Shown here: positions 1 through 64,000 of the stretch, piece by piece
Numbering within the stretch: position 1 is the first letter of the stretch
Layout: each line of letters begins with the position of its first letter
Source of the DNA: Terriglobus tenax
GTDB taxonomy: Bacteria > Acidobacteriota > Terriglobia > Terriglobales > Acidobacteriaceae
Assembly: GCF_025685395.1 (NCBI RefSeq)
Contig: NZ_JAGSYA010000004.1
Coordinates: 992,001-1,056,000, forward strand
DNA length: 64,000 nucleotides
Reading direction: 5' to 3'
Position numbers and translations under genes: made by a program
Notes under the pieces: model-generated
The model's database searches: none
Seen by the model: only the letters and a program-made list of their open reading frames with translations
What the model was told of the DNA's origin: nothing

Positions 1-238
1 CAACACGCGCTACGTCGCTGGCAGAAGACCGCGCGTAGAAGCAGCCAGGCCAGCGCTCCTCATTCAACTTCAAGAACGTCCCCGCAGAGACCAACTCCCC
101 GCACAGACGGTCATACTCCTCCTGAGATCCATCCACCCAGTGAATCCCATCAGGCTGACACAAATCCACCATCTTCTCCACCCAACGGATCAAATGACGG
201 TTGTGGGTCGGGATCTTCGCTTGCTTATGCTCCAACAT
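1..238 (-). CDS. pckG: GTP-dependent PEP carboxykinase, second copy, 5' end only (cut by window start)
   Basis: This frame gives about 79 N-terminal residues of a GTP-type phosphoenolpyruvate carboxykinase (oxaloacetate + GTP to PEP) and runs off the left edge of the window. The start chosen is the ATG at 238 ([16 protein letters not shown]...), with a GGAGG three bases before it on the minus strand. Bases 1-216 are identical to 50414-50629, the same part of the complete pckG gene at 48828-50648; identity stops sharply at codon 9, and the first residues differ (MLEHKQAK against MQHHTTE). It is therefore a paralogue with its own start region, divergent from the ThuA gene at 381. Whether the rest of the gene is intact cannot be seen. 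Confidence 0.8.
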
Positions 239-294
239 CGGCCTCCGGTGACACTGTTCATTGTTCCGTCTGAAGAAGGAGCGTGGCGGGAAAA

Positions 295-347
295 ACAGTA
301 TCGCTACTGTTGCGCGGGTGACGGGAGTTGCCGGGGTACTTTACCCT
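295..347 (+). promoter_or_regulatory. Operator-like site D and promoter of the first ThuA gene
   Basis: The 16-mer ACAGTATCGCTACTGT (295-310) is a near-perfect inverted repeat and matches site B (6747-6762) at 12 of 16 positions. Seven bases later comes GTGACG (318-323, 4/6 of TTGACA), then an 18-nt spacer and TACCCT (342-347). The same operator, 7-nt gap and 18-nt spacer layout occurs at three other promoters in the first 13 kb. The predicted transcript start near 354 leaves a short leader before the GTG at 381. Confidence 0.5.
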
Positions 348-380
348 GCTTGGGCTGAATCTCCGTTTGAGGTTGTTGCT

Positions 381-1325
381 GTGAAACTACGTGTCACCTT
401 TGCCCTGCTCGCCTTCTCGTTCTTTTTCGCGAACGCACAACAGACGCAGAACCGGCAAGGGACGGCTGACCTGGGGATGCAGGACGGCATTCGCCGCGGG
501 CCGGGAATGAATGCCGCCAGCGTTGGCGACTACAGCTACCACAACAACGCCGTGCCGCATCGCAAGCGCGTGCTGGCATGGATCGATGTGAGCAACGGGT
601 ACCAGCACGACTCGATTTCACATGCCGTAGCCACGATTGAGCGGCTTGGTTATGAGACCGGCGCCTACGATACGTTTATCCGTACCGACTCAAAGATGAT
701 CACCAAGGGGGCAGTGAACGGGAGCGATGGAAAGCCTTTGCTCTATTCCAAAAACCTGAATGACTACGATGCGATCTTCTTCTTTGGGGTGCGCGAGATT
801 GATCTGACACCGGAGCAGCGCGCCGACCTGTTGTCGTTTGTACACGATGACGGCAAGGGCTTTGTGGCGGCACATGCCGGTGCGACTGCCTTCTTCTCGT
901 GGCCAGAGTTTGGCGAAATGCTGGGCGGCCGGTTCGATGAGCATCCGTGGGGCATTACCGAGGCTCCGGTGATTGTGGAAGACCCGAAGTTCCCCGGTAT
1001 GACAAACCTTCCGGCATCGTTCGCTCACATTGACGAGTACTACCAGATCAAGGATTTTTCGCGGAGCAAGGCACGTGTGCTGCTGCGGCTGGATGTGTCA
1101 GGGCTGGATAAGAACATGCCGCTGGTGCATCACAAGGATGATGACTTCCCGCTGGCGTGGGCGAAGATGTATGGCAAGGGACGAGTTTATTATTCGGCCC
1201 TGGGGCACGACCCCAGCACATGGGACGACCGTGTAGTGCAGCAGATGTATTACGAGGCGATTCGCTGGGCGTTGAAGCTGACAGATGCAGAGCTTGCACC
1301 GCGGGCGTTTCCGGCTTCCAAGTAA
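381..1325 (+). CDS. ThuA-domain secreted protein (copy 1)
   Basis: A 314-residue protein of the ThuA family (Pfam PF06283, a class I glutamine-amidotransferase-like/flavodoxin-like fold first linked to trehalose use; the biochemical role is unknown). The GTG at 381 is preferred to an upstream ATG at 261 because it is preceded by TTTGAGG and opens a clean signal peptide (KLRVTFALLAFSFFFANAQ). After the signal come 'AWIDVSNGYQHDSISHAVATIERLG' type beta-alpha units, 'DAIFFFGVREIDLT', 'GKGFVAAHAGATAF' and 'GRVYYSALGHDP' near the C-terminus, as in other ThuA proteins. The same blocks occur in the paralogue at 12859-13857. It lies beside the pckG copy and downstream of site D. The substrate is not recognisable. 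Confidence 0.85.
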   Translation: MKLRVTFALLAFSFFFANAQQTQNRQGTADLGMQDGIRRGPGMNAASVGDYSYHNNAVPHRKRVLAWIDVSNGYQHDSISHAVATIERLGYETGAYDTFIRTDSKMITKGAVNGSDGKPLLYSKNLNDYDAIFFFGVREIDLTPEQRADLLSFVHDDGKGFVAAHAGATAFFSWPEFGEMLGGRFDEHPWGITEAPVIVEDPKFPGMTNLPASFAHIDEYYQIKDFSRSKARVLLRLDVSGLDKNMPLVHHKDDDFPLAWAKMYGKGRVYYSALGHDPSTWDDRVVQQMYYEAIRWALKLTDAELAPRAFPASK

Positions 1326-1383
1326 TTCTCTCTGATTGTTTTGCGGCCCTTCATGCGGCATGTCTGAAGCCGCGCCTTAAAGG

Positions 1384-3138
1384 TCACGAAGACAGACCGA
1401 GCTGGCGGTAAAGCGCGGTGAAGCGATGGTCTTCGCGGACATTGTCGAAACGGGGATCGATGCGGATGGTGACCAGCTCGAAGCAGCGGTCCTGAAATGC
1501 TTCTGCGAGACGCTCAAAGCCCTCGTCCATTCTGCCCAAGGCAAAATGGATCAGTGCCAGCTCAAACGGCGAGATGTAGCGACGCGTTGACAGATCATTC
1601 AGGTCACGGAGAAGACGCAGCGCTTCCTGCTTTCGTCCGGAGATTGCATAGGTCCTCGCCAGTGCACCGACGACACGCGGGTTGGGCGGTGCGAGCTCGA
1701 TGGCGCGCTGAAACGCGGCGATGGCCTCCTCCCATTCTTCGCGCTGTTCCTGCACCAGACCAAGTGTCCAGTAGGCGGCGGAGAAGTGCGGATTCTGTTC
1801 GATGGTGTAATCGCTCTGCTCCAGCGCCAGATCGTATTCGCGGCGGAAATGATGGATCTGCGCGAGGTCGCGCGAGATAATCGACGACACAGGATCAAGA
1901 CTCTGCGCCATGGTGACCTCCTGCAGCGCCTCATCCAGGCGGCCCAGCGGAACCAGACAGGACATCGCGTACCAGTGGTGTGCGGTCGAGTTACGAGGAC
2001 TGAGGCGGATCGCTCGCCGGAACTCCTGCTCTGAGCCGTCCCAGTCCCAGTCCTGCACGGCCTTTACGTGCGCCAGCGAGGTATGGGCGTCGCTGCATTC
2101 CTCGTCGAGAAGCAAAGCGTGCGCGGCGTTCGAGGCCGTCTTGGTCCAGATTTCCATGGGGGCAGAGACACCGTAGTTCGCCATGAGCAGTTGTGCGTCC
2201 GCCATGCCGGCGTATGCCTGGGCGAAGCCGGGGTCTTCTTCAATGGCCTTCTGGAAGTACTCCATGGCTTTGCGCAGGCCACCTTCGGTACGCTGACTCA
2301 TCTGGTAGCGACCCTGCAGGTACATATTGTTGGCCGCCAGGCTGCCGACCTTGGAATGGAGACTATTGCGGCCGTCGCCTCCTACGAGTTCCGAGCGCAA
2401 TGTCTCGGCGACAACGGAGGCGACCTCCTCCTGTACCTGGAAGGGAGCTCCGCGCTTGCGGTCGATGACGTCAGACCACAGAATGGAACCGCGCATGGCG
2501 TCGCCGATCTGCGTGGTGATGCGCCAGATATCATTCGCCTTGCGAACGCTGCCGCTGACGACGAGCGCCGCTGACGGCGATCCGGAGGGCTGCGGCGCAT
2601 TGCTGTCGATGACGACGATTGAGCCGACCTTCGAGAGGGCGTGCACGATTTCACTGGCGAGGCCGCGGCAAAAATATCCCTCGTCTCCGGAAGGACTGCA
2701 ATCCTCAAAGACCTGCACGGCAACGGTGTTGCGGCTAACCAGCGCAGGAGCCAGGGAACGCCTCTTCGGTGTGTGCTCAACCTTACGGAAGGTGGGTGCG
2801 TACCCACCCTTCGGCAGCTCAATGACGAGTTCGTCCGCCTGCCCTTCTTCCTGGTAGTAGGTCACCAGGCGCATGCGCAGACGTCTGGCCTGCACGCGGA
2901 CGATCGGGTCCATGCGCGGGTCGAAGCTGGATTCCTTGCCAAAAACATCGACGCCAACGGGATATTCCTTGAGCTGGTCGCCACGTCCTGCAAGCGTCTC
3001 CTCCACGATGAAACTGAGGAAGCGCTGGAGGCGGTCGCCCTGGCGGAAGGCCTTGCTGGCAATAATCTTCTGCAGCTCCTGGCGAATGGCGTCGTCGAAG
3101 CTGGTGGTCTCGTCGGTGGTTTGCGGTTTCACAGGCAC
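1384..3138 (-). CDS. Winged-helix-like N-terminal domain, FlgO/TolB-like domain and TPR protein (putative regulator)
   Basis: About 584 residues if started at the GTG at 3138; an ATG at 3246 would add an unlikely basic/aromatic leader. Residues about 10-125 are a winged-helix-like module often found in acidobacteria (LQRFLSFIVEETL, then EYPVGVDVF, then DPIVRVQARRLRMRL, then ELPKGGYAPTF), resembling OmpR-type wings with a conserved Arg-rich helix. A FlgO/TolB-N-like alpha/beta segment follows (NTVAVQVFEDCSPSGDEGYF...LVVSGSVRKAND). The C-terminal half has about six TPR units (YLQGRYQMSQRTEGGLRKAMEYFQKAIEEDPGFAQAY...). No membrane segment is seen. The layout resembles CadC-like regulators but is cytosolic. 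It is divergent from the ThDP enzyme gene with operator-like site A between them, so a role as regulator of this locus is a fair inference, not shown. Confidence 0.75.
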   Translation of the reverse strand: MPVKPQTTDETTSFDDAIRQELQKIIASKAFRQGDRLQRFLSFIVEETLAGRGDQLKEYPVGVDVFGKESSFDPRMDPIVRVQARRLRMRLVTYYQEEGQADELVIELPKGGYAPTFRKVEHTPKRRSLAPALVSRNTVAVQVFEDCSPSGDEGYFCRGLASEIVHALSKVGSIVVIDSNAPQPSGSPSAALVVSGSVRKANDIWRITTQIGDAMRGSILWSDVIDRKRGAPFQVQEEVASVVAETLRSELVGGDGRNSLHSKVGSLAANNMYLQGRYQMSQRTEGGLRKAMEYFQKAIEEDPGFAQAYAGMADAQLLMANYGVSAPMEIWTKTASNAAHALLLDEECSDAHTSLAHVKAVQDWDWDGSEQEFRRAIRLSPRNSTAHHWYAMSCLVPLGRLDEALQEVTMAQSLDPVSSIISRDLAQIHHFRREYDLALEQSDYTIEQNPHFSAAYWTLGLVQEQREEWEEAIAAFQRAIELAPPNPRVVGALARTYAISGRKQEALRLLRDLNDLSTRRYISPFELALIHFALGRMDEGFERLAEAFQDRCFELVTIRIDPRFDNVREDHRFTALYRQLGLSS

Positions 3139-3200
3139 CGCACGATAGTACACAACCTTTTGAGAACGGTGCCAGCAGATTAGGTTGCCGTAAAACGCCG

Positions 3201-3253
3201 ACCGTGCCAACACCGTAACACTGTTGAAGCCAACAGGAAGCGGCACCTAGAAT
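3201..3253 (+). promoter_or_regulatory. Operator-like site A and promoter of the ThDP-enzyme gene
   Basis: ACCGTGCCAACACCGT (3201-3216) matches site C (12740-12755) at 15 of 16 positions. After 7 nt comes TTGAAG (3224-3229), an 18-nt spacer and TAGAAT (3248-3253). The predicted transcript start is near 3260, only a few bases before the ATG at 3263, so the mRNA may be almost leaderless; in agreement, no Shine-Dalgarno sequence is visible. The operator sits upstream of the -35, a position more typical of an activator than a repressor. Confidence 0.55.
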
Positions 3254-3262
3254 CCATGCTCT

Positions 3263-5068
3263 ATGGTTCTGAAAATCGAAGACGCCCCGATCGCACCCGC
3301 AAAACCGTACGGCCACGTTTTGACGAAAACTCCTCCACCCCCGAAGGAAGGCTATCGCATTGCCGCCTATCAGCTGGTGGACTACCTTGAGCTGCTGGGC
3401 GTCGAGGTGGTTTTTGGCCTGTGCGGCCACACGGTCATCGCCATGCTGGATGCGCTGGGGAAGAACCAGAAGGTCAGGTTCATTACCACGCGTCATGAAC
3501 AGACCGCGGCCCATGCGGCCGATGGCTACGCACGGGCCTCGGGAAAGGTGGGCGTGGTGCTGAGTCACCTGGGGCCGGGACTGACGAACGCGGCAACCGG
3601 AGTCGCGAATGCCGCGCTGGATTCCGTACCGATGGTGGTCATCGCGGGCGATGTGCCTTCCTATTACTACGGCCGCCACCCTCATCAAGAGGTAAACCTG
3701 CATGCGGATGCCGACCAGAGCCAGATTTACCGGCCGTTCTGCAAGCGGGTCTATCGCGTTGACCGCGTGGAGGATCTGCCACGCGCCGTGGAGCGCGCCT
3801 TCTACCTGGCACAGTCAGGACGCCCGGGACCGGTACTGGTGGATGTGCCGATGGACATCTTCTCGGCCGACCTGAAGGAAGGCTCGTTCTCAAAGACACC
3901 GCCGAAGCTGAGCAAGCAGGCCATCGATCCCGAGTCGGTTGAGTACATTATTGATGCGCTGGCGAATGCCGAGCGCCCTGTTCTGTACGCCGGGGGGGGC
4001 GTACTTTCTTCGAAGTCCACGAAGGAACTGCAGCGACTGGCGGAGGCCCTGGAACTGCCGGTGGCCCATACGCTGATGGGCAAAGGCTGTATGCCGGAAG
4101 AGCATCCGCTGCTGATGGGGCAGACCGGCTTCTGGGGCATCCCGGTCTCAAACGAGATGTGCCGCACAGCCGACCTGATCCTGGCGGTGGGCACGCGGCT
4201 GGCCGAGGCGAATTCGAGTTCGTGGGAGCCGGAGTTCACGTTTGATTCGCCGCGACTGATTCACATTGATATCGATCTTGCCGAGATTGGCCGCAACTAC
4301 CAGACGGAACTTGGCGTGATTGCGGATGCGAAGGTGGCGCTGACCTCACTTGCCGATGCTGCCCAGGGCCGAGAGCACAAGCCGCGCCCCGGCATGCGCG
4401 AGAAGATTGCCACAGGCCGCAAAGAATTCAGCGACCTGTGGGCCGAGGAGTGGAGCTCTGACCAGTATCCGCTGCGGCCGGAGCGGATACTTTCTGAGCT
4501 GCGCAAGGCTGTTCCGGATGACGGCTTTATTGTGACCGACGTGGGATGGAACAAGAATGGTGTGGCGCAGCAGTTCAAGTTCCCTGTTCCCGGGACCTTC
4601 ATTACGCCCAGTGGACTGGCAACGATGGGTTTTGGACCTGCGGCGGTACTGGGGGTGAAATATGCCCAGCCCGAACGCGTGGCGCTGGCGCTGATTGGCG
4701 ATGGCGCCTTCAGCAGCAATCCGGGAGTGATTGCCACGGCGATGGAGGCAGGGCTTCCCTGTATCTGGCTGGTAATGGACAACTCGGCCTTCGGTACGAT
4801 TGCCGGCCTGGAAAAGATGCATTACGGCTGGAGCTTTGGCTGCCTGTTTGAGTGCAATGGCGAGACCTATAACGTGGACTACGCCAATATCGCCCGGTCG
4901 TATGGCGCGCGCGGCGTCTATATCAAGTCAGCCGCGGAGCTGGGACCGGCGCTGCGCGAGGCGATTGAATCCAAGATGCCGACAGTGATCCAGGTGCCCA
5001 TGGAGAACGCTCCTACGCCGACGCCAGGCCACTGGAACATCAATGACATTTACCGTAATGGTGAATAA
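3263..5068 (+). CDS. ThDP-dependent enzyme of the acetolactate synthase-like family
   Basis: A 601-residue thiamine diphosphate enzyme with the usual three domains. The PYR domain includes the catalytic glutamate E79 in 'TTRHEQTAAHAADGYAR' and the 'HLGPGLTNAATGVANA' loop. The central domain spans about 220-370 ('AERPVLYAGGGV'). The C-terminal PP domain has the ThDP/Mg motif GDGAF (about 479) through MDNSAF (about 508). Relatives include acetolactate synthase, 2-hydroxyacyl-CoA/oxalyl-CoA lyases, glyoxylate carboligase and sulfoacetaldehyde acetyltransferase; 'GLCGHTVIAMLDAL' and 'YYYGRHPHQEVNLH' do not match any of these well enough to name a substrate. It has no regulatory subunit gene beside it, so a catabolic lyase or decarboxylase is more likely than a biosynthetic ALS. 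It faces the winged-helix/TPR gene and is followed by a strong terminator. Confidence 0.85.
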   Translation: MVLKIEDAPIAPAKPYGHVLTKTPPPPKEGYRIAAYQLVDYLELLGVEVVFGLCGHTVIAMLDALGKNQKVRFITTRHEQTAAHAADGYARASGKVGVVLSHLGPGLTNAATGVANAALDSVPMVVIAGDVPSYYYGRHPHQEVNLHADADQSQIYRPFCKRVYRVDRVEDLPRAVERAFYLAQSGRPGPVLVDVPMDIFSADLKEGSFSKTPPKLSKQAIDPESVEYIIDALANAERPVLYAGGGVLSSKSTKELQRLAEALELPVAHTLMGKGCMPEEHPLLMGQTGFWGIPVSNEMCRTADLILAVGTRLAEANSSSWEPEFTFDSPRLIHIDIDLAEIGRNYQTELGVIADAKVALTSLADAAQGREHKPRPGMREKIATGRKEFSDLWAEEWSSDQYPLRPERILSELRKAVPDDGFIVTDVGWNKNGVAQQFKFPVPGTFITPSGLATMGFGPAAVLGVKYAQPERVALALIGDGAFSSNPGVIATAMEAGLPCIWLVMDNSAFGTIAGLEKMHYGWSFGCLFECNGETYNVDYANIARSYGARGVYIKSAAELGPALREAIESKMPTVIQVPMENAPTPTPGHWNINDIYRNGE

Positions 5069-5120
5069 CTGCCGAGCCAACGCCTCCGGCATGGCAGTGC
5101 AAGTCTCCTAACGACCATTG

Positions 5121-5153
5121 AGCGGAAGATCGATCTCGATCTTCCGCTTTTTA
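5121..5153 (+). terminator. Intrinsic terminator after the ThDP-enzyme gene
   Basis: A perfect 12-bp stem (AGCGGAAGATCG at 5121-5132 paired with 5137-5148), a 4-nt loop and a run of T (5148-5152). It lies 52 bases after the stop at 5068 and before the convergent MFS gene. Confidence 0.85.
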
Positions 5154-5240
5154 TCTGACCCCAGCGGTTGAAGCCACATTCTCTATTGCACAGGTGCGAC
5201 GCGGCTAAAGCTGTGCCCTGACGAGGCATGCAAATGCGGA

Positions 5241-5278
5241 TCTCTCCACTACGAGCTTCGCGCTCCGGTCGAGATGAC
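5241..5278. repeat. Dispersed intergenic repeat, copy 1
   Basis: This intergenic stretch shares CTCCACTACG, a GCGCT core and CGAGATGAC in the same order with 9208-9242, also intergenic. Both copies sit just downstream of the terminator of a gene of the same locus. The element looks like a small dispersed intergenic repeat; no coding potential or clear hairpin was seen. Confidence 0.5.
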
Positions 5279-5306
5279 AACCCTTCGCCGTTTTATCGAA
5301 AAGCGC

Positions 5307-6632
5307 CTAGCACTGACGGCAGCCGGTTTCGCGGGTCAGGCTGAGCAGAAGGACAGAGACCGTCAGCCAACTCACGATCAACACGAAGGCAAGCTGGTAG
5401 GCGTGCATGTCATAGACATGGACACCTTTGTTGAGGGCACCGCTCCAGTTGCGGTCCAGGATCAGACCGATTGCGGGCTGCAGAATGGTAGGACCGACCA
5501 TGTTGCCGATATTGACCGTGCCGGAGATAGAACCCATATATTGCGGAGGCACTGATTCCTTGGCGTAGGCGAAACCGATGACCACGGCACCGCTGGCAAC
5601 ACTGGTAATGGCTGCGATAGCGATAAAGAACGGAAGTGTCAGGCCGGGAAGATAAAAGACCGAGGCCCATCCCAGGAGCGCAACCAGGGTACCGCCCACA
5701 TAGAGCGGCTTGCGACGGCCGATGCGATCGCTCATGGCGCCGAAGATGGGGCTGGCCACCGCCCAGCAGACGATCATGACGGAGCAGACCTCGGCGGCGG
5801 TGGTGGGCTGCAGACCGAAGCGGGCGCGGAGGTAGGGCGCCCCCCACAGGCCGGTGAACGAGAGGATGGAGCCGACGATACCGCCCTGGGCCAGGAAGAT
5901 AAGCCAGGTATTGCGGAAACCGAAGATGCGGCCGAACCCTTTCAGCCGCTCCAGGAAGGTACTGTCGCTGGCGTGAAAGCTTACCTGCGCGTAGCTGTCG
6001 TATCCGCGGTCGCGGGGATCGTTCCGGACGATGAAGTAGGTAAAGATGGCGATTGCGAGCACGCCGAGCGACGAGGCGATGACCACGGGTCTCCAGCCGA
6101 AGGTCTGGATGCCAAGCCGCAGCGGCACCTGGGCTCCCAACGCTCCCAGGTTGCCGAAGAGAAGGCCGAGTCCGGAGAGCATGGCGAACCGTTTCGCCGG
6201 GAACCAGCGTCCCGCCAGGGTAAGGAGCGTGACCCACGCAACGGCCGTGGAAGCACCCACCATCGCCCGGCCCAGGCAGGCGACGGCAAAGTTGCTGGTG
6301 GAGCCGAAGAGAAACGTGCCCGCGGCGGCGATGACGGCGCCGGTCATCAGCAGACGGCGAGGGCCCCAGGAATCAATCAGGATGCCGGTCGGGATCTGCA
6401 TGGCGAGGTAGAAGTAGTAATAGAACCCGGCGAGGTTCCCCAGGCTGGCTGCGCCGATGGCAAAGGCGCGCATCAGCTCGTCGGTCATGACCGCGGGCGA
6501 GACGCGCTGGTAGAAGCCTGAAAGATAGAACAGCGCGGCCACGGCCCAGATGGACCAGCACAGCCAGGCGGGAGGGTAGTTTCGTATGCCCGCCGTTTCT
6601 TCGGCGGGGACTTCAATCTTCTGAATCAGCAC
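5307..6632 (-). CDS. MFS transporter
   Basis: A 441-residue major facilitator with about 12 hydrophobic segments. The MFS signature between helices 2 and 3 is visible as 'GILIDSWGPRRLL', and the repeat in the second half as 'GAMSDRIGRRKPLYVG'. The frame opens with GTG at 6632; no in-frame alternative fits a complete first helix (PPAWLCWSIWAVAALFYL). It is divergent from the citryl-CoA-lyase-like gene and convergent with the ThDP gene. The likely task is inner-membrane uptake of the small molecule metabolised by its neighbours; the substrate cannot be read from the sequence. Operator-like site B lies upstream at the standard 7-nt distance from its -35. Confidence 0.85.
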   Translation of the reverse strand: MLIQKIEVPAEETAGIRNYPPAWLCWSIWAVAALFYLSGFYQRVSPAVMTDELMRAFAIGAASLGNLAGFYYYFYLAMQIPTGILIDSWGPRRLLMTGAVIAAAGTFLFGSTSNFAVACLGRAMVGASTAVAWVTLLTLAGRWFPAKRFAMLSGLGLLFGNLGALGAQVPLRLGIQTFGWRPVVIASSLGVLAIAIFTYFIVRNDPRDRGYDSYAQVSFHASDSTFLERLKGFGRIFGFRNTWLIFLAQGGIVGSILSFTGLWGAPYLRARFGLQPTTAAEVCSVMIVCWAVASPIFGAMSDRIGRRKPLYVGGTLVALLGWASVFYLPGLTLPFFIAIAAITSVASGAVVIGFAYAKESVPPQYMGSISGTVNIGNMVGPTILQPAIGLILDRNWSGALNKGVHVYDMHAYQLAFVLIVSWLTVSVLLLSLTRETGCRQC

Positions 6633-6935
6633 GTCGGATTCCCGGTTATGGTTAGGCCTTCACGGCCTGAAAAAAGCAAGAAGCTGCACATGCTTCCAAA
6701 GTGGATGAAACCGTAACACCACGTTGATTTGAAGGGCAACGTTTGAACCGTATCGGCACGGTAGAAACGGCCTTTCAGGCGCGTCCGGGTGTTAAGCTTG
6801 GCATCTGAAATTGGTGCCTGATCGATTCCCGTTTCCCCGGTTTTCCCTGCTTTGCCGCTGCTGGGTTCAGGCTGTCCGGTTTAGGCTGTCCACGGAGTCA
6901 GAATCGCAGCACGCAGCAAACAGAATGGAGACCTG
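6633..6935. other. 303-bp divergent regulatory region
   Basis: This gap separates the MFS gene (minus) from the citryl-CoA-lyase-like gene (plus). It holds operator-like site B, the predicted MFS promoter, and a CCGTAACAC element (6711-6719) that also follows site A (3213-3221). No open frame with a ribosome binding site is seen. No good promoter for the plus-strand pair was found; TAAGCT at 6793-6798 is a weak -10 candidate. Confidence 0.6.
6710..6762 (-). promoter_or_regulatory. Operator-like site B and promoter of the MFS gene
   Basis: Read on the minus strand: ACCGTGCCGATACGGT (6762-6747), 7 nt, TTGCCC (6739-6734), an 18-nt spacer and TACGGT (6715-6710). The operator has complementary ACCGT/ACGGT arms. 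The plus-strand pair (6936 onward) could share the operator, but no matching promoter lies at the same distance on that side. Confidence 0.5.
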
Positions 6936-7706
6936 ATGGTAGAGGCGTGGCGTACAGGCATCACCACCTACGACGAGAAAAATATATGGATCCGCGGCTA
7001 TGAGGTCGGCGCATTGATGCAGCGCGCCACCTTTGCGGAGACCATTTTCCTGCTACACGCGGGCCGGATGCCCAGCCAGCAGGAGGGCAAGTTGCTGGAT
7101 GCCATCCTGATTTCATCGGCCGATCACGGTCCGGGCTCTCCGTCGGCGGCGACCGCCCGCCTGGCCTGCTCCGGCAATCGCGGCTCAGTCTCCTCCGCCA
7201 TCGCAGCCGGCATCCTGGCCATCGGCGACCAGCATGGCGGCGCGGGCATGGCATGCATGGAGACCATCGCCGAAGGTGTCGCGCTGGCAAAGACCGAGGG
7301 AGTTTCGCTGGAAGCCGCTGCTGAAATGCTGGTCGATGCTTACCGCGCACGCGGAGAACGCCTGGCCGGGATGGGACATCGTCAGCACTCGACCGACCCG
7401 CGCAAAGCGATTCTTTTCGGGATGGCCGAGAGCTATGGGCTTGCGGGAGACGGCGTGCGGTTCATGCTGGCGCTGGAGGCTGCCGTGGCCGCGAAGGTCA
7501 AGCCGCTGCCCATCAACATTGACGGCGTGCTGGCGGCAATTCTTTACGACCTCGGCTTCCCGCCCATCATGGGAAGGCTGATCTTCATCATCGGACGCAC
7601 CGCAGGCCTGAGCGCTGAGGTTGCCGAGGAGCTGGCCCGTGAGAAAGCGATGCGCATCAAGGTTCCGGTCACGTATGACGGTCCGCCGCCGCGAGACCTT
7701 CCCTAG
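6936..7706 (+). CDS. Citrate synthase-like protein, citryl-CoA lyase type (short form)
   Basis: At 256 residues this is much shorter than citrate synthase (about 430), but it keeps the catalytic trio of the superfamily: H64 in 'SADHGPGSPSAAT', H100 in 'GDQHGGAG' and D154 in 'STDPRKAI', with the 'GMGH' turn at 146-148. Short proteins of this kind are usually annotated citryl-CoA lyase; they can cleave or form C-C bonds between an acyl-CoA and a 2-oxo acid. The start has GGAG five bases upstream. It is followed after 24 bp by an acylating aldehyde dehydrogenase, so an acyl-CoA may pass between the two. The true substrate is unknown. Confidence 0.8.
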   Translation: MVEAWRTGITTYDEKNIWIRGYEVGALMQRATFAETIFLLHAGRMPSQQEGKLLDAILISSADHGPGSPSAATARLACSGNRGSVSSAIAAGILAIGDQHGGAGMACMETIAEGVALAKTEGVSLEAAAEMLVDAYRARGERLAGMGHRQHSTDPRKAILFGMAESYGLAGDGVRFMLALEAAVAAKVKPLPINIDGVLAAILYDLGFPPIMGRLIFIIGRTAGLSAEVAEELAREKAMRIKVPVTYDGPPPRDLP

Positions 7707-7730
7707 TCTTCAACCGTTTCAGGAGAAAGT

Positions 7731-9140
7731 ATGGCACCCAAGGTAATTACCGAAGAACAGAAGCAGGAAGTGCAGGAGATGGTGGCCCGCGCCAAGGTGG
7801 CGCTGGACGCGATCAAGGACTATGACCAGGCGAAGGTTGACCGCCTGTGCCAGGCGCTGGGCTGGGCCGTGGCGAATGAAGAGACCTTTACTCGTCTCTC
7901 CAACAAGAGCATCGACGAGAGCGGTCTGGGCGATCGCGAGACACGCCCCGGCAAGCGGAACAAGGTAAGCGGCGTGCTGCGCGACGTGCTGCGCCTGAAG
8001 AGCATGGGCATCATCGAAGAGATTCCGGAGAAGGGCCTGGTGAAGTATGCCAAGCCGGTCGGCGTCATTGCCGGCCTGGTTCCCGTCACGAATGCCGCGC
8101 TGACGGAGATTGTCACCGGTATCTTCGCCATCAAGGCAAAGAATGTCGTTATCTTCTCTCCGCACCCGGCCTCAAAGAACACCACCATTGAGACCGTCAA
8201 CATCATGCGTGCCGTGCTGAAGCGCGAAGGCGTTCCGGAGGATGTCTTCCAGGTGGTGGAGAAGCCGACTATCCCCGTAGCGAATGAAGTGATGGCGCAG
8301 TGCGACCTGACCATCGCCACGGGCGGCCCGGCAATGGTGAAGGCAGCGTATAGCTCCGGCAAGCCGGCCTATGGCGTTGGAGCGGGCAATGCGACCATGG
8401 TCTTTGACGAGACCACCAACGCGGAAGAGGCCGCAAGGAACACGCGCATCAGCAAGGTGCATGACAACGGGTCAGGCTGCTCGTCCGATGGCAACCTTGT
8501 CGTCGAAGCCTCGGTTTACGACGCGGTGCTTGAGAACCTGCAGAAGGAAGGCGGCTACCTGGTCTCGCCTGAGGAAAAAGTGAAGCTGCAGGCCGTGATG
8601 TGGGACGCGGAGCGTCACCGCACCTCGCCCACTATTGCCCGTCCGGCGAAGGTGATTGCAGAGCTTGCGGGCTTCTCTATCCCCGAGGGCAAGCGCTTCC
8701 TCATCGTGCCGGAGACGCATATCGGCAAGGAGTACCCGTTCTGCAGCGAGAAGCTGTCGCCGGTGCTCGCCATCTTCAAGTACAGCGGATGGGAGAACGC
8801 GCTAAAGATGGTTACCGAGATCTATAAAGTCGGCGGACGCGGTCACTCGGTGGGCATCTACAGCTTCAACGACGAGCATATCGACGAACTGGCCCGCATG
8901 GCGCCGGTAAGCCGCATCACGGTGCGCCAGCCGCAGTCGAGAGCCAACTCGGGTTCCTTCAACAATGGCATGGCGATGACCTCCAGCATGGGTTGCGGTA
9001 TCTGGGGTGGCAATATCACCAACGAGAATGTGACGTTGAAGCATTACATGCAGACCACATGGGTGAGCCGGCCCATCAAGGAAGACCGCCCTTCGGATGA
9101 AGAACTCTTTGGCGAGTTCTACAACACGCAGACGTACTAA
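7731..9140 (+). CDS. Acylating (CoA-dependent) aldehyde dehydrogenase, EutE/SauS-like
   Basis: A 469-residue member of the CoA-acylating aldehyde dehydrogenase group, which interconverts an aldehyde plus CoA and an acyl-CoA using NAD(P). The nucleophile is probably C250 in 'HDNGSGCSSDGN'; the nucleotide-binding segment is seen in 'VGVIAGLVPVTNAALTEI' and 'VVIFSPHPASKNTT'. It resembles EutE (acetaldehyde), sulfoacetaldehyde dehydrogenase SauS and the AdhE N-terminal domain. AGGAGA lies six bases before the ATG. It is co-transcribed with the citryl-CoA-lyase-like gene and ends in a strong terminator. The SauS resemblance does not imply sulfoacetate here because no sulfoacetate-CoA ligase is present. 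Confidence 0.8.
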   Translation: MAPKVITEEQKQEVQEMVARAKVALDAIKDYDQAKVDRLCQALGWAVANEETFTRLSNKSIDESGLGDRETRPGKRNKVSGVLRDVLRLKSMGIIEEIPEKGLVKYAKPVGVIAGLVPVTNAALTEIVTGIFAIKAKNVVIFSPHPASKNTTIETVNIMRAVLKREGVPEDVFQVVEKPTIPVANEVMAQCDLTIATGGPAMVKAAYSSGKPAYGVGAGNATMVFDETTNAEEAARNTRISKVHDNGSGCSSDGNLVVEASVYDAVLENLQKEGGYLVSPEEKVKLQAVMWDAERHRTSPTIARPAKVIAELAGFSIPEGKRFLIVPETHIGKEYPFCSEKLSPVLAIFKYSGWENALKMVTEIYKVGGRGHSVGIYSFNDEHIDELARMAPVSRITVRQPQSRANSGSFNNGMAMTSSMGCGIWGGNITNENVTLKHYMQTTWVSRPIKEDRPSDEELFGEFYNTQTY

Positions 9141-9159
9141 GTAACCTGACGATGGAATG

Positions 9160-9195
9160 GGCCCCGTGCAATGAGCATGGGGCCTTTTCTTTTTG
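9160..9195 (+). terminator. Intrinsic terminator after the aldehyde dehydrogenase gene
   Basis: GGCCCCGTGC (9160-9169) pairs with GCATGGGGCC (9175-9184) with one G-T pair and a 5-nt loop, followed by TTTTCTTTTT. Confidence 0.85.
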
Positions 9196-9207
9196 CTCGA
9201 GAGACAA

Positions 9208-9242
9208 GTCGCTCCACTACGTTGCGCTTCGGGCGAGATGAC
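9208..9242. repeat. Dispersed intergenic repeat, copy 2
   Basis: Second copy of the element described at 5241-5278; CTCCACTACG and CGAGATGAC are exact and the middle differs by small substitutions and indels. Confidence 0.5.
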
Positions 9243-9260
9243 GCTACTTTGCTTTAAATA

Positions 9261-9294
9261 GCCACGGCCCGAGCGTTGCATGCGCGGGCCGTGG
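9261..9294 (-). terminator. Hairpin terminator after the TonB receptor gene
   Basis: CCACGGCCC (9262-9270) pairs perfectly with GGGCCGTGG (9286-9294). On the minus strand the stem is followed by CTATTTAAA, a weak U-rich tail. Confidence 0.5.
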
Positions 9295-9318
9295 GGTGAA
9301 GCCGCTTGCTTGCGGCAG

Positions 9319-12300
9319 TTAGAAGATGTACTTGCCGGCGAACTGCATGATGCGTGGATCCTGTGCGCTGGTAATGTAACCGAACTGCGAGCTGTTGAGC
9401 GCACTGGTCGGGTTGTTCAGATTGGTGTGGTTGAAGATGTTGAAGGTCTCCCAGCGGAACTGGAACTTCTGTGATTCGGTGACCTTGAACTCACGCGACA
9501 CCGACATATCGACGTTCCAGTAAGCAGGCCCGTGAAGCGTAAGCGGACGCGTGGTGGCGTAGGTTCCGGTGGTTGCCGCCGTGAACGAAGCCTTATTCAA
9601 CACATTGGTGATCAAGCCGTTCGCAACACCATACTTCACCATGGAGTTGTAAGGATTGCCTGTTGTCCAGGGCATCTGGTTGCCGATGCCCGAGAGCGCA
9701 TTGTCCACACCACTGGTCACAGTGAAGTAGCCTCCGCTGCGCGCCGTGAAGATATTAGAGAGGCCCCAACCACCGAAGATCGCATTGACGAAGCGTTCCT
9801 GGAAGTGCGGCCCTGTCAGGATCGACGACACGTTCAGCAGGTGGCGGCGGTCCGAATCGCAGTTGGAGTAGCTGAGGTCGCGCCGACCGGGAATGACATA
9901 GGCCGGACCTGTAAGCTCCGTGGTGTTGGCCTGGCCAAGGCAGTGCGACCAGGTGTAGTTGGCTACCAGGTTCACCGTCTTTGCGCGGCGGTTTACTGAA
10001 AGCAACATGCCGTTATAGTTCGCTGCTCCGCCGTCATCCAGCTGTCCTATGGTGGCGTAGTACTGACCGTTTGCCAGATTGGCATTTGTCAGCACGCGGC
10101 GGTTGTTGGTATTGCTGGTGGTCGAGCAGTTTCCGGAAGAAGGCACCAGCGACGTCTGCATGCCGGGGCACCCGGTGGTTGCCTTAGTACCGGCAATGTA
10201 AACGGCCGGGTTGAGTTCGTAGGCCGAGGTCAGGTGAGTCGTCTTGTTTCCCAGGTAAGTTGCTCCCAGGAGCCAGCGGCCATACTGCTTCTGGATGGCC
10301 AGGTTCCACTGCTGCAGATACATCTGCTTCAGATTGATGGGCGCGTTGACATAGACACCGCCCTTAACAAACGGAGTTGTCGGCGTGAGGGTAGCAAGCG
10401 CCGGAAAAGGATTGCTGCCGTAGCTTACCCATGGGTTTGCCAGATCATTGGTATCCGTCACCGTGACTGTCTGGCCCCACGGCGGCGAGTTAGAGTAGCG
10501 GGTGAAGAAGAACATCTGCGGCGAATCAAAGAACATGCCATAGCCACCACGGATGGACATCGTGCCGTCCTTTGACGGATCCCATATGAAGCCGACGCGG
10601 GGCTGGAAGCCGCTGAAGACCTTGCCCTGGTTGTAGGAACGTCCCGGATATCCAGGATCACCGGGGAAGGTAAGGCCAGCCGGAGCGTTCAGGTACTGGT
10701 TGCTCTTGGTGCCTGCAAGGAAGCGGGTCATATCGAAGTTCTGCGCGTGGCTGTCCACGTTGTAGAACGGGATATACGGCTCCCACCGCAGGCCATAGTT
10801 GAGGGTGATGTGATTGCTGGCGCGCCAGGAGTCCTGCGCATAAAGCGCCACGTAGTGCCAGCGATCGTTCTCGTAATCGGCGTTGCCCTGGTTGAAGGTG
10901 GCAATCTTCCCTGCGAAGAAATCCGCATAGCCCAGCGTGTTAGCACCGTAGACGGTTCCGTTGAAGGTATACGCACCGTTCGTCGGGCGGTTGTTGACCG
11001 TGTTCATGTAGGCGAACAGGTACTGACCTCCGAAGGCGATCGAGTGCTTGCCGCGGACGACCGTAACGTCATCGCCGAGCTGGTACTTCACCGTATTGAA
11101 GTAGCCGGGGTTGTTGCCTCCCTGTCCCAGCGAGAAGCCGTTGGTGATGCTGATGCCCATGAAGCCTTCGAGGCCCGGCTTGGTATAGGCGTTGATGCCC
11201 ACCGACTGCGGATCAAAGAACGGAGCCAGGAAGCGCAGGCCCACCGTTCGGCTACCGGTGATGCGCAGCGAGTTCACCACGTTGGGCGAAAGGATGTACG
11301 TGTGGCCCAGCGTCAGCGCATGAACGCGGTTCAGCTGGCCCACCTGGTTGGCCGTCAACACGTTCTTCGGATCAACAGTCACCGGAGCATTGAAGCGGGC
11401 GAAGATATAGCGGCCGAAGATGGTCTGCTTGGAGTTTACCGAGTAATCCACACGGCCTACGGCGTCCTGGCGGGTTGAGTTCTGCGAGTAGCGAATGGGG
11501 AGCGCACTTCCGCATGTGCTGACCAGAGGGATTCCCTTGTTGATGATGTTCTTCGCCTGCGTGCTGACCTGTGACGCCGGCATCTTGTTGGCGACGTAAG
11601 GACCGGTCAAAACCGCAGAGCAATCAGAGAAGTCGCCATTCAGCATGTTCGCTGTCGGCAGAATCACGTTCGTGGGATTGCTGAGCTGGCGAACAACAGT
11701 GCCCTGGTAGCCGCCGAAGAAGAAGAGCTTGTCCTTCTTGATAGGACCACCGATCACACCACCATACTGATTGCGCTTCAGGTTGTCCTGCTGCTTTGCT
11801 CCGTTGATGTAGTTGAAGTAGTTCGCCGCGTTGAACATGTAATTGCGGACGAAGTAAAAGACATCGCCGTGGAACTGGTTTGAGCCGCCTTTGGTGACGG
11901 CATTGATAGCCGCCGATGCGTGGTTGCCGTACTGCGCGGGCAGCGAACTGGTCTCTGACTTGAACTCCTGCAATGCATCCGGAAACGGCAGCGGTAGATT
12001 CAGGTTGTTGAAGACGTCATTATGGTTGCCGCCGTCCAGGACATAGGCAACACCATTGGCCAGACCGCCCGACACCGCGATGGTAATCGTAGGAAAATTC
12101 TTGTTGGTGTTCAGATCGCCAGCCGGAGCAGGAGTTGTTGCACCGGCGAGGGCGATGAGCTGTGTTGGATCGCGGCCATTGAGCGGCAGTTCCACCACCT
12201 GCGTACGGTCGATGACCTGCCCGACGCCATTGCTTACCGTCTCAACAGAGACGCCTGCTGTTGACTCCACGTTGATCACATCGGTGACGCTGCCGAGCGA

Positions 12301-12627
12301 CAGCTTTACATCCACATCGGCATTGCTGCCTACCTGCAGAACGACACCGGACACGGTCGAGGTTTGAAAACCCTGCATCGTGACCTGGATCTTGTATGGG
12401 CCGAGCGGCAGATCAGGGGCGCTGTACGAGCCGTCGGTTGTCGTCTGCACGGTGCGGGTCAGGCCCGTATCTGTCTGCGTCAGAACGACCACTGCTCCTG
12501 GCACACCGGCTCCGGTTGGGTCCTGCACGATACCGTTGATCCGGGAAGTATTCAATGACTGCGCCCATGCAGATACACAACACATGAGCATTACAACAAG
12601 GAAGCCATATATTTTTTTCGTTTGCAT
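9319..12627 (-). CDS. TonB-dependent receptor, Oar-like, with carboxypeptidase regulatory-like domain
   Basis: About 1102 residues. The ATG at 12627 follows GAGGACGTG; a GTG one codon earlier is less likely. The signal peptide is MQTKKIYGFLVVMLMCCVSAWAQ. Residues about 25-110 form a carboxypeptidase regulatory-like fold (INGIVQDPTGAGVPGAVVVL...GSYSAPDLPLGPYKIQV). A plug follows (VVELPLNGRDPTQLIALAGA), then a large beta-barrel ending in a terminal phenylalanine (FAGKYIF), the usual outer-membrane insertion signal. Such receptors take up oligosaccharides, peptides or other large substrates. It is divergent from ThuA copy 2 and has a well-formed promoter with operator-like site C, suggesting it feeds the same pathway as the MFS and lyase genes. 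Confidence 0.9.
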   Translation of the reverse strand: MQTKKIYGFLVVMLMCCVSAWAQSLNTSRINGIVQDPTGAGVPGAVVVLTQTDTGLTRTVQTTTDGSYSAPDLPLGPYKIQVTMQGFQTSTVSGVVLQVGSNADVDVKLSLGSVTDVINVESTAGVSVETVSNGVGQVIDRTQVVELPLNGRDPTQLIALAGATTPAPAGDLNTNKNFPTITIAVSGGLANGVAYVLDGGNHNDVFNNLNLPLPFPDALQEFKSETSSLPAQYGNHASAAINAVTKGGSNQFHGDVFYFVRNYMFNAANYFNYINGAKQQDNLKRNQYGGVIGGPIKKDKLFFFGGYQGTVVRQLSNPTNVILPTANMLNGDFSDCSAVLTGPYVANKMPASQVSTQAKNIINKGIPLVSTCGSALPIRYSQNSTRQDAVGRVDYSVNSKQTIFGRYIFARFNAPVTVDPKNVLTANQVGQLNRVHALTLGHTYILSPNVVNSLRITGSRTVGLRFLAPFFDPQSVGINAYTKPGLEGFMGISITNGFSLGQGGNNPGYFNTVKYQLGDDVTVVRGKHSIAFGGQYLFAYMNTVNNRPTNGAYTFNGTVYGANTLGYADFFAGKIATFNQGNADYENDRWHYVALYAQDSWRASNHITLNYGLRWEPYIPFYNVDSHAQNFDMTRFLAGTKSNQYLNAPAGLTFPGDPGYPGRSYNQGKVFSGFQPRVGFIWDPSKDGTMSIRGGYGMFFDSPQMFFFTRYSNSPPWGQTVTVTDTNDLANPWVSYGSNPFPALATLTPTTPFVKGGVYVNAPINLKQMYLQQWNLAIQKQYGRWLLGATYLGNKTTHLTSAYELNPAVYIAGTKATTGCPGMQTSLVPSSGNCSTTSNTNNRRVLTNANLANGQYYATIGQLDDGGAANYNGMLLSVNRRAKTVNLVANYTWSHCLGQANTTELTGPAYVIPGRRDLSYSNCDSDRRHLLNVSSILTGPHFQERFVNAIFGGWGLSNIFTARSGGYFTVTSGVDNALSGIGNQMPWTTGNPYNSMVKYGVANGLITNVLNKASFTAATTGTYATTRPLTLHGPAYWNVDMSVSREFKVTESQKFQFRWETFNIFNHTNLNNPTSALNSSQFGYITSAQDPRIMQFAGKYIF

Positions 12628-12702
12628 CACGTCCTCACACTGGCTGAGAGCAAATTCCTTCCTTCATCTACAGAAGGAGTCCTGTTCCTCAATCGGAAGC
12701 GG

Positions 12703-12755
12703 ATGCTAGGCGGCACCTTTTTAAGGTGTCAATACAATTACCGTGCCAATACCGT
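12703..12755 (-). promoter_or_regulatory. Operator-like site C and promoter of the TonB receptor gene
   Basis: On the minus strand: ACGGTATTGGCACGGT (12755-12740), 7 nt, a perfect TTGACA (12732-12727), an 18-nt spacer and TAGCAT (12708-12703). On the plus strand the site reads ACCGTGCCAATACCGT, differing from site A at one base. The ThuA copy 2 gene lies on the other side, but no -35 is seen at the same distance in that direction. Confidence 0.6.
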
Positions 12756-12858
12756 TCACAAAAGGTATTAACTTTGGGCTGCATGCTAGCATCACGACCG
12801 GCAACGGAATGCCATCTGGCGAGTGTTAGAGCGCACTGCCAGCAAGGAGAAGGAAGCA

Positions 12859-13857
12859 ATGAAGAAAGGCAGTTTATTGCGGCTTGCAACGATTCTGGCC
12901 GTACTCGCAGTTCCTGCAATCTGCAGTGCGCAGGCAGCAGCTCCGGAGGCAGGATGCCCGGCGCCCGGGGCACGCGGACCTCGTCCTGGTGGCCCGGCCG
13001 GAGGACCTCCGGGTGGCGCAAGACCTGCCGGACCTCCGCCGGAAGCGGCTGCCCCTTCCGGGCCTCCGAAGAAGCGCCTGCTGATCTGGGCTGACACCCG
13101 GAATGGCATCGCGCAGCATGATATTGCGCATGCCATCGCCGTCATTGAAGAGATTGGCTATAAGTCGGGCGCCTATGACACATGGATCCGCACCGACTCC
13201 AACATCATTTCGCGGAACCCCAAGATGACCACGGGCGAGCCGGCCAGCGGCGGCCCCAGCCTCTGCAATGTGGATGCTATCTTCTTTCTTGGTCACCGCG
13301 AGATTGCCCTGGAGGATCAGCAGAAAACTGACCTGCTGTGGTTCGTGCATGACGCAGGCAAAGGCTTTGTGGCGGCGCATACCGGAACCACGGCTTTTCT
13401 TTCGTGGCCGGAGTTCGGGGAACTGCTGGGCGGGCGTTTCGACCAGCATCCGTGGGGAACGACCGAGGGAACGGTTCTTGTTACCGACCCGAAGTTTCCC
13501 GGAATGGCCCAGTTTGGCCCCAGCTTCACCATCAAAGATGAGTTTTACCAAAGCAGCGGATTCTCTCCGGAGAAGAGCCGCGTTTTGATGCGGCTGGATA
13601 CGACCAAGCTGAACAACGACCCCAAGCGCGGCGTAAAGGCTGAAGACTACCCGTACGCCCTTACGTGGGCAAAGACGTATGGGAAGGGTCGAGTGTTCTA
13701 CTCCACCTTTGGGCACGCTCCGGTTATCTGGGACAACCCTAAAATCCAGGAGATGTATCTGCAGGCGATCAAGTGGGCGCTGGGAGAGACCGATGCCGAT
13801 GTCTCGCCCATTCCGATGCCGCCTCCCGCTCCGGGCGCGCTTCCAAGTCAGCCGTAA
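12859..13857 (+). CDS. ThuA-domain secreted protein (copy 2)
   Basis: A 332-residue ThuA-family protein. The ATG at 12859 is preferred because AAGGAGAAGGAAGCA precedes it and it opens a signal peptide (KKGSLLRLATILAVLAVPAICSAQA). A low-complexity Pro/Gly/Ala linker (about residues 30-70) comes before the ThuA domain, which shares long blocks with copy 1: 'RTDSNIISRNPKM', 'DAIFFLGHREIALE', 'GKGFVAAHTGTTAFLSWPEFGELLGGRFD' and 'GKGRVFYSTFGHAP'. It is divergent from the TonB receptor. Secretion suggests that both ThuA proteins act in the periplasm or outside on the material taken up by the receptor; function is unknown. Confidence 0.85.
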   Translation: MKKGSLLRLATILAVLAVPAICSAQAAAPEAGCPAPGARGPRPGGPAGGPPGGARPAGPPPEAAAPSGPPKKRLLIWADTRNGIAQHDIAHAIAVIEEIGYKSGAYDTWIRTDSNIISRNPKMTTGEPASGGPSLCNVDAIFFLGHREIALEDQQKTDLLWFVHDAGKGFVAAHTGTTAFLSWPEFGELLGGRFDQHPWGTTEGTVLVTDPKFPGMAQFGPSFTIKDEFYQSSGFSPEKSRVLMRLDTTKLNNDPKRGVKAEDYPYALTWAKTYGKGRVFYSTFGHAPVIWDNPKIQEMYLQAIKWALGETDADVSPIPMPPPAPGALPSQP

Positions 13858-13870
13858 ACATGTGCTGAAA

Positions 13871-13909
13871 CTTAGCGGACCTGAGTGAAAATCACCCAGG
13901 CCCGCTAAG
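13871..13909. terminator. Strong hairpin between convergent genes
   Basis: Arms 13871-13888 and 13892-13909 pair at 16 of 18 positions around an AAA loop. It separates ThuA copy 2 (plus) from the MacB-like permease (minus). There is no T-run on either side, so it may act as a bidirectional terminator or mRNA 3'-end stabiliser. Confidence 0.6.
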
Positions 13910-13941
13910 GTATTCCTGCCGAGTTCAACAGCTGGCGATGG

Positions 13942-15279
13942 TTATTCGAAGCGCAGAGCTTCAATCGGATTCAGCTTGGAGGCTCTTCGTGCCGGATAGA
14001 AGCCAAAGAAGACACCGGTCGCCGCCGCAATTCCGAAAGCCAGAGCAACAGCCGTAGGCGATACCGTGGCATCCCACTGCAAGGTGCGGCTGATGGTAAA
14101 GGCGGCCAGGTATCCCAGGATGATGCCGAAGACACCGCCGGCAAGCCCGAGCGTCACAGCCTCTGTCAGGAACTGCATCAGCACGTCATACTGACGTGCT
14201 CCCACGGCGCGGCGAATGCCGATCTCACGGGTTCGTTCTGTGACCGAGACCAGCATGATGTTCATGATGCCGATGCCGCCCACGATCAGCGAGATGGTAG
14301 CGATGGCGGCCAGGAGGGCCGTCATCGTCTGTCCGGCACGGTTCAGCGTACCGGACATCTCCTGCATATTGACCTGGTCCATCTGAGGCATGTTCGCCAG
14401 GATGAACGCGGCAACCGAGGTGTTCAAGCCCTTGGTCAGAGCTTCAGACGCCTGGGTTTTCACGGTGAAGTCATCGGCGCTTGCTGTGCCGCCGCCCGGG
14501 CCGGCAAGGTTTGACGCCTTCGGGGCGGTCGCCATTTTGTGACGTGAGCGCAGAACCGTGGTCACGTTCTGCGAGATTTCCGAGGCGCGGCCAGCTTCCT
14601 CCGCCGAAAGCATGATGTTCGCCAGGTAGTTGACGCCGAGCATCTTCTGCAGCTTGGTGTAGGGGACAATCGCCATCTGGGACTGCTCTTCGTCGTTGGT
14701 GGTGAAGACGCCCTTTACCTTGAACTTTTCTCCGTGAATCTCAATCTCTTCGCCAATCGGGTCAGATCCTGCAAAGAGATTGTCACGCAGCGCGCTTCCA
14801 ATGACAACGACGTTGTCCGCATCGTCGACATTGCCCTTCTTGAAGAACTTGCCCTTCTCAAAGCCCCAGTCGTACATGGAAGCGTAGTCCGCACTGACGC
14901 CATACACCTGCACGTAGCTTTTCTCGGTTCCATAGCCAACCCATCCCCGCATGCGGGAGACGGGAGAGACGTAGGCCACGCCATCGACCTGGCGAATGGC
15001 TTCCGCATCGTCCGGAATCAGAGTTGTTGCCGAACCAAGTCCAGTGGCGATTTTGGAGTCTTCTCCGCCGCGGGTAAAGTTACCTGCGCGGACGTTGATC
15101 AGAGTCGTGCCCGCGGACTTCACGTCTTTGGAGACGCTCTGCTGTGCTCCGGTTCCGAGGGCAAACATGGTGAGCACGGCCGCAACACCGATCGTCATGC
15201 CCAGCATGGCGAGCCCGGTACGCAGTTTGTTGACCTTCAGGGCTTTGACTGCAATTTTGAAGCTCTTTTTGATGATCAT
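13942..15279 (-). CDS. MacB-like ABC transporter permease (second permease of operon)
   Basis: A 445-residue permease of the FtsX/MacB family. The N-terminal helix is 'LRTGLAMLGMTIGVAAVLTMFALGTGAQ', a periplasmic MacB_PCD-type domain spans about 50-310, and three C-terminal helices include 'VGGIGIMNIMLVSVTERTREIGIRRAVGAR'. The ATG at 15279 overlaps the preceding stop by one base (TGATG), so translation is probably coupled. It probably pairs with the upstream permease as a heterodimer around the ATPase encoded at 16742-17497. MacB-type transporters are mechanotransmitters that work in the periplasm, typically exporting peptides, toxins or lipoproteins. Confidence 0.85.
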   Translation of the reverse strand: MIIKKSFKIAVKALKVNKLRTGLAMLGMTIGVAAVLTMFALGTGAQQSVSKDVKSAGTTLINVRAGNFTRGGEDSKIATGLGSATTLIPDDAEAIRQVDGVAYVSPVSRMRGWVGYGTEKSYVQVYGVSADYASMYDWGFEKGKFFKKGNVDDADNVVVIGSALRDNLFAGSDPIGEEIEIHGEKFKVKGVFTTNDEEQSQMAIVPYTKLQKMLGVNYLANIMLSAEEAGRASEISQNVTTVLRSRHKMATAPKASNLAGPGGGTASADDFTVKTQASEALTKGLNTSVAAFILANMPQMDQVNMQEMSGTLNRAGQTMTALLAAIATISLIVGGIGIMNIMLVSVTERTREIGIRRAVGARQYDVLMQFLTEAVTLGLAGGVFGIILGYLAAFTISRTLQWDATVSPTAVALAFGIAAATGVFFGFYPARRASKLNPIEALRFE

Positions 15280-16742
15280 CACTCAAACCTCAGAGACGTA
15301 AGGGGTGAGACACGCGATGCCTCGCGCGCCGGATAGTAGCCGAAGAAGATACCAACGGCTGCGGAGATACCGAATGAAAGAAGAATGGCCAGCGGAGAGA
15401 TGCTGGTGGACCATTGCGCCGCATGCGAAATGGCGACTGCCGCGACGACTCCAATAAGGATGCCGAGAAGACCACCCACAACGCTGAGCGTGACCGACTC
15501 GCAGATGAACTGCATCAGCACCTCGCGCTCGCGAGCGCCAACGGCGCGGCGGATACCGATCTCGCGTGTGCGCTCCGTCACCGAGAGCATCATGATGTTC
15601 ATGATGCCGATGCCCCCGACGATCAGGGACACCGTTGCGATGCCTCCGAGGAGTGCCGCCATGGTTTTGCTGGATTTATCGAGCGTTTTTCCGAGCTGAT
15701 CCAGCGTTACTTTTTCAAGACCCGAGACATTGCCGATGACTGCCTGAGCAACCTCCGGCCGCATGCTTCCCTTCATCAAGGCCTTGCTTGCCTGGCTGGC
15801 CACGCTGAAATCATCGGCCTGGTTTGCTCCGATGCCGTGCCGCTTGCGCAGCAGGATGGTGATCAGTTTGGAGACACGGGTTACGTCGCCGGTGGATTCC
15901 GTCGTGACCGTAATGTCGTTCAGCTTGGACAGGTTCAGCAGGCTTTGCATGGTGGTGACAGGAATATAGATGGCGTCAAACTGGTCATCTCCTGATTCCG
16001 GGACGACCATCCAACTGGAACTTGTCACGACCCCGACGACCTTGAACGGCTGCTTCCACAGCAGCACTGTCTTTCCGACAGGATCGGCGTTCGCAAAAAG
16101 CTTCTCCGCTACGACGCTGCCGAGTACCACCACCTGCTCATGATTACGCTCCTGCCGGCTGCTGTAAAAAGCACCATGAACAAACTTCCAGGAGCGGCGC
16201 ACCTGCGGCAGCGCGGAACCGTCTCCATGCACGCGGGTAAACCAGCGATCCTCGCCGCTGGTTACATGAACATTTTCATGGATGCCTTCCACGGCATACT
16301 GTACGCCGGAGATCTTCCGGATGCTGTCTGCATCGTCGATCGTCAATGTAGCGGCAGCGCCCAGTCCGGCCTCTGAGTCCCCCAGCCGCTGCCGCGAAGT
16401 GGGATGGTCATGCACGGCAAACGGATCGTCTTCAGGATGGAACATGGCTAACCGCAGGTGCGGACGCATCTCCGCTTCAGGGTTACGCAGCTGCCCCATC
16501 TCGATGGCATCGTCCGGTGGTTTTTCCTTCTTGGTCTGATAGTTGCCAGCGGTGACCACCAGCATGTTCATGCCGGCGGCCTTCACCTGGTCCTGGATAG
16601 CCCGCTGGGCTCCAGTGCCAAGCGCGACCATCGTCAGCACCGTGGCAACGCCGATGGTCATTCCGAGCATGGTCAATGCCGTCTGCATGCGATTGCGGCG
16701 CAGGGAGCGCCACGCAAGCATCAGGCTGTTTGGAACCTGCAT
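15279..16742 (-). CDS. MacB-like ABC transporter permease (first permease of operon)
   Basis: A 487-residue FtsX/MacB-type permease with the same four-helix layout as its neighbour. It carries an extra segment of about 50 residues (about 75-125, charged and His-rich: 'RPHLRLAMFHPEDDPFAVHDHPTSRQRL') between the first helix and the periplasmic domain. A similar insert occurs in the orphan permease at 27790-29310 and not in the permease at 13942. Its start overlaps the ATPase stop by one base (TGATG). The conserved 'VTERTREIGIRRAVGARE' loop after helix 2 is the usual coupling element. Confidence 0.85.
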   Translation of the reverse strand: MQVPNSLMLAWRSLRRNRMQTALTMLGMTIGVATVLTMVALGTGAQRAIQDQVKAAGMNMLVVTAGNYQTKKEKPPDDAIEMGQLRNPEAEMRPHLRLAMFHPEDDPFAVHDHPTSRQRLGDSEAGLGAAATLTIDDADSIRKISGVQYAVEGIHENVHVTSGEDRWFTRVHGDGSALPQVRRSWKFVHGAFYSSRQERNHEQVVVLGSVVAEKLFANADPVGKTVLLWKQPFKVVGVVTSSSWMVVPESGDDQFDAIYIPVTTMQSLLNLSKLNDITVTTESTGDVTRVSKLITILLRKRHGIGANQADDFSVASQASKALMKGSMRPEVAQAVIGNVSGLEKVTLDQLGKTLDKSSKTMAALLGGIATVSLIVGGIGIMNIMMLSVTERTREIGIRRAVGAREREVLMQFICESVTLSVVGGLLGILIGVVAAVAISHAAQWSTSISPLAILLSFGISAAVGIFFGYYPAREASRVSPLTSLRFE

Positions 16743-17497
16743 CAGGCGCCTCCGCCGACGGGAACGGGAAACCCTTCCAGCTCTCCGCTGGCATGACGGC
16801 GGCTTTCGTTCGAGACATCGCTGAGGATGTTGCCGTCTTTGAAGCTGATGATGCGCGAGCCGTATGCGGCTACATCCATTTCGTGGGTAATCAGTACGAT
16901 CGTGATGCCGCGCTCCCGCTGCAGGTTCTGGAAGATCTCCATCACTTCAATCGAGGTTTTGCTGTCGAGGTTACCGGTAGGCTCATCGGCCAGAAGAATG
17001 GAGGGGTTGTTCAACAGGGCACGGGCAATTGCGACGCGCTGCTGCTGTCCGCCGGAGAGCTGATTCGTATGGTGGTCGTAGCGCGCGCCGAGTCCAACAG
17101 ACTCCAACGCAGCCATGGCGCGCTTTCTGCGATCGGCAGCCGTAAGGTTGCTGTCGCCATAGAGCAGCGGCAGCTCCACGTTTTCCAGCGCCGAGGTACG
17201 GGTGAGCAGATTGAAGCCCTGAAAGACGAAACCAATCTGCTTGTTGCGCACCAGCGAGATCTCATCATCACTGAGCCGTGAGACATCGCGGCCATCCAGA
17301 AAGTACTGGCCGCCGGTCGGCTGGTCCAGGCAGCCGAGGATGTGCATCAACGTGGACTTGCCGGAACCAGAGGGTCCGATGACCGAGACGAACTCGCCTT
17401 TGTGAACATCCAGCGAGATAGAGCGAAGCGCGTTTACCTGGTGCTCACCAACCTGGTAGGTCTTCGTGAGATTGCGTACCGAAATCACTGCATCCAT
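16742..17497 (-). CDS. MacB/LolD-type ABC transporter ATP-binding protein
   Basis: About 251 residues from the ATG at 17497 (MDAVISVRNLTKTYQ); an ATG 12 codons upstream lacks a ribosome binding site, while AAAGGA precedes 17497. All ABC motifs are visible: Walker A GPSGSGKST, Q-loop 'FVFQGFNLL', signature LSGGQQQR, Walker B ILLADEP and H-loop 'LITHEMD'. It energises the two downstream permeases and could also serve the orphan permease at 27790. It lies 68 bp after the M20 peptidase gene stop, in the same direction. Confidence 0.9.
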   Translation of the reverse strand: MDAVISVRNLTKTYQVGEHQVNALRSISLDVHKGEFVSVIGPSGSGKSTLMHILGCLDQPTGGQYFLDGRDVSRLSDDEISLVRNKQIGFVFQGFNLLTRTSALENVELPLLYGDSNLTAADRRKRAMAALESVGLGARYDHHTNQLSGGQQQRVAIARALLNNPSILLADEPTGNLDSKTSIEVMEIFQNLQRERGITIVLITHEMDVAAYGSRIISFKDGNILSDVSNESRRHASGELEGFPVPVGGGA

Positions 17498-17565
17498 AAA
17501 TCTCGTGTCCTTTGCCTGAAGGGATGAAGCCATGCCTGGTGCCAGAGATGGCGTGTTAAGGAGCC

Positions 17566-19266
17566 TTACTTGCTGCCGCTCTTCGGGGGAACCGTTGTCG
17601 TTTTGGAGTACTGATAGATCTGCGTCGCAACTGCCTTTTCTGCCGTTGCCATGCCTGCAACTTTTCCTGCGCCTTCAATCACCCAATATTCATTGGCCGC
17701 GTGAGCGCGTCCGCCCATGCCCAGGCCGCCGGAAGCGATGGGAAGGCCAAGAGGCTTGATGTTGGGATCGCCCTGCTCGCTGTTCGTGAACAGGTATGCC
17801 GGCCATGCGCCGGAGGCTCCACTTCCCTCCAGGATGCTGTTGCCGTCAATGGGCTTCTGATAGGGCGTTCCAAAGATGTCGTACATCTGCTCGATTGCAT
17901 GAGCGATGTCCGTGTCATAAGACATCTTGGACCATGGCTGGTCTCCGATCATCTTGACTTCCACATCCTTGTAGCCGTTCTTGTCCAGCTGTGCGCGAAT
18001 CTTTTTCAGGATGTCAGCCGAACGCTGGTTTGGGATGTAGCGGATGCTGTGCTTCGATGTGATCTTGTTGGGAAGGATCGCACCCGATCCGTTGGCGTAC
18101 ATGTTGCCGCCCCAGATACCGTCAAGGTTCAGGATGGTGCTGTAACGCGTCATCAGCGTCATCTTGTATGGGTCATCGGTAATAAAGCGGGCGACGCCAA
18201 GATTGTCCGCGGCTTTCTTCAAATCAGCCGTCTTTGAAGATGCCTTCAGGGCTTCGAGCTCCTTTGGGTTCAGGGGCTGAATGTTGTCGCTCCAGCCGGC
18301 GATTGCGGGAGTGTTGCCGTCCTTGGAGGTGAGCGACGCAAGCATCTGAACATGCCGCCATGCCGGGCTATCGACGGACCGTTTGAAGGCACCGTGAATG
18401 TCAGAGACCGTAGGGCCACGGCCCCACTTGCTTCCGCTGGTCGTCAGCTCGATATACATCAGGCCTTCTGAGCCACCCATCATGCCGAAGTTGGGTACGC
18501 CGAACATCATCATGGCATCGGCAGACTTCAACAGTTCAGGGTGCGTGGTGACGAACTTGCGAAGTCCCATGGACATGCGTTCTTCGTCGCCCTCAGCAAT
18601 AAAGATGAGATTGACCGGGAGCTTGCCCATGGCTGCCTTCAGCGACATGATGGCATTCAGTTCCGTCATCTCCGGGCCTTTGGAGTTCACAGCGCCGCGT
18701 CCAACCAGGACTTTCCTGATATTCGGATCAATGCCGGCGGTCTTACCGTCCACAATGCGACCTTCAAACGGAGGAGCTACCCACAGGTCAGGCTGAGTGA
18801 CCGGCATGGTGTCGTACATCCAATAGACGAGGAGCGTCTTGGGTGCGCCTTCATCACAATGCGCATAGACCACAGGATTGCTGGGCTGGCCCCATTCGGC
18901 AACGCCAACATCGTAGACCTTCGTCTCCTGGCAGCCCAGCTTGTCAAACATGCCTTTGACCTGCTCCGCCGTCTCCGGGATACCTTCACCGGAATTTGAG
19001 ATCGAGGGCTGCTGAATCCACTTTTGAAGATTTTCTACGTGTTCATCAATATGCTCATCGATGTAGCTATAGACCTTTTGCAGGTCAGGATCGACCTTCG
19101 CCATATCGATCTTGATGGATTCATCGCCGTGAGGACGAATGCCGAGCTTTGGCTTTGAGACGCTCTTCGCTGCTTCCGACGGAGCTTTGCCGTCTTTACA
19201 TCCCGACAGCGATACGCCAGCGATGCAACCAAAGACGACGAATGGACGAAGATACTTCCTGATCAT
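17566..19266 (-). CDS. M20-family dipeptidase-like lipoprotein (copy 1)
   Basis: A 566-residue M20 metallopeptidase with a lipoprotein signal (lipobox LSGC at about 20-23), so it is probably attached to an envelope membrane. Metal and catalytic motifs: 'VYAHCDEG' (H and D), 'VGRGAVNSKGPE', 'AEGDEERMSMGL' (the catalytic and metal glutamates) and 'GGRAHAANEYWVIEG' (C-terminal His). The usual bridging Asp in GRGxxDDKG is Asn in this copy and in both paralogues. The dimerisation/lid insert begins near 'TTSGSKWGRGPTVSDIHG'. It probably hydrolyses di- or small peptides in the periplasm. It is the most diverged of the three copies. GAGAGGGAAAGC precedes the ATG. Confidence 0.85.
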   Translation of the reverse strand: MIRKYLRPFVVFGCIAGVSLSGCKDGKAPSEAAKSVSKPKLGIRPHGDESIKIDMAKVDPDLQKVYSYIDEHIDEHVENLQKWIQQPSISNSGEGIPETAEQVKGMFDKLGCQETKVYDVGVAEWGQPSNPVVYAHCDEGAPKTLLVYWMYDTMPVTQPDLWVAPPFEGRIVDGKTAGIDPNIRKVLVGRGAVNSKGPEMTELNAIMSLKAAMGKLPVNLIFIAEGDEERMSMGLRKFVTTHPELLKSADAMMMFGVPNFGMMGGSEGLMYIELTTSGSKWGRGPTVSDIHGAFKRSVDSPAWRHVQMLASLTSKDGNTPAIAGWSDNIQPLNPKELEALKASSKTADLKKAADNLGVARFITDDPYKMTLMTRYSTILNLDGIWGGNMYANGSGAILPNKITSKHSIRYIPNQRSADILKKIRAQLDKNGYKDVEVKMIGDQPWSKMSYDTDIAHAIEQMYDIFGTPYQKPIDGNSILEGSGASGAWPAYLFTNSEQGDPNIKPLGLPIASGGLGMGGRAHAANEYWVIEGAGKVAGMATAEKAVATQIYQYSKTTTVPPKSGSK

Positions 19267-19310
19267 GCTTTCCCTCTCACGGATGCAGTACTGCCACGTT
19301 TTCAGAGAAA

Positions 19311-19343
19311 GCGAACCGGGAGTTGATCGATCTCCCGGTTCGC
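19311..19343 (-). terminator. Hairpin terminator between M20 copies 2 and 1
   Basis: GCGAACCGGGAG (19311-19322) pairs perfectly with 19332-19343 around a 9-nt loop; on the minus strand a TTTCTCTG tail follows. It lies just after the stop of copy 2. Confidence 0.6.
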
Positions 19344-19355
19344 CTGCCGGTGGAA

Positions 19356-21023
19356 CTACTTACGTCCGCTCTTTGTGGGAACGGTGGTTGTGTGTGCGAA
19401 GTTGTAGAGAATCTCGGCGATGGACTTTTCCGCCGCCGCGATGCCGTAGGTCTTGCCTGCGCCTTCGATTACCATGTACTCGTTTGCTGCGTGAGCTCGG
19501 CCACCGGTACCGACGCGCGCTCCTGCGATGGGCAGCCCAAGTGGCTTGATGTTCGGATCGCCCTGTTCGGCGTTGGTGAACAGGTAACCGGGCCACGCAC
19601 CGGCAGCGCCCGCATCCATAAGAATGGAGTCGCCATCCGCATGCTCCGCCCGAGGCAGGCCGAAGTGGTCGCTCATCTGGTCTACCGAGTGAGCGATGTC
19701 AGTGTCGTACGACATCTTCGACCACGGCTGGTCGCCGACGAAGTGGATGTCGACATCCTTGTAGCCGTTCTTGTCCAGCTGCGCGCGCAGCTTCTTCAGG
19801 ATGTCTGCCGAGTGCATGTTCGGGATGTAGCGGATCGAATGCTTCGAGGTGATCTTGTTGGGAAGAATCGCGCCCGAACCGTTGGCATACATGTTGCCGC
19901 CCCAGATGCCATCCATGTTGAACGCTGTTCCATGACGGGACATCATGGTCATCTTCAACGGATCGTCGGCAATAAAGCGCGCCACGCCGAGGTTTTCGGC
20001 TGCCTTCTTCAGATCAACCTTCTTCGCTGCATTCTCAAGCATTTTCTGCTCTGAAGCGGTCAGCGGAGCAATGTTGTCGTTGAAACCGGCGATCATCGGC
20101 GTGTTGCCGTCCTTCGAGGTGAGCGAGGCGAGCATCTGGATGTGACGCCACGCCGGGCTGTCCACCGAACGCTTGAAGATGCCGTGAATATCGGAGACGG
20201 TAGGACCGCGGCCCCACTTGGTGCCGCTGGTGGTCAGCTCTACATACATCAGGCCTTCCGAGCCGCCGAAGCCAAGCATCGCGTCCGCATCCTTGAACAG
20301 TTCCGGATGCGTGGTGACGAACTTGCGGAGGCCCATGGACATGCGCTCTTCGTCACCTTCGGCAACGAAGATCAGGTTGACGGGAAGCTTGCCCAACGCT
20401 TCCTTCATCGACATGATCGCGTTGTACTGCGTCATCTCCGGGCCCTTGGTGTTGGTGGCGCCGCGACCGATCAGCACCTTCTTGATTGCGGGGTCGATGC
20501 CGGCGGTCTTGCCGTCCACGATGCGGCCTTCGAACGGAGGAGCTACCCAAAGGTCAGGCTGCGTCACCGGCATGGTGTCATACATCCAGTAGACAACCAC
20601 GGTCTTCGGCTGGCCCTCGTCGCAGTGGGCGTACACAACGGGATTGCCGGGTTGGCCCCACTCCGTCATACCCATGTCGTAGACCTTCGACTCCTGGCAG
20701 CCGAGGCGATCGAACATGCCCTTCACCATCTCGGCCGTCTCCGGAATGCCTTCGCCGGAGTTGGAGATGGAGGGCTGCTGGATCATCTTCTGCAGGCTCT
20801 CGACGTGGTCATCGATGTGATCGTCGATGTACTTGAAGACCTTCTTCAGATCCTCGGGCTCTTTCGAGACGTCGATCTTTTGGGCCTCGTCGCCATAGGG
20901 GCGGATGCCAAGCTTCGGTTTGTTTTGTGCGACCGACTTGGAGGCTTCCTTGCTCTTACACCCGACTACGCCGAGGGTGAGCCCAACGCCAACCAGGCAG
21001 GTTGTCAGCTTTACTGCACGCAT
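19356..21023 (-). CDS. M20-family dipeptidase-like lipoprotein (copy 2)
   Basis: A 555-residue M20 metallopeptidase. The start at 21023 (MRAVKLTTCLVGVGL) is preferred to one five codons upstream because AAGGAG lies six bases before it and the length then equals copy 3 exactly. Lipobox VVGC. Motifs: 'VYAHCDEG', 'IGRGATNTKGPE' with Asn at the usual bridging Asp, 'AEGDEERMS' and 'GGRAHAANEY'. It is nearly the same as copy 3 along its whole length (tandem duplication) and more distant from copy 1. It is separated from both neighbours by its own hairpin terminators, suggesting independent as well as read-through expression. Confidence 0.85.
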   Translation of the reverse strand: MRAVKLTTCLVGVGLTLGVVGCKSKEASKSVAQNKPKLGIRPYGDEAQKIDVSKEPEDLKKVFKYIDDHIDDHVESLQKMIQQPSISNSGEGIPETAEMVKGMFDRLGCQESKVYDMGMTEWGQPGNPVVYAHCDEGQPKTVVVYWMYDTMPVTQPDLWVAPPFEGRIVDGKTAGIDPAIKKVLIGRGATNTKGPEMTQYNAIMSMKEALGKLPVNLIFVAEGDEERMSMGLRKFVTTHPELFKDADAMLGFGGSEGLMYVELTTSGTKWGRGPTVSDIHGIFKRSVDSPAWRHIQMLASLTSKDGNTPMIAGFNDNIAPLTASEQKMLENAAKKVDLKKAAENLGVARFIADDPLKMTMMSRHGTAFNMDGIWGGNMYANGSGAILPNKITSKHSIRYIPNMHSADILKKLRAQLDKNGYKDVDIHFVGDQPWSKMSYDTDIAHSVDQMSDHFGLPRAEHADGDSILMDAGAAGAWPGYLFTNAEQGDPNIKPLGLPIAGARVGTGGRAHAANEYMVIEGAGKTYGIAAAEKSIAEILYNFAHTTTVPTKSGRK

Positions 21024-21098
21024 CTGAATCTCCTTCATTCTGACTGCCGTTTATTGCTACATCGACGCCGAGAACAACCGGCGACTCCTTTGGGGTAA

Positions 21099-21128
21099 CT
21101 CGTGCGGCACCCTGCGATGCCGCACGAG
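21099..21128 (-). terminator. Hairpin terminator between M20 copies 3 and 2
   Basis: CTCGTGCGGCA (21099-21109) pairs perfectly with TGCCGCACGAG (21118-21128) around an 8-nt loop. It has no T-run on the minus strand. Confidence 0.5.
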
Positions 21129-21138
21129 CACGAACAAA

Positions 21139-22806
21139 CTACTTACGCCCGCTCTTTGTGGGAACGGTGGTTGTATGTGCGAAGTTGTAGATGATCTCCG
21201 CGATGGACTTCTCAGCGGCGGCCATACCGAGGGTCTTGCCTGCACCCTCAATGACGTAATACTCGTTTGCCGCGTGGGCGCGTCCACCGGTACCGACGCG
21301 GGCTCCTGCGATGGGAAGACCAAGCGGCTTGATGTTCGGATCGCCCTGTTCGGCGTTGGTGAACAGGTAACCCGGCCATGCACCGGCACCCGCTGAATCC
21401 ATCAGGATGGAATCGCCATCGGCACGTTCGCGAGGAGGCAGGCCGAAGTGCGCGCTCATCTGGTCCACTGAGTGCGCGATGTCGGTGTCGTATGACATCT
21501 TCGACCATGGCTGATCGCCGACGAAGTGGATGTCGACATCCTTGTAGCCGTTCTTGTCCAGCTGCGCGCGCAGCTTCTTCAGGATGTCTGCCGAGTGCAT
21601 GTTCGGGATGTAGCGGATGCTGTGCTTCGACGTGATCTTGTTCGGGAGGATCGCGCCCGAACCGTTGGCATACATGTTGCCGCCCCAGATGCCGTCGAGA
21701 TTGAACGCCGTACCGTGACGGGACATCATGGTCATCTTCAGAGGATCATCGGCGATGAAGCGGGCTACGCCGATATTCTCGGCGGTCTTCTTCAGGTCGA
21801 CCTTCTTAGCAGCATTCTCCAGCAGCTTCTGTTCCGATGCATTGAGCGGAGCGATGCCGTCGTTGAATCCGTCAATCATCGGGGTATTGCCGTCCTTCGA
21901 GGTGAGCGAAGCAAGCATCTGGATGTGGCGCCATGCCGGGCTGTCCACCGAGCGCTTGAAGATGCCGTGGATATCGGAGACGGTAGGACCGCGGCCCCAC
22001 TTGGTGCCGCTGGTGGTCAGCTCCACATACATCAGGCCTTCCGAGCCGCCGCCGCCAAGCATGGCATCGGCGTCCTTGAAGAGCTCAGGGTGCGATGTGA
22101 CGAACTTGCGCAGACCCATGGACATGCGCTCTTCGTCACCTTCGGCAACGAAGATCAGGTTGACGGGAAGCTTGCCCAACGCTTCCTTCATCGACATGAT
22201 CGCGTTGTACTGCGTGATCTCGGGTCCCTTCGTGTTGGTCGCACCACGGCCAACGAGTACCTTCTTAATCGCGGGGTCGATGCCGGCGGTCTTACCGTCG
22301 ACGATGCGGCCTTCGAATGGAGGAGCTACCCAAAGGTCAGGCTGCGTGACCGGCATGGTGTCATACATCCAATAAACAACCAGCGTCTTTGGCTGCCCTT
22401 CATCGCAGTGGGCGTACACAACGGGATTGCCGGGTTGGCCCCACTCCGTCATGCCCATGTCGTAGACCTTCGACTCTTGGCAGCCGAGGCGATCGAACAT
22501 GCCCTTCACCATCTCGGCCGTCTCCGGAATGCCCTCGCCGGAGTTGGAGATGGAGGGCTGCTGAATCATCTTCTGAAAGGCTTCCACGTGATCGTCAATG
22601 TGGTCATCGATGTACTTGAAGACCTTCTTCAGATCCTCGGGCTCTTTCGACAAATCAATCTTCTGCGTCTCATCGCCATAGGGACGAATGCCAAGCTTTG
22701 GCTTCGTTTGTGTCGCCACCTTCGAGGCTTCTTTGCTCTTACAGCCCGCCACGCAAAGGGTAAGTCCCATTCCGAGCAGACACGCCGTTACTTTTGCTGA
22801 ACGCAT
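21139..22806 (-). CDS. M20-family dipeptidase-like lipoprotein (copy 3)
   Basis: A 555-residue M20 metallopeptidase with lipobox VAGC (MRSAKVTACLLGMGLTLCVAGC). Motifs are those of copy 2, including 'VGRGATNTKGPE' with Asn in place of the bridging Asp. GAAGGAGAGAGAAA precedes the ATG. It starts 35 bp after the DUF885 gene and is probably co-transcribed with it. Differences from copy 2 are scattered and mostly conservative (for example 'FNDGIAPLNASEQKLL' against 'FNDNIAPLTASEQKML'), so both are likely functional. Confidence 0.85.
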   Translation of the reverse strand: MRSAKVTACLLGMGLTLCVAGCKSKEASKVATQTKPKLGIRPYGDETQKIDLSKEPEDLKKVFKYIDDHIDDHVEAFQKMIQQPSISNSGEGIPETAEMVKGMFDRLGCQESKVYDMGMTEWGQPGNPVVYAHCDEGQPKTLVVYWMYDTMPVTQPDLWVAPPFEGRIVDGKTAGIDPAIKKVLVGRGATNTKGPEITQYNAIMSMKEALGKLPVNLIFVAEGDEERMSMGLRKFVTSHPELFKDADAMLGGGGSEGLMYVELTTSGTKWGRGPTVSDIHGIFKRSVDSPAWRHIQMLASLTSKDGNTPMIDGFNDGIAPLNASEQKLLENAAKKVDLKKTAENIGVARFIADDPLKMTMMSRHGTAFNLDGIWGGNMYANGSGAILPNKITSKHSIRYIPNMHSADILKKLRAQLDKNGYKDVDIHFVGDQPWSKMSYDTDIAHSVDQMSAHFGLPPRERADGDSILMDSAGAGAWPGYLFTNAEQGDPNIKPLGLPIAGARVGTGGRAHAANEYYVIEGAGKTLGMAAAEKSIAEIIYNFAHTTTVPTKSGRK

Positions 22807-22841
22807 TTTCTCTCTCCTTCAGACAAACCGCCGATATGCTG

Positions 22842-24161
22842 CTATTGCACCCATGGATACGTGCTGGGTTGCTGCTGAGCCCAATTCCTATAAACCTTCC
22901 AACGCCGCTCGTCGTCGGCTGGTGCTTCCCCCTGCGGCAGTGCTTTCCGCAACAGACCGGGCGCAATGGTGTAGGTAACCACGTAGCTGCGAAACTCGTT
23001 CAGGTACTTCAGCGTTTCAAAGTAGTGGTCCATCAGGACCTGCTTTTCCAGAGCCTCACCTGTCCGCACAAACTCCATCTCGCCATTCATGTAACCGCGG
23101 ACGATGACCGGGATTGCCGGCTCCAGCTGATGCATCAACTCTTCCACCTGGATATGCCGCTCCAGGTCCTTGCACTTCAGGCCGGCAAGCGGACAAAGCT
23201 CTTCGCGTTCAAAGCGCAGGCGCTGCTCATCGCGAAATGCAACTTCTCCGGCAAGCGTTGCCGCACCTTCTGACAGAAAGGACTGTGGGCTATAGCTTGG
23301 CTGTACAGAAAATTCCACGCGATGCGCTGCCTGGACCAGGCTGTCGTCTACCGTCATGTTGAACAGGTGATGTCCGGGATAGGTTTCGTGACAAGCGAGG
23401 TCCAGCAGGCTGTTGATGGTCACCGGGTAATCTGCGTTGATCGAGATCTGGCTGTGGTGCTTTCCCTGGTAACGGCTGAATCCTACCCACGGCTTATCGC
23501 CTGTCAGTTCAAGCGCAATCGACTCATCCGCGGGGAGCGTTACATGCTTTTGTGTCTGCTGCCGACAACCTGCAATCGCGCGCTCTACCGTTGGGCGCAA
23601 CTTAGTTACCGGGACGGCATACTGCGCTTCAAACGCGTTATAGCGAGCGGCGAGCGGTCCTTTGCCAGGGAGCAACTCGTTGAGCCTGGAACGAACGGAA
23701 GCGAGCGTTTGCTCCTCCAGATGCTCGGGAATCTTTGTCTCGAAGGAGCATGCAATCTCCTGATCAAAGGTCGAGTGGGCTCCTGCCAGATATGCTGAGC
23801 GGCATGCGATGGCATGCAATTGGCGCAGCAGAAAATCTTTGCGAGTTACCGCAGGTTCAGCATCCGCCGGCAGATGCGTCAGCGAGGTAATCAATGCCGT
23901 GGCGTCCCGATGGATCTGAGAGGTGGACGGCGCCTGCTTGCGTATATCCGCGACCCAATCTGCTGGACCGACGTAGTAATCGATCGAGTCCGGATCATGC
24001 TCTCCAAGCGCCACTGCCAGACGGATATAGGTGCGCGCCGCCGCATCAAGGCTGAATGCCTCGCGCGTTGGAGCGTTATGACCGAAACATCCTTCGAGGA
24101 GCAACGCCATACCAGACACCAACAGGAGATTGCGAAGATACAGAGGTACAGAAAACTTCAC
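22842..24161 (-). CDS. DUF885-family lipoprotein hydrolase
   Basis: About 439 residues from the GTG at 24161 (KFSVPLYLRNLLLVSGMALLLEGC, a lipoprotein signal). An ATG at 24200 would lie inside the terminator hairpin of the upstream gene and is rejected; GGAAG lies about seven bases before the GTG. The DUF885 signature HETYPGHH (near residue 260) is a presumed metal site, with 'SEGAATLAGEVA' downstream as a likely further ligand-bearing helix. Members are probably metallohydrolases or peptidases, but activity is little studied. The position directly before three M20 peptidases supports a peptide-degrading role. Confidence 0.8.
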   Translation of the reverse strand: MKFSVPLYLRNLLLVSGMALLLEGCFGHNAPTREAFSLDAAARTYIRLAVALGEHDPDSIDYYVGPADWVADIRKQAPSTSQIHRDATALITSLTHLPADAEPAVTRKDFLLRQLHAIACRSAYLAGAHSTFDQEIACSFETKIPEHLEEQTLASVRSRLNELLPGKGPLAARYNAFEAQYAVPVTKLRPTVERAIAGCRQQTQKHVTLPADESIALELTGDKPWVGFSRYQGKHHSQISINADYPVTINSLLDLACHETYPGHHLFNMTVDDSLVQAAHRVEFSVQPSYSPQSFLSEGAATLAGEVAFRDEQRLRFEREELCPLAGLKCKDLERHIQVEELMHQLEPAIPVIVRGYMNGEMEFVRTGEALEKQVLMDHYFETLKYLNEFRSYVVTYTIAPGLLRKALPQGEAPADDERRWKVYRNWAQQQPSTYPWVQ

Positions 24162-24195
24162 GACAAGACTTCCGGAGAATGAGGGGTGATCCAGC

Positions 24196-24223
24196 GGCAT
24201 TGCCTGGGGTTGCAGGCAATGCC
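24196..24223 (-). terminator. Hairpin after the TonB receptor gene
   Basis: GGCATTGCCTG (24196-24206) pairs perfectly with CAGGCAATGCC (24213-24223) around a 6-nt loop, 18 bases past the receptor stop. There is no clear T-run. Confidence 0.5.
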
Positions 24224-24241
24224 GCCGTGTGTTGGTTGCTG

Positions 24242-27200
24242 TTAGAAGAGAATACGAACCGCCGCCTGCAACTGACGTGGGTCGTATGCGTTGGTGATCT
24301 GGCCGAAGGTACCGGTGTAGGTGCTTGGGTTCAGAATCGTGGTGGCGTTGGTTGGCAGCTGAGCGGAAGCACTGAACGGGTTGAAGAAGTTCGGACGGTT
24401 CGGCAGGTTGAACGTCTCCAGGCGGAACTGGGCACCGATCCGCTCAGTGAACTTGACCTGGCGCGCCAGCGTTACATCCAACTGGAGGTTGTCCGGTCCA
24501 ATCACCGTGTTGCGCCGGGTATTGCCGAATACGGCAGAGTTCGGCTCCTGGAACGCAGCGATATTGAACCATTGCTTGACCGTCTTTGGTCCTGCATTCG
24601 GATCGCCAACCGTATTCGGACGATCTGCTCCAGCAAAGGTAAGAGAGCGGTTTGTTGCTGCGCTTGTGATGGTGAACGGACGTCCGGTTTGGTAAGCGAA
24701 GATACCGGAGAGCTGGAATCCGCCAAAGATAGCTGCAGACAAGCCATGGTTCAGGAAGGGCTTGTTTTTGCCGAAGGGCAATTCTGCAACAGGGCTGAAG
24801 ACGATCCGGTGCTTGACGTTGAAGTCCGAGAGGCTATACTCCAGACGTTTATCCCGCGGGTCCTGGTAGTTGCCCGACGAGTTGCTGCCGCTACCGGTGC
24901 CACCGGCGTAATCGAGCGACTTGGCCCAGGTATAGGCAAAGAGGAACGAGACGCCGTCCTTCAGGTTCTTGCGGACGCTGGTCTGCAGTGAATTGAAGTT
25001 GGAGCTGTTCGCGTTCTCAGCATAGGTAATGTTGCCGAACTTAGGATCGGGACGTGCTGCCTGGTTGCGCGTAGTTACGCTCAGAGGTACGGTGTTGATA
25101 TTACGAGCCTGAGGAAGTTTCGTTCCCTTTGACCCGACATAGTTAATCTCTGCCACGATGCTGGTGGTGAGCTGTTGCTGCACTCCCAGGCTATACATCT
25201 GCACATAGGTCTCAGACTGCTTTGGCTCCGCACCAAATGCAGTGTAGAAGCCAGGGGTTCCGCTCCCGGAGAACACAGTCGCCAGGGGGATGGACGTACC
25301 AGAGGTTACACTCGCCGCGGTGAAGGTCTGCGGTGTGCGGACAGGAACCTGTGTATTGGCGCTGATGTACTGGTTGAACTGAATTGGGCCGTTGTAGAAG
25401 ACACCATAGCCTCCCTTGACGACAGTCGTCTCCTTGCTGAACGGCTGCCAGGCTAAGCCAACACGCGGAGCAAAGTTGTTGTTGTCAAAGTTGTACAGGT
25501 ACTTGAACTTCGGAGCGTTGACATCGACCAGCGCCAGCAGAGCAGGATCGGTCGGGTTAGGAACTCCCAGGCCGAGTTCGATGCGCTGCGTAGCCGGGTT
25601 GTAGCGCGACTGCACATTCTTCGAGTCGTACGCAGGAGAAGCATTCTCGTAGCGGATACCGAGATTCAGGGTCAGGTTCGGAAGGATCTTCCAGTCATCC
25701 ATGGCATAGGCATAGAACGCGTAGTTGCCCATGTGGATGTTCGGAGCGACCGGATTTCTTGTTGCAGTCACAGGAATTCCGAGAAGAAGATCGGACATGG
25801 GATTGCCGGTCGTACCATAGCAACGCAGATTGGGATTGGTTGCGGGATCGCAGGAAGTTGCGGTCGCAGCGGTACCCGTATTGGAGTTTTGCCCCTGCGT
25901 GCTGCGGATGGTGGCGGAGTTGAACGCAAAAGCGCCGCGTCCGTTCTGGGTAAAGACTTCCGTCGTAATCGCGAGGAAGGTATCAAGGCCGAACTGGAAA
26001 GAGTGCTTGCCCTTCGTCCAGTTCACCGAGTCGTATGCTTCGTACTGGTTGAGCCACTGGTTCTGTGGAATGTTCGTGGGGCCGCCAAGCGTGGCGTAAC
26101 CATTGACTGCCGTGTTCGGAAGTCCCCGGTTCTCAGGCGTTGGGTTGTTGAACACACCCGGGATTACAGGCAGATTGGACAAAGTTCTGTCCTCTGGGAA
26201 GCGAGGCATCTGGAAGCGGTTGTAGCCAAAGTTGAAGGTGTTCAGGAAGGTTGGGCTGAAGAGATGCGTTTCCTGCAGCGTGAGGAAGTGAACAATCTGG
26301 TTGAAGTCGCAACCGCCATACGGAATGGCAGCATTGCCGCAAAGGATATTGGAAGGCTGGTAGGTGGGATCGCGGAATTCATTGTAGCTTCCATGGACCG
26401 AGTCCTTGTCAGAGATCGTGTGGTCGATCTTGACGGTCCACTCGTCCATCTTCTCTACCTGGATGGCGCTGTAGGTGAAGTTGCTGCTCGGGTAAGCCGT
26501 TGTGGGGGTTGAGACCAGACCTGCGGGGCGGCCATTGCTTCCAGAAGGGAAGAAGGAGGCAATCTGCTGACCAAGCTGAGCGGAAGCACTTGTCCATTGC
26601 GGAATCTGCTTCAAGTCATATGTTCCGTCCGCGCTGCGTGTGAGCGGTTGCCCCGTGTATGGGTTGTAGAGCGCAGTCGTTCCAGGAAAGATTCCCGAGA
26701 GCATGCTGCTGCTCGGCACGGTAGCATTCTGCGTCGTCTGGCTGTTGACACGCTGACCTTCATAGCCAGCGAAGAAGAAGGTCTTGTCCTTGATGATGGG
26801 ACCACCAAGCGTAGCGCCGAAGGTGTTCTGGCGGAAGGCCGGCTTACGTGCTCCGACCCGCGTGAAGTATGGCTTTGCGTTGGCGATTTCGTTGCGGATG
26901 AACTCATACACGCTACCGTGCAGAGCATTGGTACCGGACTTTTCAAGCACAACGACCTGAGCTCCGCTGTACTTGCCGTACTGCGCCGGATAGACGCCGG
27001 TCATCAGTTTGAACTCCTGGATCGTCTCCACGGAAGGACGATACGAGGGCTGCTGGGTGCCGATGGCGTCGTTATAGATGCCGTTGTAGGTAAACATGTT
27101 CGTCGCTTCGCCGGCTCCCGAAACGTTGAAGCCGCCGCGGAAGCCAAGGGTCGACGACTGACCTGCCGGAACCGCACCTGGAGACAGCAGAGCCAGCGAG

Positions 27201-27670
27201 TAGAACTGACGATTCGACAGGGGCATCTCGACGACCTTTTTGTTGTCGATCAACGCACCTGATTCAGACGATTCGGTCTGCGTGAGGTTCATGCTTGCCT
27301 CAACACTCACCGTCTCGTTGTTTGAACCGACGCTCAGCGTGACGTTCTGGGAGGCTGCCTGAGACACCGTCAGAACAATGTTGTTCAGCACTGTCTTACT
27401 GAAGCCTGGCGCGGAAACCTCTACCTGGTATGGTCCGGGCGGAAGGTTCTGCACGTCGTAGCGACCGTTGGAATCGTCGACCAGGGTGCGGGTTACGCCC
27501 GTTGCGGTATTGGTAACCACCACGGTTGCAGTCGTAATTGCAGCTCCCTGCGCATCAATGATCAGGCCTGAAAGAGAAGCATTCGTATCCTGGGCTTTCG
27601 CCGCAGGAAGAAGCATACCTGCGAGCAGGCACCCTCCGATGATGAGTCTAGCTGCTTGCTTATATCGCAT
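24242..27670 (-). CDS. TonB-dependent receptor, Oar-like, of the peptide locus
   Basis: 1142 residues. Signal peptide MRYKQAARLIIGGCLLAGMLLPAAKAQ; carboxypeptidase regulatory-like domain at about 30-110 (LSGLIIDAQGAAITTATVVV...GRYDVQNLPPGPYQVEV); plug segment 'VVEMPLSNRQFYSLALLSPGAVPAG'; then a long barrel ending in a terminal phenylalanine (QAAVRILF). GGAG lies eight bases upstream of the ATG. It is flanked by a MacB-like permease gene upstream and DUF885/M20 hydrolase genes downstream on the same strand, so peptides are the most likely cargo. It has none of the site A-D operators seen at the other receptor. Confidence 0.9.
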   Translation of the reverse strand: MRYKQAARLIIGGCLLAGMLLPAAKAQDTNASLSGLIIDAQGAAITTATVVVTNTATGVTRTLVDDSNGRYDVQNLPPGPYQVEVSAPGFSKTVLNNIVLTVSQAASQNVTLSVGSNNETVSVEASMNLTQTESSESGALIDNKKVVEMPLSNRQFYSLALLSPGAVPAGQSSTLGFRGGFNVSGAGEATNMFTYNGIYNDAIGTQQPSYRPSVETIQEFKLMTGVYPAQYGKYSGAQVVVLEKSGTNALHGSVYEFIRNEIANAKPYFTRVGARKPAFRQNTFGATLGGPIIKDKTFFFAGYEGQRVNSQTTQNATVPSSSMLSGIFPGTTALYNPYTGQPLTRSADGTYDLKQIPQWTSASAQLGQQIASFFPSGSNGRPAGLVSTPTTAYPSSNFTYSAIQVEKMDEWTVKIDHTISDKDSVHGSYNEFRDPTYQPSNILCGNAAIPYGGCDFNQIVHFLTLQETHLFSPTFLNTFNFGYNRFQMPRFPEDRTLSNLPVIPGVFNNPTPENRGLPNTAVNGYATLGGPTNIPQNQWLNQYEAYDSVNWTKGKHSFQFGLDTFLAITTEVFTQNGRGAFAFNSATIRSTQGQNSNTGTAATATSCDPATNPNLRCYGTTGNPMSDLLLGIPVTATRNPVAPNIHMGNYAFYAYAMDDWKILPNLTLNLGIRYENASPAYDSKNVQSRYNPATQRIELGLGVPNPTDPALLALVDVNAPKFKYLYNFDNNNFAPRVGLAWQPFSKETTVVKGGYGVFYNGPIQFNQYISANTQVPVRTPQTFTAASVTSGTSIPLATVFSGSGTPGFYTAFGAEPKQSETYVQMYSLGVQQQLTTSIVAEINYVGSKGTKLPQARNINTVPLSVTTRNQAARPDPKFGNITYAENANSSNFNSLQTSVRKNLKDGVSFLFAYTWAKSLDYAGGTGSGSNSSGNYQDPRDKRLEYSLSDFNVKHRIVFSPVAELPFGKNKPFLNHGLSAAIFGGFQLSGIFAYQTGRPFTITSAATNRSLTFAGADRPNTVGDPNAGPKTVKQWFNIAAFQEPNSAVFGNTRRNTVIGPDNLQLDVTLARQVKFTERIGAQFRLETFNLPNRPNFFNPFSASAQLPTNATTILNPSTYTGTFGQITNAYDPRQLQAAVRILF

Positions 27671-27789
27671 AGGTTAGGCTCCAAATAATCTGTGTTGAGT
27701 ACAGCTATCTATCGAACGATGACCACAACCAAGCTGGCCACATGGACAACAGTGTTCCTGAGCAACTCGAGAGGAAACCTGCCGGTTAC

Positions 27790-29310
27790 TTACTCATACC
27801 GAAGCGATTCCATAGGCACGACCCGTGAAGCCTGTTTTGCCGGGTAGTACCCGAAAAAGATTCCAATCATCACCGAGATGAAAAACGATACAGCGATAGC
27901 TGGAAGCGAAATGTGGGTTGACCACTTGACCGACTGCGACAGCACCTGGGCCGCAACACATCCAAGCGTCACCCCGGCCACACCACCCGAAAGGGACAGT
28001 GCGACCGCCTCCAGCAAAAATTGATTCAGCACATCGCCCGTGCGTGCGCCGACCGCGCGGCGAATTCCGATCTCGCGAATTCGTTGCGAGACCGAGAGAA
28101 GCATGACGTTCATGATGCCGATGCCTCCCACGATGAGCGATACGGCAGCAATGCTGATCAGAAGAGCGGTCATGGTCGCGCTCGCCTGCTCCAGCGTTTT
28201 GCTCAACTGATCCAGCGTCACTTTTTCAAAGGTGCTGACGTTGCCAACCACCGCATGAGCAATCTCCGGCCGCATGCCGCCTTTTGCCAGCACCTTGCGT
28301 GCCTCTCCATTCACACCGAAGTCATCGGGGTCGGCCGCACCAATGTGGTGCCGCTGCCGCAGCAAGGCAGTGATCACCTTGGAGACGCGAGTCACGTCAC
28401 CGGTGGATTCCGTGGTGACGGTAATGTTATCCAGGTAGTTGCGATGCAGCATCTGCTGCATCGCTGTGACAGGGATATAGATCGCGTCAAACTGATCGTC
28501 TCCCGCTGCCGGTTGAATCATCCAGCTCCCACTGCCGATGACGCCAACGACACGGAAGGTCTCGTCCTTGAGCACGATCTCTTTCCCTACGGGATCCTGA
28601 TTGCCGAAGATCTTGTCACTGACGACCTTGCCGAGAACGGCTACGTGTTCCGCGCGCTCTTCTTCTTTCCTGGAAAAGAAGCGGCCATGCGGGAAGACCC
28701 AGGCTCTGCGAATCTGTGGCAGCGACGCTTCTTCTCCGTGCAGTGAGGTGAAGCCGGTTGCGTCTGCTGACCTGGCCAGAACATTCTCACGAATGCCGGA
28801 AGATACATACTGCACTCCCTTGATTGCGCGGATCGCGTTGGCATCGTCAATGGAGAGCGTTGTGGCTGCGCCTCTTCCGGCTGCAGCATCTCCGGGCCGC
28901 GGCATCAGACGCGTCTGCCGTCCATCGTGCTCTGTTGGAGCGACGGTTGGATCGATCGTGGAGCCTTCCTGCACCAGCATCAGACGCGGACGGCGCGAGA
29001 CCTTCCAGGAGGCCAGGCGAAGTTTGGGCGGGCTAGAAAAAATGGCCTTCGGCTCCAGGGCAGCCGAAGGCCCCTCAACGCCATCTGCAGTGCCAAGCTC
29101 GAGCTTGACCCTGTAATTGCCAGAGGTCACAACCAGAAGATTCATCCCGGCGGCTCGGACCTGATCCTGAATAGCGGCCTGCGCACCCGTGCCTAACGCA
29201 ATCATCGTTAGAACCGTCGCAATGCCTACTGTCATTCCGGTCATGGTCAGTGTCGTCTGAAGCTTGTTCTTCTTCAGAGCGCTCACTGCAACCGCCCAAG
29301 CATTTCCCAT
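27790..29310 (-). CDS. Orphan MacB-like ABC permease with long insert
   Basis: About 506 residues from the ATG at 29310 (MGNAWAVAVSALKKNKLQTTLTMTGMTVGIATVL). It has the FtsX/MacB four-helix layout and 'LSVSQRIREIGIRRAVGART' coupling loop. Between helix 1 and the periplasmic domain it has about 100 extra residues (about 65-160), rich in Pro/Arg, comparable to but longer than the insert in the permease at 15279-16742. No ATPase gene lies next to it; the nearest is at 16742-17497 on the same strand, about 10 kb downstream. It may form alternative complexes with that ATPase. It is the first of a long same-strand gene series and is divergent from the Lrp gene. Confidence 0.8.
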   Translation of the reverse strand: MGNAWAVAVSALKKNKLQTTLTMTGMTVGIATVLTMIALGTGAQAAIQDQVRAAGMNLLVVTSGNYRVKLELGTADGVEGPSAALEPKAIFSSPPKLRLASWKVSRRPRLMLVQEGSTIDPTVAPTEHDGRQTRLMPRPGDAAAGRGAATTLSIDDANAIRAIKGVQYVSSGIRENVLARSADATGFTSLHGEEASLPQIRRAWVFPHGRFFSRKEEERAEHVAVLGKVVSDKIFGNQDPVGKEIVLKDETFRVVGVIGSGSWMIQPAAGDDQFDAIYIPVTAMQQMLHRNYLDNITVTTESTGDVTRVSKVITALLRQRHHIGAADPDDFGVNGEARKVLAKGGMRPEIAHAVVGNVSTFEKVTLDQLSKTLEQASATMTALLISIAAVSLIVGGIGIMNVMLLSVSQRIREIGIRRAVGARTGDVLNQFLLEAVALSLSGGVAGVTLGCVAAQVLSQSVKWSTHISLPAIAVSFFISVMIGIFFGYYPAKQASRVVPMESLRYE

Positions 29311-29691
29311 AAACAACCCCAACTCCGTCCAGTTCGGTACGACCTTGGCTGCGCATACACGAATGCGCTGGCACCGGCCTATCGATAGATAAGGCGGACA
29401 CAAATTCCGGCACGGCTACGCCGCTGCTGCACAAGAACAGAAACTGCTTTCAATTACCCAAGGTTCGAGCTCGATCCGGCACAACGGTGGCCGGATACAC
29501 GTAGACCTTCCACACTTTCATTGGCAAGCCGGAAGGCAAACTGCAAGTGAGACACGTGGTCCTTAGAAGATGAGAGGGTTGCGAGCTTCTTCGTCGGACT
29601 TATGATTTACAGATTTTTTACTGGGTACGATTGCAACTCTAACCAAACTTATGAGCACAACGTTTGCAAATACCGTGGTACATTGCACGCA

Positions 29692-30210
29692 ATGAGCAAT
29701 TTTCGAGCAAGGAAGTCTGCAGCTTCACACAAAACTAGCGATGCGACGCTGGATGAACTCGATATCGCCATACTCAGGATTTTGCAGCACAAAGGACGCG
29801 CAACCAATGAAGAGGTTGGCGACGCTGTCGGGCTTTCACCTTCTGCAGCCTCGCGACGTATTCATTCGCTTGAAGAGCGCGGCATCATTACGGGCTACCA
29901 GGCAACGGTCGACAGCAAGGCCCTGGGAGCTGAGATCACAGTGTTCGTAAGAATTACGCTGGAACGACAAACAGCCGCGGTTTTACAGGCGTTTGACGTA
30001 CGTATCCGGCGCTGCAATGGCGTAATTTCATGCCATCTGATGGCAGGCGATTACGACTACATGCTGCAGGTCAAGGTCGCCGACATCATGGACTATGAAC
30101 GCTTCCATCAGCAGGAGTTGTCGCGTCTTCCAGGTGTGCGCCGCATTGAGTCCAGCTTTGCCGTTCGCAATGTTTTCGAACGGGAACTCGACATTCGTGA
30201 CCCAAGTTAG
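29692..30210 (+). CDS. Lrp/AsnC-family transcriptional regulator
   Basis: About 172 residues from the ATG at 29692; the upstream frame to 29602 has no recognisable domain. The N-terminal helix-turn-helix (LDELDIAILRILQHKGRATNEEVGDAVGLSPSAASRRI, about 20-60) is followed by the RAM/AsnC ligand-binding domain (about 85-160, 'GDYDYMLQVKVADIMDYERFHQQELSRLPGVRRIESSF'). Lrp-family proteins sense amino acids. It is divergent from the peptide-locus permease and convergent with alanine dehydrogenase, a classic partner of Lrp-type regulators (AldR in mycobacteria). Control of this locus is a likely inference. Confidence 0.85.
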   Translation: MSNFRARKSAASHKTSDATLDELDIAILRILQHKGRATNEEVGDAVGLSPSAASRRIHSLEERGIITGYQATVDSKALGAEITVFVRITLERQTAAVLQAFDVRIRRCNGVISCHLMAGDYDYMLQVKVADIMDYERFHQQELSRLPGVRRIESSFAVRNVFERELDIRDPS

Positions 30211-30447
30211 CGGGCACAGATCATGCTTGCTATGACCAGCACTTACAGAATTAGTGCGCAATTTACGCCATAGGTGCAAAAAACTCTATCACGCTATTGA
30301 AAAAACTAATCAACGGCGAAGAGCGATGAATGCACGCAGTTCTCACTTCCAAGTTGCTCAACGCAGTCGCATAACCGGGCCGCGCACAGCATCCTCAACG
30401 TGGCTGTGATTCTTGCTTTCAGTTTCGAGCGATTACCGGGAGATTAA

Positions 30448-30488
30448 GGCGGAAACACCGCGCTGTCAAGCAGTACGACGTTTCCGCC
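30448..30488. terminator. Hairpin between convergent lrp-type and ald genes
   Basis: GGCGGAAAC (30448-30456) pairs perfectly with GTTTCCGCC (30480-30488) with a 23-nt loop, ten bases from the ald stop. The long loop and lack of a T-run make it a weak terminator candidate. The rest of 30211-30447 shows nothing recognisable. Confidence 0.35.
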
Positions 30489-30498
30489 CGGAAAGGGA

Positions 30499-31614
30499 CT
30501 AGTTCAGGCACTCGATGGCAGGCTTCCAGGAGCGGCCCTGCGATTCAGCGACCGGAGCACAGGTGAGCACTCCATTGTGTGTGTTAAGCCCCTTGCGCAG
30601 GCCTGAAGAGTTCTTCAAGGCTTCCAGGGCACCCTGCTCCGCCATGTTGAGCACGTAGGGGAAGGTAGCGTTGGTCAGAGCGAGCGTTGACGTATTGGGC
30701 ACAGCTGCCGGCATGTTCGTAACGCAGTAGTGGACGACACCATCGACTACATAGGAGGGAGCCGTGTGTGTCGTAGGCACAGCGGTCTCAATGCAGCCGC
30801 CCTGGTCAATGGCGACATCCACAATCACGGCGCCTTTCTTCATTCCCTTCACCATGGCCGCGGTCAAGAGCTTAGGCGCCGATGCTCCGGGGATGAGAAC
30901 GCCACCAATCAACAGGTCGCTCTTGGCCGCGGCATTCGCGATGTTCCAGGAGTTCGAAGCCAGAGTGCGCAGACGTCCGCCGAAGATATCATCCAGCTGG
31001 CGAAGGCGGTTGAGGTTCTTGTCGACAATAGTGACATTGGCACCCATGCCCAGTGCGATCTTTGCGGCGTTGGTACCGACGATGCCTCCACCCAGGATGC
31101 AGACTTCTCCGGGAGGAACCCCAGGAACGCCGCCCAGCAGCAGGCCGCGTCCATCGTTGCCATGCTGCAGGAAAGATGCGCCGACCTGCACGGAGAGCCG
31201 GCCCGCGACCTCCGACATGGGCACCAGCAAAGGAAGTGCTCCCGCACTGTCTTCTACTGTTTCGTAAGCAATCGCCGTGACCCTGGACTCAAGCAGCTTC
31301 TCGGTCAACTCGGGGATGGGTGCAAGGTGCAGATAAGTAAACAACACCAGGCCCGGACGGAAGTGGCCGTACTCGGAGGGCACAGGCTCTTTCACCTTCA
31401 CGACCATCTCAGCGCGCTGCCATACTTCGTCCGCCGTAGCAACGATCGTGGCTCCTGCAGCGAGATACTCTTCATCCGGAAACGCGGAGAGCAGGCCGGC
31501 ATTCTTTTCTACCAGTAGCTGATTGCCTCGCTCGACCAGTTCCTTTACGCCGGCTGGGGTGATGCCGACGCGTGTTTCGAGATTCTTGACTTCCTTGGGG
31601 ACTCCGATAAGCAT
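30499..31614 (-). CDS. ald: Alanine dehydrogenase
   Basis: A 371-residue NAD-dependent L-alanine dehydrogenase (alanine to pyruvate and ammonia). Expected catalytic residues are present at the family positions: R15 ('NLETRVGITP'), K75 ('VVKVKEPVP') and H96 ('LFTYLHLAP'). The NAD fold is 'VCILGGGIVGTNAAKIALGMGANVTIVDKN' (about 170-200), and 'VDVAIDQGGCIET' carries the substrate-side loop. Full length with a typical start (MLIGVPKEVKN). Convergent with the Lrp gene. It would channel alanine from peptide breakdown into central metabolism. Confidence 0.95.
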   Translation of the reverse strand: MLIGVPKEVKNLETRVGITPAGVKELVERGNQLLVEKNAGLLSAFPDEEYLAAGATIVATADEVWQRAEMVVKVKEPVPSEYGHFRPGLVLFTYLHLAPIPELTEKLLESRVTAIAYETVEDSAGALPLLVPMSEVAGRLSVQVGASFLQHGNDGRGLLLGGVPGVPPGEVCILGGGIVGTNAAKIALGMGANVTIVDKNLNRLRQLDDIFGGRLRTLASNSWNIANAAAKSDLLIGGVLIPGASAPKLLTAAMVKGMKKGAVIVDVAIDQGGCIETAVPTTHTAPSYVVDGVVHYCVTNMPAAVPNTSTLALTNATFPYVLNMAEQGALEALKNSSGLRKGLNTHNGVLTCAPVAESQGRSWKPAIECLN

Positions 31615-31778
31615 GCTTATTTCACCTTTCGGAAGCGATCATAAAGACAAGGAAGAAGCGTTAGCTTGCAAAATAGCTCTACGAATGGGTATTACACGCA
31701 CAATATGTGCACAAAGAAGCGCATTTGACGCCTAAGAGCAGCATCAGAAGGTAGAAAACATGGGGCTGACGCTGCGGC

Positions 31779-31819
31779 GCACCAGCGAAAGCTGCCTGAA
31801 GGCAGGTTCGCTGGTGTGT
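31779..31819 (-). terminator. Stable hairpin after the beta-barrel gene
   Basis: CACCAGCGAA (31780-31789) and TTCGCTGGTG (31807-31816) pair perfectly, and the stem continues through GCCT/AGGC inside. It lies about 60 bases beyond the stop at 31878. On the minus strand a TGTTTTCT run comes about 20 bases later. The remainder of 31615-31877 shows nothing recognisable. Confidence 0.45.
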
Positions 31820-31877
31820 CGCACTTGCAGATGGAGAAAAGGAAGAACCGGAGCAGGCCTCGGAATGAGGCGGCGTG

Positions 31878-32450
31878 TTATCGACCGAAGCGGACGACCA
31901 CACCGGCGCCGAGACGCAGAGTGTTCTGCACGTTGTTCGTGCTGTTTGGCAATTGCGTTCTCAGCCATCCTGCATCGAGCAGGCGAAGACTGGTGTGCCG
32001 TGTGAGCGCGTAATCCACGCCTCCATTCAACTGAAGTGCAAAGCTGTTCTCGTCCGACTTCGCACCAAAGGTATTTGGGAAGAGGCTGTTGAATCCGTAA
32101 GCCTGACCAATCAGCGCCTGCCCATAGAGCGAAAGCTTCCGGTTGCTGTGCCAGCGGTACCGCGGACCGAAGGTGGCCGTTACCAGGGCAAGAGGAACAC
32201 CGCTGGAACCGATGGAGTTGGTATGGCCTCCGCTGACATCGGCAGCGATGCCGAATCCTTTGTAGAGATTCGCACCCAGTTCAATGGAACCTCCCTGCAT
32301 CCAGAAGCTCTGCGTCGTGTTGGCCTTGATGGAACGCTGGGCAAGGTAAGTTACGCCAAGGTCGAGGCGCGGTGCGGACTGAGCAAGGGCGGACAGCGAA
32401 AGTGCGCCGAGAATGCCCGGCAGTGCGATCGAACGAAGGTATAGTTTCAC
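31878..32450 (-). CDS. Outer-membrane beta-barrel protein
   Basis: About 190 residues from the GTG at 32450, which has AGGAGA upstream and opens a signal peptide (KLYLRSIALPGILGALSLSALAQS). A GTG at 32471 would overlap the upstream stop by four bases (GTGA) and is an alternative. The mature part alternates polar and hydrophobic residues in strands ('LDLGVTYLAQRS', 'GIAADVSGGHT', 'LSLYGQALIGQAYG', 'SLRLLDAGWLRTQL', 'LRLGAGVVVRFG'), typical of an eight-stranded OmpA-like barrel. Last gene of the collagen/NHL operon; possibly an envelope anchor or assembly factor. Confidence 0.75.
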   Translation of the reverse strand: MKLYLRSIALPGILGALSLSALAQSAPRLDLGVTYLAQRSIKANTTQSFWMQGGSIELGANLYKGFGIAADVSGGHTNSIGSSGVPLALVTATFGPRYRWHSNRKLSLYGQALIGQAYGFNSLFPNTFGAKSDENSFALQLNGGVDYALTRHTSLRLLDAGWLRTQLPNSTNNVQNTLRLGAGVVVRFGR

Positions 32451-32467
32451 GAGCGTCGGTCTCCTTC

Positions 32468-34717
32468 TCACTGCACCACCAGCCTGACGCTTACGGTGCG
32501 CTGCAGTGTCTGCGACCCCGTCCCCTGGGCGGTGGCAGTAACGTTGATGGTGTAGGTCTGCTGCTGCTGGCCAAAGAATCCATTACCGCTACCGCAGCCC
32601 GAGAGTCCCGCAGCCGCCGCAAGCGCGGCCAGAAAGACAAAGCCGTGGAGCAGGCTCTTCATCCGGTGGGTGCTGTTGCGCATACGTCCGGCAAATGGCA
32701 GCAGAAGCAGAGCGGCAGCAAAAGTTCCTCCTCCAAACAACTGCATACGATGCATTGCGGAGGTGCTTGCCGTCTGCACCTTCATCGTGAAGGTTGCGGG
32801 ACTTGCGCCAAGCGTGAGGGTGGATGGAGAGAAGGTCGCAGACGCTCCCGGCGGAAGCCCGGTTGCCGAGAAGATAATCGGGAACGAGAAGGGACCGTTG
32901 AGCGGTGCGATCCTGAAGCTAAACGTACCGGCCTGCCCTGGAATGACCGTCAGGTCGAAGCCGGATCCACCCGGAACCGCTGGGTCGGGCTGCAGCGTGA
33001 AGTTGAAGTCCGTGACAAATTGCGTGAGAGCATTGGAAGTACTCCCGCCAAAGTTCGCATCGCCCGCATAAACAGCCGTGATGAGATGCGTTCCTGCACT
33101 CAGTGATGTCGTGGTCAAGGTCGCAACATTCGCACTGAGAGGCTGCGTCCCCAAAAGCGCGCCGCCATCATAGAAGGAGACCAGGCCCGTCGCATTTCCC
33201 ACGCCTTGCGGTGTCACCGTGGCTGACAGGGTAACTGCCTGTCCAAAGAGTGGTGTTGCAAGGCTGGAGGTGAGCGTTGTGAACGTGGTTGCCTGAGCGC
33301 CAGATCCGGTCAATAGAATCGACTGCGAGGTAACGCCATTGCCACCGAAGACAACAGAGCCCGAAGCTGGGCCCACCGCAGTGGGAAGGAAGGCGACGTT
33401 TTGGGTGCAGCTTGCGCCGGCAGACAGCGCGATGGGAGGCGCCGGGCAGGTGCCTCCACCGGTCGTGGTAAAGGCCCCGGTAAATGTGATGGAGCTGACA
33501 GCGATGGAAGCAGTGCCGGTATTAGCAAGCGTTACCGGCTGCCCCGTGGAAATAACGCCGACGGCCTGGCTGGTAAAGGAGAAGGTGGGCAGCGCGGCCA
33601 GGCGAACACGCTGGTTACTCGTATCGGCGATGGCAACGTTGCCGAGGGCATCCGTTCCGACGGCCCTGGGAGTATCGAACTCGGCCAATGTTGCCGTGCC
33701 GTTGTCTCCGCCAAATCCCTGAGTCCCGTCGCCGGCTGCCGTAGCGATGGTGCTGCCGCTTACCTTGCGAATGCGATTGTTGTTGCTGTCTGCGATGTAG
33801 ACGTTGCCGGTAGCATCCACGCTGACGCCTGTCGGACGCGACAGGAACGCTGCTGCTGCATTTCCGCCATCACCACCATCCGCACCAGAAAAAGTAACCG
33901 GGCCACCGCCCGCAAGCGTTGTGATGGTGCCACCGCTGACCTTACGAATCCGCTGATTGTGACGGTCAGCGATATAAAGAGCGCCCGTTGTATCCACGGC
34001 CACGCCGGTTGGTGAATCGAGCGAAGCAGAGGTAGCGGCGCCACCGTCCCCCGCGAAGAGCTGTTCCCCGTTGCCGGCGATGGTCGAGATGGTTCCACCG
34101 CTGACCCGGCGGATGCGCTGGTTGTTCGTATCCGCGATATAGAGGTTGCCGTTCGCATCAACGGCGATACCGCTGGGCAACGAAAGAGCCGCAACGGTCG
34201 CTGAACCTCCGTCACCGGAGAAACCGCTGACTCCCGTACCCGCAACCGTTGTTATGGTTCCATTGCTGACCCGGCGAATGCGGTGGTTATGCGAGTCTGC
34301 GATGTAGAGGTTGCCGCTGGCATCAACAGCAATACCTGCGGGGGTATCCAGTTGCGCAGCGGTCGCACTGCCTCCGTCACCGGAGAAGCCGGCTGAACCG
34401 TTGCCCGCTATCGTGAGGATGTTGCCACTGCTCTTCAGCACTTCCCGGACAACGTGGTTATTGGCATCTGCGAGAAACAGGTTGCCGTTGGCGTCGTATG
34501 CAACGGCCGCAGGGGAGGCAAGCGTAGCCGCGGTTGCGGCTGCGTTGTCGCCGGTATAACCAACCGATCCATTGCCTGCGCCGGAGCTAATGGTTGTGCC
34601 TGGCGAAACGGAAAGGATTCCCTGGGCATGTGCCAGCAGAGGGCTGACGCACAGAAGTGCGATCGCCATAACCGGCCGGCGCTGAAGGAATCGGAATGTC
34701 GCTTTTCTCACCCACAT
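32468..34717 (-). CDS. Secreted NHL-repeat and Ig-like domain protein
   Basis: About 749 residues. ATG at 34717 chosen (GTGGAG 11 bases upstream; signal MWVRKATFRFLQRRPVMAIALLCVSPLLAHAQ); an ATG at 34750 overlaps the stop of the collagen-like gene (TAATG) and could be used by coupling. Residues about 40-380 hold six NHL repeats (e.g. 'GIAVDANGNLYIADTNNQRIRRVSGGTISTIAGNG'), expected to form a six-bladed beta-propeller. Then come a SPD-2/hydin-like Ig domain ('LANTGTASIAVSSITF...CTQNVAFLP'), a Big_3-type Ig domain ('TTSLSAGTHLITAVYAGDANFGGS') and a C-terminal hydrophobic stretch with 'LSGCGSGNGFFG'. Probably a cell-surface binding or adhesion protein. Confidence 0.85.
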   Translation of the reverse strand: MWVRKATFRFLQRRPVMAIALLCVSPLLAHAQGILSVSPGTTISSGAGNGSVGYTGDNAAATAATLASPAAVAYDANGNLFLADANNHVVREVLKSSGNILTIAGNGSAGFSGDGGSATAAQLDTPAGIAVDASGNLYIADSHNHRIRRVSNGTITTVAGTGVSGFSGDGGSATVAALSLPSGIAVDANGNLYIADTNNQRIRRVSGGTISTIAGNGEQLFAGDGGAATSASLDSPTGVAVDTTGALYIADRHNQRIRKVSGGTITTLAGGGPVTFSGADGGDGGNAAAAFLSRPTGVSVDATGNVYIADSNNNRIRKVSGSTIATAAGDGTQGFGGDNGTATLAEFDTPRAVGTDALGNVAIADTSNQRVRLAALPTFSFTSQAVGVISTGQPVTLANTGTASIAVSSITFTGAFTTTGGGTCPAPPIALSAGASCTQNVAFLPTAVGPASGSVVFGGNGVTSQSILLTGSGAQATTFTTLTSSLATPLFGQAVTLSATVTPQGVGNATGLVSFYDGGALLGTQPLSANVATLTTTSLSAGTHLITAVYAGDANFGGSTSNALTQFVTDFNFTLQPDPAVPGGSGFDLTVIPGQAGTFSFRIAPLNGPFSFPIIFSATGLPPGASATFSPSTLTLGASPATFTMKVQTASTSAMHRMQLFGGGTFAAALLLLPFAGRMRNSTHRMKSLLHGFVFLAALAAAAGLSGCGSGNGFFGQQQQTYTINVTATAQGTGSQTLQRTVSVRLVVQ

Positions 34718-34749
34718 ATCTGCACAGACTCCACGTTTTGGGCTGCGCA

Positions 34750-36693
34750 TTACTGGCAGACGAAATCAAAGATAATTGCCTGGTTGCCGCCCGTTGCAGG
34801 AAGATCCTGCTTCAAAGCAATCAGATCGCCGGCGGCTGCCGATGTCGTAATCGAGCAGCTTTGCGTCGTACTGCCCGAAGCTGCGGCGGTGGTGCAGCTA
34901 GGCGTATCGCTGCTGTACGCGGTAAATGTACCGAGGTTGGTGGCCGTGGTGAAAGTGGCCTTCCCTAACGTAAATGTCGCCGCCTGAGGTATGTAATGTG
35001 TGATGTTGAGAGTGACCGTGCATGCGGAGGGAACATACGTCACCTGCGATGACGTGAGGCTATTACTTGATCCTGCATTGGGCCAAAGACTGGCATAGGA
35101 GGAAGCCGTCGAATTCGAGGTCTTGACCGAATACATCCGAGGAATGACCGCGGAACTGCCGCCACTGGAACCCGCCGGTCCCTGTGGACCGATAGCGCCC
35201 GTAGCTCCGGTAGCACCCGCGGGGCCAACCAGTCCCTGAGCTCCCTGCGACGCCAGAACAGCCCAGTAGGCGTTGGATCCGCTTGAGGGCAGCGCATGCC
35301 CAAGGTTGCCATTCACCAGGGAGACATACGTTTGGTAAAAGTTTGTGTCGCTGACGACCTGGTTCTGCAGGTACGTGGTTGAGAACGAATAGACGCCTTG
35401 ATAGGAGACCGTCCCCGTCGCCCCGGTGGCACCTGTCGCTCCGGTTACACCCTGAATACCCTGCGCGCCGGTTGTACCAGTATTACCGGTAACACCCTGT
35501 ACGCCCTGAATACCCTGTACACCCTGCAGGCCTGTCGGACCTGTAATTCCAGTGGCTCCGGTAGCTCCCTGCTGCGCCAGAAGAGCCCAGGTTGTGCCCG
35601 ATCCAGCAACATCGATGGCCGGATTGACGTTCAGATTTGTAAACATGGCAATGTACGAAGAGCCATTCAGAGAAACCGCATCGCCGGCCACATATACTGT
35701 TGAGCTGCTCCAGAGACCCTGGAAACTGATGGGCGCGCCAGTCGCTCCGGTGGCACCCGTAGCACCGGTGGCACCCGTGATACCTGTAGCTCCAGTGGCT
35801 CCCGTGACCCCGGTAACGCCTTGAATACCCTGAATACCCTGTGCGCCCGTGGGACCAGTCGCACCCGTAGCTCCAGTTACACCCTGAATGCCTTGTGCTC
35901 CCGTAGGACCAGTTGGTCCCACCGCTCCGGTTACGCCCTGAATACCCTGGATGCCTTGCGCGCCGGTTGCGCCAACGGCTCCGGTCGCTCCTGTGACACC
36001 CTGCAGGCCCTGGGCGCCCACTGCTCCGGTTACACCTGGAATGCCCTGGATACCCTGCGCACCCGTTACACCCTGGACGCCCTGAATCCCTTGAGAACCC
36101 TGGGGGCCTTGCGGGCCGATAGCACCTGTGGCGCCGGTCGCGCCCATGGAAGTAATCGTAACGTCCAGCATGGCCCCATGCCCTGTCTGATCATTCTCCT
36201 TGCTATCCAGTACATAGCTGCCAGTCGAAGAGAGGTTGAAACCGAAGTTCGAGGCAGGGGCCGTCAGCCATGCCTGCACGGTCGAGGTCACATCGAAGGT
36301 GACATATTGGCCCGCGCTTGCAGGCCCTGCGACCACGGTCACCGCTGCATTCGCCGGCAGGGTGGAATAGGTGATGCTGCTTTCTGCCCATGCTCCACTG
36401 TTTGCCGCAAGAGAAAGGGTTCCTGCCGTATTGACGCGATTGACGAAGACTGTCAGCGTTGCCCGGCTCACCTGAGATGCGGTCAGTCCGGCGGGCAGAG
36501 TCGAAAGGTCAAACTGCACAAGCGACTGGCTGTTGGAGCCCACATAGAGGTTTGACTGGTACCCCTGATTCACCCCGCTGCGCACAGAGTTCACGCTGGC
36601 ATCTGCAGTAACCGGAAGAGTTGCGGCACGCAAGGAAGTGGCAGAGATGGCAAGCAGGCAGAAAACAAAACCACGAGACGCAAAAAGACGCAT
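34750..36693 (-). CDS. Collagen-like surface protein with N-terminal DNRLRE/CBM96-type domain
   Basis: About 647 residues. ATG at 36693 chosen: AAAGG lies seven to eight bases before it and it opens a signal peptide ([22 protein letters not shown]). The first 190 residues resemble DNRLRE/CBM96-type modules ('[39 protein letters not shown]...VTSTVQAWL'). From about 200 on there are long Gly-X-Y stretches, largely GAT, GVT, GIQ and GPQ triplets, broken by two related non-collagen modules ('[26 protein letters not shown]' and '[26 protein letters not shown]'). A C-terminal globular domain follows. Many Thr residues in Y position could be glycosylated. First gene of a three-gene coupled operon. 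Confidence 0.85.
35170..36150. repeat. Gly-X-Y coding repeat tracts
   Basis: Imperfect 9- and 18-bp periodic repeats (rich in CCTGAATACCCTG and GCTCCGGTxGC words on the plus strand) encode the collagen-like triplets. They are interrupted around 35220-35400 and 35570-35730 by the non-collagen modules. The periodicity makes length variation by slippage plausible. Confidence 0.7.
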
Positions 36694-36955
36694 GCAAGGA
36701 CCTTTAAGGCAGGGCAAGGGGATACAAGGGGATGCCCCGAAAATTCTGATACCAGGGAAACAGCTATATGTTTGCAACCCGACTATAGCAGTGAATGAAT
36801 TTTTGTCGATGGAGTTTCTACGATATCTTTCGCAAAGCCATCCGAACATCGCACAGGATAAAGATGGCATCGCAGAAGCTGAATGCGATAATTGAGGCGC
36901 TCCGGCAGGCCTGGGTATGCCGATTGGCTGTCCAGCCACGTGGATTTTCTTTTCG
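36694..36955. promoter_or_regulatory. 262-bp divergent intergenic region between collagen-like and TMTC-like genes
   Basis: The only region that can hold promoters for both the surface-protein operon (minus) and the glycosyltransferase-like gene (plus). It is more A+T-rich in the middle than its surroundings (36740-36830). No confident promoter pair, operator or riboswitch was assigned. Confidence 0.4.
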
Positions 36956-39148
36956 ATGAATCGTTTGCATGCACTTTTACAAAAGCGTTGGCTCTGGTTT
37001 GCGGCCGTTGGACTTGCCGTTCTGCTCACTTACTCAAACTCCTTCCACAATGACTTTGAGTTCGATGACTTTCACACCGTCGTCAATAATCCGGCGATCC
37101 GGAGTCTGAAGAACATTCCGCGCTTCTTCACCGACGCGACCACCTTCAGCGTGTTGCCCACAAACAGGACATACCGTCCTGTTGTCTCAACCACGCTGGC
37201 GCTGGATTATGCACTCGGTGGATACAAGCCGTTGTGGTTCCATGTTTCGACCTTCGTCGTCTATCTGGCGCAGCTTGCGGCCATGTTCCTGTTCTTCCGA
37301 ACGCTGCTGCGGCGCATTTCGTCAGACCCACGGAGTGATCTCGCGGCGATTCTCGCCGTTGCCTGGTATGGTTTGCATCCGGCCATGGCGGAGACCGTGA
37401 ACTACATCATCCAACGGGGAGACATCTATTCCACCGCGGGCGTCGTGGTCTCGCTGGCGCTTTACGCGGCAAAACCTTCCTGGCGACGCACCGGGCTCTA
37501 TCTGCTGCCATTTGGCCTGGCGCTACTCTCCAAGCCACCGGCAATTGTGATGGTTGCCCTGCTGCCACTGTATGTCGCCATGTTTGAGACGACCGCTCCC
37601 AGGTGGAGAAGCAGCCTGCTCGCGGCTGTTCCGGTAGCAGCGACTGGCGCTGCCCTGATGTGGCTTCAGGCTGCCATGACGCCGAAGACGTATGCACCTT
37701 CCACGCTTTCCAACTACTCCTACTGCATCACGCAGCCCTTTGTGTTGATGCGATACTTTGCCAGCTTCTTTCTGCCGTTGCATCTTGGCATCGACTCTGA
37801 CCTGAAGGCCTTTGACGGTCTTTCTGCCAAGACGTTCCTCGGGTTTGTGTTCGTGGCCGCGTTACTCGTCATCATCTGGCGGACCGCTCGCACACGCGGC
37901 GGCTTGCCCATCGCTTACGGACTGGCCTGGTTCCTGATCGCTTCGGTTCCGACATCGGTCTATCGGCTCTCCGAAGTCGAGAATGATCACCGCATGTACA
38001 TGCCGTTTGTCGGGCTGACCCTGGCTGTCACGTGGAGCGCTTATCTTTGCCTGCGGCGCCTGTTTGCGATTTCGCCTTCAGGAATAGCCAGGAAAGCGGT
38101 CGCGGCCGCTCTACTTCTGCTGCTTGGCTCCTATGCGTATGGAGCGCATTTGCGCAATGCGGTATGGCATGACGATCTGTCCGTGTGGAAGGACAATGTC
38201 GAAAAGAACCCTGAAAACGGCCGTGGCCTGATGAACTATGGGCTGGCGCTGATGGGACGCGGGCAGTTCCCGCAGGCCATGGAGCTCTTCCATCGTGCAG
38301 AGGCCTACACGCCGAACTATCCGAGCCTTGAGATCAATCTGGGCGTTGTCAGCGGTGTGATGGGCCTGCCGGAGACACGCGCCCATTTCGAACGGGCTAT
38401 CCGGCTGGCGCCGACGGATGATCAGACCCACATGTTTTTTGGGCAATGGCTCATGCGGACCGGTCAACTGCCGGAAGCCATTACCCAGTTGCAGACTGCC
38501 GCAAGCCTCAACCCCGCACGCACCGATATTGCCGAAGCTCTGCATCGTGCACAGGCGTTGCAGGCATCTGCCTTGCATAATCCTGCCGGCGGGGGCGCGG
38601 ACGCATGGATTAGCACGTCCCTGGCGCGCTACCAGGCACGCGATTACATGGGATCGATTGATGCCGCTCAGCAGGCGCTGAAGCTCAACCCCAATCTTGC
38701 GGCAGCGTACAACAACATCGGCGCAAGTTACGCTGCCATGGGCCGCTGGAACGATGCGATTGAAGCCGACCAGAAAGCCATTGGCCTGGACCCGTCGCTG
38801 GAGATTGCGCGCAATAACCTCAAAGCTGCGCAGGTTGCCGTAAACGCGCAGCAGCCAAATGGAAACACCGCTGCCGCAACGCCGGAACAGCTTGTGGAAC
38901 AGTCGCTCCACCTGTACCAGGCGGGGGACTACCGCGGCAGCATCCGTGCGGCCCAGGCCGCGCTGAAACTGCAGCCGCGCATGGCGCAGGCATGGAACAA
39001 CATTGCGGCAGCCCATGCAGCGATGCGTGAATGGGATGCCGCAATTTCTGCAGCCCAGAATGCGATTCGGCTAGATCCTTCGCTGCAGATTGCGAAGAAC
39101 AACCTGGCATGGGCCATCCGCGAGAAACAAAAGCAGACGGCCAGGTAG
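36956..39148 (+). CDS. TMTC/PMT-like integral membrane protein with C-terminal TPR repeats
   Basis: About 730 residues from the ATG at 36956 ([27 protein letters not shown]). The N-terminal half has about ten membrane segments in a GT-C-like layout, with an acidic '[13 protein letters not shown]' motif in the first periplasmic loop as in protein O-mannosyltransferases and TMTC proteins. From about residue 390 two blocks of TPRs follow ('[34 protein letters not shown]', '[34 protein letters not shown]', '[34 protein letters not shown]'). A role in transferring sugar from a lipid-linked donor to envelope proteins is inferred from this layout. It stands next to the Thr-rich collagen-like protein and is convergent with a GT2-GtrA gene. 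Confidence 0.75.
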
Positions 39149-39153
39149 CCGTG

Positions 39154-40212
39154 CTACCTCTCTTTATTGCGGCGGAAAACAAAGGTCCGTTGGACGGAGA
39201 AGCTGACCAGGCTCAACAGAACGTCGACGACCAGTTTTATGGCGATCACGTTCCAGCCAAGGTACTGGTGTACGGAACGGATCAACAGGTAGCTAACACC
39301 TGCAATCGCCGCGGCCAGCACATAGTAGCGCCAGATGGTTCCCTTCACCGACGCGCTGCTATGAAAGACGAACTTCTTGTTGAGCGCGAAGTTGACCAGC
39401 GAACTCAACCGCCCGACCGCAACACTGATGCCAATGCTGTGCGTCACGGAAAATGCTGCGGTAAACCCGATAAAATCGATTCCCGCGGCAATCAGCGAAG
39501 AAACGTAAAACCGCACCAGAACGAAGTAAATCCGCATGGAGTCGCGGACCGGATCAAAATGCGAGGAGCGGTTTCCTTCAATGTAGACCGTTTCGATCGG
39601 CACCTCGAACGGGATGCTTCCCTGCCGGCACAGACTGGCAAGCACCGTCATTTCGTACTCATACCGCTCGCCATCCAGCGTCAGTAACTCGGGCACAAGC
39701 TTCCGCGAGAACCCTCGCAGGCCGGTCTGTGTATCCGACACGTTGACACCCGTCAGGAAGCGAAAGATCTTCTTCGTCAGCGCATTCCCCCAACGGCTCC
39801 GCAAGGGTACATCTCCTGAGAAAGCACGCACACCAAGCACGGTGCGGTCCGGAATTTTCAGGATGGCGTCCGCTACCTTGGCGATATCTTCGGGGCGATG
39901 CTGTCCGTCCGCATCGGCAGTCACTACAGCCTCGATCTCAGGAAGAGAGGTCAACACATAATTGAACGCTGTCTTCAGAGCACGTCCCTTCCCCAGGTTC
40001 ACAGCGTGGGTAAGCACATGCACTCTGCTCAATGCCTGAAGGGCCGCGAAGACCTGCTCCGCTGCCGCATCACTTCCATCATCCACCAGCACAATTGCCC
40101 CAAATCCGAACTCGCCAAGACGACGGACGAGAGGCACCAACTGTTCAGAAGGCTGCCAGGCAGGGATGATGAGAGCCACGTGCTCAAAGGGTGAGGCTTT
40201 TATCGACGTCAT
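39154..40212 (-). CDS. GT2 glycosyltransferase fused to a GtrA-like membrane domain
   Basis: 352 residues. The N-terminal 230 are a GT2 domain of the dolichyl/polyprenyl-phosphate sugar synthase type ('AIVLVDDGSDAAAEQV', 'VVTADADGQHRPEDI', 'GVNVSDTQTGLRGFSRKLV'). The C-terminal part has about four membrane helices of the GtrA family ('YVSSLIAAGIDFIGFTAAF', 'LVNFALNKKFVFHS', 'VVDVLLSLVSFSVQRTFVF'). Such fusions make and translocate a lipid-phosphate sugar. It could supply the donor used by the neighbouring TMTC/PMT-like protein; the two genes are convergent with stops five bases apart, so their transcripts overlap at the 3' ends. Confidence 0.85.
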   Translation of the reverse strand: MTSIKASPFEHVALIIPAWQPSEQLVPLVRRLGEFGFGAIVLVDDGSDAAAEQVFAALQALSRVHVLTHAVNLGKGRALKTAFNYVLTSLPEIEAVVTADADGQHRPEDIAKVADAILKIPDRTVLGVRAFSGDVPLRSRWGNALTKKIFRFLTGVNVSDTQTGLRGFSRKLVPELLTLDGERYEYEMTVLASLCRQGSIPFEVPIETVYIEGNRSSHFDPVRDSMRIYFVLVRFYVSSLIAAGIDFIGFTAAFSVTHSIGISVAVGRLSSLVNFALNKKFVFHSSASVKGTIWRYYVLAAAIAGVSYLLIRSVHQYLGWNVIAIKLVVDVLLSLVSFSVQRTFVFRRNKER

Positions 40213-40227
40213 ATCAGAAGCAGGAAC

Positions 40228-40261
40228 AGGTGGCAGTCCGAAGGACTCCTAACTGCCACCT
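40228..40261 (-). terminator. Hairpin after the RND operon
   Basis: AGGTGGCAGT (40228-40237) pairs perfectly with ACTGCCACCT (40252-40261); an inner AGTCC/GGACT pair extends the fold. It lies about 75 bases past the stop of the outer-membrane factor gene. Confidence 0.5.
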
Positions 40262-40334
40262 ATTATCCAGACGATATGAATTGTTGCACAGCTCAAAGTT
40301 TCCACAGTTCCGTACGGGCTGAACTGGCCGGTCT

Positions 40335-41786
40335 TTATCGCCATCCACCGCCCAGCGCTGCGTACAGCTGTACCAGCGATGCGGCCTCCCGTTCTTTTCC
40401 CTGCGCCAGTTGAAGCTGTGCATCGTAAAGCCGCGTGTCCGTTGTCAGCACCTCAAGATAGCTGGTGTTGCCACCGGAATAGCGGATCTTTGCGAGCCGC
40501 ACGGCATCTTCCGCCGCCTTGACCTGGTCTGCCTTACGCTCTGTGTAATGCCTGGTCTCGGCATATGCAGCCAGACCGTTCGACACATCCTTCAGCGCAT
40601 TCAAAATGGACTTCTGGTAGGCAAGCAGCATCTCCTGCTGCTGCGCCTTTGAATAGCGATAGTTGCTCCGTATGCGACCGCCGCTGAAGACAGGTTGCGT
40701 TACCGAGCCTGCCGCGTACCAGTACGTGCTTCCACCGGCGAAGATGGAGCTCAACTGGTTGCTTGCAGCACCCCCCATACTTGTCAGCGATAGCTGAGGA
40801 AAGTACTGGGCACGCGCCACACCAATGCGCGCGTTGGCGGCAACCAGCCTCTGCTCCGCCTGCTGGATATCGGCACGGCGCTCCAACAGGGAGGAAGGAA
40901 TCCCTACGGGCACTTCCTCCGGGTGAGTTTGTCCGGCGATATCCAACCCGCGGACGATGTCCCCGGGAGATTTCCCCAGCAGCACGCTCAGGGCATTCTC
41001 TTCCACCGCAACCTGACGGCGAATCTCCGGAAGATTGGCGCGGGCAGCCTCGTAAAGCTCTTCCGCCTGCCGCAAATCGGCCCTTGAAGCCGCACCGCCA
41101 CGCTCCAACGCTTGTGTGAGCTTGACGGAATCTTCACGGGCCGCGATGGTTGCCGTGGTGATCTGCTGTTGTGCATCCAGGCTGCGCAGACGGAAATAGC
41201 TCTCCGCAACGGACTGAATGAGAGATACCCGGACAGCCCTGCGGCCCCACTCACTTCCAAGCACCTCAGCACGAGCAGCCTCAGTCTGCCGGCGATAAAG
41301 CCCCCAGAAGTCAAGGTTCCACGCAGCCGAAGCGCTTGGACCTCCGCCATTGAAGAAGGACGACTTGGGAGTTCCATTGTCGTTGTTGCCGACCAATGCG
41401 GAGGGAGCTTGCAATGCGGAGTAGCTGCCCCCTGCCGACACCGATGGCAGCTGCTGCGACCGGACGACGCCGAGCTGCGCCTGGGCCTCGAGCACGCGCT
41501 GAGCCGCAATCTTATAGTCAAGATTGTTCTCCAGTGCCCGCTGCACCAATTCTTTCAGAACCGCGTCATTGAAGATCGTGGTCCAGTCGTTTTCCGCAAA
41601 CGAGGCCGGAGCCTCCACCTCGGCAATGTCCGGAGCCAGCTTTCCTTTGAACTCCGCCGGCGCATTGACGATGGGACGCTTATAGTCCGGCCCGACCTTG
41701 CAGCCCACCGTCAAAGCCACTAGCAGAGTCCAGATCGCGGCTTTCCCGATCGTTCTTACCTTTTCGTCTTTGAAGTTCTTCTGCAT
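40335..41786 (-). CDS. RND efflux outer-membrane factor (NodT/OprM family lipoprotein)
   Basis: About 483 residues from the ATG at 41786 (GAGGATGCG upstream). Lipobox LTVGC followed by 'KVGPDYKRPIVNAPAEF', the usual start of NodT-type channels. Two internally homologous OEP halves with long coiled-coil helices ('RVLEAQAQLGVVRSQQLPSVSAGGSYS', 'ERRADIQQAEQRLVAANARIGVARAQYFPQLSLTS'). It would form the trimeric outer-membrane duct of the efflux pump. Third gene of the RND operon, seven bases after the adaptor stop. Confidence 0.95.
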   Translation of the reverse strand: MQKNFKDEKVRTIGKAAIWTLLVALTVGCKVGPDYKRPIVNAPAEFKGKLAPDIAEVEAPASFAENDWTTIFNDAVLKELVQRALENNLDYKIAAQRVLEAQAQLGVVRSQQLPSVSAGGSYSALQAPSALVGNNDNGTPKSSFFNGGGPSASAAWNLDFWGLYRRQTEAARAEVLGSEWGRRAVRVSLIQSVAESYFRLRSLDAQQQITTATIAAREDSVKLTQALERGGAASRADLRQAEELYEAARANLPEIRRQVAVEENALSVLLGKSPGDIVRGLDIAGQTHPEEVPVGIPSSLLERRADIQQAEQRLVAANARIGVARAQYFPQLSLTSMGGAASNQLSSIFAGGSTYWYAAGSVTQPVFSGGRIRSNYRYSKAQQQEMLLAYQKSILNALKDVSNGLAAYAETRHYTERKADQVKAAEDAVRLAKIRYSGGNTSYLEVLTTDTRLYDAQLQLAQGKEREAASLVQLYAALGGGWR

Positions 41787-41793
41787 CGCATCC

Positions 41794-43047
41794 TCAGCGT
41801 GTCTCAACCGTTTGTCCTTCGTGAAGCAGATCACTTGGACTGGCCACCATGGCATCCGACTTGGTGACACCACTGATGACCTCCACTTCATTGCCCATAT
41901 CTTTGCCAATGACAACGGGAACGAAGTGGATTGTCTTTCCATCGCGAACCGTTACTACGTGCGGCCCTGTTTGATCGATGACCAGAGAGCTTGTAGGAAC
42001 GATAAGAGCCGTTTTGGGCTCAGGAAGAATGAACTTCACTTCGGCATACATTCCAGGCAACAAGGAGCCGTCGCGATTGTCGATCTGCAATTCAACCTGC
42101 AGCGTGCGAGCCGCATTGTTGAGGGCGTCCGCGCTGCGAACGATGGTCCCGGTGTAGGTGCGGCCAACGCGTTCATTGACGGTCAGCGAAGCCTGCTGAC
42201 CAGCCTTGATATTGACCGACTGCGACTGCGGCACGTCCACACGAATGCGAAGCGTGCTTCCCTGCGCGATGGAGAAGAGCGGCTTACCGCTGCCATTGCT
42301 GCCTCCACGCACCAAGTCACCCTGCTCCACATTTCGCTCTGTAATCACTCCATCAAATGGAGCGACCACCCGTTCAAACCCCTGCATCTGCTGCAGGCGG
42401 GCGACGTTTGCCTGGTTGGCTTTCTGGTTTGCCGCAGCCGCTGCAATATTTGCAGAAGCCGCTGCCACATCCGCCTGACGGGCATTGTGTGCCTGGATGG
42501 CTTCATCCACAATCTGCTGCGAAATGGCATGTTGTTCGCCGAGCGGGATATCGCGCTCCCTGGTCAGGCGCGCCAACTCTTCGTTGGCCCTGGCCTGGGC
42601 GAGCGCCGCCTTTGCCTGCTCCAGAGAGGCATCCGCCTGGGCAAGGCTGGCCTTTGCCTGCAGCAACTGCTGGTCCACTTCAGGAGACGCAATGATGGCG
42701 AGCAGGTCGCCCGCCTTCACGTGCGATCCAATATCAACCGAGCGGCGCTGCAGGTACCCTTCCGTCCGTGCAAACACCGCAGCGGAGTACATCGCTTCCA
42801 CGTTGCCCGGCAGCAACAGTTCCGAGGTCGCCTGGCCTTCCTTCGGACTTACCAGCGAGACATGCGGATGCGTTACCGGTGATTCGTTGGTGGCAGCCAG
42901 CGCTTCATGGGCGCGCGTTATGCGCGGAACCACTCCGATGGCCACAAGAGCCGCCGCAATGACGCTTCCAGTTGCGATGATGCGAGCTTTGCCTTTTGCC
43001 GAGGCATGGTTCTTAGGGGATGAGTTGGTATCAAGTTGCCGTGTCAT
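41794..43047 (-). CDS. RND efflux periplasmic adaptor subunit
   Basis: 417 residues from the ATG at 43047, which overlaps the pump stop by four bases (ATGA). One N-terminal membrane helix ('IIATGSVIAAALVAIGVV'), a split lipoyl domain ('VFARTEGYLQRRSVDIGSHVKAGDLLAII' and 'FERVVAPFDGVITERNVEQGDLV'), an Ala-rich coiled-coil hairpin (about 135-210), and beta-barrel and membrane-proximal domains ('LRIRVDVPQSQSVNI', 'PTSSLVIDQTGPHVVTV'). It bridges the inner-membrane pump and outer-membrane channel. Confidence 0.95.
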   Translation of the reverse strand: MTRQLDTNSSPKNHASAKGKARIIATGSVIAAALVAIGVVPRITRAHEALAATNESPVTHPHVSLVSPKEGQATSELLLPGNVEAMYSAAVFARTEGYLQRRSVDIGSHVKAGDLLAIIASPEVDQQLLQAKASLAQADASLEQAKAALAQARANEELARLTRERDIPLGEQHAISQQIVDEAIQAHNARQADVAAASANIAAAAANQKANQANVARLQQMQGFERVVAPFDGVITERNVEQGDLVRGGSNGSGKPLFSIAQGSTLRIRVDVPQSQSVNIKAGQQASLTVNERVGRTYTGTIVRSADALNNAARTLQVELQIDNRDGSLLPGMYAEVKFILPEPKTALIVPTSSLVIDQTGPHVVTVRDGKTIHFVPVVIGKDMGNEVEVISGVTKSDAMVASPSDLLHEGQTVETR

Positions 43048-46000
43048 ACAGCCTCCTGTGAAGATGTTTTGCGCCCGTGAATCAGGCTGAACATAAGTGG
43101 TACAAAGAAGAGCGTTGCGAAGGTTGCGACGGACAATCCGCCGATCACAGCCCGGGCAAGCGGTGCATTCTGCTCGCCGCCTTCGCCCATTCCCAGGGCC
43201 ATTGGAAGCATGCCGACGATCATGGCGAAGGCCGTCATCAGAATGGGACGAAGCCGTGTATAGCCTGCCCGAATGGCTGCTTCCCCCGGAGCCACTCCTT
43301 CCGCCAACAACCCGTTCGCAAAGGTAACCAGAAGAATCGAATTGGCTGTCGCTACGCCAACCGACATAATGGCGCCCATAAGGCTTGGAACATTGAAGGT
43401 TGTCTGCGTCAGGAACAAGGCCCACACAATGCCGCAGAAAGCACCCGGCAATGCGCAGATGATGATGAACGGATCAAGCCAGCTCTGATAATTGACAACC
43501 ATCAGCAGATATACCAGCAGGGCTGCAAATGCCAGGCCAAGACCCAGCCGGCTGAAGGCTTCGTTCATGCTCTCCACCTGGCCACGGACGATGATCTTCG
43601 TTCCGGCGGGCAGGTTCCTGCTCTCTTCATTCACGATTTTTTGAACTCGTGCGGCGACGGACCCAAGATCACTGTCCTGCGTGTTGGCGTAGATATCGAA
43701 GACTGGGGCTCCGTTGTGATGGTTGATCACAAGCGGCATGACCGCCGGCTTCAACGTAGCGAGATTGCTCAGAAGCTGCGTCCGATTGTCCGCCGTGTGC
43801 ATCGGAATCGGCGTATTCTCCAGCGCATTGATGGAGTTCAGACGATACTGCGGCGTCTGTGCGGCCACCATGTACGTAATGCCCATCTTCGGGTCGAGCC
43901 AGAAATTCGGCAGTACGGCAGCACTGGAGCTGAGCGAGATATAGAGGCTGTTCGCCACATCCTGTTGCGTCAGGCCAAACTGCGCGGCCTTGACGCGATC
44001 AATATCCAGATGAAGATCAGGAGCATCCACAACCTGGTGCATGTGTACATCCACCAACCCTGGAACACCCGCGATCCGCTCACGAACACGCTTCGCAAGT
44101 TCATAGTTGGCGGGGTCGTAGCCCTGCACCTGCACATCAATCGGCGACGGAAGACCGAAGTTCAGAATCTGCGTGACGATGTCGGCAGGCTGAAAGAAGA
44201 AGGTGAGGTCCGGAAAATCCTTCTGGAGCTTCGACCGAAGCTGCTTCGTGTATGCCTCGCCCGAGCCATGGTGATCGGGTTTCAGCGCGATCAGGATCTC
44301 TCCGTCTCCACTTCCGACCGTGGCTCCATCTCCAAAGGCATAGTTGAACGTCTCGGGGCTGAGGCCGATGTTGTCGATCATCAACTCCATATCGCTTGCA
44401 GGAATCACCTTCCGGATTTCATCTTCGACCTGGCTGAAGATGACCTTGGTCGCTTCGATACGAGTGCCCGGCATGGCGCGCACATGAAGACGCAGCTGCC
44501 CGGAGTCAACCGACGGGAAGAAGTCGCGGCCGACAAAAGGAGCCACCACGAAAGCGCTGGCCATTACAGCAACGGAGGCGTAGAGCGTCACCTTACGATG
44601 CCGCAGCACTGCGCGAAGAGCTTCCGTATACCGCGACTGGAACCAGTCATATCCCTGGTTGAAGCGCAGGTGGATCCGGCGGAAGATCGAGACTTTGCCT
44701 GTCGCGGTCAAGCTGTCGTCCTCAATCTCGTGCTCTGCTCCCAGCAGGAAGTTGACGAGCACCGGGACCAGGGTGCGCGACAGCAGATACGACGCCATCA
44801 TGGCGAAGACAACGGCCAGCGCCATCGGGGTGAACAGATACTTGGCCGGTCCGGTGAGGAAGACCACCGATACAAACACAATGCAGATGGTCAGGGTTGA
44901 GACAAAGGTTGGCGTTGCAATTTCCGATGCGCCGACCAACACCGCTTCGCGCAGAGGCTGCCCGTGCATGTGCCTGTGAATGTTCTCAATCGTCACTGTT
45001 GCGTCATCCACCAGAATGCCGATTGCAAGTGCAAGCCCACCAAGTGTCATGGTGTTCATCGTCTGCCCCATTGCGCCGAGCACGATGATGGAGCTGAGAA
45101 TCGACAGCGGGATGGAGATAGCGATAATCAGCGTGCTTCTCCAGCTGCCAAGGAAGAGGAGAATCATCAACGCCGTCAGACAGGCCGCGATCAGACCTTC
45201 CCGCAATACGCCCTCGATTGAAGCCCGCACGAAGAGCGACTGGTCAAACAGTTCCGTGATCTTCAGTCCCTTTGGAGCAGCAGCTCTGGAAACAGGCAAA
45301 ACATCGTTCTTGATCTGCTTCACGATATCCAGAGTCGACACGGAGCCTGTCTTCATGACCGAGAGCAGGACGCCGGGCTTGCCGTCTGTTCTGGATGCAT
45401 TTTGCTGAACACCCCACCCGTCGCGTACATGCGCAATATCCCGCATGTACACGATGGATCCGTTTACGGTCTTCACCGGTACATTGTTGAGCGACAAGGC
45501 ATCCACGGGGCTGGAGTTGGTGCTGACCGTGTATTCGCGATTGCCTATTTTCGTGGTGCCTGAAGGCAGCGTTACATTCTGCGCGTTGATCGCATTCGTA
45601 ACGTCAATGGGCGTGATCCCCTTCGCATTCAGGGCGTTCTGGTCCATGTCCACCATGATCTGGCGGGCAACGCCACCATATGGAGCCGGCAACAGTGTTC
45701 CTGGAACGGTTGAAAGCTGCTGACGCACGCGAAACAGTCCGTAGTCATACAGTTGCGACTCCGACAAGGTATCGCTGGAGAGCGATAGCTGAATAATCGG
45801 GATCGTTGAGGCACTAAAACGCAGAATCCACGGCGGATTGACGCCTGGGGGCATGCGGAAGCGAATCGAGTTTACAGCCGCGCCCACCTGGGACATGGCA
45901 GCATCAATCCGAACCTGCGGCTGAAACGATATCTTGATTACGCTTGCGCCCGCGACCGTTTGCGAATCAATGGCTTTTACATCATTGACGACCGCCATCA

Positions 46001-46208
46001 CAAACTCACTGAAGGTCGTAACGCGGTTCTCCATCTCTTTTGCAGGCAGGCCGTTATAGGACCAGATCACCGTCACGACCGGAATGTCGATGTTCGGGAA
46101 GATGTCGGTCGGGGTTGTTGCAATTGACGAGAAACCGAGCACCAGAATAAGAATCGACGCCACGATAAATGTGTAAGGGCGGTCGAGTGCAAGGCGGACT
46201 ATCCACAT
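43044..46208 (-). CDS. RND efflux pump inner-membrane transporter
   Basis: 1054 residues, the full length of the HAE1/AcrB-MdtBC group. N-terminus 'MWIVRLALDRPYTFIVASILILVLGFSSIATTPTDIFPNIDIPVV'. TM4 carries the proton-relay aspartate pair in 'LALAIGILVDDATVTIENIHRH', which marks it as a proton-driven drug/small-molecule pump. Twelve membrane helices and two large periplasmic loops are visible. First gene of the operon with adaptor and channel; divergent from the ArsR gene, which probably represses it. The substrate is unknown. Confidence 0.95.
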   Translation of the reverse strand: MWIVRLALDRPYTFIVASILILVLGFSSIATTPTDIFPNIDIPVVTVIWSYNGLPAKEMENRVTTFSEFVMAVVNDVKAIDSQTVAGASVIKISFQPQVRIDAAMSQVGAAVNSIRFRMPPGVNPPWILRFSASTIPIIQLSLSSDTLSESQLYDYGLFRVRQQLSTVPGTLLPAPYGGVARQIMVDMDQNALNAKGITPIDVTNAINAQNVTLPSGTTKIGNREYTVSTNSSPVDALSLNNVPVKTVNGSIVYMRDIAHVRDGWGVQQNASRTDGKPGVLLSVMKTGSVSTLDIVKQIKNDVLPVSRAAAPKGLKITELFDQSLFVRASIEGVLREGLIAACLTALMILLFLGSWRSTLIIAISIPLSILSSIIVLGAMGQTMNTMTLGGLALAIGILVDDATVTIENIHRHMHGQPLREAVLVGASEIATPTFVSTLTICIVFVSVVFLTGPAKYLFTPMALAVVFAMMASYLLSRTLVPVLVNFLLGAEHEIEDDSLTATGKVSIFRRIHLRFNQGYDWFQSRYTEALRAVLRHRKVTLYASVAVMASAFVVAPFVGRDFFPSVDSGQLRLHVRAMPGTRIEATKVIFSQVEDEIRKVIPASDMELMIDNIGLSPETFNYAFGDGATVGSGDGEILIALKPDHHGSGEAYTKQLRSKLQKDFPDLTFFFQPADIVTQILNFGLPSPIDVQVQGYDPANYELAKRVRERIAGVPGLVDVHMHQVVDAPDLHLDIDRVKAAQFGLTQQDVANSLYISLSSSAAVLPNFWLDPKMGITYMVAAQTPQYRLNSINALENTPIPMHTADNRTQLLSNLATLKPAVMPLVINHHNGAPVFDIYANTQDSDLGSVAARVQKIVNEESRNLPAGTKIIVRGQVESMNEAFSRLGLGLAFAALLVYLLMVVNYQSWLDPFIIICALPGAFCGIVWALFLTQTTFNVPSLMGAIMSVGVATANSILLVTFANGLLAEGVAPGEAAIRAGYTRLRPILMTAFAMIVGMLPMALGMGEGGEQNAPLARAVIGGLSVATFATLFFVPLMFSLIHGRKTSSQEAV

Positions 46209-46257
46209 AACGGCGTCTCCATAATGCGATGACTTTTCTTGTCGCGAGTATTTTGAT

Positions 46258-46325
46258 GCGCGTCGAATTACTTGGATTCAACTTCCTGCATTGGTGGCGT
46301 TTTGTGCAAGAAACGCGTCTAATTA
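46258..46325. promoter_or_regulatory. Direct-repeat candidate operator between RND operon and arsR-type gene
   Basis: GCGCGTCGAATTA (46258-46270) and ACGCGTCTAATTA (46313-46325) match at 11 of 13 positions in the same orientation. The second copy ends three bases before the ArsR start codon at 46329. The layout would allow the regulator to bind over both its own start region and the pump promoter. Confidence 0.4.
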
Positions 46326-46328
46326 GGC

Positions 46329-46610
46329 ATGAGCAAGATGAAGGACAAAGAAGCGGCCCAGATCGCAAAAGCACTTGGAGACCCCAACCGGCTTGCTATC
46401 TATAAGCAGATCGCGCGCGGTGAAGAACTCTTTTGCGGGGAGATTTGTGAGAAGCATTCGATCTCGCCTGCGACAATCTCTCATCATCTCAAGGTGCTGT
46501 CTGAACTCGACCTCATCTCTTCACGCAAAGAGGGGCTGAATGTGTACTACCGCTCAGTTCCGGCAACCATGGCCGCCTATCAAAAATATCTTTCTGAGAT
46601 AGCTGGATAA
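46329..46610 (+). CDS. ArsR-family winged-helix regulator
   Basis: 93 residues: a complete ArsR-type winged helix ('IAKALGDPNRLAIYKQIARGEELFCGEICEKHSISPATISHHLKVLSELDLISSRKEGLNVYYRSV'). Two cysteines lie in 'FCGEIC' before the recognition helix, near the position of the ArsR metal-binding motif but not the classic ELCVCDL form, so the inducer is uncertain. Divergent from the RND operon, 120 bp apart, and hence its likely repressor. Confidence 0.9.
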   Translation: MSKMKDKEAAQIAKALGDPNRLAIYKQIARGEELFCGEICEKHSISPATISHHLKVLSELDLISSRKEGLNVYYRSVPATMAAYQKYLSEIAG

Positions 46611-46623
46611 AATTTGTCGCAAT

Positions 46624-46654
46624 ACAAAGGCCGCACGTGATGTGCGGCCTTTGT
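46624..46654. terminator. Bidirectional terminator between arsR-type gene and M1 peptidase gene
   Basis: ACAAAGGCCGCAC (46624-46636) pairs perfectly with GTGCGGCCTTTGT (46642-46654) around a 5-nt loop. It lies between two convergent genes. Confidence 0.75.
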
Positions 46655-46675
46655 GGTTCTGCTGTTCTGAAGTAA

Positions 46676-48715
46676 CTACGGCTTTGCCGTATTGTTAGCG
46701 CGATTGCCGTCTGGAATACGGTGTTCCGGGTCGATCGTCACCTCGGCGATCTTTTTCGTCGTCGGCAGAGGCATGGCATAGGTCGCCTTCTGCATCCAGG
46801 TCTCGGCAGGCAGCTTGATCTTCAGATCCGTACCGTCCTCGTACTTCACCTGAACCCACGCCGGCAGCACAAGTTGACCGTTCTGCTCAATGGTGACCTT
46901 TGCGCCTTTCGACGGATCGGACGGATCGTTGTACTTCACGTCTTTGGCGGCCATGTCCATGGTCCAGTTGTTCTCGTACCAGCCACGCCAGAAGTAGCTC
47001 AGGTCTTCACCGCCCTCACTCTCCATTGCACGGAAGAAATCAGACGGCGTGGGATGCTTGAAGGCCCAGTCCGCAATGTACTTACGGAAGGCACGATCGA
47101 AGATCTCGTGGCCCAGAATCTCTTCGCGCAGCAGGTACAGACCTTCTGCCGACTTGAAGTAGGTGATGGGGTGACGATACTTCTCGCGGATGGCGTCCGC
47201 GCGCGACAGCATGGGCGGAGCTTCCGGATCTGCAATCACCTTGGCAATTTCATCCGCCGGATATCCGCCGCCCGGAGCGTACTCTCCGTCGCGCTTCGGT
47301 CCCCAGATGCCCTTGTTGAACTGCTCTGACTCATAGATGTCGATGAAGGTGTTGAAACCTTCGTCCATCCATGCGTCGCGGCGCTCATTGGACTGCACGA
47401 TCATCGGGAACCAGGTATGACCCACTTCATGCGCGGTAACGACGAAGAGTCCCTTGCCCTTGGAGCGAATGCCATCGAAGACCATGGCCGGATATTCCAT
47501 ACCGCTGGAGAAACCTGCAACGTTGGTCATGACCGGCCAGGGGTAGGGGTACCAGTCGCGAGAAAAGTTCTCAACCGTGTCCTTGGTGTACTCCGTGGTG
47601 CGGCCCCAGCCTTCATCGCCCACCGCTTCCGCCGGATAGAAGCTCATGGAGAGAGCGTTCTTTCCGCCGGGAAGGTTCATCTTTGCAGCATCCCAAAGGA
47701 ACGAGGGCGAGGCGGAGAAGACTGCATCGCGCGTTCTGTCCATGTGGTAGTGCCAGGTCAGTGTGCCATCCTGCTTCGGACGGCTGGCGGGGTCGTGAAC
47801 CTCGTCCAGGGTACGGATAAAAACCGTCTTGTCACTGGCACGCGCCTGCTTCAGGCGATCCTGCTGTGTTTTGGTCAGCACATCGGCTTCGTTCACCAGC
47901 AAGCCTGAGCCGGCGACAAGATAGTTGGCCGGAACCGTGATGTACATGTCGTAGTTGCCGAACTCGGTATAGAACTCATTGCCCAGGAAGGGCTGCGTGT
48001 CCCAGCCGTGCAGATCGTCATACACGCACATGCGCGGATACCACTGCGCGACGTCATAGATCGGGCCGTCCTTCACGCTCTCGACCGAGGTACGACCGCC
48101 CCACTGTCCAGGCATGGTGTAGTGGTACTTGATCAGAATCTTGATGGTGGCGCCGTGCGCCAGCGGCGCTGGCAGATTGATGCGGGCACGGGTATCGCTG
48201 ATGACATACTCAGCCTTCACCGGCTTGGCACCCTTAGCGGTCGAGAGCAGTTCCATCGACTCGAAGACTGTGCCTTCGGTGTTGATGTTTTCAGGCCGCT
48301 GGCGGCTGCCGCCGGAAAATGGGCGTGAGCGAGCGTCCGCACGATACGTATTCTGCTCCACCTGCAGCCACAGGCTGTTCAGGGAACCAGCGCTGTTGTT
48401 GGTGTAGGTGATGGTCTCAACATTGGTGAGCACCTTGGAAGCGGTGTCGATGCTGGCGTGCATCTCGTAGTCCGCGGAGTTCTGCCAGTAGGTCGGCGTG
48501 GGAGCGCCATCCGCGCCACGGAAGCCACTGGGTGGCAGCGGCATCGTATACGGAGCAAACGTCTTCAGCGGGTCATACGTGGCGGAACGGCCCCCTGTAT
48601 CCGGCATCTGAGGACGACGGCCCTGTTCCTGTGGCGGCTGGGCGGCCATGGTTGCGGCAAGGGCTAAAACTGCGACTGCGGCAAGGCCGCCTCGCATGGC
48701 ACACGAATGCGTCAT
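46676..48715 (-). CDS. M1-family metallopeptidase, secreted
   Basis: About 679 residues from the ATG at 48715 (GGAGAG six bases upstream; signal THSCAMRGGLAAVAVLALAATMAAQ). The zinc motif is HEVGHTWFP with the downstream glutamate in 'DEGFNTFIDIYE', the M1 pattern HExxHx18E. An N-terminal beta-sandwich of the aminopeptidase N type precedes it ('MHASIDTASKVLTNVETITYTNNS'), and a helical domain follows. It probably trims peptides in the periplasm or outside. It is separate from the RND genes and lies downstream of pckG on the same strand with a 112-bp gap. Confidence 0.9.
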   Translation of the reverse strand: MTHSCAMRGGLAAVAVLALAATMAAQPPQEQGRRPQMPDTGGRSATYDPLKTFAPYTMPLPPSGFRGADGAPTPTYWQNSADYEMHASIDTASKVLTNVETITYTNNSAGSLNSLWLQVEQNTYRADARSRPFSGGSRQRPENINTEGTVFESMELLSTAKGAKPVKAEYVISDTRARINLPAPLAHGATIKILIKYHYTMPGQWGGRTSVESVKDGPIYDVAQWYPRMCVYDDLHGWDTQPFLGNEFYTEFGNYDMYITVPANYLVAGSGLLVNEADVLTKTQQDRLKQARASDKTVFIRTLDEVHDPASRPKQDGTLTWHYHMDRTRDAVFSASPSFLWDAAKMNLPGGKNALSMSFYPAEAVGDEGWGRTTEYTKDTVENFSRDWYPYPWPVMTNVAGFSSGMEYPAMVFDGIRSKGKGLFVVTAHEVGHTWFPMIVQSNERRDAWMDEGFNTFIDIYESEQFNKGIWGPKRDGEYAPGGGYPADEIAKVIADPEAPPMLSRADAIREKYRHPITYFKSAEGLYLLREEILGHEIFDRAFRKYIADWAFKHPTPSDFFRAMESEGGEDLSYFWRGWYENNWTMDMAAKDVKYNDPSDPSKGAKVTIEQNGQLVLPAWVQVKYEDGTDLKIKLPAETWMQKATYAMPLPTTKKIAEVTIDPEHRIPDGNRANNTAKP

Positions 48716-48827
48716 GAATCTCTCCTGCAAACAACTGAATTCGGCTGTGCCTTGTATCAGAACAGGCGGGCACATGCTTCCGCAAGTGCCCGCCTGTTCC
48801 ATGCCCGATTTCCGTTGATTTACAGCC

Positions 48828-50648
48828 CTACATTCTGCAGATGAGTAGTTCTCTTTCGTAGATCATTTCCGGGGGGAGGTGGTCATGGAGGAGGAGGAAG
48901 AGTTGTTCGTGTCCCATGACCTCCTCGGTCCAGGCCTGGTGGTTGACCTCCTGCAGTTGGTCGAACTGGGTTTTGCTGAACTCCAGGCCTTCCCAGTGCA
49001 TGTCGTCGTAGCGCGGGGTCCAGCCGATGGGGGTTTCGTCGCTGCCTACCTTGCCTGTTGCACGGTCAACGATCCACTTCAGAACGCGCATGTTCTGGCT
49101 GAAGCCGGGCCACAGGAACCTGCCCTGTTCATCCTTGCGGAACCAGTTCACGTGGAAGATCCTCGGCGTCCGCTTCAGCTTCTTCTGCATGCGCAGCCAG
49201 TGACGGAAGTAGTCGCCCATGTGGTAGCCGCAGAACGGAAGCATCGCCATCGGGTCGCGGCGCACCACGCCCAGCTTGCCCGCCGCGGCGGCCGTCATCT
49301 CCGAGCCCATCGTCGCTCCGGCGTAGACTCCGCTGGACCAGTTGAAGGCCTGGTACACCAGCGGCATCGTCGTTGCCCTGCGGCCGCCGAAGATGATGGC
49401 CGCGATGGGCACGCCCGCGGGGTCTTCCCATGCCGGGTCGATCGACGGGCACTGCGATGCGGGCGCGGTAAAGCGGCCGTTGGGATGTGCCGCAGGTGTT
49501 GAGGACGCGGGCGTCCATGGCTTGCCCTGCCAGTCCAACGCTTCGGCGGGTGGCTCGTCCGTCATGCCTTCCCACCACACGTCACCCGTTGGCACACCGT
49601 TCTTCGTGATCAACGCAACGTTGGTGAAGATGCTGTTCTTCTTGAGCGTGGCCATCGCGTTCGGGTTGGTCTTCGCGCTGGTGCCGGGTGCGACGCCGAA
49701 GAAGCCGGACTCAGGGTTGATGGCGCGAAGATGGCCCGTCGCATCAGGCTTGATCCACGCGATGTCGTCGCCCACCGTCCACACCTTCCAGCCATCGAAG
49801 CCCTTCGGAGGGATGAGCATGGCGAAGTTGGTCTTGCCGCAGGCCGAGGGGAAGGCCGCGGCCACGTAGGTCTTTTCGCCTTCGGGAGACTCGACGCCGA
49901 GGAGGAGCATGTGCTCGGCCATCCAGCCTTCATCGCGCGCGATGTTCGAGGCGATGCGCAGGGCGAAGCACTTCTTGCCCAGAAGAGCGTTGCCGCCGTA
50001 GCCGGAGCCGTAGCTCCAGATCTCGCGCGTCTCCGGGAAGTGAACGATGTACTTGGTCTCGTTCTGCGGCCACGGTACATCCTGCTCGCCCGGCGCAAGC
50101 GGTGCGCCCACGCTATGCATGCACGGCACCACGCGCTTGAGGTCCTTGTCGATCTCCGCGAAGACTGGCTTGCCGATGCGCGCCATGATGCGCATGTTCA
50201 CCACCGCATACGCTGAGTCGGTCAGCTGCACGCCGATCTGCGAGAACGGAGATCCGATGGGGCCCATCGAGTACGGCAGAACATACATCGTGCGGCCCTT
50301 CATCGAGCCGCGGAAAAGCGACTTCAGCTTCTTGCGCATCACGAAGGGGTCTTTCCAGTTGTTGGTCGGGCCGGCGTTGTCCTTCGACAAGGAGCAGATG
50401 AAGGTGCGGTCTTCAACACGCGCTACGTCGCTGGCAGAAGACCGCGCGTAGAAGCAGCCAGGCCAGCGCTCCTCATTCAACTTCAAGAACGTCCCCGCAG
50501 AGACCAACTCCCCGCACAGACGGTCATACTCCTCCTGAGATCCATCCACCCAGTGAATCCCATCAGGCTGACACAAATCCACCATCTTCTCCACCCAACG
50601 GATCAAATGACGGTTGTGGGTCGGGATCTCGGTCGTATGGTGCTGCAT
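48828..50648 (-). CDS. pckG: Phosphoenolpyruvate carboxykinase (GTP)
   Basis: 606 residues, full length for GTP-type PEPCK. The kinase-1a P-loop is '[16 protein letters not shown]', with Mn/Mg-site and GTP-side segments '[21 protein letters not shown]' and '[22 protein letters not shown]'. GAGG precedes the ATG by five bases. It follows garD by 29 bp on the same strand, so it may be expressed with the aldarate operon and feed 2-oxoglutarate-derived oxaloacetate to PEP. Its first 216 coding-side bases (50414-50629) are identical to the partial copy at the start of the window. Confidence 0.95.
50414..50629. repeat. 216-bp exact repeat of window positions 1-216
   Basis: Every base of 1-216 matches 50414-50629 in the same orientation. 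The match is open-ended at the window's left edge and stops at a codon boundary region near the start of both pckG reading frames. Confidence 0.95.
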
Positions 50649-50677
50649 CGTTCCTCGCTGTCCACGTGCGGTGCGTT

Positions 50678-52225
50678 CTAGGTCACAGGCCCGGGGTTGA
50701 ACAACGCGTATTCGTTGTGCAATCCCCAGCGGTCCGCCCAGGTCGTCTGCTCTCCGCTCGCAACCTTAAGGATAAGCCGAAAAATCTCCCAACCCACATC
50801 CTCAATGGTTGCATCGCCGGTAGCAATCTTACCTGCATTCACATCAATCAGGTCATGCCAGCGCTCTGCCAGGGAAGTGCGCGTGGCCACCTTGATAACC
50901 GGGGCCATTGCCAAACCATACGGTGTGCCACGCCCCGTGGTGAATACATGCATATTCATGGAAGCAGCAAGCTGCAGGGTGCCGCAAATAAAATCACTCG
51001 CGGGTGTCGCAGCAAACACCAATCCCTTGGTGGTCACACGCTCACCCGGACCCGTGACAGCCACCAGAGGACTGGTGCCCGCCTTGGCAACCGAGCCAAG
51101 CGCCTTCTCCACGATATTGGCGAGCCCGCCCTTCTTGTTGCCCGGCGAAGGATTCGCGCTGCGATCGACATGGTCCTGCGCAAGATAATTGTCATACCAG
51201 GCCATCTCGCGGATCAGGTCACGTGCAACCTGCTCATTAGCAGCACGCGCAGTCAGCAGGTGCACGGCATCACGCACCTCGGTCACTTCAGAAAACATCA
51301 CCGTTGCACCGGCACGCACCAGCAGGTCCGCAGCAAAGCCAAGTGCCGGATTCGCCGTTACCCCCGAAAAGGCGTCGCTGCCGCCACACTGCATGCCAAC
51401 GATGAGGTCAGACGCGGGGCAGGTGACACGCTTACGCTGGTTCAGCCGCTGCAGACGCTTCTCGGCCATCTCCATCAGTGCAGAGATCATCGCCTCAAAG
51501 CCGACGTGCTCCTCGTCCTGCAGACGGATGACATAGGACTCCTGCTGCAGGATGGGAAGTGTACTCGATGGAAGCATCTGCACGGGCTGCATCTTCTCGC
51601 AACCAAGGCTGGCCACCATCGGGTCACCACCGAGGTTCGGGTTCAGGCTGAGGTTACGCAGCGTTCGAATAGGAATTTCAGCGCCAGGAGCGTTGATGGC
51701 GACGCCGCAGCCGTAGTTATGCGTGATGGCGATGACGTCATCGACGTTGGGATACCTCGGCAGAAGCTCCTGCTTGATGCGGCGAACGGCGTAGTCCACC
51801 GTGCCAGCCACACACTGCACCGTTGTGCTGATGCCGAGAATGTTGCGCGTACCCACGGTGCCGTCAGCATTGCGATAGCCCTGGAAGGTATAGCCCTCAA
51901 GCGGCGGCAGCGCAGCAGGCGTTTCCGTTGCCAGAGGCAGAGCGTCCAACGCCGGCGGCGGCGGCGAGGTCAAAGCGTCTTCCGCCACCCACCCACCCTG
52001 CGGAATCGCGCGCGATGCGTAGCCGATGATCGATCCATAGCGGATCACGGCGTCCCCGGGCTGCAGGGCGACCAGTGCCACCTTGTGCGCCTCGGGCACC
52101 GTCTCCTGCAGAATGAGTCCCGACGGAAATTGCGTGCCTGCGGGCAGGCCGCCGGGATTCACGATAATGGCGACGTTATCCTGCGGTTGAAGCTTGACGT
52201 ATCGCGGTTCACTGGCGGAACTCAT
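50678..52225 (-). CDS. garD: Galactarate dehydratase (UxaA/GarD family)
   Basis: 515 residues from the ATG at 52225, which overlaps the preceding stop by four bases (ATGA). Length is close to E. coli GarD (about 520). An N-terminal SAF-like domain ('[21 protein letters not shown]...[14 protein letters not shown]') is followed by the C-terminal dehydratase domain ('[17 protein letters not shown]', '[10 protein letters not shown]', '[19 protein letters not shown]', '[18 protein letters not shown]'). It converts D-galactarate to 5-dehydro-4-deoxyglucarate, the shared intermediate with glucarate. An altronate dehydratase is the alternative reading of the family; the operon (gudD, gudP, kdgD) favours galactarate. 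Confidence 0.85.
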
Positions 52226-53802
52226 CGCTGCTCCACCTTGCCATCGCGAAGACGCCAAAGGCCAAGTGAGTTGGCATCGTCCAGTTCCGCGGGAAGAAGC
52301 TCTGCCGGGAAGTTCTGATAACAGACCGGGCGAAGGAAGCGGTCGATCGCCGTGGCTCCGACAGAGGTCGTGCGGTCGTTGCTGGTTGCCGGGAATGGGC
52401 CTCCATGCACCATGGCAAAAGAGACTTCAACACCGGTCGGAAAGCCATTCACGAGCAGACGGCCTGCCTTCTTTTCCAGCACGGGAACAAGCTGCTTTGC
52501 GAACGCAGTGTCCGCCGCGGTCATATGGAGAGTCGCGGTGAGCTGGCCTTCAAACGAAGCGGCCAGCGAAAGCATCTCCTCTTCACTCTCGCAGGCAATC
52601 AGAATGGATGATGGCCCAAAGAGCTCTTCGGTGAGATGGCGGTCTTTCAGTATCTCTGCTGCTTTGGTCTGGAAGAGTGCGGGTACGCCGGCACATGGGG
52701 CATCGGTCGCATGGCCGCGCGCGGTTGTTTTGACGGAGGCATGCGAAGCAAGATCGCTGACGCCTTTCTCGTAGGCCGCATGAATCCCCTGATTCAACAT
52801 GGGCGTTGCGGACTTGGCGCTCATCTTCTCCGCGGCAAGCTGTGCGAAGCTGTCAAACCCGGCACCCGCAAAACCGAAGACCAGGCCGGGCTGCGTACAG
52901 AACTGACCGGTACCTAGCGTGGCAGAGTCCGCAAATCCCTGCGCCAGCGCGGCAATATCTCCCTGGAGTGCTCCGGGCAGCAGGAAGACCGGATTCACGC
53001 TGCTCATCTCCGCGTAGACCGGTACGGGCACAGGACGCTTTGCGGCGATGGCTGCAAGCGCAAGGCCTCCGCGGCGGCTGCCGGTAAAGGCGACGGCAGC
53101 AATTGCCGGATGCGCTGCGAGCGCCTCACCCACGGCGTTGTCCGTACCTCCAACCATGGCAAACACGCCTGCGGGCAGATTGCATGCAGCAACCGCTTTC
53201 TGGATCGCACGGCCGACAAGCTCCGAGGTTCCGGGATGCGAGGGATGCGCCTTCGCGACAACAGGACATCCGGCAGCGAGCGCCGATGCGGTGTCTCCCC
53301 CGGCAACGGAGAAGGCAAGCGGGAAGTTGCTGGCGCCGAAGACTCCTACGGGACCAAGCGGGATTTTGCGCAGGCGAAGATCGGGACGCGGCAGCGGCGC
53401 GCGGTCCGGCAACGCCGAATCAAGAATGGGCGAAAGCCAAAGCCCCTGCCGCACCACCTGCGCGAACATGCGCAACTGGCCGACGGTGCGACCGCGCTCG
53501 CCTTCAATGCGAGGACGCGGCAGACCACTCTCTGCCACGGTGCGTTCCACCAATTCATCGCCAAGGTCGAGGATCGCCTGTGCGATGGCTTCCAGAAACT
53601 GCGCACGCTGCTCGAGAGTCGTGCCGCGGTAGGCGTCAAAGGCCTGCGCCGCCAGTATGCAGGCATCGTTCACCTGCTTGGCCGTCGCACCGTGGAAGGC
53701 AGGTTCCAACGTCTGTCCTGTTGCCGGGTTCCATGCAGAGAATGCCTGCCCCTTACCTGCAACTGCGTTTCCACCAATCAGAATCTCGCCCGTAATCGAC
53801 AT
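52222..53802 (-). CDS. 2-oxoglutarate semialdehyde dehydrogenase (NAD(P)+)
   Basis: 526 residues from the ATG at 53802 (AGGAGAGGG upstream). Aldehyde dehydrogenase superfamily of the alpha-ketoglutaric semialdehyde type: '[46 protein letters not shown]', '[10 protein letters not shown]', catalytic Cys in '[13 protein letters not shown]', and '[15 protein letters not shown]'. It oxidises 2,5-dioxopentanoate, the KdgD product, to 2-oxoglutarate. It lies between gudD (19-bp gap) and garD (4-bp overlap) in the aldarate operon, as expected. Confidence 0.9.
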
Positions 53803-53821
53803 ACGTAATTTCCCTCTCCTG

Positions 53822-55159
53822 TTATCGTGCCACGCGCGGCACCAGACATGGGCGCTTTGGGTCAAAGCTCCAGCCGGGCATCAGGCATTGCATGCCCAGT
53901 GCGTCATCGCGCCCGCCCAGTCCAAGGCTCTTGTAGGCAGCATGTGCGGCCTCAACCTGTTCCCAGTCAAGCTCCACACCAAGCCCCGGCATCTTCGGCA
54001 CCGTGATCTCACCTTCCACAATGCGGAAGGGCTCTTTTGTCAGCCGTTGACCATCCTGCCATATCCAGTGCGTGTCGATGGCCGTCACCTTGCCGGGCGC
54101 CGCCGCGGCGACATGCGTGAACATCGCCAGGGAGACATCGAAATGATTGTTCGAGTGCGATCCCCAGGTTAAACCCCAGTCTCGGCAGAACTGCGCCACA
54201 CGCACAGAACCCTGCATCGTCCAGAAGTGCGGATCGGCCAGCGGAATATCGACAGCCTTTAGCTGCGCGGCATGTTTCAACTGCCGCCAGTCGGTAGCAA
54301 TCATGTTCGTCGCCGTCGGCAGGCCGGTGGCGGCGCGAAACTCCGCCATGATCTCGCGGCCGGAGAAACCTTTCTCCGCTCCACAGGGGTCTTCCGCATA
54401 GGCCAGCACGCCCTGCCTGCCGGTACACAAGCGCACCGCTTCCTCCAGCGACCATGCTCCGTTGGGGTCCAGCGTGATACGCGCCTTCGGGAAACGCTCG
54501 GCCAGGGCAATGATAGCTTCCATTTCGGCTGCGCCTTCCAACACGCCGCCCTTCAGTTTGAAGTCGTTGAAGCCATACCGTGCATGCGCGGCTTCGGCCA
54601 GCCGCACCACTGACTCCGGCGTAAGCGCCTCTTCATTGCGAAGGCGGCACCATGCATCGTCAGCATCTGCCTCGCTGCGATATCCAGCATCGCTGCGGTT
54701 GCGGTCGCCGATGAAGAACAAGTAGCCCAGCGCCTCCACCTTCTCACGCTGCTGGCCTTCGCCAAGCAGGGCCGCAACGGGCAGACCGACGAACTGGCCC
54801 AGCAGATCCAGCATGGCCGACTCAATGGCCGTGACCGCGTGCACCGTCGTCCGCAGATCAAAGGTCTGCTGGCCACGGCCCTCCTTGTCCAGATCGGCAA
54901 AGGCAGCATGCACCTCCTGCAGCACGCTCTGGTAGTGCGCCAGTTGACGATCCACGACCAGCGGCGCAGCCTGCTCCAGCACAGAGCGGATCTTCTCCCC
55001 GCCGGGAACCTCGCCGACGCCGGTCTTGCCGTCGGTATCCGTCAACACCAGAAGGTTGCGCGTGAAGTAGGGCGCGTGCGCTCCACTCAGGTTCAGCAGC
55101 ATGCTGTCCTGCCCGGCGACAGGAATCACGCGCATGGTTTGAATCTTGGGGCTCGACAT
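53822..55159 (-). CDS. gudD: Glucarate dehydratase (enolase superfamily)
   Basis: 445 residues. It forms 5-dehydro-4-deoxyglucarate from D-glucarate. Enolase-superfamily residues at the expected places: K203 in 'FKLKGG', metal ligands D231, E256 and N285 ('TLDPNGAW', 'AYAEDPCG', 'ATNMIATD'), and H335 in '[12 protein letters not shown]', the His-Asp dyad base. Its start overlaps the transporter stop by one base (TGATG), so translation is probably coupled. Confidence 0.95.
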
Positions 55160-56490
55160 CAGGCCACCTGCTCCTTCGTTGCAAATTCGACACGATGGAT
55201 GCGACCCACCAGCGGAAGATACGCCACAATGGCGGCCAGCGCCGTGAATCCGACAAAGACCAGCGCCAGGTTGAACGACCCTGTCCTCTGCACAATGAAT
55301 CCGATAATGATCGGCGTAGTGATCCCTGCAAGGTTACCAATCAGGTTGAACAGCCCGCCGTTGATCCCGATCATGTTGCGCGGTGACACGTCGGAGATGA
55401 CCGTCCATCCCAGCGCACCGAAGCCCTTGCCGAAGAAGGCCAGCGACATGAGCAGAATCACCAGCGTCTGAGTGGAGACATAGTTGCAGCCGATCATCGT
55501 CATCGACAGGGCCATGCCCGCGACAATCGGCACCTTGCGCGCCACGGAGAGGGACTTGCCGCTCTTCAACAGCTTGTCCGAGACAATGCCACCGAAGACT
55601 CCGCCGATGGAGCCGCATAGGGCAGGCACCGCCACCAGCAGGCCCGTCTTCGCAATGGAGATATGCCGTGCCTGGTTCAGATATACCGGAAACCATGTCA
55701 GGAAGAACCATGTCAGCGTGGTAATGCAGTACTGGCCGATGTAGATGCCCACCAGCATGCGGTTGCTCAGCAGCATACGCACAGCCGACCATGTGAGCTG
55801 GTTCGGATGGGCTCCCCGGGCAAGGTTCTGGTCCATGTTCGCCAGGCCTCCACCCTGCTCAATGTGGCTGATCTCCGCGTCGGAGATATGGGGGTGCGAC
55901 TTCACACCATAGATTACGCGGAACCAGACCACGCTTAACATCAGGCTGACCACGCCGCCCAGCCAGAAGCAGGCCATCCATCCATAACGATGCACCAGCC
56001 AGCCCATGACAGGCCCAAACAACACCAGTGCAAAGTACTGCGATGAGTTGAAGATCGCCGAGGCGCGGCCACGCTCGGCCGTGGGAAACCATGCGGCGAC
56101 GATGCGTCCGTTGCCGGGAAAGACCGGTGACTGTGCCAGCCCCGACAGCAACCGCACCACGAACAGCAGAGCAAAACCCCAGGCCACGGGCGCAAATCCG
56201 ATACACCCCGCGATCAGCGCCAGGATAGACCACGCGACGATGCTCAGGCCATAGACCTTCTTGGAGCCGTAGCGATCCAGCAGACCACCCGCCGGAAGCT
56301 GCGCCACAACATAGGCCCAGCTGAAACCGGAGAAGAGATATCCCAGTTTCAGCGGGGTCAGTCCAAGCTTGTGCGAGAGATCGCCTCCCACGATGGAGAG
56401 GACAACGCGGTCACCGTAGCTGAAGCAGCTTGCGGTAAACAGCATGAAGACGATGAGAAAACGGATATGAGACTGTTCTTTCGCTGCCAT
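55159..56490 (-). CDS. gudP: MFS transporter for glucarate/galactarate
   Basis: 443 residues with about 12 membrane segments, of the anion:cation symporter/hexuronate type ('[28 protein letters not shown]', '[20 protein letters not shown]', '[29 protein letters not shown]', '[19 protein letters not shown]'). The last motif set is typical of GudP/GarP/ExuT proteins. It lies between kdgD (24-bp gap) and gudD. It would import the aldarates across the inner membrane. Confidence 0.9.
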
Positions 56491-56514
56491 TCCGAACCAC
56501 CCCTGACCGCTCGC

Positions 56515-57429
56515 TTACGACCGGCTTCCGATCAGCGTCTTCAGCTCGTCCATCTCCTGCTGCGTCAGGTCCTTCAGCGGAGTACGCACTGACCCCGCGG
56601 AACGGCCAACCAGCTTCATGCCCGCCTTCACAATCGAAACCGCATACCCTTTGCGACGGTTACGAATGCTGCTATAGGGCAATACAAACTCACGCAATCC
56701 TTTGTAGATCGTCTCGTGATCCCGTGCCCGCACCGCGGCATAAAACTCATTGGCGAAGTTCGGGAGGAAGTTGAAGATGGCCGACGAGTACGTCGTCACT
56801 CCCATCTCCAGGTAGGGCAATGCAAAGGTCTCCGCCGTGGGCAGGCCGCCGACGTAGGTCAACCGGTCTCCCATGCGGGTGAAGATGCGCGTCATCAGCT
56901 CAATGTCGCCGTAGCCGTCCTTGAAGCCAATCAGGTTGGGGCAGCGCTCACACAGGGCTTCCAGCGTGTCTTCGTTGATGACGAAGTTGTCGCGGTTATA
57001 CAGGATGACGCCAAGCTTCGTGGCCTTGCAGACAGCCTCAGCGTGCGCAGCCAGGCCGGCCTGCTCCGCCCCAACGAGGTAGGGTGGCAACAGCAGAAGT
57101 CCATCGGCGCCTGCCGCCTCGGCGGCCTGGGCAAACTCAATTGCCATGGCGGTACCGTAGCCGCATCCTGCCAGCACGGGAACGCGGCCCGCAGTCTCTT
57201 CCACCGCGGCACGGACGACCCGTGTGTACTCGCCAAGCGTGAGCGAGAAGAACTCACCCGTACCGCCTGCAGCAAACAGGCCGGCAGGATTGTGCTGCAG
57301 CAGCCAGCTGATGTGCGCGCGGTAGGCGCTCTCGTCAAAGGTGTTCTCCGGGGTGAAGTGCGTTACCGGGAACGACAGCAATCCACTGCCGGTTTTCTTT
57401 GCCAGGTCTGCGGGAAGCATCTGCGCCAT
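56515..57429 (-). CDS. kdgD: 5-dehydro-4-deoxyglucarate dehydratase
   Basis: 304 residues, a DapA-like (beta/alpha)8 aldolase-family enzyme. The Schiff-base lysine is K170 in '[11 protein letters not shown]', the partner tyrosine is Y144 in 'VILYNRDNF', and '[13 protein letters not shown]' is the KdgD form of the substrate loop. It converts 5-dehydro-4-deoxyglucarate to 2,5-dioxopentanoate, CO2 and water. First gene of the operon; divergent from the LysR gene. Confidence 0.95.
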
Positions 57430-57495
57430 CGTGTCTGTTCGTCTCCAGCCCGCGGCGATCAGGCCGCCGCTCGGCAGGAAACACTATAGTCTTTG

Positions 57496-57508
57496 CAACG
57501 ATGCGTTG
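57496..57508. promoter_or_regulatory. Candidate LysR-type operator
   Basis: CAACGATGCGTTG is an inverted repeat (CAACG/CGTTG arms) in the 122-bp gap between kdgD and the divergent LysR gene, 67 bases upstream of kdgD. This is a usual place for a LysR regulator site. Confidence 0.4.
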
Positions 57509-57551
57509 TGGAATCATAATGAGCATGGATTGATGCACAAAGGGACTTAAT

Positions 57552-58454
57552 ATGTTTGAGCTCAAACAGCTCCATTCTTTCCTGGTTCTGGCCGACGAGC
57601 TCCACTTTGGCCGCGCCGCTGAACGTCTGCATATGACGCAGTCGCCGCTTAGCCGCCAGATTCAACTGCTGGAGCACACGCTCGGATTCCCTCTTTTCAA
57701 ACGCAACAACCGCAGCGTGCAACTTACGCCGGCCGGGCAGGCATTTCGCGCCGAGGCAAGGCAGATTCTTTCGCTCGCCGAGAACGCGGTCTCCGTTGCG
57801 CGCCGCCACTCGCAGGGGCAGGCCGGCCTGCTGCGCATGGGCTTTACCGCGGGCTCCAGCTACCGCCACCTGCCGCGCCTGCTGGCCTATGCCAGCAAGG
57901 AACTGAAGGACCTGGACATCGTGCTGGAGGAGATGGTCACCGTACAGCAGGTGGAGGCGCTGAACGCCAACCAGATCGATATGGGCCTTGGCCGCCAACA
58001 GCCCAGCCAGCAGGAACTGGACGGTCTGTGCATGGCACGCGAGCAGCTATTGCTGGCGCTGCCGGAGCGTCATCCGCTCACCGGCAAGACCAGCATCACG
58101 CTGGACGACCTGCGTGCGGAGCCGGTCATCACCTTTTCGCCCAAAGATGGCTTCTACTTCTACGCGCTGATTGACAGCATCTTCCGCAGCCACAACCTGC
58201 AGCCAAGGTATGTCCAGCACGTCAGCCAGATCCACTCCATGCTGGCACTGGTCAGCGCCGGGCTGGGGGTAGCCCTGGTGCCGGAGACTGCGGAAGCCCT
58301 GCACTTTGAAGGCGTGACGCTCCGCCGCCTGAAGATGCCGCCGGTTCACGCCGACCTGTACCTGATCTGGAAGAAGTCAAACACAAACCCCGCTGTGCAG
58401 AGCTTCGTGCAGATGGTGCGCAAACGCGCCCGCCTGCCGCAGTCGCGCCAATAA
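57552..58454 (+). CDS. LysR-family transcriptional regulator
   Basis: 300 residues. The N-terminal winged helix is typical ('MFELKQLHSFLVLADELHFGRAAERLHMTQSPLSRQIQLLEHTLGFPLFKRNNRSVQLTPAG') and is followed by the two-lobed substrate-binding domain. AGGGA lies eight bases before the ATG. It is divergent from the aldarate operon and probably activates it in response to glucarate, galactarate or an intermediate. The sequence resembles BenM/CatM/CbbR-type proteins without pointing to a named one. Confidence 0.9.
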   Translation: MFELKQLHSFLVLADELHFGRAAERLHMTQSPLSRQIQLLEHTLGFPLFKRNNRSVQLTPAGQAFRAEARQILSLAENAVSVARRHSQGQAGLLRMGFTAGSSYRHLPRLLAYASKELKDLDIVLEEMVTVQQVEALNANQIDMGLGRQQPSQQELDGLCMAREQLLLALPERHPLTGKTSITLDDLRAEPVITFSPKDGFYFYALIDSIFRSHNLQPRYVQHVSQIHSMLALVSAGLGVALVPETAEALHFEGVTLRRLKMPPVHADLYLIWKKSNTNPAVQSFVQMVRKRARLPQSRQ

Positions 58455-58490
58455 GCGGCGTTCTTCTACACTGGAGACGAGGAACAAGGA

Positions 58491-59504
58491 ATGGCCGTCC
58501 GCCTGAAGGACATTGCACGCGACCTGGGCGTCTCCACGGTCACGGTTTCAAAGGTGCTCCGCAACCGCAAGGACGTGGGCGAGAAGACCCGCCAGCGCGT
58601 TCTGAAGCGTATGGAGGAGCTGCAGTACAAGCCCAACCTGATCGCCCGTGCGCTGATCAGCGGCCGCACGGCCAATGTGGGCCTGGTGGTTCCGGACCTG
58701 CTGCATCCTTACTTCGGCGAAGTCGCCAAAAGCCTGGGCGCGGTGCTGCGCGAGCATGACCGCGCGTTGATCCTTGCCTCCTCCGAGGACGACCCCGAAC
58801 TGGAGCAGCGCGAGATCCGCACCCTGATCAACCGCGGTGTGGACCTTCTGTTGATCTCCTCCTGCCAGCGCCGGCTGGAGGGCATCTTCAAGGTGGGCGA
58901 GAAGCAGACGCCCATTCTCCTGGTGGACCGTACCTTTCCGCTGCTGGATGCCAATTTTGTCGGCTCCGACGACTTCAAGATCGGCGAGATCGCCACGCTG
59001 CATCTGCTTGAAACCGGTCGCAAGTGCATTGCCCACATTGGTGCCAGCCACCTGAGCACCGGCCACGAGCGCATGCGGGGCTACTCCGAGACGTTGCGGA
59101 GGAACAACGCGACCGTGCCGCAGGAATATGTGCTGATGCACGAGCGGTTTGAGGAGACCGGTATCGAGGCCGGCCGCAAAGCCATCCAGAAGCTGCTGAA
59201 GCTGAATCCGCGTCCCGATGCCATCTTCTGCTACAACGACCTTACCGCCGTGGGCGCCATTGAAGCTGTACTGGAAGCCGGACTTCGCGTTCCGGAGGAT
59301 ATTGCCATCGTCGGCTGCGGTAACTTCCGCTATGCGCAGTATTTACGCGTGCCGCTTACCTCCGTGGACCAGTCGACCGAGCAGATCGGCCGTACTGCGG
59401 GCGAAGAGGTGATCCGCCTGCTGGACGACCCCGAATCGGCCTCGCGGAGCACCCTGATTGAACCGCACCTGCGTGTGCGCGAGAGCAGCTGGAAGCCAGC
59501 GTAA
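58491..59504 (+). CDS. LacI-family transcriptional regulator
   Basis: 337 residues. The N-terminal helix-turn-helix and hinge are 'VRLKDIARDLGVSTVTVSKVLRNRKDVGEKTRQRVLKRMEELQYKPNLIARAL', followed by a periplasmic-binding-protein-like sugar domain ('LVVPDLLHPYFGEVAKSLG', 'LLVDRTFPLLDANFVGSDD', 'DAIFCYNDLTAVGAIEAVLEAGL'). AAGGA lies immediately upstream of the ATG. It is 36 bp after the LysR gene and just before the inositol oxygenase gene, whose promoter has a perfect palindrome of LacI type. It is the likely repressor of that gene. Confidence 0.9.
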   Translation: MAVRLKDIARDLGVSTVTVSKVLRNRKDVGEKTRQRVLKRMEELQYKPNLIARALISGRTANVGLVVPDLLHPYFGEVAKSLGAVLREHDRALILASSEDDPELEQREIRTLINRGVDLLLISSCQRRLEGIFKVGEKQTPILLVDRTFPLLDANFVGSDDFKIGEIATLHLLETGRKCIAHIGASHLSTGHERMRGYSETLRRNNATVPQEYVLMHERFEETGIEAGRKAIQKLLKLNPRPDAIFCYNDLTAVGAIEAVLEAGLRVPEDIAIVGCGNFRYAQYLRVPLTSVDQSTEQIGRTAGEEVIRLLDDPESASRSTLIEPHLRVRESSWKPA

Positions 59505-59546
59505 ACGGTAGCGAATTCCAGCTCAAAAATATTCTTTTCTCCCCTA

Positions 59547-59576
59547 TTGCCAGAGGAAAGCGGGCTTGTCTATAGT
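59547..59576 (+). promoter_or_regulatory. Promoter of the inositol oxygenase gene
   Basis: TTGCCA (59547-59552), an 18-nt spacer and TATAGT (59571-59576). The -10 touches the palindrome that begins at 59577, so repressor binding would block transcription initiation. Confidence 0.6.
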
Positions 59577-59598
59577 TCTACGTAATCGATTACGTAGA
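59577..59598. promoter_or_regulatory. Perfect 22-bp palindrome, LacI-type operator
   Basis: TCTACGTAATC at 59577-59587 followed by its exact reverse complement, with a central CG as in LacI-family operators. It covers the expected transcript start of the inositol oxygenase gene and lies 44 bases before its ATG. Confidence 0.75.
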
Positions 59599-59642
59599 TG
59601 CTCCGCTTCTCCCGGGTCATCGCGCCGTAAAAGGAGTTCCTC

Positions 59643-60503
59643 ATGTCCGCCGCAACGACTGTCAATGCCAATCCGCTCACCGATCTGGATCAGTGGGAAG
59701 ACTTCCTCGAAGGCCGTTATAAAGAAGGCAAGTCCGAAACCGAGTTCCGTCAGTACGATGCCGAGGCGCAGCCTGGTGTCGCAGAGTTCTACCGTCTGAA
59801 CCACCAGTTCCAGACCGTCGATTATGTTCTGGGCAAGGAGAAGGAGTACTTCGGACTGAAGCGCGGCAAAAAGACTGTGTGGGAAGCCGCCGAGTTCCTG
59901 AATACCCTCGTCGACGACAGCGATCCGGATACCGACCTGACGCAGATTGAGCACCTTCTGCAGACCTCGGAAGCAATGCGCCGCGACGGCCAGCCCCGCT
60001 GGATGGTACTGGTCGGCTTCATCCACGACCTGGGCAAGTGCCTGTGCCTGTATGGCGAACCGCAGTGGGGCGTGGTGGGCGACACCTTCCCCGTGGGCTG
60101 CGCCTGGAGCGACCAGATTGTTTTCCCCGAGTACTTTGCCGCCAACCCAGACCGTCACATCGAGAAGTACCAGACCAAGTACGGCATCTATGAGCCGAAC
60201 TGCGGACTGGAAAATGTACACATGTCCTTCGGTCACGACGGCTATATCGCCGAGGTCATGAAGCCCTACCTTCCGGACGAAGCTCTGTACATGCTGCGCT
60301 TCCACTCCTTCTACGCGTGGCATCGCCAGGGCGCGTACACGCACCTGATGAACGAGAAGGACAAGGCAATGCTGGAGTGGGTAAAGAAGTTCAACCCCTA
60401 TGACCTGTACTCCAAGGGCCATACCAAGCCGAACATGGCGGAGCTGAAGCCGTACTACGACGAGCTGTTCGCCGAGTTCCTGCCGGAAAAACTGGATTGG
60501 TAG
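59643..60503 (+). CDS. myo-Inositol oxygenase
   Basis: 286 residues, the same size as animal MIOX (285). It is a di-iron HD-domain-like enzyme that cleaves myo-inositol to D-glucuronate with O2. All six iron ligands of the human enzyme are found at near-identical positions: H104 ('QIEHLLQTSEAM'), H128 and D129 ('GFIHDLGK'), H198 ('MSFGHDGY'), H221 ('RFHSFYAWH') and D254 ('NPYDLYSK'). AAAAGGAG precedes the ATG. Bacterial MIOX is uncommon. It lies next to the glucarate/galactarate operon; glucuronate oxidation to glucarate would link them, but no uronate dehydrogenase gene is present in the window. Confidence 0.95.
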   Translation: MSAATTVNANPLTDLDQWEDFLEGRYKEGKSETEFRQYDAEAQPGVAEFYRLNHQFQTVDYVLGKEKEYFGLKRGKKTVWEAAEFLNTLVDDSDPDTDLTQIEHLLQTSEAMRRDGQPRWMVLVGFIHDLGKCLCLYGEPQWGVVGDTFPVGCAWSDQIVFPEYFAANPDRHIEKYQTKYGIYEPNCGLENVHMSFGHDGYIAEVMKPYLPDEALYMLRFHSFYAWHRQGAYTHLMNEKDKAMLEWVKKFNPYDLYSKGHTKPNMAELKPYYDELFAEFLPEKLDW

Positions 60504-60522
60504 TCCTGCTTATCTGAGACAA

Positions 60523-60556
60523 GAAGAAGCCCCGGCATCGTTGCCGGGGCTTCTTC
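60523..60556. terminator. Bidirectional terminator after the inositol oxygenase gene
   Basis: GAAGAAGCCCCGGCA (60523-60537) pairs perfectly with 60542-60556 around a TCGT loop. It separates the convergent inositol oxygenase and GH4 genes. Confidence 0.8.
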
Positions 60557-60584
60557 GTTCTGAAGGCTCCTGATCCGTCCGCTC

Positions 60585-61934
60585 CTACTTCCAGCGCATC
60601 GTTTTCAATAACTCTTCCGATGGCTCCCACTCGCCGATGCTTGGGTACAACAGCATGGCCTTCCGCAGATCACGTTCGGAGCCACTGACCGCCGCTTCAA
60701 TGGCAGCCCTTTCATAGGCCTTTACCGCCAGCACCAGTCCGCGGACAGCTTCCGGCAGAGGACCAACCGGGATGGGTGTGAGCTCGGTCTGGCTGATGTT
60801 CGTTGCCGCTTCGATGATGTCGTCCGCGGCAATCTCCGGAATCGTATTGCCGTTGCGAAGGTTCACAATGACGCTCTCGGGCGATGTGCTGGACAAGGCG
60901 TTCATCACCTGCAGCGCAATGCGATGGTAGCCACTGGCGGCGCGGAAGGGATCTTCCTGCGGAGCAGCCTCATCAAAGGCCGACTTCCCTTCCCCTTCCA
61001 GTTTCATGTACGAGCCTGAACGAAGGTTCAGGTAGTCCACATAGGCCTGCAGAGCCCCCGCATCGTCATTTGCCGTAAGCAGCTCGATCAGCCGCTGCAT
61101 CAGCGACTCATTCATGGCGGCAATCTGTTCTCCGCGGGTCGCGCCCTGCTTGCGCTGGTTCTCCAACGCCCTGCGGCGCGAGTAGTAGAAGAACAGGTAT
61201 TCGGTCGGGATGAGGCGAAGAGCACGGATTAGTTCGTGGTCAAACAAAGGCGCGGAGTACAACTGCGACAACAGTGCGTCATCGTTCAGAATGCGCTCGG
61301 TCACATCCTCGCCGCGCAGCGTTACACGTCGCACCCAACCCAGGTGATTCAGGCCTACATACTCGCACACCACATCTTTTGCCGGAGCGTTGAGCGCCGT
61401 ATGGATGCGATGCAGCATCTCTGTCGGCGTATCGCAGATGCCGATGACCTTCGCATGCGAGTGCTGTGCGACGGCCTGCGTGATGAGGCCGGCGGGGTTC
61501 GTGAAATTAATGATCCACGCAGAAGGTACAAGCCTCTCGACAAGACGCGCCTGTTCCATCGCAATGGGAATCGTTCGCTGCCCCATGGCAACGCCGCCGG
61601 GGCCGGTCGTCTCCTGCCCCGGATAGCCGCACTGCATCGCGGCTCGCTCGTCATGCGCGCGCGTGCCAATGCCGCCGACACGCACACTGTTCAGTACAAA
61701 GCTCGCGCCATCGACGGCCTCTTCCGCGGACTTCGCGACCGATATCCTGAGAGATCCACCTTCGCGGCGCACGACCTCGCGGCCAAGCCGGGCGATCATC
61801 TCCGCACGAAAGATATCGACGTCATAAATCACAAACTCCTCGGCATCCAACTGCTTTGCCGATTCGTTGATACCAAACACAACCAGCGGGGTACGCACGC
61901 CTCCGCCGCCGAGAAATGCAATCTTACGTGGCAT
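60585..61934 (-). CDS. Glycoside hydrolase family 4 (6-phospho-glucosidase/galactosidase-like)
   Basis: About 449 residues from the ATG at 61934 (MPRKIAFLGGGGVRTPLVVFGI). GH4 enzymes use NAD and Mn: the NAD fold is 'KIAFLGGGGVRTPL', the Mn/catalytic Cys-His are in 'VIGICDTPTE' and 'VGLNHLGWV', and 'NPAGLITQAV' marks the substrate loop. The start overlaps the kinase gene stop by 11 bases. Whether the substrate is phosphorylated cannot be read from the sequence, but the adjacent PfkB kinase and non-PTS transporter fit intracellular glycoside processing. Confidence 0.85.
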   Translation of the reverse strand: MPRKIAFLGGGGVRTPLVVFGINESAKQLDAEEFVIYDVDIFRAEMIARLGREVVRREGGSLRISVAKSAEEAVDGASFVLNSVRVGGIGTRAHDERAAMQCGYPGQETTGPGGVAMGQRTIPIAMEQARLVERLVPSAWIINFTNPAGLITQAVAQHSHAKVIGICDTPTEMLHRIHTALNAPAKDVVCEYVGLNHLGWVRRVTLRGEDVTERILNDDALLSQLYSAPLFDHELIRALRLIPTEYLFFYYSRRRALENQRKQGATRGEQIAAMNESLMQRLIELLTANDDAGALQAYVDYLNLRSGSYMKLEGEGKSAFDEAAPQEDPFRAASGYHRIALQVMNALSSTSPESVIVNLRNGNTIPEIAADDIIEAATNISQTELTPIPVGPLPEAVRGLVLAVKAYERAAIEAAVSGSERDLRKAMLLYPSIGEWEPSEELLKTMRWK

Positions 61935-62847
61935 AAAACTCCTCGAGCGCAGCTTCCGCTTCAGCCAGGGTAGGAAGCGCGCGCAATGCACCGGCGGCGC
62001 GCGTTGAAAGTGCTCCGCAGACGCAGCCATGCTGCAGGCACTGCTGTGGAGAGAGCCCTTCGAGCAGCGCGTGAATGAATCCGGCGTCAAAGGCGTCGCC
62101 CGCGCCGGTCGTATCGATCAGGTCCACCGCGGGTGGCGCTGCACGATACTCCTTGCCGTCAGACAGCATGACCGCACCAGCCGCACCCAGCTTGACCAGT
62201 GCATGCTTCACACCATGCTCGCGGCAAAGCTGCAGATAGGCCTCCGGGTTGCCGGCCAGCATGGTCGACTCTTTCTCATTCGGCATTACGTAGTCGATCC
62301 TGCGCATCAGTTCCCAGTTGTCCGTGTTCTGCAACCAGTCCACATGATGCCCCACATCGATGGAGACCGTCGCCGCCTGCGCCTGCAATGCCTGCAATAC
62401 CTGCGTTCCACCTTTCACCTCCAGCGGCAACGCCAGGTGTACATGCCGCGCCTGCGCCGCCTCCGCTGTTACTTCAGGATGGCCGGTGAGATATTTTGCC
62501 AATTGATCGTTAACGCCGCGATAGGTGAAGAAGGTGCGGTCAGCCGCCGTAGAGATGCTGACGGTTACACCGGTACGTCCCTTCTCCAGGATCAGGTTCC
62601 CGGCAGAAACACCAAACTCTTCCAGGCGATCTGCAATGGTCTTATAGTCTGCCTCGCCGACTACGCCAATCAGCCGTACCCTGGCCCCCAGCAGTGACAG
62701 TGCACAGGCCGTTGTAATGGCGCCGCCGCCAAGCTCCCGCGTGTAGTCGTCGGTAAAGACTTCTGAACCGGGCGCGGGCCAGCCTGCAAACCCACTGAAG
62801 ACGTGGTCCAGGTAAATCTCGCCAATCACTGTTACGTCGTATCTCAT
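61924..62847 (-). CDS. PfkB-family carbohydrate kinase
   Basis: 307 residues from the ATG at 62847, which overlaps the transporter stop by four bases (ATGA). PfkB signatures: 'DVTVIGEIYLDHVFSGFAGWPAPGSEVF', 'RELGGGAITTACALSLLGARV' near the N-terminus and the catalytic 'DLIDTTGAGDAFDAGFIHALLEG' near the C-terminus (Asp general base in GAGD). The family phosphorylates sugars, nucleosides or related polyols. Substrate unknown; the operon suggests a sugar released by or fed to the GH4 enzyme. Confidence 0.85.
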   Translation of the reverse strand: MRYDVTVIGEIYLDHVFSGFAGWPAPGSEVFTDDYTRELGGGAITTACALSLLGARVRLIGVVGEADYKTIADRLEEFGVSAGNLILEKGRTGVTVSISTAADRTFFTYRGVNDQLAKYLTGHPEVTAEAAQARHVHLALPLEVKGGTQVLQALQAQAATVSIDVGHHVDWLQNTDNWELMRRIDYVMPNEKESTMLAGNPEAYLQLCREHGVKHALVKLGAAGAVMLSDGKEYRAAPPAVDLIDTTGAGDAFDAGFIHALLEGLSPQQCLQHGCVCGALSTRAAGALRALPTLAEAEAALEEFYAT

Positions 62848-64000
62848 GCCTTCTGGAATGGCCACTCCCGAGCCCGGTTCGCCTGAATCAGAAAAAAGAC
62901 CGTACCGGCAACGGTCAGGCCCGCTCCCACGGCAATATGTTTCATCTGGCTGGTGGCCACAATGTAGAGCCAGCCAAGCAGCGCAACCAGCGCTGGCAGC
63001 GGATACAGCGGCATGCGGAAACTGCCGGGCCCAGGCGGAGACTGCCTGCGCAGCAGGATGACCGCAATACACTGCCCCAGGAACTGCAGCATGGTCTGGA
63101 TCACGATGAGTCCCGCGATCAGATCGGCCAGCGAGAACAGGCACATCAGCATGGACGCCACGCCCATATAGAGCAGAGACACTGTCGGGAAATGATCCTT
63201 AGAATGCACCTTCGCGAAGATAGCGGGAAATTCGCCGTTCGCCGCTGCAGCATAGGGAATACGCGAGAAGCCAAGCAGGATCGCAAAGGCTGATCCCCAG
63301 CTTGCGATCAGAATCAGCAGCGACACAACCCTGGCTGCAAACGCTCCATGCACGGCCTGCATGAAGTCCGCCACAATCACCCTGGAGTGTTGCGCCTCGC
63401 GCCACGGCAATGTTCCCAGGATCGAGATATTCATCGCCAGGTACAGCACGGCCACGATCATGATCGAGAACAGTACGGCTCGTGGAATATTGCGTGTGGG
63501 ATTTTTAATCTCGCCACCGATCAGGCAGACATTGTTGTAGCCGCCGTAGTCGTAGGTTGCGATCAGGGTGGCGGAGCCGAGTCCAAGCCAGAAGGCGTGG
63601 GAGATCTGGAAGGCGTGGGGAGGAAAGTCAAAAGCAGTTGCCGGATGGAAGTGCGTGAAACCGCTCAGGATGATCCAACAACAAGTGGCCAGCACAACGA
63701 CCGTCACAACGACTGACAGAATGCCGATAGACCGGATGGAGCGATAGAGCACCGCCATGTTGACCATACAAAGCGCCATCGCCAGCAGCTTCAAATGGGT
63801 TGCCGACAGCGGATGAAAGACGCTGGCATAGTCCGCAAATCCAACCGCGCCTGAAGCAATGGAGATAGGCCCCACCAGCAGTGATTGCCACAGAAACAGA
63901 AACGCCATCAGCTTTCCGAGCGACTTGGGACCGAAGGCGCGCAACAGGTAGTGGTAGGAGCCGCCGGAGTTTGGAATGCGCGAACCAAGCTCAGCCCATA
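62844..64000 (-). CDS. APC-family amino acid/polyamine-type permease, 5' end cut by window end
   Basis: About 385 codons are visible to the right edge of the window; the start lies beyond it. The visible part begins in TM1-2 ('WAELGSRIPNSGGSYHYLLRAFGPKSLG'), typical of APC-superfamily transporters (LAT/APC group), and continues with about nine more helices ('LWQSLLVGPISIASGAVGF', 'LIATYDYGGYNNVCLIGGEIKNPTRNIPRAVLF', 'GFSRIPYAAAANGEFP'). Coupled by a 4-base overlap to the PfkB gene. It probably imports the substrate used by the kinase/GH4 genes; amino compounds are the more usual cargo of this family. Confidence 0.85.
   Translation of the reverse strand, partial: WAELGSRIPNSGGSYHYLLRAFGPKSLGKLMAFLFLWQSLLVGPISIASGAVGFADYASVFHPLSATHLKLLAMALCMVNMAVLYRSIRSIGILSVVVTVVVLATCCWIILSGFTHFHPATAFDFPPHAFQISHAFWLGLGSATLIATYDYGGYNNVCLIGGEIKNPTRNIPRAVLFSIMIVAVLYLAMNISILGTLPWREAQHSRVIVADFMQAVHGAFAARVVSLLILIASWGSAFAILLGFSRIPYAAAANGEFPAIFAKVHSKDHFPTVSLLYMGVASMLMCLFSLADLIAGLIVIQTMLQFLGQCIAVILLRRQSPPGPGSFRMPLYPLPALVALLGWLYIVATSQMKHIAVGAGLTVAGTVFFLIQANRAREWPFQKA

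Follow-up and report, generated by a model that had tools for sequence, protein, structure and literature searches.

One-component activators of the HilA/EilA and CadC/ToxR type are built on an OmpR-type winged helix, which in HilA is joined to a TPR-like C-terminus. The boxes bound by PhoB and OmpR are 11-bp direct repeats, and this repeat period is the usual one for OmpR/PhoB-type domains. Operators of the LacI type are 16-bp palindromes with a central CG/YR step, and the LacI proteins are mostly repressors. Among catabolic gene sets, sauSTU-xsc is a sulfoacetate cluster and the peg-type clusters combine TonB, MFS and dehydrogenase genes. To our knowledge, acidobacterial regulons with a defined operator are few.

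The window analysed here is a stretch of 64,000 nucleotides of Terriglobus tenax DNA (G000:C4:992001-1056000, genome of 4.36 Mb). Four sites in it, named D, A, B and C, were found to be copies of a single symmetric operator, TWACNGTRNYRNYACNGTWA. The sequence analysis suggests, with a probability of about 0.75, that they are the operators of a cluster-specific activator, most likely the protein REG, which would switch on an uptake-plus-breakdown unit.

The cluster and its operator copies

The nearest relatives, judged on the cluster proteins, belong to Acidobacteriota. ThuA1 (381..1325, plus strand) is a ThuA-domain protein (Pfam PF06283, E 1.2e-38) that looks secreted by eye. REG (1384..3138, minus strand) is the candidate activator with a predicted N-terminal OmpR-type winged helix and C-terminal TPRs; the GTG at 3138 is its presumed start and the reading frame is open to 3246. 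The ThDP-dependent enzyme (3263..5068, plus) belongs to the acetolactate-synthase-like superfamily, its scores lying under the cut-offs of the 25 models listed of 53 hits, including that of the acetolactate synthase equivalog TIGR00118 (425 against 538). The MFS transporter (5307..6632, minus; PF07690, E 7.9e-34) is followed by CCL (6936..7706, plus), a citryl-CoA-lyase-like enzyme which passes the curated citryl-CoA lyase model NF004869 (259.7 bits, cut-off 212), and by ALDH (7731..9140, plus), a SauS/EutE-like CoA-acylating aldehyde dehydrogenase which stays under the SauS equivalog cut-off of NF047625. The TonB-dependent-type outer-membrane receptor (9319..12630, minus) showed CarboxypepD_reg and OMP_b-brl_4 domains (PF25183, E 6.8e-188), and ThuA2 (12859..13857, plus) is a second ThuA-domain protein (PF06283, E 1.7e-32). 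A sulfoacetate pathway was rejected on the scores, ALDH reaching 452 bits against 600 for SauS and no Xsc model appearing among the 25 of 53 hits listed for the ThDP enzyme.

Operator D (295..310, ACAGTATCGCTACTGT, 22.7 bits) stands before ThuA1 with a putative -10 TACCCT at 342-347 on the plus strand. Operator A (3201..3216, ACCGTGCCAACACCGT, 17.0 bits) is followed by a -35 TTGAAG (3224-3229) and a -10 TAGAAT (3248-3253) leading to the ThDP gene, and its REG side has no -10 at +30/31. Operator B (6747..6762, ACCGTGCCGATACGGT on the minus strand, 21.2 bits) has on its MFS side the -35 TTGCCC (6739-6734) and the -10 TACGGT (6715-6710), both on the minus strand, and on its CCL-ALDH side a -10-like TAAGCT (6793-6798, plus). 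Operator C (12740..12755, ACCGTGCCAATACCGT, 23.4 bits) faces the TonB receptor with -35 TTGACA (12732-12727) and -10 TAGCAT (12708-12703) on the minus strand, and ThuA2 with -10 TAGCAT (12787-12792, plus). A preliminary description of this DNA had placed the four 16-mers at these positions, and a direct check of the sequence found all of them there. The single-base difference it gave between A and C is correct, and its layout of 7 nt from motif to -35 and 18 nt from -35 to -10 is present as GTGACG/TACCCT at D(+), TTGAAG/TAGAAT at A(+), TTGCCC/TACGGT at B(-) and TTGACA/TAGCAT at C(-). The minus-strand reading of B and C was unmentioned there.

The rarity of the operator was analysed by whole-genome searches. 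Over all 4.36 Mb the strict pattern ACNGTRNNNNYACNGT gave 9 places, four of them D, A, B and C; the same pattern reversed gave 16. Finding at least 4 of 9 places within 12.5 kb has a binomial P of 8e-9 with the places treated as random, a value that only ranks the effect since the pattern was picked once the sites were known. Of the other five places, four lie within open frames (205-508 codons, stop to stop) and one in no frame longer than 100 codons. With zero mismatches the form WACNGTRNYRNYACNGTW appeared in the match list at D, B and C alone, and one mismatch added A together with 10 other, scattered places. Up to three mismatches to site C gave 47 places; seven had at most two, and three of these are C, A and B. 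A weak site was also seen within the ThDP gene near 3304 (13.2 bits) and was not called an operator.

Conservation and promoter spacing

A search with the ThDP protein, limited to the best 80 matches, yielded at least 79 loci. Whole-genome searches added G005, G012, G051, G042, G046 and others, and the duplicates G042 and G046a were removed before counting. The strict pattern was found at 45 places in 588 kb in the 31 loci having REG, ThuA or TonB relatives, against 4 places in 953 kb in the remaining loci; L052 and L058, both acidobacterial, account for three of these four. None of the 49 places falls within a matched cluster gene, and six control patterns gave 0-6 places in each locus set. 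An exact copy of the reverse complement of operator D, ACAGTAGCGATACTGT, precedes the G012 orthologue of ThuA1 and also a TonB gene in L051, so D is no stray. The later locus sets comprised 39 acidobacterial loci (including L052, L058, L201, L203, L204, L206, L207 and L209) and 51 others. The strict sites were used to train a symmetric matrix of 20 bp, which exceeded the 99th percentile of column-permuted matrices at 86 of 168 cluster promoters, compared to 1 of 98 in the 51 other loci, the former count being partly circular as the training sites are included. Counts across relatives are also inflated by related sequences. Conservation of the motif in the orthologous intergenic regions of related genomes, which the preliminary description had named as a check, was borne out. 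Loose -35 and -10 hexamers are easily found in one sequence, and the four sites could be taken as a chance resemblance among short promoter-like words; the genome rarity, the spacing and the co-occurrence with REG contradict this and the conservation refutes it, leaving it a next to negligible probability.

The spacing was analysed on 101 operator-gene pairs with sites above 12 bits from the 39 loci. The geometry is independent of the matrix because the matrix stops 2 bases beyond the 16-mer. A -10-like TANNNT begins +30 or +31 past the operator in 59 of 101 pairs, where about 0.9 per offset is expected, and TTG begins at +7 in 31 of 101 pairs, the other offsets averaging 1.84. When pairs more than 60% alike were removed, the counts were 51/93 for TANNNT and 27/93 for TTG. 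By gene and without this removal, the -10 at +30/31 was present for TonB in 23 of 33 pairs, ThuA2 in 11 of 17, ThDP in 8 of 13, CCL in 6 of 14, ALDH in 5 of 6, MFS in 4 of 5, ThuA1 in 2 of 6 and REG in 0 of 7. TTG at +7 was seen for TonB (19), ThDP (7), MFS (4) and ALDH (1) and nowhere else. Two weak extra sites of the window, at 6710 (12.6 bits) and 12723 (12.1 bits), were not called operators; they were kept among the 101 pairs and the 35 divergent sites, and the one at 12723 adds one chance ThuA2 -10.

These figures bear out the earlier view that the spacing is beyond chance and that it fits activation by one factor, centred some 51-52 bp upstream of the predicted start. An operator-promoter distance fixed at many promoters, as for activators of class-I/II-like type, was found. 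The spacing that the preliminary description gave for all four promoters is present at each of them in the window, and across the relatives it is not kept at most promoters of the first ThuA gene. The six ThuA1 promoters of the relatives and the window have TANNNT at +30, +31, +41, +41, +50 and +51; the D promoter is weak, and the window is one of the two with the element at +30/31. The offsets appear to step by about one helical turn.

Among 35 operators lying between divergent cluster genes, the -10 was found on each side in 14, on a single side in 17 and on neither in 4. Of the window's operators, the two-sided ones are B (MFS/CCL) and C (TonB/ThuA2), and A (ThDP/REG) has its -10 on one side only. 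Since both sides of B and C carry a -10, CCL-ALDH and ThuA2 are probable members of the regulon, B and C probably driving them likewise, so that four operators would serve six promoters, where the preliminary description had four.

If the site were instead the operator of a repressor, whether REG or another protein, and its fixed distance came from shared descent of the promoters, the layout would also be constant; many of the promoters are indeed orthologous, several of those in G005 and G012 being near-copies. The spacing, however, recurs at unrelated genes (TonB, MFS, ThDP, CCL, ALDH and ThuA2) and on both sides of a single operator, and the site lies entirely upstream of the -35. The apparent steps of about 10 bp at ThuA1 (+30/31, +41, +50/51) would be expected from contact on one face of the DNA. 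Repression is therefore considered an unlikely explanation.

REG as the candidate binder

The N-terminal domain of REG carries FDPRxDPIVRVQARRLR, invariant except at x in 15 of 15 aligned members, and a Pfam scan showed TPR at the C-terminus. PF00486 (Trans_reg_C) gave no REG match at E 0.001 and none for the 15 members of the N-domain at E up to 10 with the HMMER filters on. In Pfam as a whole the N-terminus of the window member had no match and the best of the 15 members reached E 0.018, with different families; the PDB gave one match, at E 0.97. The fold was approached through a bridging ORF, G000:C3:1227192-1227470, which passes the PF00486 cut-off (32 against 26.2 bits) and matches the REG N-domain profile at E 1.8e-15 (5.8e-18 against the set of 15), with VRVHISRLRRKL. 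By homology through this intermediate, the N-domain of REG is predicted to be an OmpR-type winged helix.

The occurrence of REG was compared with that of the operator. Of the 37 loci having REG at the locus itself or elsewhere in the genome, 29 showed a site above 15 bits, with 69 sites in total, whereas the four loci with REG-free searched genomes (L033, L034, L037 and L043) had none, despite ThDP enzymes 72-75% identical. Several of the eight REG-positive loci lacking such a site are contig fragments, and among the eight, L040, L055 and L031 reach 14.0, 13.9 and 10.8 bits. L046 has operator sites, and its genome shows just a partial REG relative of 34%. Among 48 loci whose genomes went unsearched for full-length REG, a site above 15 bits was present in one, L105. 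The REG N-domain profile, run on 14 of these 48 genomes, found no domain in 11, that of L105 included; the L105 site is single, lies 1.7 kb from the ThDP gene and is either an exception or chance. In the genomes of L073, L099 and L106 some protein contains the N-domain, and the locus shows no site above 15 bits.

Class-wide, the strict operator with TTG occurred in 5 of 14 REG-positive genomes versus 7 of 385 others (Fisher P 1.7e-5), and in the five REG-positive genomes each of the eight such sites is at most 10 kb away from REG. Of these five, G000, G005, G179 and G353 helped to define the motif and G373 alone is independent, so the weight rests on the rarity of the pattern in the 385 genomes. 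In G244, among the seven others, a single repeated sequence is present nine times. ORFs of at least 130 aa were clustered and judged by eye, a length limit that a shorter regulator would escape, and no other regulator-like family was seen in four or more loci; the families found at that level were the PQQ dehydrogenase (20), a cytochrome-like ORF named by eye (5) and an HMGL-like ORF (4). The REG side of A-type sites showed the activation geometry in 0 of 7 cases, with no autoactivation signature, and given this REG may be constitutive.

The preliminary description had named the winged-helix/TPR protein together with nearby GntR/LacI-type regulators as proteins to test for binding. The first, REG, is the best candidate. 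For a LacI-family or other unlinked regulator, with a separate role for REG, speak the central YR step in 42 of 52 sites and the 10 LacI-HTH matches in the genome, 9 of them over the cut-off; none of these lies within the 12.5 kb cluster, though one lies elsewhere in the window. Against it, LacI-HTH was absent in 4 of 22 genomes searched, which are metagenome bins and may be incomplete, and three of them (holding L036, L041 and L054) have strong operators; a LacI-HTH gene in every genome with operators, as this binder would require, was thus not found. The rigidly fixed placement upstream is more in keeping with an activator, and operator presence tracks REG. LacI as the binder is disfavoured, and an unlinked regulator of any kind is judged quite improbable.

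With REG as the probable activator, the following mechanism is proposed. REG would act as a dimer on the symmetric site of 16-20 bp, whose centre is about 51-52 bp ahead of the start (about -51.5), and from there would contact and recruit RNA polymerase where a promoter combines a weak -35 with a TANNNT -10 set 30/31 nt past the operator. Owing to the symmetry of the site, B and C could each serve a divergent promoter pair, B for MFS and CCL-ALDH and C for the TonB receptor and ThuA2, while A would serve the ThDP gene only and D the first ThuA gene. Because the half-site ACNGT reads the same on both strands, the operator doubles as an 11-bp direct repeat. The gene set would form an uptake-plus-breakdown unit for one substrate, and either this substrate or a product may be the inducer, with the TPR half of REG as its possible sensor.

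Substrate and comparison with described systems

Related clusters suggest acids of quinate/shikimate type. A 3-dehydroquinate-dehydratase-like or shikimate-dehydrogenase-like gene was present in 42 of the 51 operator-poor loci, or 45 when AP_endonuc_2-type genes are added; among the 39 acidobacterial loci the same two counts were 4 and 6. Family scans confirmed examples of these genes. The ThDP relatives in the set of 51 are mostly 55-63% identical, five being 71-75%, and the set includes near-duplicates, at least two pairs. For the acidobacterial loci themselves, the low count speaks against a hydroaromatic route. The PQQ dehydrogenase was found in 23 of 39 acidobacterial loci versus 2 of 51 others. 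For the one member scanned the best model was TIGR03074 (glucose/quinate/shikimate), with a score of 397.8 that is below the cut-off of 832.65. The orthologue of the G005 PQQ dehydrogenase in G000 lies outside the window (C4:1643319-1645259) with a degenerate site of 5.6 bits, and a TATCCT is at +31 of this site, counted by hand. An HMGL-like gene was present in L044, L052, L057, L059 and L060, none of which has a CCL match.

It is possible, though doubtful, that quinate/shikimate-like hydroaromatic acids are broken down by a non-aromatising, undescribed route under the control of this regulon, with two-way operators and a HilA-like one-component activator. In this ring-cleaving, CoA-dependent hypothesis, a periplasmic PQQ dehydrogenase would oxidise the ring, the ThDP enzyme would then cleave the ring at the hydroxy-ketone (acyloin) bond so formed, a citryl-CoA-like thioester would come from the acylating aldehyde dehydrogenase, and the citryl-CoA-lyase-like enzyme would release acetyl-CoA and a 2-oxo acid. 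Quinate is a cyclic analogue of citrate. If the substrate is quinate or shikimate, this would add a route that bypasses protocatechuate to those that biology has for the abundant hydroaromatic acids of plants.

The motif, the spacing rule, the candidate regulator and the gene list form a testable set, and they give functional company to ThuA proteins, to the TonB receptors of acidobacteria and to proteins of the winged-helix/TPR type. Regulons that have an operator of their own are a familiar sort of system, and the present one appears undescribed in the open-licence PMC papers searched; judged by titles and the beginnings of abstracts, none described the operator. The nearest paper by organism is the omics study of Granulicella sp. 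WH15 (PMC7074687).

The window cluster shares with the sau cluster an acylating aldehyde dehydrogenase, an MFS transporter and a ThDP enzyme, and differs in the additional CCL. With the peg type it shares the TonB receptor and the MFS transporter, its relatives adding the PQQ dehydrogenase. The operator is similar to LacI operators in length, symmetry and central YR; however, the geometry is that of an activator and there is no consistent LacI gene. With the PhoB/OmpR boxes it shares the period, ACNGT-N6-ACNGT repeating at 11 bp, and the DNA-binding domain predicted for REG is of the same family, but here the half-site is self-complementary, the site as a whole is symmetric too, and the operator is centred near -51.5 with the -35 not replaced. 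REG resembles the HilA/EilA and CadC/ToxR-type activators in its predicted N-terminal OmpR-type winged helix and TPR C-terminus, and the HilA/EilA model is its best NCBIfam match (residues 195-438). The score of 62 bits, against an equivalog cut-off of 589, means that REG is not HilA, and the match falls outside the DNA-binding domain. In contrast to these activators, REG lies in a catabolic cluster, and its proposed target is a symmetric, bidirectional operator.

Operator matches and promoter geometry

The sequence AACAGTAGTGCCACAGTAATGCCTTTG was found in nine identical copies in genome G244, distributed over nine contigs. These copies probably represent a repeated or mobile element that matches the operator pattern by happenstance. 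In the ThDP-dependent enzyme gene of T. tenax (window 3248-3263), the distance between the end of the predicted -10 and the first ATG is 10 nt, which suggests either a leaderless transcript or a translation start located further into the frame. The PQQ dehydrogenase orthologue of T. tenax (L251, L281; G000:C4:1643319-1645259), having 82% identity to the cluster PQQ dehydrogenase of genome G005, is located away from the T. tenax cluster. It carries a degenerate operator half-match, with TATCCT beginning 31 nt past it (+31).

Regulator-type domains and flanking genes

The N-terminal domain of REG, the candidate winged-helix/TPR activator, was not recognised by Pfam, and this type of domain also occurs in four other proteins of the genome (G000:C3:1227192-1227470, C4:2846994, C4:356439 and C3:628801); it may deserve a model of its own. 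A LacI-family HTH match lies at about window 58503-58637 (G000:C4:1050503-1050637), 46 kb away from the operators. The downstream ORFs at window 13942-17533, judged by eye on translations as two MacB-like permeases and an ABC ATPase, are outside the regulon.

Neighbours of the ThDP and citryl-CoA-lyase-like genes

In Bacillota and Proteobacteria, genes for relatives of the ThDP-dependent enzyme and the citryl-CoA-lyase-like enzyme (CCL) adjoin 3-dehydroquinate dehydratase, shikimate dehydrogenase and AP_endonuc_2-type genes (L091, L088, L099, L056, L081 and others). A dehydratase-like or dehydrogenase-like gene of these two kinds was present in 42 of the 51 operator-poor comparison loci. Five clusters having no CCL match (L044, L052, L057, L059 and L060) contain an HMG-CoA-lyase-like gene, a possible non-orthologous replacement of CCL.
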